The notes under the pieces are model-generated. The model was not told the origin of the DNA, did not search any database, and saw nothing but the letters and a program-made list of their open reading frames with translations. 21,348 nt of DNA. It comes from Pseudomonadota bacterium. GTDB lineage: Bacteria > Pseudomonadota > Alphaproteobacteria > Rhizobiales > Rhizobiaceae. The stretch is taken from positions 1 to 21,348 of the forward strand of contig JAEYTV010000076.1 in NCBI GenBank assembly GCA_023433855.1. The letters run 5' to 3'. How positions within the stretch are numbered: position 1 is the stretch's first letter; each line of letters begins with the position of its first letter. The position numbers were made by a program, and so were the translations under genes. This document shows, in pieces, positions 1 to 21,348 of the stretch.

Positions 1-1
1 G

Positions 2-1408
2 ATCGGGGTATTGCCCGGAATAGGTCCATTGGCGACGATCGCGATCCTTTTGCCGATCACCTATAATTCCGAGCCCGTTGGCGCCCTGATCATGCTTGCC
101 GGCATCTATTACGGTTCGCAATATGGCGGCTCGACCACGGCCATCCTCGTCAACATGCCGGGAGAATCGTCGTCGATCGTGACGACGCTTGATGGTCATG
201 CGATGGCCCGTCAGGGACGAGCAGGCAAAGCACTCGGCATCGCCGCAATTGCATCCTTTATCTCCGGGACCTTTGCAACGCTGCTCGTCGCGGCCGTGGC
301 GATCCCCCTTTCCAAGGTGGCGCTCAGCCTTACCGCAGGAAACTACTTCGCGCTGATGGTGCTCGGATTGAGCCTTGCGCTCGTGCTCGGCGGTGGTTCG
401 CTGCTCAAAGCACTCTGTACACTGATCATCGGCCTCATCATGGCGCTTGTCGGCGCCGATCAGGTGACCGGCGAAGCCCGGCTCACCTTCGGGAGCTCGA
501 TCTTGTACGACGGTTTCGACATCGCCGTGGTCGCCATGGGACTGTTCGGCATCGCAGAGATCCTCCGCAACCTGGAGAAGCGCCAATCGCAGCCGTACGT
601 AGATCAAGCAGTCGGCGACCTCTTGCCAAACCGTCATGACATGCGAGCCTCCGCAGGCGCGATCACACGCGGATCGATACTTGGAGCGATAGCGGGCATC
701 ATCCCGGGAAACGGGGCAACACTGTCATCCTTCGCATCCTACGTTCTGGAAAAGCGCGTCGCCCGCCATCCGGAAGAATTCGGGCGGGGTGCCATACAAG
801 GCGTGGCAGGTCCTGAATCCGCCAACAATGCGGCCGCACAGACAACCTTCGTGCCGCTTCTAACGCTTGGGCTTCCATCAACCGCCACCATGGCGCTGGT
901 GGGTGGAGCGATGACGCTGCATGGAGTCATTCCCGGACCGCAGGTCATCGAGATGCATCCCGATCTGTTTTGGGGGGTGGTGACGTCCATGTGGATCGGC
1001 AATCTGATGCTCGTCATCATCAATCTGCCGCTGATCGGCATATGGGTGAGATTCCTCAAAGTGCCCTATGATCTCCTGTTTCCGATGATCGTGCTGGTCT
1101 GTTGCGTCGGCATTTATTCGGTCAACTCCCGTCCATCCGATGTCCTGCAGGTGGCAGCATTCGGGATCATCGGCTATTGCCTCCACAAGCTGCGCTTCGA
1201 GGCCGCACCGCTTCTGCTCGGTCTAGTTCTCGGGGGCATGCTGGAAGATTCGCTTCGGCGCGGTCTCATTCTAAGCCGCGGCAACGTCTGGACCTTCATC
1301 AGCGAGCCGATGACGCTCGCCCTGCTGACACTGTCAATGATCGTCGTCGGTTCTGCCCTGTCACCCGCGCTCAGCAGGGGCCGGCAAGTCCTTGCTGAGG
1401 AAGACTGA
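2..1408 (+). CDS. tctA: TctA-family tripartite tricarboxylate transporter permease (5' partial)
   Basis: Large membrane subunit of a tripartite tricarboxylate transporter (TTT), which imports organic acids together with a small membrane subunit (TctB) and a periplasmic binding protein (TctC). The reading frame is open from base 2. The conserved TctA opening block is visible (LPGIGPLATIAILLPITY), followed by the family hallmark YYGSQYGGSTTAILVNMPGE and several hydrophobic segments to the C terminus. The TTG at base 11 is an internal Leu codon, not a start, because the conserved block extends upstream of it. About 35-45 N-terminal residues are missing compared with the usual ~500. No tctB or tctC lies downstream, so any partners must be upstream outside the window. 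The substrate cannot be read from the permease. Family assignment is firm. Confidence 0.9.
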   Translation: MGVLPGIGPLATIAILLPITYNSEPVGALIMLAGIYYGSQYGGSTTAILVNMPGESSSIVTTLDGHAMARQGRAGKALGIAAIASFISGTFATLLVAAVAIPLSKVALSLTAGNYFALMVLGLSLALVLGGGSLLKALCTLIIGLIMALVGADQVTGEARLTFGSSILYDGFDIAVVAMGLFGIAEILRNLEKRQSQPYVDQAVGDLLPNRHDMRASAGAITRGSILGAIAGIIPGNGATLSSFASYVLEKRVARHPEEFGRGAIQGVAGPESANNAAAQTTFVPLLTLGLPSTATMALVGGAMTLHGVIPGPQVIEMHPDLFWGVVTSMWIGNLMLVIINLPLIGIWVRFLKVPYDLLFPMIVLVCCVGIYSVNSRPSDVLQVAAFGIIGYCLHKLRFEAAPLLLGLVLGGMLEDSLRRGLILSRGNVWTFISEPMTLALLTLSMIVVGSALSPALSRGRQVLAEED

Positions 1409-1787
1409 GCCATTGGCGGCCCGTTGGTCGTACCGTCAGGAATTCCCGATCATTCCGGACCCGTCACCTCTCCAATCGTCATCAAGCCGTCCTGCCGCTC
1501 GTGCTTGCTCCACCGCAAAGAAGCATGTCGGCGCCGGCGGCACGTCTCGGCGTTCTGCCTGATCTGCGCGTCGGCTCTCATGCAACTGGCGGCATAATCG
1601 ATCCGCAGGCCTAGGGCTATCTTGTCGCTGGTGCCGCGCTATGCTGGATTGGCGGCGGGAGATGTTTCCTGCTGTCTTCATTCGGAGCTTGCAACGCCCT
1701 ACCCCGAGACCCGTCTTCAGTGCGTTGCGCCCGCAACCCGAGCTGAACCACCGCACCTTAGCGTGCGAAGATATGCGAGAGACCAAG
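1409..1787. other. Gene-poor intergenic stretch
   Basis: About 380 bases between the TctA stop and the DUF6522 start. Both strands carry open frames here (for example a minus-strand frame across 1436-1969), but their translations are Arg/Ser/Pro-rich and low in recognisable motifs, as shadow frames are. No tRNA fold or strong terminator hairpin is evident. It may hold the promoter of the DUF6522 gene or an eroded gene remnant. I can support neither. Confidence 0.5.
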
Positions 1788-2054
1788 ATGCAGATTGAAC
1801 GTGATGGAACTGGCGACTTCATCTTGGAACCAACAGAACTTGCCGGCAAGTTTGGTCTTGCGGCAGAGGATTTTCGCCAGAAGATCCGGCTCGGCATGGT
1901 GACGAGTACAGTGGAACGCGGAGAAGGCGAAGACGCCGGAACATGCCGCTTGAGCGTGAGGATCGGCAACCGAGCCTGGCGTGCGATCCTTGATGATCAC
2001 GGTCAGGTCTTGAGCGAAGGGGTCAGCATAGTGCGGGGCCCCAGGCGTCCCTAG
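1788..2054 (+). CDS. DUF6522 family protein
   Basis: Small soluble protein of 88 residues, function unknown. It fits the short alphaproteobacterial family I know as DUF6522: an N-terminal MQIERDGTGDFILEP segment, a helical LAGKFGLAAEDFRQKIRLG region, then MVTSTVERGEGEDAGTCRLS and a final strand-rich part ending near ILDDHGQVLSEGVSIV. I chose the ATG at 1788 because family similarity begins there. The frame is open back to 1641, and an ATG at 1773 would add five residues. It stands alone between the TctA gene and a convergent AraC-type gene 34 bases beyond its stop. No signal peptide or membrane segment is seen. The family assignment comes from memory of its pattern, so moderate confidence. 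Confidence 0.7.
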   Translation: MQIERDGTGDFILEPTELAGKFGLAAEDFRQKIRLGMVTSTVERGEGEDAGTCRLSVRIGNRAWRAILDDHGQVLSEGVSIVRGPRRP

Positions 2055-2088
2055 GCCACAGACGGAACGCAGGCCCGGCTCTTGGGCG

Positions 2089-2979
2089 TCACACCCCCGC
2101 TGGCTCGTCCACGCTGAGGCCCTTGGCTACAGACACCCGAAACTGCCTCGGCGTTTTGCCGGTCCGCCGTTTGAAAACGTCGTAGAACCGGCTGCTGGAT
2201 CCAAAGCCGCAATCGTGTGCTATCTCCAGGATCGCATCGCCGGTTTCCGCGAGGCGCTGCATGGCTCGGGCAATCCGATACCGCGTCAGATACTCCATAA
2301 CAGACATGCCGAGAACCGTGCGAAAGGCCTTGTTGGCAGTCGTGGGATGAAGGTGGGCGAGCTTCGCGATATCTCCAAGGCTCAGTGGTTCGGCAAAGCG
2401 TGTGTTGATGAGGCTTGTCAGCGCCTCGGCATGTCTGACTGCCGCGCTTACAGGTGTGGCGGACGCTACCCCCGCCTTTGTCCCCTCCTCCATATAGTCC
2501 AGGATCAGACGGCGGACCAGGAGTTTAACCTCATCTTCGACGAGCTGACGGCGGCCAGCAACGCCCCCTTCCCATTCCTCGAACCATTGTGGACCGGTCG
2601 CTCCGCGTGGCTGCTCTGGATATGGATCCGTTATGAATACGCCCCCCATGATCAACCGCCTTGCTGCCTCGCCCAAAGGCAAGGCCAGGAACTCCACCAG
2701 CGGCAGGTAGATGCAGATCAGCGGCGCCTCGGGCGTGACGTTGATCGTCTGATGGGGGATGGCTGCCCAGAACAGGACGATACGACCTGCCCCCACTCGC
2801 TCCTGGCGCCCGTTGAAGAGATAGGTCATCTCTCCTTCCAGAAGTAAGTTGATCTCGACGTGGTCATGCCAGTGGGCCGTGGCCATGGCGTCGGCTAGAT
2901 GGCGCTCGATCAGGAACGCGGCAGGGGACGCCGCCCAGGCGCTGGATTCCTCAACGTCCTTCCACTTTGCCGTTCGCAT
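2089..2979 (-). CDS. AraC-family transcriptional regulator, MelR-like
   Basis: DNA-binding regulator of 296 residues with an N-terminal cupin-like effector domain and a C-terminal double helix-turn-helix AraC domain (about residues 185-285). The segment HWHDHVEINLLLEGEMTYLF followed by GRIVLFWAAIPHQ matches the pattern in E. coli MelR (HWHGQVEVN, ITLFWACTPHQ). The C terminus carries the signature GFGSSSRFYDVFKRRTGKTP. It is divergent from the GH4 alpha-galactosidase gene with 90 bases between the starts, the same partnership as melR and melA in enterobacteria. It probably activates the galactosidase gene in response to an alpha-galactoside or its product. The ATG at 2979 precedes the conserved block by a normal distance, although its ribosome binding site is weak. 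Confidence 0.88.
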   Translation of the reverse strand: MRTAKWKDVEESSAWAASPAAFLIERHLADAMATAHWHDHVEINLLLEGEMTYLFNGRQERVGAGRIVLFWAAIPHQTINVTPEAPLICIYLPLVEFLALPLGEAARRLIMGGVFITDPYPEQPRGATGPQWFEEWEGGVAGRRQLVEDEVKLLVRRLILDYMEEGTKAGVASATPVSAAVRHAEALTSLINTRFAEPLSLGDIAKLAHLHPTTANKAFRTVLGMSVMEYLTRYRIARAMQRLAETGDAILEIAHDCGFGSSSRFYDVFKRRTGKTPRQFRVSVAKGLSVDEPAGV

Positions 2980-3020
2980 AGCTCAGATCCGGGAAACCAT
3001 CCTCTGAATTCCGGAAGAAG

Positions 3021-3033
3021 TTCTGCCTCAGAA
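3021..3033. promoter_or_regulatory. Inverted repeat in the regulator/galactosidase intergenic region
   Basis: TTCTG-cct-CAGAA, five-base arms with a three-base spacer, in the 90-base divergent region. It is a possible operator but short enough to occur by chance. AraC-family sites are often direct repeats instead. Confidence 0.2.
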
Positions 3034-3069
3034 GTGCGACAAGAGCAACGGACCTGATGCGGAGTTACC

Positions 3070-4386
3070 ATGCCAAAGATCTGTCTTGTCGGTGCGGGCA
3101 GCACCGTATTTGCCCAGAACATTCTCGGCGACGTGCTTTCCTCCTCTGGAGGCGATGACTATGTCGTAAGCCTGTTCGACATCGATCCGGAGCGACTGAG
3201 AACCTCGGAGGTCGTCGCAAGACGCATCTGTGAGGCTCTCAATCTTCACGCAGTGAGGGTCGAGGCGACGCTGGATCGCCGCAGCGCTTTGCAAGGCGCC
3301 GATTTCGTGATCCTGATGATGCAGGTGGGCGGCTATAAACCGGCCACGGTGACGGACTTCGAGATCCCTAAGAAGTACGGCCTTCGCCAAACCATCGCTG
3401 ACACACTAGGCATCGGGGGCATTTTTCGCGGATTGCGCACCATCCCGGTTCTCCAGGCGATCTGTCGCGACATGGAAGAGGTCTGCCCGAATGCTCTCCT
3501 GATGCAATACGTCAACCCGATGGCCATCAATTGCTGGGCAATCAAGGAACTGGCGCCGAGTCTTCAGACCGTGGGCCTTTGTCATAGCGTGCAACACACG
3601 GCCGCCCACCTCGCCACTTGCCTCGGCGAAAACCTTTCCGACATCAACTACATATCGGCCGGCATCAACCATATCGCGTTTTTCCTGAAATATGAGAAGG
3701 TGATGCCGACGGGAGAACGGCAGGACCTCTATCCGCGTTTGAAGGCGCTTGCGTCCGCCGGCCAGATTCCAGCCGACGACCGGGTGCGATTCGATGTCCT
3801 GAAAAGGCTCGGCCATTTCGTGACCGAATCCAGCGAGCATTTTTCCGAATATACCTCCTGGTATATCAAGGACCGGCGGCCCGACTTGATCGAGGATCTT
3901 AACATCCCGCTCGACGAATACATTCGTCGTTGTGAGGTCCAGATCGCAGAATGGCACGCCCTGCGGCAGGAACTCGAGGGCGAAAAGCCGATCGAGGTCT
4001 GCCGAAGCAACGAATATGCCGCCGGGATCATCCATGCCGCCGTTACCGGTTATCCCGCCCTCGTTTATGGCAATGTGCCAAACCATGGTCTGATCGAGAA
4101 CCTGCCGCCCGAATGCATCGTCGAAGTTCCCTGCCATGTCGACAGGAACGGCATTCAACCGACGCGGATCGGGAAGATCCCTGCCCAGCTTGCGGCCGTC
4201 ATGAAGTTGTCAATCTCGGTGCAGGAACTGACGGTCGAAGCGGCACTGACAAAAAAGAGGGATCGTATCTACCAGGCCGCACTGCTTGATCCGCATACAT
4301 CGGCGGAACTGTCGCCAGACCAGATCTGGTCGCTGGTGGATGATCTCATTGATGCCCATGGGGAGCTTCTGCCGGCCTACCACTGA
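3070..4386 (+). CDS. melA: GH4 family alpha-galactosidase (MelA type)
   Basis: Cytoplasmic glycoside hydrolase of family 4, which uses NAD+ and a divalent metal (usually Mn2+) and cleaves by oxidation-elimination. It has 438 residues; E. coli MelA has about 451. Visible motifs: the nucleotide-binding start ICLVGAGSTVF (4-14), VGGYKPATVTDFEIPKKYGL (86-105), QTIADTLGIGGIFRGLRTIP (107-126), YVNPMAINCW (147-156), GLCHSVQ (169-175) and GINH (198-201). Cys171 and His201 are the expected metal ligands. The ATG at 3070 has GGAG five bases upstream. These blocks follow MelA rather than GH4 phospho-glucosidases or glucuronidases. There is no signal peptide, so the substrate must be imported. A terminator follows and the amino-sugar operon starts about 170 bases later, so alpha-linked galactose or galactosamine are both plausible leaving sugars. 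Confidence 0.9.
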   Translation: MPKICLVGAGSTVFAQNILGDVLSSSGGDDYVVSLFDIDPERLRTSEVVARRICEALNLHAVRVEATLDRRSALQGADFVILMMQVGGYKPATVTDFEIPKKYGLRQTIADTLGIGGIFRGLRTIPVLQAICRDMEEVCPNALLMQYVNPMAINCWAIKELAPSLQTVGLCHSVQHTAAHLATCLGENLSDINYISAGINHIAFFLKYEKVMPTGERQDLYPRLKALASAGQIPADDRVRFDVLKRLGHFVTESSEHFSEYTSWYIKDRRPDLIEDLNIPLDEYIRRCEVQIAEWHALRQELEGEKPIEVCRSNEYAAGIIHAAVTGYPALVYGNVPNHGLIENLPPECIVEVPCHVDRNGIQPTRIGKIPAQLAAVMKLSISVQELTVEAALTKKRDRIYQAALLDPHTSAELSPDQIWSLVDDLIDAHGELLPAYH

Positions 4387-4407
4387 GGTCAGATCCCTGA
4401 CATCTGG

Positions 4408-4440
4408 AATGGCGCACCACTGTAATGGGCGCCATTTTCG
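4408..4440 (+). terminator. Rho-independent terminator after melA
   Basis: AATGGCGC (4408-4415) and GCGCCATT (4429-4436) form a perfect 8-bp stem with a 13-base loop, followed by a T-rich tail (TTCGTTTC). It lies 22 bases after the melA stop and separates it from the downstream operon. Confidence 0.65.
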
Positions 4441-4457
4441 TTTCAGCTCCTCCTGTC

Positions 4458-4496
4458 GATCGAAACGATCATGTTAGATCAGTTTTCTGATTGACA
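4458..4496 (+). promoter_or_regulatory. Candidate promoter/operator region of the amino-sugar operon
   Basis: Two inverted repeats lie close together: GATCG-aaa-CGATC (4458-4470) and ATCAG-tttt-CTGAT (4478-4491). The second runs into a perfect -35 hexamer TTGACA (4491-4496). No convincing -10 hexamer sits at the usual spacing. Two GTTTCAG copies flank the region (about 4441 and 4504). DeoR-family repressors commonly bind repeats overlapping their own promoter, so autoregulation by the DeoR gene just downstream is a reasonable guess. Confidence 0.4.
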
Positions 4497-4554
4497 ATGA
4501 TTGTTTCAGATGAAATCGTGTTCCGATCAAGATCGATCCAGGGTTGGACGGGCA

Positions 4555-5349
4555 ATGAATCAGGCCGGTGGAGTGAAGACGGACAGGCTGGATTCAATTC
4601 GCAGCCATCTTTACGCCAATGGCTTTTCGACCATCCAGGCTCTCGCCGAAGCGCTCGGAGCTTCGCTGGCGACGGTCCGGCGCGACCTGCAGATACTCGA
4701 ACAGGAAGGCGTCATCGATCGCGTCCATGGCGGCGCCCGCATTGCCGAAGGTTCCTCGGTGGAATTGGCATTCCAGGAGCGCGAAAAACGTCATCTTTCG
4801 CAAAAGCGTGCCATCGCCAAGGCAGCATATGACCTGCTCGTCCCAAGGACCTCGATATTCCTCGACGCGGGCACCACGGTTCTGCAGCTTGCCCGGCTGA
4901 TCAGGCTCAATCCAATGCCGTTGCGCATCTTTACCAACGGCCTGATCGTCGCCCAGGAATTCCTCAACATCCCCAACCTGGAGGTAGCGCTCCTCGGTGG
5001 GCAACTCCGCAACGAAAACGCCTCCCTTGTAGGCCCCGAGGCGGAGGCGATGCTGGAAACGCTATGGTTCGACCAGCTCTTTCTCGGAGCGAGCGCCATC
5101 AGCCAGGATGGCGCGATCTACAGCGTCGATAGTGCGGAAGCGAGCCTCAACCGGCGCATGCTCGCGCGTTCGGCCAGCCGTTTCGTCCTGGCCGACTCTT
5201 CGAAATTCGGGATGACGGCCACCTACAAGGTCAACTCCCTGAAAAGCGTGACCATCATCACCGATGCGGCTCTTTCAGCCCATTGGCGTGCTGAGCTCAA
5301 GACTATCGAGGCCGAGGTCCTTCTTGCCGATTCCGGGGCAAGACCATGA
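4555..5349 (+). CDS. DeoR/GlpR-family transcriptional repressor
   Basis: Repressor of 264 residues, expected to sense a sugar phosphate and to control the operon it heads. The N-terminal helix-turn-helix spans about residues 25-50 (STIQALAEALGASLATVRRD). It is followed by VIDRVHGGAR, typical of the DeoR family. The C-terminal DeoRC domain begins at IFLDAGTT (101-108), the usual sugar-phosphate-binding motif. I chose the ATG at 4555 because the family normally starts a few residues before the helix-turn-helix. A TTG at 4501 and an ATG at 4510 are in frame upstream, but they lie in or near the putative promoter. Its stop overlaps the start of the kinase by four bases (ATGA), so the two are co-translated. 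AgaR of the N-acetylgalactosamine system is the closest functional analogue I would name. Confidence 0.88.
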   Translation: MNQAGGVKTDRLDSIRSHLYANGFSTIQALAEALGASLATVRRDLQILEQEGVIDRVHGGARIAEGSSVELAFQEREKRHLSQKRAIAKAAYDLLVPRTSIFLDAGTTVLQLARLIRLNPMPLRIFTNGLIVAQEFLNIPNLEVALLGGQLRNENASLVGPEAEAMLETLWFDQLFLGASAISQDGAIYSVDSAEASLNRRMLARSASRFVLADSSKFGMTATYKVNSLKSVTIITDAALSAHWRAELKTIEAEVLLADSGARP

Positions 5350-6344
5350 GCGACAATCTTATACTCGGTATAGACGGTGGGGGGAGCAAGATGCTTGTCG
5401 CCCTCGCCAACCGCGACGGAGTGATTCTGCGGGTGTCGCGCGGCGGTGGCGTCAACCCGATGGATAACCCTATGTGGGAAAAGGAGCTGCGCCAACAGGT
5501 GCAGCCATTCCTGCCGGTCCCGGGTCTAAGTGCCGTCGCAGCCGCCCTCCCGGCTTATGGAGAAGTCACACGGCTCACCAGGGCCCAGGAATCTGTCGTC
5601 GGCGATCTCTTCGGCAACATTCGCCGACGGATCCTGAATGACGTCGATGCCGCGCATCTAGGGGCGTTCGCCGGCGGCCCCGGAACACTCATCCTTTCCG
5701 GAACCGGGTCCATGGCCTGGGCCCGCAACAGCCAAGGCAAGTTCGCCAGGGTCGGTGGCTGGGGAGAGGTCATCGGCGACGAGGGTAGCAGCTACTCCAT
5801 CGGTCGATCGGCGTTAAGCCTCGTCAGCCAGAGCTTCGATGGACGGGCCAAGCCGACCGCCCTGGCCGACGCGCTCTTCGATCATCTGCGGCTCGACCCC
5901 GCGTCTCCGATCGAGGGACTTGCGGGCTGGGTGAACGAACTTGCCAGTCCACGTGCCGGAGTGGCGGCGCTTTCGGCCCTCGTGGACCGGGTGGCAAAAA
6001 CAGGCGACCATGGTGCCCTTTCCTTGATCGAGCAGGCCGGCCGGGAGCTTGCCAAACATCATCAGGCGATCACCGCCCGGTTCGAAACAGTGCCTGACTG
6101 GACCTACGCCGGAGGCACGTTCTCCAGCAGGCTTCTACAGGAAGCTGTGGAACGTCACATCGGCACCCCACCGGTCGCAGCGATACTTCCGCCAATCGGC
6201 GGCGCTCTCTTGGCGGCCGCCCAACTTCTCGGCTGGCCCATCGATGACGGCTGGCTCGGGCAGATCGCGGCCTCAGCCAGTTTCCTGGCCGCGTCAACGA
6301 ATGAAACGAGCCTCAATCATAACGAAGGATGGGAACATGCGTAA
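5346..6344 (+). CDS. BadF/BadG/BcrA/BcrD-type sugar kinase (amino-sugar kinase)
   Basis: ATP-dependent kinase of the ASKHA fold (PF01869), 332 residues, a family that includes N-acetylglucosamine kinases. Visible elements: phosphate-1 motif DGGGSK (10-15), the ND-V-D segment around 98-101, the SGTGS phosphate-binding loop (118-122), GGWGEVIGDEGSS (137-149), and an adenosine-type motif YAGGTF near residue 255. It starts inside the DeoR stop and runs eight bases into the binding-protein start, so expression is tightly coupled. Placed before an ABC importer and a SIS-domain deaminase, it most likely phosphorylates the imported sugar at C6. Galactosamine, glucosamine and their N-acetyl forms are all possible. 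The family does not settle the sugar. Confidence 0.85.
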   Translation: MSDNLILGIDGGGSKMLVALANRDGVILRVSRGGGVNPMDNPMWEKELRQQVQPFLPVPGLSAVAAALPAYGEVTRLTRAQESVVGDLFGNIRRRILNDVDAAHLGAFAGGPGTLILSGTGSMAWARNSQGKFARVGGWGEVIGDEGSSYSIGRSALSLVSQSFDGRAKPTALADALFDHLRLDPASPIEGLAGWVNELASPRAGVAALSALVDRVAKTGDHGALSLIEQAGRELAKHHQAITARFETVPDWTYAGGTFSSRLLQEAVERHIGTPPVAAILPPIGGALLAAAQLLGWPIDDGWLGQIAASASFLAASTNETSLNHNEGWEHA

Positions 6345-7608
6345 TTTCATTCTGCCTCTACTTGCTTCCGCAGCCTTGTCCATCGCCGCGCCTGCCATCG
6401 GCCAGGACGCGGCATCCGGCGGCTCGAAACCCCTTGCCGGACAATCAATCACCGTCCTGATGCCTTCGCCCCAAGGCCCCAACATCGCCGAGGACTTCGA
6501 AGCCGAAACGGGCATTCATGTCGACCTCCAGACACTTTCCTGGGATGACATTCGGCCGAAGCTAGTCACCGCTATCGTGGCCGGCACAGCACCCGCTGAC
6601 GTGACGGAGTTCGACTGGTCGTGGACCGGTCAATTCAGTGCGGCAGGCTGGTACATGCCGCTCAACGAGGTGATCGACCAGGAGACTATGGAAGACATCG
6701 GCGTCGCGAAGATCTTTACGGTCGACGGTCAGTTGCTCGGTGTCCCTTACACGAACGATTTCCGCGTCATGCTCGCGAACAAGAAGCATTTCGCCGATGC
6801 CGGCATCGGTGAAATGCCTAAGACCCTTGACCAGCTTGTCGCCGCTGCACGGCAGATCAAGGGCAAGGGGATAACGCAGTATCCGATCGGCCTACCGGTT
6901 TCGGCAACCGAGGGGGCATCCACCAGCTGGTATCTGCTGACGAAAGCGTTTGGCGGGGAGCTCTTCGACAAGGATTTCAATCCGCTTTTCACGAGCCCCG
7001 ACTCCGCCGGCTACAAGGCGCTGGCCTTCGAGCTGATGTTGCTGAAGGAGGGGCTGGTCGATCCAGCTTCGACCGGCCTCAAGGACAGCCAGATCAATGA
7101 AAGCATGTTTTCACAGGGGATCACCAGTATCATGATCTCCGGTGAGCCCGGGCGTCTCGGCCAGATGAATGATCCGAAGCAGTCGAAGGTGGCAGGTCAG
7201 GTCGAAGCCATCCTGGTGCCGACGGAAAGCGGCACAACCCGCAGCTTTGGCCTTCCCGAAGCGCTCGGCATTCCGAACGTGTCACAAAACAAGGAAGCCG
7301 CGGTTGCTTTCGTAAAATGGTTTACGAGCCGCGAATTTCAGAAGAAGAATGCCGCCAACGGTTTTCTTCCGACCCGGACTTCCGCACTCTCCGAGCTGAA
7401 CGAGAGCGGCAAGTTGACGAGTGGGGACGCGCTCGTTGCCCAGTCCAAGACCGTGGAGCCCCTGTTTCCGCAGGGCACGCCCCCGTGGTACCCGCAGTTT
7501 TCAAGCGGCGTGAACACGGCCATCAACAGTGCGGCGAAAGGCCAGATGACTGTTGAACAAGCGATCCAGAGCATCGCCGACGCTGCGAAGCAGGCAATGG
7601 CGCAATGA
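6337..7608 (+). CDS. ABC transporter sugar-binding protein (extracellular family 1)
   Basis: Periplasmic binding protein of a CUT1-type importer, 423 residues. The first ~22 residues form a signal peptide (a hydrophobic stretch ending APAIG before QDA). The mature part shows the family-1 pattern: ITVLMPSPQGP, FEAETGIHVDLQTLSWDD, TAPADVTEFD and the C-terminal AAVAFVKWFTSREFQ (about residues 320-334). I chose the ATG at 6337, with AAGGA about eight bases upstream, over in-frame readings beginning further upstream inside the kinase gene, because the signal peptide starts here. It overlaps the kinase stop by eight bases, and its own stop overlaps the first permease by four. Substrate is inferred from the neighbours: an amino sugar or a short oligosaccharide containing one. 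Confidence 0.9.
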   Translation: MRNFILPLLASAALSIAAPAIGQDAASGGSKPLAGQSITVLMPSPQGPNIAEDFEAETGIHVDLQTLSWDDIRPKLVTAIVAGTAPADVTEFDWSWTGQFSAAGWYMPLNEVIDQETMEDIGVAKIFTVDGQLLGVPYTNDFRVMLANKKHFADAGIGEMPKTLDQLVAAARQIKGKGITQYPIGLPVSATEGASTSWYLLTKAFGGELFDKDFNPLFTSPDSAGYKALAFELMLLKEGLVDPASTGLKDSQINESMFSQGITSIMISGEPGRLGQMNDPKQSKVAGQVEAILVPTESGTTRSFGLPEALGIPNVSQNKEAAVAFVKWFTSREFQKKNAANGFLPTRTSALSELNESGKLTSGDALVAQSKTVEPLFPQGTPPWYPQFSSGVNTAINSAAKGQMTVEQAIQSIADAAKQAMAQ

Positions 7609-8522
7609 CAATCTCCATCCGGGAGAATGTCCCAGCAAGGTATGGTGCCGGCGTCAGAGCCGACACCATGCTCGGCGTGCTTCTGGTCTTGCCGATCCTT
7701 TCAACAATGGCGGCCCTTGTCTTCTATCCGATGGGCCGCACCATCTGGGACAGCCTGCATCGGGTCAACCCCATGCAGGCCGGGACCCCATTCGTCGGGT
7801 TGGAAAACTACGCCCGCATGTTGTCCGACGGGCCGCTGGCTACGACCTGGGTGAACACGCTCAGTTATGTTCTCCTCGCCGTGGTTGCCGAAACCGTATT
7901 TGGAGTCCTTGCGGCAGCCTTGATCAACCAGATGAAGGTCGGACGCCGCTGGGTGCTTGCAGCAGTGGTCCTCCCATGGGCGCTGCCCGGGGTAGTCAAC
8001 TCGGTCATCTGGCTCTGGATCTATCAACCCGGCGCCGGTCTGTTGAACGGCATCCTTTCGTCGCTCGGCTTCGATTTTGACAACCACGTCTGGTTCAACG
8101 ACCGGACGAGCGCAATCATTGCAGTCACTGTGGTGCATGTGTGGCGCATGATGCCGTTGACCGTTGTCATCGTCCTTGCCGCAATGCAGAGTATTCCGGC
8201 TCATCTGTACGAAGCCGCCAGGATCGACGGGGCGACACGCCTGCAAATGTTCCGACTGGTAACGCTTCCGCTGGTTCGCAGCGCCATCGCTGTTGCGATG
8301 ACCAATGCCACTGTCAACGCGTTCAACCTTTTCGACGAGGCCTGGGTACTTTCCGGCGCGAGCCTCGAAACCCGCCCGATCCTCGTACAGATCTACCTCG
8401 AGACCTTTCAGAACCTGCGCTTTTCCTATGGCATGGCGCTTTCGGTGGTGATCACCATCGTGTCGCTCATGGTCTCGCTCATCTACGTCCTTCGCGTTTA
8501 CCGCAGCACACGGTTTGACTGA
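7605..8522 (+). CDS. ABC sugar transporter permease 1 (MalF/UgpA type)
   Basis: Inner-membrane subunit of the importer, 305 residues, with about six hydrophobic segments, the first near residues 21-42. The cytoplasmic EAA loop that docks with the ATPase is at about 203-223 (EAARIDGATRLQMFRLVTLP), which is conserved for the binding-protein-dependent permease family. The start lies inside the stop of the binding-protein gene (ATGA), and its stop shares one base with the start of the second permease. It should pair with the next gene product and with the ATPase at the end of the operon. Confidence 0.92.
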   Translation: MTISIRENVPARYGAGVRADTMLGVLLVLPILSTMAALVFYPMGRTIWDSLHRVNPMQAGTPFVGLENYARMLSDGPLATTWVNTLSYVLLAVVAETVFGVLAAALINQMKVGRRWVLAAVVLPWALPGVVNSVIWLWIYQPGAGLLNGILSSLGFDFDNHVWFNDRTSAIIAVTVVHVWRMMPLTVVIVLAAMQSIPAHLYEAARIDGATRLQMFRLVTLPLVRSAIAVAMTNATVNAFNLFDEAWVLSGASLETRPILVQIYLETFQNLRFSYGMALSVVITIVSLMVSLIYVLRVYRSTRFD

Positions 8523-9379
8523 TGACACCAAGCCTCACCTACCGCCTGCTCGTCTGGACCGGGATCGCGCTACTGCTCGTCTGGTCGCTGGGCCCCATTT
8601 ACTGGACGCTTGCAAGTTCGGTCACGCCGACAGAGGACTTCTCCGCCCGCCCGATCAACTTCTTTCCGCAGCATTTCACCTTCGATCATTATGCGCGGCT
8701 GCTCGGTATCAATGTCGGTCGCATAGGTGGCGTCGAGGTGTGGAAGCAGTTTCGCGCCGCTCTGTTCAACAGCGTGCTGACCTCGGTTGCTGCCACCTTG
8801 CTTTGCGTCGCGATCTCGGCCGTAGGTGCTTACGCCTTCACGCGGATCCGCTTCCCTGGTCGCCAGATGTTGTTTGCCGCTGTGGTGGCGACGCTGGCGA
8901 TCCCCGCTTATGCCGTGCTGATCCCGCTTTACCAGATCATGATCAAGATGCGGCTCGTCGATACCTATGTGGGCGTCGCGTTGATCTACGTCTCCGCCTA
9001 TCTGCCCCTTTCGCTGTGGCTCCTGCGCAGCGTCTTCGAAGCACTGCCGATTGCGTTGGAAGAAGCGGCTCAGCTCGATGGCGCAAGCCGGCTTTATATC
9101 CTGTTCAACATCGTACTCCCGCTTGCCGGCCCAGGCCTGACCGCGGCCGCGATCCTGACATTTTTAGGTGCCTGGGGGCAGTATCTGGTGCCGCTCATCT
9201 TTTCGCCGCAGGCAACCAAACCGCTGACTGTCCTCATACCGGAATTCGTCACCAAGAACTTCATCGACTATGGGCTGATTACCGCGAGCGGATCGATCGC
9301 GATAATCATCCCCGCATTGGTCGTCATTTTCCTCAACCGGTACCTCGTCAGCGGCCTGCTGGCGGGCTCGGTGAAATGA
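8522..9379 (+). CDS. ABC sugar transporter permease 2 (MalG/UgpE type)
   Basis: Second membrane subunit, 285 residues, with an N-terminal hydrophobic helix (about 9-31) and further segments to the C terminus. The EAA loop is at about 180-200 (EEAAQLDGASRLYILFNIVL). The N-terminal SSVTPTEDF and the PINFFPQHFTFDHYARLL segment are typical of MalG-like subunits. The ATG at 8522 uses the last base of the upstream stop codon. The following SIS gene begins 11 bases after its stop. Confidence 0.92.
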   Translation: MTPSLTYRLLVWTGIALLLVWSLGPIYWTLASSVTPTEDFSARPINFFPQHFTFDHYARLLGINVGRIGGVEVWKQFRAALFNSVLTSVAATLLCVAISAVGAYAFTRIRFPGRQMLFAAVVATLAIPAYAVLIPLYQIMIKMRLVDTYVGVALIYVSAYLPLSLWLLRSVFEALPIALEEAAQLDGASRLYILFNIVLPLAGPGLTAAAILTFLGAWGQYLVPLIFSPQATKPLTVLIPEFVTKNFIDYGLITASGSIAIIIPALVVIFLNRYLVSGLLAGSVK

Positions 9380-9390
9380 TCGGAGACATC

Positions 9391-10344
9391 ATGAACACGA
9401 CCGAGAAGGTAATCCGCGAACAGTTCCCCTACTGGGAACAAGCCATCGGCTCCAATGCGGCTACCAAGAACGCCCAGCTGCTTGTTTTTGTCGGCTGCGG
9501 CACCTCTTATAATCTGGCCTTGTCGCTTGCCGCTTATGCCAGCCAGGCCGGAAAAAAGGCGATCGCCGCGCCAGGCGGTGAATGGCTGAACAGGCCTGAG
9601 GCGTTCTGGCCCGATTGGAAAAACACCCATGTGGTCGCCCTTTCCCGCAGCGGTGAAACCACCGAGACCGTTGCGGCGGCAAAGTCGAGCCGGGCCTACG
9701 GCGCCTTTGTCACTGCCGTGACGGTTGAGCCCGACAGCTCTCTCACAAAACACTGCGATCAACTGGTATCGGCCTCCACCCATCCCGACGAAGGTATCGT
9801 CATGACTGTTTCGGCAAGTCTCATGCTGCTCCTCGGCATGCAGATGATCGGGCGGGAAATCCCTTCCTCGGCGGTGATCTCGGCGAGGCGACTTGCTGAA
9901 GCACTCGACGCGGCGCTGCCGACGGAAATCAACGGGCGCACCCATTTCGTCTTCCTCGGCAGCGGGCCCCTTTTCGGTGTCGCGCTTGAAGGCGCGCTCA
10001 AGCTGATGGAGATGAGCCAGACCATGACGCAGGCCTTTCATCCCTTGGAATACCGGCACGGGCCGATCAGGCTTGTCGATGAGAAGACGGTGGCCGTCAT
10101 GCTTTACAGCTCGGACGGGAGGGAGGCAGAGGCCAGGCTGGTGGGCGAATTGCACGACAAGGGCGCGTTTGTCATCGGTCTTGGTGGACCGGGCGATCTG
10201 GAATTGCCTGTCGATGTCGATCTTTCGCTTGCTGGCCTCGTCGTTCTCCCCGCACTGCAGATCCTCGGAGAGCGCGCAGCTCAGGCGAGGCAGATCGACA
10301 CGATATCCCCGCGTCATCTCACCAAGGTGGTGATGCTGGCATGA
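9391..10344 (+). CDS. SIS-domain sugar-phosphate isomerase/deaminase (AgaS / GlmS-isomerase-like)
   Basis: Double SIS-domain protein of 317 residues, expected to convert a hexosamine 6-phosphate to a ketohexose 6-phosphate plus ammonia. First SIS domain: VGCGTSY (34-40) and LSRSGETTET (84-93), which bind the sugar phosphate. Second: FLGSGPLFGVALEGALKLME (188-207) and EYRHGP (220-225), the last being the usual GlmS-isomerase/NagB-II motif. There is no N-terminal glutaminase domain, so it cannot act as a glutamine-dependent synthase and is most likely catabolic. I chose the ATG at 9391 (GGAG six bases upstream) over the ATG at 9376, which overlaps the permease stop but has no ribosome binding site. 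The open frame continues far upstream only as a shadow of the permease. It overlaps the next gene by four bases. Confidence 0.86.
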   Translation: MNTTEKVIREQFPYWEQAIGSNAATKNAQLLVFVGCGTSYNLALSLAAYASQAGKKAIAAPGGEWLNRPEAFWPDWKNTHVVALSRSGETTETVAAAKSSRAYGAFVTAVTVEPDSSLTKHCDQLVSASTHPDEGIVMTVSASLMLLLGMQMIGREIPSSAVISARRLAEALDAALPTEINGRTHFVFLGSGPLFGVALEGALKLMEMSQTMTQAFHPLEYRHGPIRLVDEKTVAVMLYSSDGREAEARLVGELHDKGAFVIGLGGPGDLELPVDVDLSLAGLVVLPALQILGERAAQARQIDTISPRHLTKVVMLA

Positions 10345-11639
10345 CTTCTCTCGACACGAACCGGCATGCCGCATTGGTGAAGCTTCTGGGCAAGCGGAAC
10401 CTGCCCTTGCCGCGTGGCATCGCGTCGGTCTGCTCCGCACATCCGCTGGTTGTGGAGGCGACCATGCGGCGAGCGGCGAGCGAAGATAGAGCCGTTCTGC
10501 TTGAGGCGACCTGCAACCAGGTGAACCAGGATGGCGGTTATACCGGCATGACGCCCGCCACCTTCCGGCGGTTTGTCGAAGGCATCGCAAACGCAGTCGG
10601 CTTTCCCCTCGAGCGCATCGTTTTGGGCGGCGATCACCTGGGTCCCAACCCGTGGAAGGATCAGCCGGCGGAAACTGCGATGATCAAGGCGAAAGCCATG
10701 GTCCGCGCCTATGTCGAGGCGGGTTTCGAGAAGATACACCTCGACACGTCGATGGGATGTGCAGGAGAACCGGCGGCACTCGCCGACGAACTCACCGCTC
10801 AAAGAGCCGCCAGCTTGGCCCGGGTGGCAGAAGAGGCGGCCTCACGCTCTGGCACTCGCCCCCCGGTCTACGTCATTGGCACTGAAGTTCCACCTCCAGG
10901 AGGAGCAACCCATAGGCTGGATGCGCTAGCGGTCACGCAGCGCGAAGCCGCGATCAGGACGCTTGCGGTCCATCGGTCCGCCTTTTCTGAAGCGGGTATC
11001 AACGCGGCGATCGAGCGGGTGATCGGCATTGTGGTCCAACCGGGTGTCGAATTCGGGAGCGACAATATTGCCCTGTATGAGCCCGAACGTGCCCGGGCAT
11101 TGATCTCCGCGTTGAACGACATGCCCGGCCTGGTTTTTGAGGCTCATTCAACCGATTACCAGCCGGACGAGGCACTTCGCGGACTGGTGGACGGCGGCTT
11201 CGCCATCCTGAAGGTAGGTCCGGGGCTGACTTTCGCCCTGCGCGAAGCCCTCTACGGGTTGGACGCGATGGCGAGCGCTCTGTCCTTGCAGCCGTTCGGA
11301 GGCGGGCTTGCACCAATAATGGAAAAGATCATGGTGGAGCGGCCCCAACACTGGGCGGGACACTATGGCGGATCGGCGGAAGAACAGCGCCTGCAGCGGC
11401 ATTTCAGCTACAGCGATCGTATCAGGTACTACTGGCCGGATCCGCAGGCATCGGCGGCCATCGACCGCCTCATGTCAAGCCTGCCCGAAACGATTCCTGA
11501 AACGCTGATCAGCCAATTCCTCCCCCGCATTTATTCCGATGTGATTATGAAAAGGGTCGACCCGCGTCCTCGGGATCTTTGCCTTGCCGCCATCGACGCC
11601 GCCCTGGCACCTTATTCGCTGGCAACTGCCACGCGTTAG
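10341..11639 (+). CDS. GatZ/KbaZ-like PF08013 protein, probable tagatose-6-phosphate 4-epimerase
   Basis: 432-residue TIM-barrel protein of PF08013. Conserved blocks matching E. coli GatZ are clear: SVCSAHPLVVEA, ATCNQVNQDGGYTGMTP (about 56-72), LGGDHLGPNPW, KIHLDTSMGCAGEP, VIGTEVPPPGG, VVQPGVEF, FEAHSTDYQP, KVGPGLTFALREALYGL and SDRIRYYWP. E. coli GatZ and KbaZ were described as non-catalytic partners of the class II tagatose-bisphosphate aldolase. A PF08013 member in Agrobacterium galactitol catabolism was reported to epimerise tagatose 6-phosphate to fructose 6-phosphate. No aldolase subunit (GatY/KbaY) and no PfkB-type kinase lie near this gene, so I favour the epimerase role. It starts inside the stop of the SIS gene (ATGA). 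Family is certain; the reaction is inference. Confidence 0.88.
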   Translation: MTSLDTNRHAALVKLLGKRNLPLPRGIASVCSAHPLVVEATMRRAASEDRAVLLEATCNQVNQDGGYTGMTPATFRRFVEGIANAVGFPLERIVLGGDHLGPNPWKDQPAETAMIKAKAMVRAYVEAGFEKIHLDTSMGCAGEPAALADELTAQRAASLARVAEEAASRSGTRPPVYVIGTEVPPPGGATHRLDALAVTQREAAIRTLAVHRSAFSEAGINAAIERVIGIVVQPGVEFGSDNIALYEPERARALISALNDMPGLVFEAHSTDYQPDEALRGLVDGGFAILKVGPGLTFALREALYGLDAMASALSLQPFGGGLAPIMEKIMVERPQHWAGHYGGSAEEQRLQRHFSYSDRIRYYWPDPQASAAIDRLMSSLPETIPETLISQFLPRIYSDVIMKRVDPRPRDLCLAAIDAALAPYSLATATR

Positions 11640-11702
11640 GGCGGCCCAATCCTATCGCGGCCGGACGACAAACCAGAAACCTGTAGTATCAGGAGAATGA
11701 TC

Positions 11703-12764
11703 ATGGCATCGGTCAACGTGGCAAACGCCCGCAAGAGCTACGGCCACTTCGAAGTCTTGCATGGTGTCGACATCGACATCAAGGATGGAGAGTTCGTCAT
11801 CCTTGTCGGCCCGTCCGGGTGTGGCAAGTCGACACTGCTGCGCATGATCGCTGGGCTGGAAGACATTTCAGGCGGCCGGATCGCGATCGGCGGCAAGGTG
11901 GTGAATGATGTCGCCCCCAAGGAGCGCGACATTGCCATGGTGTTCCAGTCCTACGCGCTCTATCCGCACATGACCGTCGAAGCCAATATGGGGTTTTCCC
12001 TGCGACTGGCTAAGGCCCCCAGGCAGCAGATCAAAGAGCGTGTTCGGGATGCGGCTCAGATCCTGGGACTCGAGCAGCTTCTTGACCGCTATCCCAGACA
12101 TCTGTCGGGTGGCCAGCGCCAGAGGGTAGCCATGGGGCGGGCGATCGTCCGCAACCCTCAGGTATTTCTCTTCGACGAACCGTTGTCGAACCTCGACGCG
12201 AAACTTCGCGTGCAGATGCGAGCGGAGATCAAGCAGTTGCATCAGAGGCTGAAGACTACCACCATCTATGTTACTCACGACCAGATTGAAGCTATGACGA
12301 TGGCCGACCGGATCGTCGTCATGCGTGACGGTTTCGTTGAACAGATAGGATCTCCCCTGGATCTCTATGACCGCCCCGCCAACATGTTTGTTGCAGGTTT
12401 TATCGGCTCGCCCGGCATGAATTTCGTTCGGGGCAGGATCAGCACCTCCGGTCCTGTCGAATTCATCCCGCACGGCGGAGGGCGTCTATCGCTCCCGTTA
12501 GACCTCGACCTCCCAAGAGGGACAGAGGTGGTCTACGGAGTCCGCCCGGAGCATCTCACCATCAATAAGGGGGGCACGAGAGCTGAGGTCATCATGGTGG
12601 AACCCACAGGTGCGGAGACGCAGGTGACCTTGAAGCTGGAAGCAGAGCAGATCGTTGCCAACGTGAGGGACCGGCTGGACGTCCAGGTCGGCGACGCCGT
12701 CACGGTGGCGCCGGATATCGCCAAACTGCATCTCTTCGACGCAGAGACGACAAAACGTCTTTGA
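11703..12764 (+). CDS. ABC transporter ATP-binding protein (UgpC/MsmK/MalK type)
   Basis: Energy-coupling ATPase of the sugar importer, 353 residues. Walker A GPSGCGKST (36-44), Q-loop VFQSYALYPH, signature LSGGQRQRVAMGRAIVRNP, Walker B VFLFDEPLSNLD and the H-loop VTHDQIEAMT are all intact. The C-terminal ~120 residues fit the MalK-type TOBE/OB regulatory domain (VYGVRPEHL). I chose the ATG at 11703 because AGGAG lies seven bases upstream; the ATG at 11697 is only one base from it. A 63-base gap, without an evident terminator, separates it from the PF08013 gene, so it is probably the last gene of the same transcript. Confidence 0.93.
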   Translation: MASVNVANARKSYGHFEVLHGVDIDIKDGEFVILVGPSGCGKSTLLRMIAGLEDISGGRIAIGGKVVNDVAPKERDIAMVFQSYALYPHMTVEANMGFSLRLAKAPRQQIKERVRDAAQILGLEQLLDRYPRHLSGGQRQRVAMGRAIVRNPQVFLFDEPLSNLDAKLRVQMRAEIKQLHQRLKTTTIYVTHDQIEAMTMADRIVVMRDGFVEQIGSPLDLYDRPANMFVAGFIGSPGMNFVRGRISTSGPVEFIPHGGGRLSLPLDLDLPRGTEVVYGVRPEHLTINKGGTRAEVIMVEPTGAETQVTLKLEAEQIVANVRDRLDVQVGDAVTVAPDIAKLHLFDAETTKRL

Positions 12765-12792
12765 TGTCTCCCAACAGCCTGCTTCGATGTTC

Positions 12793-12810
12793 CCTCTCCG
12801 CTTCGAGAGG
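12793..12810. terminator. Weak hairpin after the ABC operon
   Basis: CCTCTC (12793-12798) and GAGAGG (12805-12810) give a 6-bp stem with a six-base loop, about 30 bases after the ATPase stop. There is no T-run, so it may only slow transcription or protect the 3' end. Confidence 0.25.
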
Positions 12811-12929
12811 AGGACTTGGAGGGCACTGGTCATGCTGACCCGATCCTGCCCCACAGGCGCTGGACCTGCTGCCGGTCGATCTTCATGAATGACGGTCACC
12901 CCGTCTTTGCTTCCACAAAGGCAGGAGAG

Positions 12930-12948
12930 AAAAGCCTCGTGCTTTTTT
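12930..12948 (+). terminator. AT-rich hairpin with T-run, possible bidirectional terminator
   Basis: AAAAGC (12930-12935), loop CTCGT, GCTTTT (12941-12946), then TT. Six T residues in a row lie on the plus strand and a T-rich stretch on the minus. It sits between two convergent transcription units, about 165 bases after the ATPase stop. The stem has only two G-C pairs, so it is weak. Confidence 0.35.
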
Positions 12949-12965
12949 CCGGGAGAGCATGATTA

Positions 12966-12997
12966 GAGAAAGAGCGGCAGCACTTTGCTGGCCGCTC
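12966..12997 (-). terminator. Rho-independent terminator of the periplasmic binding protein gene
   Basis: Read on the minus strand after the stop at 13013: GAGCGGC and GCCGCTC (12991-12997 and 12972-12978) pair. An inner AGCA/TGCT extension carries one bulged base, and the stem is followed by the T-rich TTTCTCT. It ends the convergent gene at 13013-14131. Confidence 0.65.
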
Positions 12998-13012
12998 CTC
13001 CCTCCTCTCGGG

Positions 13013-14131
13013 CTATTTGATGGGCTGGTAAGTGACGGTGTTGTCGGCTTGTTTATTCCAGCGGTACATGATGAAGTCTTCATCGTTCCTGTCACCCTTC
13101 TTGTTAAGGGCGAAGTCCCCGATCACCGTGTGCAGCGGTTCACCGTTTTCGAGGGTTGCTGCGACCTCCTGCGGGTCGAGCGAGCCAGCTTTCTCGATGC
13201 CTTCCTTGAGGACCTGTACGGCAGCATAGGCGTATAGGGTATAGGCTTCCGGCTCGAAACCGTCCTTCTGAATTGACTTGGCAACATCCTGAGCGGCGGG
13301 GTTGTTGCGCGGGTCCGGCGCGAATGTCATCAGCGTTCCCTCTGATGCCGACCCTGCAATCGCGGCATATTCCGACGACGCTATACCGTCGCCACCGACC
13401 AGGACCGCCTTGAGCCCTTGATCCGCGGCTTGGCGGCTGAGCAGACCAGCTTCGGTATAGAGGCCCCCGAAATAGATGACATCGACCTTCGCCTCCTTCA
13501 GGCGCGTGATAAGGGCAGAATAGTCCTTGTCCCCCACGTTGATCGAATCGGCGATCACCGGAGCGATAGACGCCTGCTTGAGCGCTTTCATGACTTCTTC
13601 GGCGATTCCCTTGCCATAGGCGGTCTTGTCATCGAGGATCGCCACGCGTTTCTGGGGGAAGTTCTTCGCGATATATTCGCCCGCGACCTTGCCCTGCTGA
13701 TCGTCGCGGCCGCAAATCCTGATCGTGTTCCAGAGGTCCCGCTCGGTGTACACCGGATTTGTCGAACCTGGGGTAATTTCCAGGATGCCGTTTTCTGCAT
13801 AAACTTCCGACGCAGGGATCGAAACACCCGAATTATAGTGGCCGATCACGAAGGTCACACCTTGGCCCGCGAAGTTGTTCGCGACCGAGATGCCTTGCTT
13901 GGGATCCGACGCGTCGTCGCCATAGGACAGGGTGACCTTCTCGCCTGCTATTCCTCCTTTTGCGTTGATGTCTGCAACAGCCTTCTCCGCCCCTCGCTTG
14001 AACTGCTCGCCGACAGCGGCGTTTGGTCCCGTGAACGGCGCGCCGACGCCAACGATGATTTCGGCATGACCTGCCGCCGAAGTCAGCAAAGTTGCGGCGG
14101 AAAAGCATATGATTGAAAAGATCGACTTCAT
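13013..14131 (-). CDS. Branched-chain amino acid/amide-type ABC substrate-binding protein (LivK-like)
   Basis: Periplasmic type I binding protein, 372 residues. A signal peptide covers residues 1-23 (hydrophobic core SIICFSAATLLTSAA, cleavage after GHA). The mature part shows the Leu/Ile/Val-binding pattern: IIVGVGAPFTGPNAAVGEQF, AVADINAKGGIAGEKV, DDASDPKQG, GHYNSGVSIPAS, ITPGSTNPVYT, RICGRDDQQG, VAILDDKTAYGKG and DVIYFGGLYTEAGLL. I chose the ATG at 14131 (GGAGAG just upstream); ten in-frame codons upstream do not fit the signal peptide. No LivH, LivM, LivG or LivF gene is beside it, so it must use membrane subunits encoded elsewhere. The ligand could be a branched-chain amino acid or a related compound. 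Confidence 0.92.
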   Translation of the reverse strand: MKSIFSIICFSAATLLTSAAGHAEIIVGVGAPFTGPNAAVGEQFKRGAEKAVADINAKGGIAGEKVTLSYGDDASDPKQGISVANNFAGQGVTFVIGHYNSGVSIPASEVYAENGILEITPGSTNPVYTERDLWNTIRICGRDDQQGKVAGEYIAKNFPQKRVAILDDKTAYGKGIAEEVMKALKQASIAPVIADSINVGDKDYSALITRLKEAKVDVIYFGGLYTEAGLLSRQAADQGLKAVLVGGDGIASSEYAAIAGSASEGTLMTFAPDPRNNPAAQDVAKSIQKDGFEPEAYTLYAYAAVQVLKEGIEKAGSLDPQEVAATLENGEPLHTVIGDFALNKKGDRNDEDFIMYRWNKQADNTVTYQPIK

Positions 14132-14734
14132 CTCGCTCTCCTGTGTTGAGGCAACCTGCAATGCCGCGGCGGGCTTTCACGCGTGTTTCGAAAGAGCTAC
14201 TGGTTGGTTTCAACCGAAACAACAGCCGTACGTTGCGCATCTTTCGTAGCGGCGGGAACGTTGTCGGTCGATCCCTATTGGCGTGTTGAAACCAAAGCCT
14301 TCAGGGGACGATGTTCTCAATGTTCCCGAGGATCATCGGTCCAGCCACTTCACGACCGGCGCCTTTGCATTCGGCGCAACATATCGCGTCGTTTGTGGCA
14401 CCTGGGACATCTCACGACCGTCATCCTCGCAGAAAGGCTTACCTCATGCGACAAATGGTTAGCTGTCTCGAATCGCAAACTGGATCGAAATGGACTGGCT
14501 TGGGCCTCAGGACCCGGATCCGCCCCAATCCGGTCTTGGAAACGTGGGAACTTTGACACTGGTCTGAGCCCGGCGATCGCGTCCCAACCCTATCGCCGGT
14601 GCGGCGGGGGGAGGCAGAGACTTCCTCATCTGTTTCTGCCTCCTCCCTGCCTCAATCGTTTCTCTCCGGCTCGGAGAAGCCGACATGCCAGGCAGTTCAA
14701 CGGCAATCTCCTGCTTACCTGAAGGTCATGAGCG
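14132..14734. other. Long divergent intergenic region
   Basis: About 600 bases between the binding-protein start (-) and the EcfG-type promoter (+). An open plus-strand frame across 14183-14722 exists, but it is rich in Arg, Cys, Trp and Ser without recognisable motifs or a ribosome binding site, so I do not call it. The region should hold the promoter of the minus-strand gene and contains the stem-loop at 14611-14642. Confidence 0.5.
14611..14642. other. Long stem-loop in intergenic DNA
   Basis: GAGGCAGAGAC (14611-14621) and GTTTCTGCCTC (14632-14642) pair over 11 positions with one G-U wobble and a 10-base loop. Neither side has a clear T-run. It could be the terminator or body of a small RNA, or an mRNA leader structure. 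Confidence 0.35.
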
Positions 14735-14759
14735 GGAACGTTGAGCCGGGATGATCGTT
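14735..14759 (+). promoter_or_regulatory. EcfG (general stress response) sigma-factor promoter
   Basis: GGAAC (14735-14739), 16 bases, CGTT (14756-14759). This is an exact match to the alphaproteobacterial EcfG/RpoE2 consensus GGAAC-N16/17-cGTT. Transcription would begin near 14766, a few bases before the AAGGAGG ribosome binding site at 14773. Confidence 0.7.
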
Positions 14760-14786
14760 ATGGCGGATTGGCAAGGAGGATCAGCA

Positions 14787-15152
14787 ATGCAAAAAACTGC
14801 TTCAATCGCCGCTGCCGTCGCTCTCACGCTGGGGGCTTTCAGCTTGCAGCCGGCCCTCGCCGACTGCTCAGACATGACGGGCTCGGCCAATAACAAGGAC
14901 CATACCGGTATCGCAAAGGATGGTACCCATGCGCCGCTTGAAGGCAGCGCTGGTTCACAGGTCCAGACACAATCGCCAACCGGAACGACGACGACCAGCG
15001 CTCAAGCCGCCGCCAAATCCCCCGAGAAGGATGGCGCCAATATGCCCATGGGCGAATCAAGCAATCTCGCCACGTCCAACCAAGATGTAGCGGCGCAGCA
15101 AAAGGGTGGGAAGACTGCGGCCGCCGTTGCAAATCAAGGAAAGTGCAACTAG
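14787..15152 (+). CDS. Small secreted protein of unknown function
   Basis: 121-residue exported protein. Residues 1-24 are a typical signal peptide (KT, a hydrophobic AAAVALTLGAFSL core, then PALA before DC). The mature part is low in hydrophobics and rich in Ala, Gln, Thr, Ser and Gly (for example QSPTGTTTTSAQAAAKSPEK), probably disordered. It has just two cysteines, one at the mature N terminus and one in the final KCN. I chose the ATG at 14787 because AAGGAGG lies eight bases upstream and the signal peptide begins there. In-frame starts at 14751 and 14760 fall on or immediately next to the EcfG promoter -10. Function not recognised. The promoter suggests expression under general stress. 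Confidence 0.75.
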   Translation: MQKTASIAAAVALTLGAFSLQPALADCSDMTGSANNKDHTGIAKDGTHAPLEGSAGSQVQTQSPTGTTTTSAQAAAKSPEKDGANMPMGESSNLATSNQDVAAQQKGGKTAAAVANQGKCN

Positions 15153-15211
15153 CAGATCCGGGGATCTGGACGCTCCGCAGGACGCCTACTGCCCGCGTCA
15201 ATCTCGCGGGC
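15153..15211 (+). terminator. Two hairpins ending the first small secreted-protein gene
   Basis: CAGATC-cggg-GATCTG (15153-15168) starts right after the stop codon. GCCCGCG-tcaatct-CGCGGGC (15191-15211) is a GC-rich 7-bp stem followed by the pyrimidine-rich CTCCTTCCTC. The second is the better terminator candidate, although it lacks a pure T-run. Confidence 0.45.
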
Positions 15212-15340
15212 CTCCTTCCTCGGTCGGGAAAAGCTCTTCTTCTGTTTGGCAGAGATGCTTGCCGGATCCGCATCCCCCACAATCAAGTCGCGTTCCGGCG
15301 ACTTGCCTGGCTCCAATGATCGCGGGCGAAACGGAGTTGC

Positions 15341-15365
15341 GGAACTTTCCTGCACCGCCGCCGTT
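15341..15365 (+). promoter_or_regulatory. Second EcfG-type promoter
   Basis: GGAAC (15341-15345), 16 bases, CGTT (15362-15365): the same spacing and core bases as the promoter at 14735. Transcription would begin near 15372, about 60 bases before the ATG at 15431. Confidence 0.65.
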
Positions 15366-15430
15366 CCGTCTGTCTCATCCAACTTGCCGCGGCTGGGCCC
15401 CCGTCCTTGGTCGCTTCTCGGGAGAAAACG

Positions 15431-15715
15431 ATGAACCATCGACTGTCTGCTGCCGTTATCTTCAGCATCCTTATTGCGGCCCCAGCCCACGCGCAGCAAG
15501 GCGGAACATTCTCCCCCGACACGACCAACTCGCCGGGTACGAACGCCGGCGGCCCGACCGGAAGCCAAGGCGTCGAAAGGCCGCTGAACGCAACACCGAA
15601 CGACGTCGGTCGGTCCGGAAAGGACTGTGAGAAGATGTCGGGCACGGTGTCGGCGCAAAGACCGGCGACCTCGGGGCAGAATCAGCCCCAGCCTCAGGAA
15701 AAGTGCGAAAACTGA
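15431..15715 (+). CDS. Small secreted protein, probable relative of the upstream one
   Basis: 94-residue exported protein with a signal peptide at residues 1-21 (hydrophobic AAVIFSILIAAP, then AHA before QQ). The mature part is rich in Gly, Pro, Asn, Thr and Gln (TFSPDTTNSPGTNAGGPTG) and probably unstructured. It holds two cysteines, one in GKDCEKMSG and one in the terminal EKCEN. The layout (signal peptide, low-complexity middle, lysine-cysteine near the end) echoes the gene at 14787, which ends GKCN. I chose the ATG at 15431 because GGAG lies six bases upstream; an alternative start at 15407 would put eight residues before the signal peptide. Function not recognised. An EcfG-type promoter precedes it. 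Confidence 0.72.
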   Translation: MNHRLSAAVIFSILIAAPAHAQQGGTFSPDTTNSPGTNAGGPTGSQGVERPLNATPNDVGRSGKDCEKMSGTVSAQRPATSGQNQPQPQEKCEN

Positions 15716-15766
15716 AGCCCGAACTCGGGAATGAGATCGCTGGCTACCCCGTGAGGCTGGCGGAGT

Positions 15767-16684
15767 TCAGCGGATTTCGGAGTTCCACCGGCCACACACC
15801 GTGCTGATCGCTTGCAGCAACGCTGCAGCTGACGGACGCAGAAGACCCCTGCGACGGCGGTAGATGCGAAAGGTTCGGCGCCATTGGAGGTCGGTGACTG
15901 GCACCGGGACAACCTCATGGCGCTCCAGTTCACCCCGCATCAGCGGCTTCGGCATCCAACAGTAAAGACCTTGTTCCAGCACCGCTAGTTTGATGACCTG
16001 TTTAGATCTGGAGGTGATCACCGGCGCCTTGGGTTCCAGAAACCGCTCCTGAAAACGCCTTTGAAATTCCTTGGTCGTGGGCGCCCCGCGGGGCGGCATC
16101 GCCCATTTCAGCCCCGCCGCAACCTCAAGGCTCACCGCATCTTCATCGGCAAGGGGGTGGCCTGCGCGTCCAAACACCGCCACAACATCGCGCAACATTT
16201 CGGGAACTGCGAGCGCGATGTCATCATCCAGGTATGCCTCCGGGGAAATGGCGATATCGATATCACCATGCTTCAAGGCATCGAGAATGCGATCCTCCAG
16301 ATCCTCGATGATCTGATATTGCACATCCGGGTAACGCATCTGCATCTCGGCGACCGCGGCCACTATGAACCCACTGACGCTGCCCACGCCACCCACTCGT
16401 ACGACACCTCTGCTAGCGCCGCGCATTTCGTTGATAACGTCACCAGCGCCTGCCGCTTCGGAAACAATGAGCTTGGCGTAGGGAAGAAGCGCTTCGCCAA
16501 AGATGGTCGGAATGACACCCCGTGTGGTGCGCTCGAATAGCGACACGCCGTAGCTTGCCTCCAGCCGTTGCAACATACGGGTGATGGCGGGCTGCGTCAT
16601 GTTGAGGGCCGCCGCAGCTCCCCCCAGACTACCCTTTCGGGCACATTCCAGGACAACGGCTGCGGAGCGAACATCCAGGGTCAT
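15767..16684 (-). CDS. LysR-family transcriptional regulator
   Basis: 305-residue LysR-type regulator. The N-terminal winged helix-turn-helix (about residues 5-60) is clear: SLGGAAAALNMTQPAITRML followed by LEASYGVSLFERTTRGVIPT. The rest is the substrate-binding domain that senses a small-molecule inducer (for example VRVGGVGSVSGFIVAAV and GDIDIAISPE). I chose the ATG at 16684; a TTG at 16711 would add nine residues lacking family character. It is divergent from the decarboxylase/aldehyde-dehydrogenase pair, the usual place for a LysR activator of those genes, and would respond to a pathway substrate or intermediate such as an aromatic 2-oxo acid. Its C terminus converges with the small secreted-protein gene, about 50 bases apart. 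Confidence 0.92.
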   Translation of the reverse strand: MTLDVRSAAVVLECARKGSLGGAAAALNMTQPAITRMLQRLEASYGVSLFERTTRGVIPTIFGEALLPYAKLIVSEAAGAGDVINEMRGASRGVVRVGGVGSVSGFIVAAVAEMQMRYPDVQYQIIEDLEDRILDALKHGDIDIAISPEAYLDDDIALAVPEMLRDVVAVFGRAGHPLADEDAVSLEVAAGLKWAMPPRGAPTTKEFQRRFQERFLEPKAPVITSRSKQVIKLAVLEQGLYCWMPKPLMRGELERHEVVPVPVTDLQWRRTFRIYRRRRGLLRPSAAALLQAISTVCGRWNSEIR

Positions 16685-16728
16685 GTCTTTGTGTAATGGG
16701 TCTGGTCCCAATCTTCAATTCCAACGAC

Positions 16729-16742
16729 ATAGCTTTGCTGTA
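16729..16742. promoter_or_regulatory. Candidate LysR box
   Basis: T-N11-A motif (T16730 to A16742) with imperfect dyad ATAGC-ttt-GCTGT, in the 91-base region between the LysR start and the decarboxylase start. The position fits a regulator-binding site controlling both genes, but the motif is loose. Confidence 0.35.
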
Positions 16743-16775
16743 ACATTCGCCGTGAACAGCGCATGGGAGAGCGGT

Positions 16776-18383
16776 GTGGACGCCAAATTATTTGAAACTG
16801 CTCGTAACGATAAAACGCATCTTTCGGTTGCAGATGCCGTGTTTGACTTTCTTCGCCGCCAAGGCATCGATCGCGTTTTCGGAAACCCGGGATCAACCGA
16901 ACTGCCGATGTTCGTCAATCTTCCCGCCGACTTTTCCTATGTACTCGGCCTGCAGGAATCGATCGTTGTGGCAATGGCGGACGGTTATGCGCAGGTGAGC
17001 GGAAAGGCTGCCTTCCTCAACCTGCACTCCGCCGCTGGGCTCGGTCACGCTCTGGGCAACATCTATACCGCGTTCCGCAATAAGACTCCGCTTATCATCA
17101 CCACAGGACAACAGGCGAGATCCCTTCTTCCCCACGACCCCTTCCTGTTCGCTGAACGTGCGACCGAATTTCCGCAGCCCTATGTGAAATGGGCCTGCGA
17201 GCCGGCTAGGCCAGAGGATGTGCCGAAGGCCATTGCGCGGGCCTATTACATGGCGATTCAACCGCCGCGTGGACCGGTCATGATCTCGGTTCCGGTCAGC
17301 GACTGGCAGGCGCGCGCCGAAGAGGCCCTGCCCCACCGTCGCATCGAAACTGCATTTTCGGCGCCGGCGGCGGCCCTTGACCGGCTTGGAGGAAGTCTGA
17401 GCGGCGCAAGACAACCGGTCTTGGTTGTGGGGCCGGGCGTCGACGTCGACGGCGCCTGGGCGGAAACGATCTCGCTTGCTGAACGGTTACAGGCACCTGT
17501 CTGGGCAAGTCCCCTTTCCTCACGATGCGGCTTTCCGGAACGTCATCATCTTTTCGCGGGTTTCCTGCCAGCGCGTCAGCCAGCGCTTTCAGATTGCCTG
17601 GCACCGGCCGACGTGGTCCTTGTGCTGGGCGCACCGGCGTTTACCTATCATTTTCAAGGGAGTGGAAGCCACCTGCCTGGAGGAGCGGAGCTCTGGCTGG
17701 TAAGCGATGATCCGGCACAGATCGCCTCAGCTGTTGCCGGAAACGGAATCCTGTCGAATATCCGCCTTGCGGCCGAAGGGCTGGTCTATCGGGCCCGCCA
17801 GCGGACGACCGATCCCGCAGGTCCCGCCCGGAAACTGGCGTCGGCGAAGACCGCTTCTGGCATCACCCCGGCTTACCTCTATCAGTCCCTGGCTGAACTC
17901 CGCTCCCCCGAGAGCATTGTGTTCGAGGAAGCGCCGAGCGCCCGGGATGCGCTGCATGACCATTTCCCGATCGATCGCCCCGGCGGTTTTTTTGCGACGG
18001 CGAGCGGCGGCCTTGGCTATGGACTTGCGGGGGCGATCGGTGCAGCCATCACCTGTCCGGAGGAGCCGGTGATCGCACTGATCGGCGACGGGTCCAGCCT
18101 CTACGGGATCCAGGCACTCTGGTCCGCGGTTGAATATGAGGTGAACCTGTTCGTCGTCATTCTCAACAACGGCGGTTATGGGGCGCTCCGGTCGATAGGG
18201 GGGCCGTCCAATCGCATCGATGGCGTCACGATTGGCCATATGGACTTCGTCATGATGGCCGAGGCGCAGGGATGTACCGCAAGACGCTGCCATAAGGCTT
18301 CCGAACTTGACGCGTGTCTGCGCGATATGCTCGACCGGAAGGGGCCGAGGCTTCTGGAAGTCATTCTGTCTGTGGAGGAGTAA
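16776..18383 (+). CDS. mdlC: Benzoylformate decarboxylase-like ThDP-dependent enzyme
   Basis: Thiamine-diphosphate enzyme of 535 residues, expected to decarboxylate an aromatic or branched 2-oxo acid to an aldehyde. P. putida benzoylformate decarboxylase (MdlC) has 528. Its functional residues are placed correctly: Ser in GNPGSTELP (Ser40), Glu in LGLQESIVVAMADGYAQ (Glu61), His in LNLHSAAG (His84) and His in FPERHHLF (His257). The C-terminal ThDP/Mg site is IGDGS (436-440) with NNGGYGAL (464-471). I chose the GTG at 16776 because GGGAG lies six bases upstream and the ATG-initiated frame from 16581 runs through the LysR gene. The aldehyde dehydrogenase follows after six bases. The exact 2-oxo acid is not certain. 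Confidence 0.85.
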   Translation: MDAKLFETARNDKTHLSVADAVFDFLRRQGIDRVFGNPGSTELPMFVNLPADFSYVLGLQESIVVAMADGYAQVSGKAAFLNLHSAAGLGHALGNIYTAFRNKTPLIITTGQQARSLLPHDPFLFAERATEFPQPYVKWACEPARPEDVPKAIARAYYMAIQPPRGPVMISVPVSDWQARAEEALPHRRIETAFSAPAAALDRLGGSLSGARQPVLVVGPGVDVDGAWAETISLAERLQAPVWASPLSSRCGFPERHHLFAGFLPARQPALSDCLAPADVVLVLGAPAFTYHFQGSGSHLPGGAELWLVSDDPAQIASAVAGNGILSNIRLAAEGLVYRARQRTTDPAGPARKLASAKTASGITPAYLYQSLAELRSPESIVFEEAPSARDALHDHFPIDRPGGFFATASGGLGYGLAGAIGAAITCPEEPVIALIGDGSSLYGIQALWSAVEYEVNLFVVILNNGGYGALRSIGGPSNRIDGVTIGHMDFVMMAEAQGCTARRCHKASELDACLRDMLDRKGPRLLEVILSVEE

Positions 18384-18389
18384 ACAGCC

Positions 18390-19850
18390 ATGAACGTTCA
18401 TGTCAAAAATGCCAGCTTGAAGACACCGGAGAAATTCTTCATCGGCGGCGAGTGGGTTACACCGCAGTCAAACCGCATGCTCGACGTCGTGTCTCCCGTT
18501 ACGGAAGAGGTGATCATCAGCTATCCCGAGGCGGGCGAAGCCGATATCGACCGGGCTGTCGCGGCTGCGAAGGATGCGTTCGACAACGGACCCTGGCCCC
18601 GTCTGTCACCGGCCGAGCGGGCGCAGTATCTCCGCAAGGTCGCTTCGCTGATCAGCGAGCGACTGGATGAGATCGCCAACGCCTGGACCTTGCAGGTCGG
18701 GGCACCGATCATGTTGACCAAGAAGCTTGTCGGCCAGAACGCCACGCTGTTCAACTATTACGCCGATCTCGCCGAAAGCTATGACTTCATCCAGGATCGA
18801 CAGCGTGACGACGGCGGCAAGGTCAAGATCGTCAAGGAACCGGTAGGTGTCTGCGCGGCGATTACACCCTGGAACGCGCCCATGGTGCTGTTGTCCTACA
18901 AGATTGCTGCAGGTCTGGCCGCAGGTTGCACCTTTGTTGCCAAGCCTTCGCCCGAGACTCCGTTAGAAGCCTATATCCTTGCCGAATGCATCGAAAAAGC
19001 GGGCCTGCCGAAAGGCGTCTTCAACCTGGTGCCCGCAGGCCGCGAGGTCGGCGACTACCTCGTCCGCCACAAGGATATCGACAAGGTCGCCTTCACCGGG
19101 AGCACGGCCGCCGGCAAGCATATCGCAAAGGTCTGCGCTGACCGGCTTGCACGCGTCAGCCTTGAACTCGGCGGCAAATCCGCGGCTATTCTGCTCGATG
19201 ACGCCGACTTCATGAAGGCCCTTCCCTCGTTGATGGTCTATTCCATGCCGATCACCGGGCAGGTCTGCTTTTCGCTGACCCGCATCCTGGTTCCGGAAAG
19301 TCGCAAGCAGGAATTCCTCGATCTGTTCGTTGGTGCCGTCTCCACCATCAAAGTCGGCGATCCGGCCAATCCGGAAACCCAGATGGGCCCGTTGACCATG
19401 GCGCGTCAATTGGAACGGGTACAGGGTTATATCGCGGCGGGTGTCGCTGAGGGAGCGACCCTGGCATGCGGCGGCGGTCGGCCGGACGGGCTTGAAAAGG
19501 GATTCTTCGTCCAACCGACGGTGTTCAAGGATGTTCAGGCCAATATGAAAATCGCTCAGGAGGAGATCTTTGGGCCGGTCGTTTCCGTGATCAGCTACAA
19601 GGACGAAGAGGAGGCAGTCCGCATCGCCAATAACTCGAGCTACGGGTTGAGCGGCGCGGTCTTCACTTCCGACCCAGACCGCGGCTTTGCGGTCGCGCGC
19701 AGGATGCGGACCGGTAGCGTGACCGTAAACGGCATGATCGTCGACCCCAAACATCCCTTCGGCGGCTACAAACAGTCTGGAATCGGTCGCGAGGGCGGGA
19801 TCGAAGGTCTCGACAACTACATTGACACCAAGACGGTCCATCTCGCCTGA
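18390..19850 (+). CDS. NAD(P)+-dependent aldehyde dehydrogenase
   Basis: 486-residue member of the aldehyde dehydrogenase superfamily, expected to oxidise the aldehyde made by the upstream decarboxylase. Elements seen: ITPWNAPM (158-165, with Asn162), KPSPETPL (185-192), the cofactor-loop FTGSTAAGK (235-243), the general base in VSLELGGKSA (Glu259), the nucleophile in TGQVCFSLTRILVP (Cys293), EEIFGPV, and the C-terminal PFGGYKQSGIGREGG. The sequence after the catalytic Cys (FSL) departs from the usual small residues. A GGAGG lies 11 bases before the ATG, inside the end of the decarboxylase gene. Together the two genes resemble mdlC-mdlD. No mandelate racemase or dehydrogenase is in the window. 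A stem-loop follows the stop. Confidence 0.92.
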   Translation: MNVHVKNASLKTPEKFFIGGEWVTPQSNRMLDVVSPVTEEVIISYPEAGEADIDRAVAAAKDAFDNGPWPRLSPAERAQYLRKVASLISERLDEIANAWTLQVGAPIMLTKKLVGQNATLFNYYADLAESYDFIQDRQRDDGGKVKIVKEPVGVCAAITPWNAPMVLLSYKIAAGLAAGCTFVAKPSPETPLEAYILAECIEKAGLPKGVFNLVPAGREVGDYLVRHKDIDKVAFTGSTAAGKHIAKVCADRLARVSLELGGKSAAILLDDADFMKALPSLMVYSMPITGQVCFSLTRILVPESRKQEFLDLFVGAVSTIKVGDPANPETQMGPLTMARQLERVQGYIAAGVAEGATLACGGGRPDGLEKGFFVQPTVFKDVQANMKIAQEEIFGPVVSVISYKDEEEAVRIANNSSYGLSGAVFTSDPDRGFAVARRMRTGSVTVNGMIVDPKHPFGGYKQSGIGREGGIEGLDNYIDTKTVHLA

Positions 19851-19866
19851 AGCAGCGTCCGACAAC

Positions 19867-19892
19867 GGGCTGCCGGGTCTCTCCGGCAGCCC
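19867..19892. terminator. Strong stem-loop between convergent genes
   Basis: GGGCTGCCGG (19867-19876), loop GTCTCT, CCGGCAGCCC (19883-19892): a perfect 10-bp GC-rich stem, 16 bases after the aldehyde dehydrogenase stop and 15 bases beyond the end of the convergent DUF3237 gene. There is no T-run on either side, so it is a probable shared transcription block or 3'-end stabiliser. Confidence 0.55.
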
Positions 19893-19907
19893 CGTCGATT
19901 CGCGCGG

Positions 19908-20366
19908 TCACAGAACCTCAAAAATGCCAATGTGGACGGAATCGGCGCGCCTCTCTCCGGTACCGACGAACACCGTGTGATTGAGCCAGTGATAGCGGCT
20001 GTCGCCGGTCTGGAAGCGTGGCAGTGTCCGCATGTAGTAGAGGGCAGGATCGACCACTTCCCCTGCTGCAAGCTTGGCCATTACGTCTGCGGGACCATGC
20101 CTGAAGCCGAAATTGCGGATGTCGATGATCGCGCCGTCGTGGGTTTCGATCACATAGCGTGTGTCGAGCTCTGAATAGCCGGCTTGGAACAGGGTCTGCC
20201 AGTCCGCACCGAGGTTCAGGATCCGACCGCTTAGACGGTCTCCTTCCACTGTTCCGCCGATGATCGGAACGATGCGCGACTGCCCGCCACCCACAGTCCC
20301 CTTGTCAATGGGCCTGCCAAGCTGCGCGGTGATCTCGCAGAGTCTGTTAAGTTGCGGTGTCTGCAT
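19908..20366 (-). CDS. DUF3237 (UPF0311) family protein
   Basis: 152-residue soluble protein of unknown function. The DUF3237 pattern is visible: LCEITAQLGRPIDKG, RIVPIIGGTVEGDRLSGRIL near residues 32-51, GADWQTLF, then DTRYVIETHDGAIIDIRNFG and the C-terminal NHTVFVGTGERRADSVHIGIFEV. I chose the ATG at 20366 because GGAGG lies seven bases upstream; an upstream in-frame start at 20405 would add 13 residues. It is convergent with the aldehyde dehydrogenase gene. Members of this family often sit beside aromatic or hydroxy-acid catabolic genes, and proximity to the decarboxylase module hints at a linked role. That is context only. Confidence 0.82.
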   Translation of the reverse strand: MQTPQLNRLCEITAQLGRPIDKGTVGGGQSRIVPIIGGTVEGDRLSGRILNLGADWQTLFQAGYSELDTRYVIETHDGAIIDIRNFGFRHGPADVMAKLAAGEVVDPALYYMRTLPRFQTGDSRYHWLNHTVFVGTGERRADSVHIGIFEVL

Positions 20367-20542
20367 GCTGTATCCTCCCAATCCAACGTCGTTTCTTGCC
20401 GACAACCTTGATGACCGCAGTACATCGTCACCAAACCGGAATGCAACCCGCCTTTGCGAGCGACCAAGCCATGATCCCGTTCATCTATGAAAGGGCTATC
20501 GGGCTCCGCCACCACGTTACGCTTTAACACAAAGAAACATTT

Positions 20543-20586
20543 CATAATCACCGAAGCGTCCCTGCCGGGATACCCAGAGTCTGGGT
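20543..20586 (+). promoter_or_regulatory. Candidate -10 element and perfect palindrome upstream of the GT2-like gene
   Basis: A -10-like CATAAT (20543-20548) is followed by ACCCAGA-g-TCTGGGT (20572-20586), a perfect 15-base palindrome ending 28 bases before the ATG. In a leader this would be an operator position. No convincing -35 hexamer at the usual distance. Confidence 0.35.
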
Positions 20587-20614
20587 CCTTCAAGATCATT
20601 GGAAAGGAAAAATC

Positions 20615-21109
20615 ATGGCGCAGTTGGAAAGCTTCGGTGACACAAAAGCCCGGCTGTCGTTCAAGCCAACAATGCTGTCTCCACCCTCCGCCTCCATCAT
20701 CATTCCGGCCTGCAACAGGGTGCGAGATATCGACGACCTTCTGGCATCGCTGTTCTTCGAGATGAGCGATCATTATCTGTTCGAGGTCATCGTGGTTGAT
20801 TACGGTTCGACCGACGGGACGATTGATGAAGTTCGAAAATGGCAGCTTGGTCATCCGGTCGTACTCTTGCGGGACGTCTCCACTGGTCTAAGGACCAGCA
20901 TCGCCGCGGCAGCGCAGGTCGCCAGGTACCCGAACCTGATAGTGGTCAGTTGCGAGGCCCATTTCAGCCCGGTTTACGTTCAGTCATTGATCGAGATGAT
21001 TGACGCGGACCATTTCGCCATCATCGGAGGATCGTGCATCCTAGAAGGCAACGCCGGGCCCTGGGCTATCGCGCTGCGGCGAGATGCCCTGCTCTCCAAC
21101 ACCATCTAG
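20615..21109 (+). CDS. Short glycosyltransferase family 2-like protein, probably truncated
   Basis: 164-residue protein with the start of a GT-A fold: SIIIPACNRVRDIDDLLASL (27-46) and FEVIVVDYGSTDGTIDEVRK (56-75), the nucleotide-sugar-binding half seen in family 2 glycosyltransferases. At the place where the metal-binding DXD should come (after LIVV), it has SCEAHFSP. The later IALRRDALL resembles the family's RRE/RRD segment, and the protein stops five residues further on, before the acceptor-side motifs. Full family members usually exceed 250 residues. AAGGAAA lies upstream of the ATG. It could be a decayed gene, a frameshifted gene, or a stand-alone non-catalytic domain. The +1 frame beyond 21084 reads RRHYRFDPS, which could be a lost continuation, but this is weak. 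Confidence 0.6.
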   Translation: MAQLESFGDTKARLSFKPTMLSPPSASIIIPACNRVRDIDDLLASLFFEMSDHYLFEVIVVDYGSTDGTIDEVRKWQLGHPVVLLRDVSTGLRTSIAAAAQVARYPNLIVVSCEAHFSPVYVQSLIEMIDADHFAIIGGSCILEGNAGPWAIALRRDALLSNTI

Positions 21110-21348
21110 ACGTCATTATCGCTTTGATCCGAGCAACGATCGCAGTTCCCGTGACCCGAAGCAGCAGTTGGTTGCTCCGGGCTACGCGACTTTATTCAAA
21201 GGGCGCTCTTCAGTGAGCCTGCCTTGGGCGATGCGGGTCCGGAGACACGACAGTGCCACAGTCAGAATTCACCTTCAGACAGATCTCCGGATAGTCTTGG
21301 CTCAAGATGATGACATAGCTCGTTCGTAACAAAATATAATGCGAAGAG

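What the first reader, a model, noticed from the sequence alone, without database searches (positions are those of the whole stretch)
4555..12764. Compact amino-sugar operon that may run galactosamine to fructose-6-P through a PF08013 epimerase
Seen: DeoR repressor, BadF-family kinase, CUT1 ABC importer, SIS isomerase/deaminase without a glutaminase domain, and a PF08013 protein in one transcript. Known: AgaS-type SIS proteins turn galactosamine-6-P into tagatose-6-P, and a PF08013 protein in Agrobacterium was reported to epimerise tagatose-6-P to fructose-6-P. Inferred: the steps join into a three-enzyme route (kinase, deaminase/isomerase, 4-epimerase) that bypasses tagatose-1,6-bisphosphate. 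I do not know of this combination being described for galactosamine.
Basis: partly seen in the sequence, partly recalled or inferred. Interest (0 to 1): 0.7.

Follow-up and report, generated by a model that had tools for sequence, protein, structure and literature searches.

The report
Galactosamine-eating operon with overlooked glycosidase
A soil-bacterium gene cluster most likely imports galactosamine (or a sugar chain containing it) and turns it into ordinary fructose-6-phosphate in three steps; each step has precedents and a similar route was already predicted for another rhizobium, but the linked, specialised alpha-glycosidase next door is unexplained.

Summary
The operon is real and conserved. 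Evidence: the 33 genomes found by searching for this SIS protein all encode PF08013 (2 only as fragments), within 6 kb of SIS in 22 of 33. SIS-linked PF08013 genes do not form one clade (AU p=0.002), which fits repeated pairing with one SIS lineage. A Gluconobacter operon holds SIS, PF08013 and kinase beside NagA and a classical NagB. No genome of 29 has a tagatose-bisphosphate aldolase over the family cut-off. Catalytic residues are intact. Corrections: the SIS protein is not AgaS-type (77.9 bits, cut-off 529), and its nearest solved relatives are glucosamine-6-P deaminases. Galactosamine catabolism through what I infer to be a PF08013 gene was predicted for Sinorhizobium meliloti in 2016, with non-orthologous upstream genes. 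That GH4 groups apart from four ordinary GH4s (62-87% against 53-56% identity to the window's) and lies beside SIS in several layouts. Most novel reading: it releases galactosamine from alpha-galactosaminides. Verdict: new variant of a known kind.

The parts
2089..2979 (-). AraC-family regulator, MelR-like
   Evidence: HTH_18 84 bits, Cupin_2; best NCBIfam MelR 153.5 bits, below cut-off 253; divergent to GH4 in the 11 full-operon loci
2980..3069 (.). AraC-GH4 intergenic control region with conserved GGGAAT...GGAAGAAAT direct-repeat block
   Evidence: 17-locus alignment; function inferred
3070..4386 (+). GH4 glycosidase of a SIS-operon-linked subfamily (CHSVQ at residue 171); proposed to release the kinase's substrate from an alpha-galactosaminide
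   Evidence: PRK15076 643 bits, cut-off 486; in plasmids 66 records at 80-90%, 1 at 60-80%, 476 below 60%; one group against 4 ordinary GH4s
4467..4503 (.). Conserved GATCA-repeat box around TTGACA (4491-4496): probable DeoR operator and -35 box
   Evidence: 17-locus alignment; function inferred
4555..5349 (+). DeoR-family repressor
   Evidence: HTH_DeoR + DeoRC; AgaR model 165.9 bits, below cut-off 260; start supported by alignment
5346..6344 (+). BadF-family sugar kinase (proposed amino-sugar 6-kinase)
   Evidence: PF01869 84.8 bits; nearest solved MurNAc/GlcNAc kinase 8zo3, 97 bits
6337..7608 (+). CUT1 ABC solute-binding protein
   Evidence: SBP_bac_1; best pSymB match is the S. meliloti binding protein at 783752-784816, 29%
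7605..8522 (+). ABC permease 1
   Evidence: BPD_transp_1
8522..9379 (+). ABC permease 2
   Evidence: BPD_transp_1
9391..10344 (+). SIS-domain amino-sugar-phosphate deaminase/isomerase (proposed GalN-6-P to tagatose-6-P)
   Evidence: PF01380; GlmS-numbered E481, K485, E488, H504, K603 present in 34 of 34 clade members
10341..11639 (+). PF08013 protein (proposed tagatose-6-P 4-epimerase)
   Evidence: TIGR02810 595.3 bits, cut-off 568.8; GatZ C20, E44, D87, H88, E171, H257, K279 present in 99 of 99 sequences
11697..12764 (+). UgpC/MalK-like ABC ATPase
   Evidence: NF008653 506.6 bits, cut-off 432

Best explanation
A DeoR-controlled operon for a galacto-configured 2-amino sugar, most likely galactosamine. 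The CUT1 transporter imports it, or a glycoside of it. The BadF-type kinase makes the 6-phosphate. The SIS protein deaminates and isomerises galactosamine-6-P to tagatose-6-P plus ammonia. The PF08013 protein inverts C4 to give fructose-6-P, so no tagatose-6-P kinase or bisphosphate aldolase is needed. The adjacent, probably separately regulated GH4 enzyme may supply the sugar by cutting an alpha-glycoside. Shown here: gene content, residues, conservation and co-occurrence. Inferred: every substrate and every reaction.
For: (1) PF08013 is encoded in 33 of 33 genomes found by searching with the SIS protein (PF08013); in 2 of the 33 only fragments on short contigs. It lies within 6 kb of SIS in 22 of 33 genomes, three of these cut by a contig end (recount). 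(2) SIS sequences group as one clade (88/92), but SIS-linked PF08013 genes do not: 10 label changes, 4 forced by well-supported branches, AU p=0.002, as expected if that activity was paired with the SIS lineage more than once. (3) Gluconobacter L079: SIS-PF08013-kinase-permease-NagA-NagB, with NagA and NagB over their cut-offs, next to a GH20 gene. This points to amino sugars and leaves SIS a substrate other than glucosamine-6-P. (4) Tagatose-bisphosphate aldolase TIGR01858 is over its cut-off in 0 of 29 genomes. (5) E. coli GatZ and KbaZ are reported as C4 epimerases: PMC11907403, sections 13-14 read; the residues named there are conserved in 99 of 99. (6) SIS catalytic residues conserved in 34 of 34. 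(7) In the 11 genomes whose SIS operon lacks PF08013 the gene lies elsewhere; in 3 of those 11 loci it sits beside a PfkB-like kinase gene (one confirmed by Pfam).
Confidence: 0.65

Rival explanations
1. Glucosamine operon: the kinase makes glucosamine-6-P and the SIS protein converts it straight to fructose-6-P; PF08013 serves another sugar or is a passenger.
For: Best-scoring solved relatives of SIS are glucosamine-6-P deaminases. S. meliloti SM_b21217 was assigned as glucosamine kinase from fitness data, and the binding protein at the locus where I place SMb21216-21221 is the best pSymB match to the window's. In 11 of 33 genomes PF08013 is not adjacent.
Against: A glucosamine route needs no C4 epimerase, yet PF08013 is in 33 of 33 genomes and was paired with SIS more than once. 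The Gluconobacter operon already carries NagB. The linked glycosidase scores as an alpha-galactosidase.
Confidence: 0.15
2. Neutral galactose route: GH4 releases galactose from alpha-galactosides, the kinase makes galactose-6-P, the SIS protein acts only as aldose-ketose isomerase to tagatose-6-P, and PF08013 gives fructose-6-P.
For: The GH4 gene scores as alpha-galactosidase and is linked in several layouts; no deacetylase in the operon; a BadF-fold hexokinase is among the kinase's solved relatives (2e2n).
Against: Nearest solved kinase and SIS relatives act on amino sugars; Gluconobacter context is NagA/NagB/GH20; three ordinary GH4s looked at sit in other kinds of operon; GH4 is near SIS in only 9 of 33 SIS genomes.
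Confidence: 0.15
3. PF08013 acts as the classical non-catalytic subunit of a tagatose-1,6-bisphosphate aldolase encoded elsewhere.
For: NCBIfam names TIGR02810 as the non-catalytic subunit.
Against: TIGR01858 over its cut-off in 0 of 29 genomes (weaker matches in 19 of 29, best 223 bits); E. coli GatZ/KbaZ reported as epimerases.
Confidence: 0.03

Closest known systems
E. coli aga/kba pathway for galactosamine/GalNAc (AgaS, KbaZ, KbaY, PTS)
   Same: Galactosamine-6-P to tagatose-6-P by a SIS protein, with a PF08013 gene and a DeoR-family repressor nearby (gene order seen; chemistry from PMC12118421 passages)
   Different: ABC import plus kinase instead of PTS; SIS protein of another clade; no KbaY-type aldolase over the cut-off in 29 related genomes
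S. meliloti predicted galactosamine pathway (Smb21216-21221 with Smb21373-21374), PMC4961836
   Same: CUT1 transporter, kinase and SIS gene for galactosamine, then the inferred PF08013/PfkB pair
   Different: Upstream genes, as I place them on pSymB, are not orthologous (binding protein 28-29%, SIS not matched at E 1e-3); PF08013 at another locus; no GH4 mentioned in the section read; made as a prediction
Tagatose-6-P 4-epimerase of galactitol/altritol pathways (Agrobacterium/Sinorhizobium; cited in PMC11907403; primary paper not held, recalled)
   Same: Same PF08013 family and proposed reaction; the S. meliloti pSymB protein is 63% identical
   Different: There the substrate comes from polyols/tagatose (recalled), with a PfkB-like kinase gene beside it in S. 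meliloti, not from an amino sugar
Glucosamine-6-P deaminases of the GlmD/NagB-II type (1j5x, 2cb0, 8fdb)
   Same: Fold and, for 1j5x and 2cb0, the catalytic residues
   Different: Scores far below their equivalog cut-offs (112.5 against 580; 54.7 against 430); separate clade; paired with a C4 epimerase
MelA-type GH4 alpha-galactosidase with MelR
   Same: Divergent AraC-GH4 pair, CHSVQ motif, PRK15076 over cut-off
   Different: SIS-linked members are 62-87% identical to the window's, four ordinary GH4s 53-56%; no MelB gene

Membership tests
GatZ/KbaZ-like (PF08013, TIGR02810) | Score over curated cut-off | tested here: met
   581.5 bits over 26.7; 595.3 over 568.8
GatZ/KbaZ-like (PF08013, TIGR02810) | Proposed metal and catalytic residues of GatZ | tested here: met
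   7 of 7 present in window and in 99 of 99 sequences; residue list from PMC11907403
Tagatose-6-P 4-epimerase | Converts tagatose-6-P to fructose-6-P | not testable with these tools
   needs enzyme assay
AgaS family (TIGR02815) | Score over curated cut-off 529.2 | tested here: not met
   77.9 bits
GlmD glucosamine-6-P deaminase (NF041128) | Score over curated cut-off 580 | tested here: not met
   112.5 bits
NagB-II (NF046059) | Score over curated cut-off 430 | tested here: not met
   54.7 bits
GlmS-type SIS deaminase/isomerase | Glu481, Lys485, Glu488, His504, Lys603 (GlmS numbering; roles recalled) | tested here: met
   34 of 34 clade members
BadF-type N-acetylglucosamine kinase NagK (NF046058) | Score over curated cut-off 370 | tested here: not met
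   75.9 bits; Pfam PF01869 itself met
GH4 alpha-galactosidase (PRK15076) | Score over curated cut-off 486 | tested here: met
   643 bits
GH4 alpha-galactosidase (PRK15076) | Acts on alpha-galactosides | not testable with these tools
   substrate unknown; groups apart from 4 ordinary members
E. coli-type aga pathway | KbaY/GatY aldolase encoded | tested here: inconclusive
   0 of 29 related genomes over the TIGR01858 cut-off, but the window's own genome is not held

The most novel reading that the evidence does not exclude
The SIS-operon-linked GH4 subfamily is an NAD-dependent alpha-galactosaminidase. The cluster salvages alpha-linked galactosamine oligosaccharides (such as fragments of fungal galactosaminogalactan or bacterial Pel), splits them inside the cell and runs the released galactosamine to fructose-6-P through a tagatose-6-P 4-epimerase, bypassing tagatose-1,6-bisphosphate.
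Probability: 0.27. Interest if true: 0.65.

Novelty: new variant of a known kind. Interest (0 to 1): 0.45.

Why it matters
Galactosamine is an integral part of bacterial and fungal biofilm polymers (PMC11014887, abstract read), so it should be a common amino sugar in soil. This cluster gives a concrete, testable marker for its use in rhizobia and other Hyphomicrobiales: a SIS clade, a PF08013 gene and a GH4 subfamily. It also shows PF08013 being paired more than once with an amino-sugar pathway, which supports its re-reading as an epimerase rather than an aldolase helper, and it names a GH4 subfamily whose substrate may be misannotated.

Tried and rejected
Rejected: SIS as AgaS. Rejected as orthologue: the S. 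meliloti operon that I place as SMb21216-21221. Of 4 SIS search hits in S. meliloti 4H41 I opened 2: L102 (BadF kinase, GntR, SIS, NagA-like) and L094 (GntR and SIS, with a BadF gene just upstream by the coordinates); both look like GlcNAc loci. The chromosome of strain 1021 was not searched. Led nowhere: the Pelagibacterium amidohydrolase is Amidohydro_2, not NagA. GH114 endo-galactosaminidase (PF03537) is in only 2 of 29 genomes (2 of the 14 with a linked GH4, 0 of the 15 without), so self-sufficient polymer degradation is not implied. Structure searches with the binding-protein model did not separate mono- from oligosaccharide binders. The Verticillium galactosaminogalactan paper gave no occurrence of Rhizobium or carbon source. 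Promoter and terminator scans gave no excess. Literature searches; no title or abstract start in the listings showed this operon or a GH4-galactosamine link, but most subscription papers are not held and supplements could not be read.

Against my reading, found late: an order-wide sample brought 10 further genomes with no PF08013 beside SIS, besides G111; all 11 have it elsewhere. For the tree, 19 of 99 PF08013 rows, judged near-copies by eye, were dropped; 10 rows from short loci were left unlabelled for the 9-change count, and counted as unlinked in the 10-change count and AU test. The unlinked rows come from the 80 best hits to the window's protein. The SIS tree has very long reference branches, so the placing of references is unsure.
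Full report
WHAT IS THERE. The window carries eight genes on the + strand from 4555 to 12764: DeoR repressor, BadF-family kinase, CUT1 binding protein, two permeases, SIS protein, PF08013 protein and a UgpC-like ATPase. Genes overlap or lie at most 11 nt apart as far as PF08013, then 57 nt to the ATPase gene. Among 80 loci fetched with the PF08013 protein, 11 (L001-L010, L029) hold the full ten-gene order with AraC and GH4; the same order is in R. johnstonii 3841 pRL12, R. leguminosarum WSM1325, Sinorhizobium sp. B11 and Rhizobium sp. WYJ-E13.

CONTROL SITES. An alignment of 17 loci shows a conserved box of GATCA repeats around TTGACA before DeoR and a different repeat block before GH4; several loci (not all) appear to have a hairpin with a T run after GH4 (by eye). 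I infer that GH4/AraC is a separate transcription unit and DeoR controls the rest. The consensus scan of the window found no promoter excess (4 found, 2.7 expected) and no terminator excess (4 found, 8.5 expected).

WHY A GALACTO-CONFIGURED AMINO SUGAR. A glucosamine-6-P deaminase gives fructose-6-P directly, so a C4 epimerase is needed only for a galacto-configured substrate. I therefore searched with the SIS protein, not with PF08013: 11 of 297 genomes of the family, 2 of 385 of the class and 22 of 397 of the order had it, 33 different genomes with 34 loci. PF08013 is encoded in 33 of 33, in G1029 and G1071 only as fragments on short contigs. It lies within 6 kb of SIS in 22 of 33 genomes (23 of 34 loci), three of them cut by a contig end. 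In the other 11 it is elsewhere in the genome; in 3 of those 11 loci it sits beside a PfkB-like kinase gene (L155, L156, L159; L155 confirmed by Pfam), as in S. meliloti pSymB. The background rate of PF08013 in the order was not measured, which weakens this point.

REPEATED PAIRING. The SIS proteins group as one clade (support 88/92, 34 rows against 8 references), but the 33 SIS-linked PF08013 rows of the tree do not: the label needs 10 changes, at least 4 forced by well-supported branches, and one clade is rejected (AU p=0.002). These 33 rows come from both PF08013-first and SIS-first searches and are not the same set as the 33 genomes above. The unlinked rows come from the top 80 hits to the window's protein, so sampling is uneven.

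THE GLUCONOBACTER OPERON. L079 holds DeoR(-), then SIS-PF08013-kinase, a GluP/NagP-like permease, NagA (TIGR00221, 231 over 225.65) and NagB (TIGR00502, 258.7 over 236.9), with a GH20 gene on the other strand. An operon with its own glucosamine-6-P deaminase also carries SIS and PF08013, which points to galactosamine-6-P as the SIS substrate. The SIS there is 48% identical to the window's, so transfer is by homology. It is one case.

NO ALDOLASE ROUTE. Tagatose-bisphosphate aldolase TIGR01858 is over its cut-off in 0 of 29 genomes (28 with the SIS operon and S. meliloti 4H41; weaker matches in 19, best 223 of 443.55 bits); 1 of 14 control genomes is over it, and the output does not say which. 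Of the 22 order-wide genomes only 3 were among the 29.

GH4. GH4 lies near SIS in 9 of 33 SIS-first genomes and in several layouts: upstream of DeoR behind AraC, between SIS and the ATPase (L117, L125) or after SIS (L142), and beside AraC on the far side of DeoR (L135, L138, L139). In plasmids, 66 records have a match of 80-90% identity, 1 of 60-80% and 476 below 60%. The 8 displayed records of 80% or more have the SIS or kinase gene of this operon about 1-5 kb away, by comparing coordinates; the other 58 were not checked. Outside plasmids the linked set reaches down to 62% (L142). Four ordinary GH4s (53-56% identical) group apart from 23 SIS-linked ones; three of the four were looked at in context: an ABC-transporter operon with two GH4 genes, melR-GH4-melB, and an operon with galactonate-pathway genes. 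That the linked GH4 acts on alpha-galactosaminides is my inference. Galactosaminogalactan and Pel as sources are suggestions from abstract starts in the listing; only 2 of 29 genomes carry a GH114 gene.

WHAT IS ALREADY IN PRINT. diCenzo et al. 2016 (PMC4961836, section 8 read) predicted D-galactosamine transport by Smb21216, Smb21219-21221 (and potentially Smb21135-21138) and metabolism by Smb21217, Smb21218, Smb21373, Smb21374. By gene order I place the first set at pSymB 778.7-785 kb; the record held has no annotation. There the binding protein is 28% identical, the permeases 35%, and the window's SIS gave no match at E 1e-3, so that set is not orthologous. pSymB has one PF08013 gene, next to a PfkB-like kinase gene, identical by eye over the aligned part to solved structure 3txv. 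PMC11378808 (passages) calls SM_b21217 a glucosamine kinase from fitness data. PMC6421345 (passages) says an R. leguminosarum binding protein probably binds galactosamine because galactosamine induces the S. meliloti orthologue; I could not tell whether that is this operon.

VERDICT. It is a new variant of a known kind. The GH4 link is the least expected part.

Noticed in passing
window 15767-19850: LysR gene divergent from a TPP-dependent decarboxylase-like gene and an aldehyde dehydrogenase gene; looks like a mandelate/benzoylformate-type unit (recalled).
   Followed up: no
window 2-1408: TctA tripartite tricarboxylate transporter gene cut by the window's left end.
   Followed up: no
window 1641-2054 and 19908-20405: Domains of unknown function DUF6522 and DUF3237.
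   Followed up: no
window 13013-14161 (-): Periplasmic binding protein of the Peripla_BP_6 type; no transporter gene recognised among the neighbours scanned.
   Followed up: no
L117 14359-15456: Pelagibacterium version of the operon carries an Amidohydro_2 gene near GH4 and a binding protein that the window's did not match.
   Followed up: partly
L125 13410-16358: Second CUT1-type transporter follows the GH4-containing version of the operon.
   Followed up: partly
   Followed up: yes
window SIS residues 130, 217, 239: Invariant residues of the clade (T130, H217, Y239) that differ from nearly all reference SIS enzymes compared; candidates for C4 specificity.
   Followed up: no
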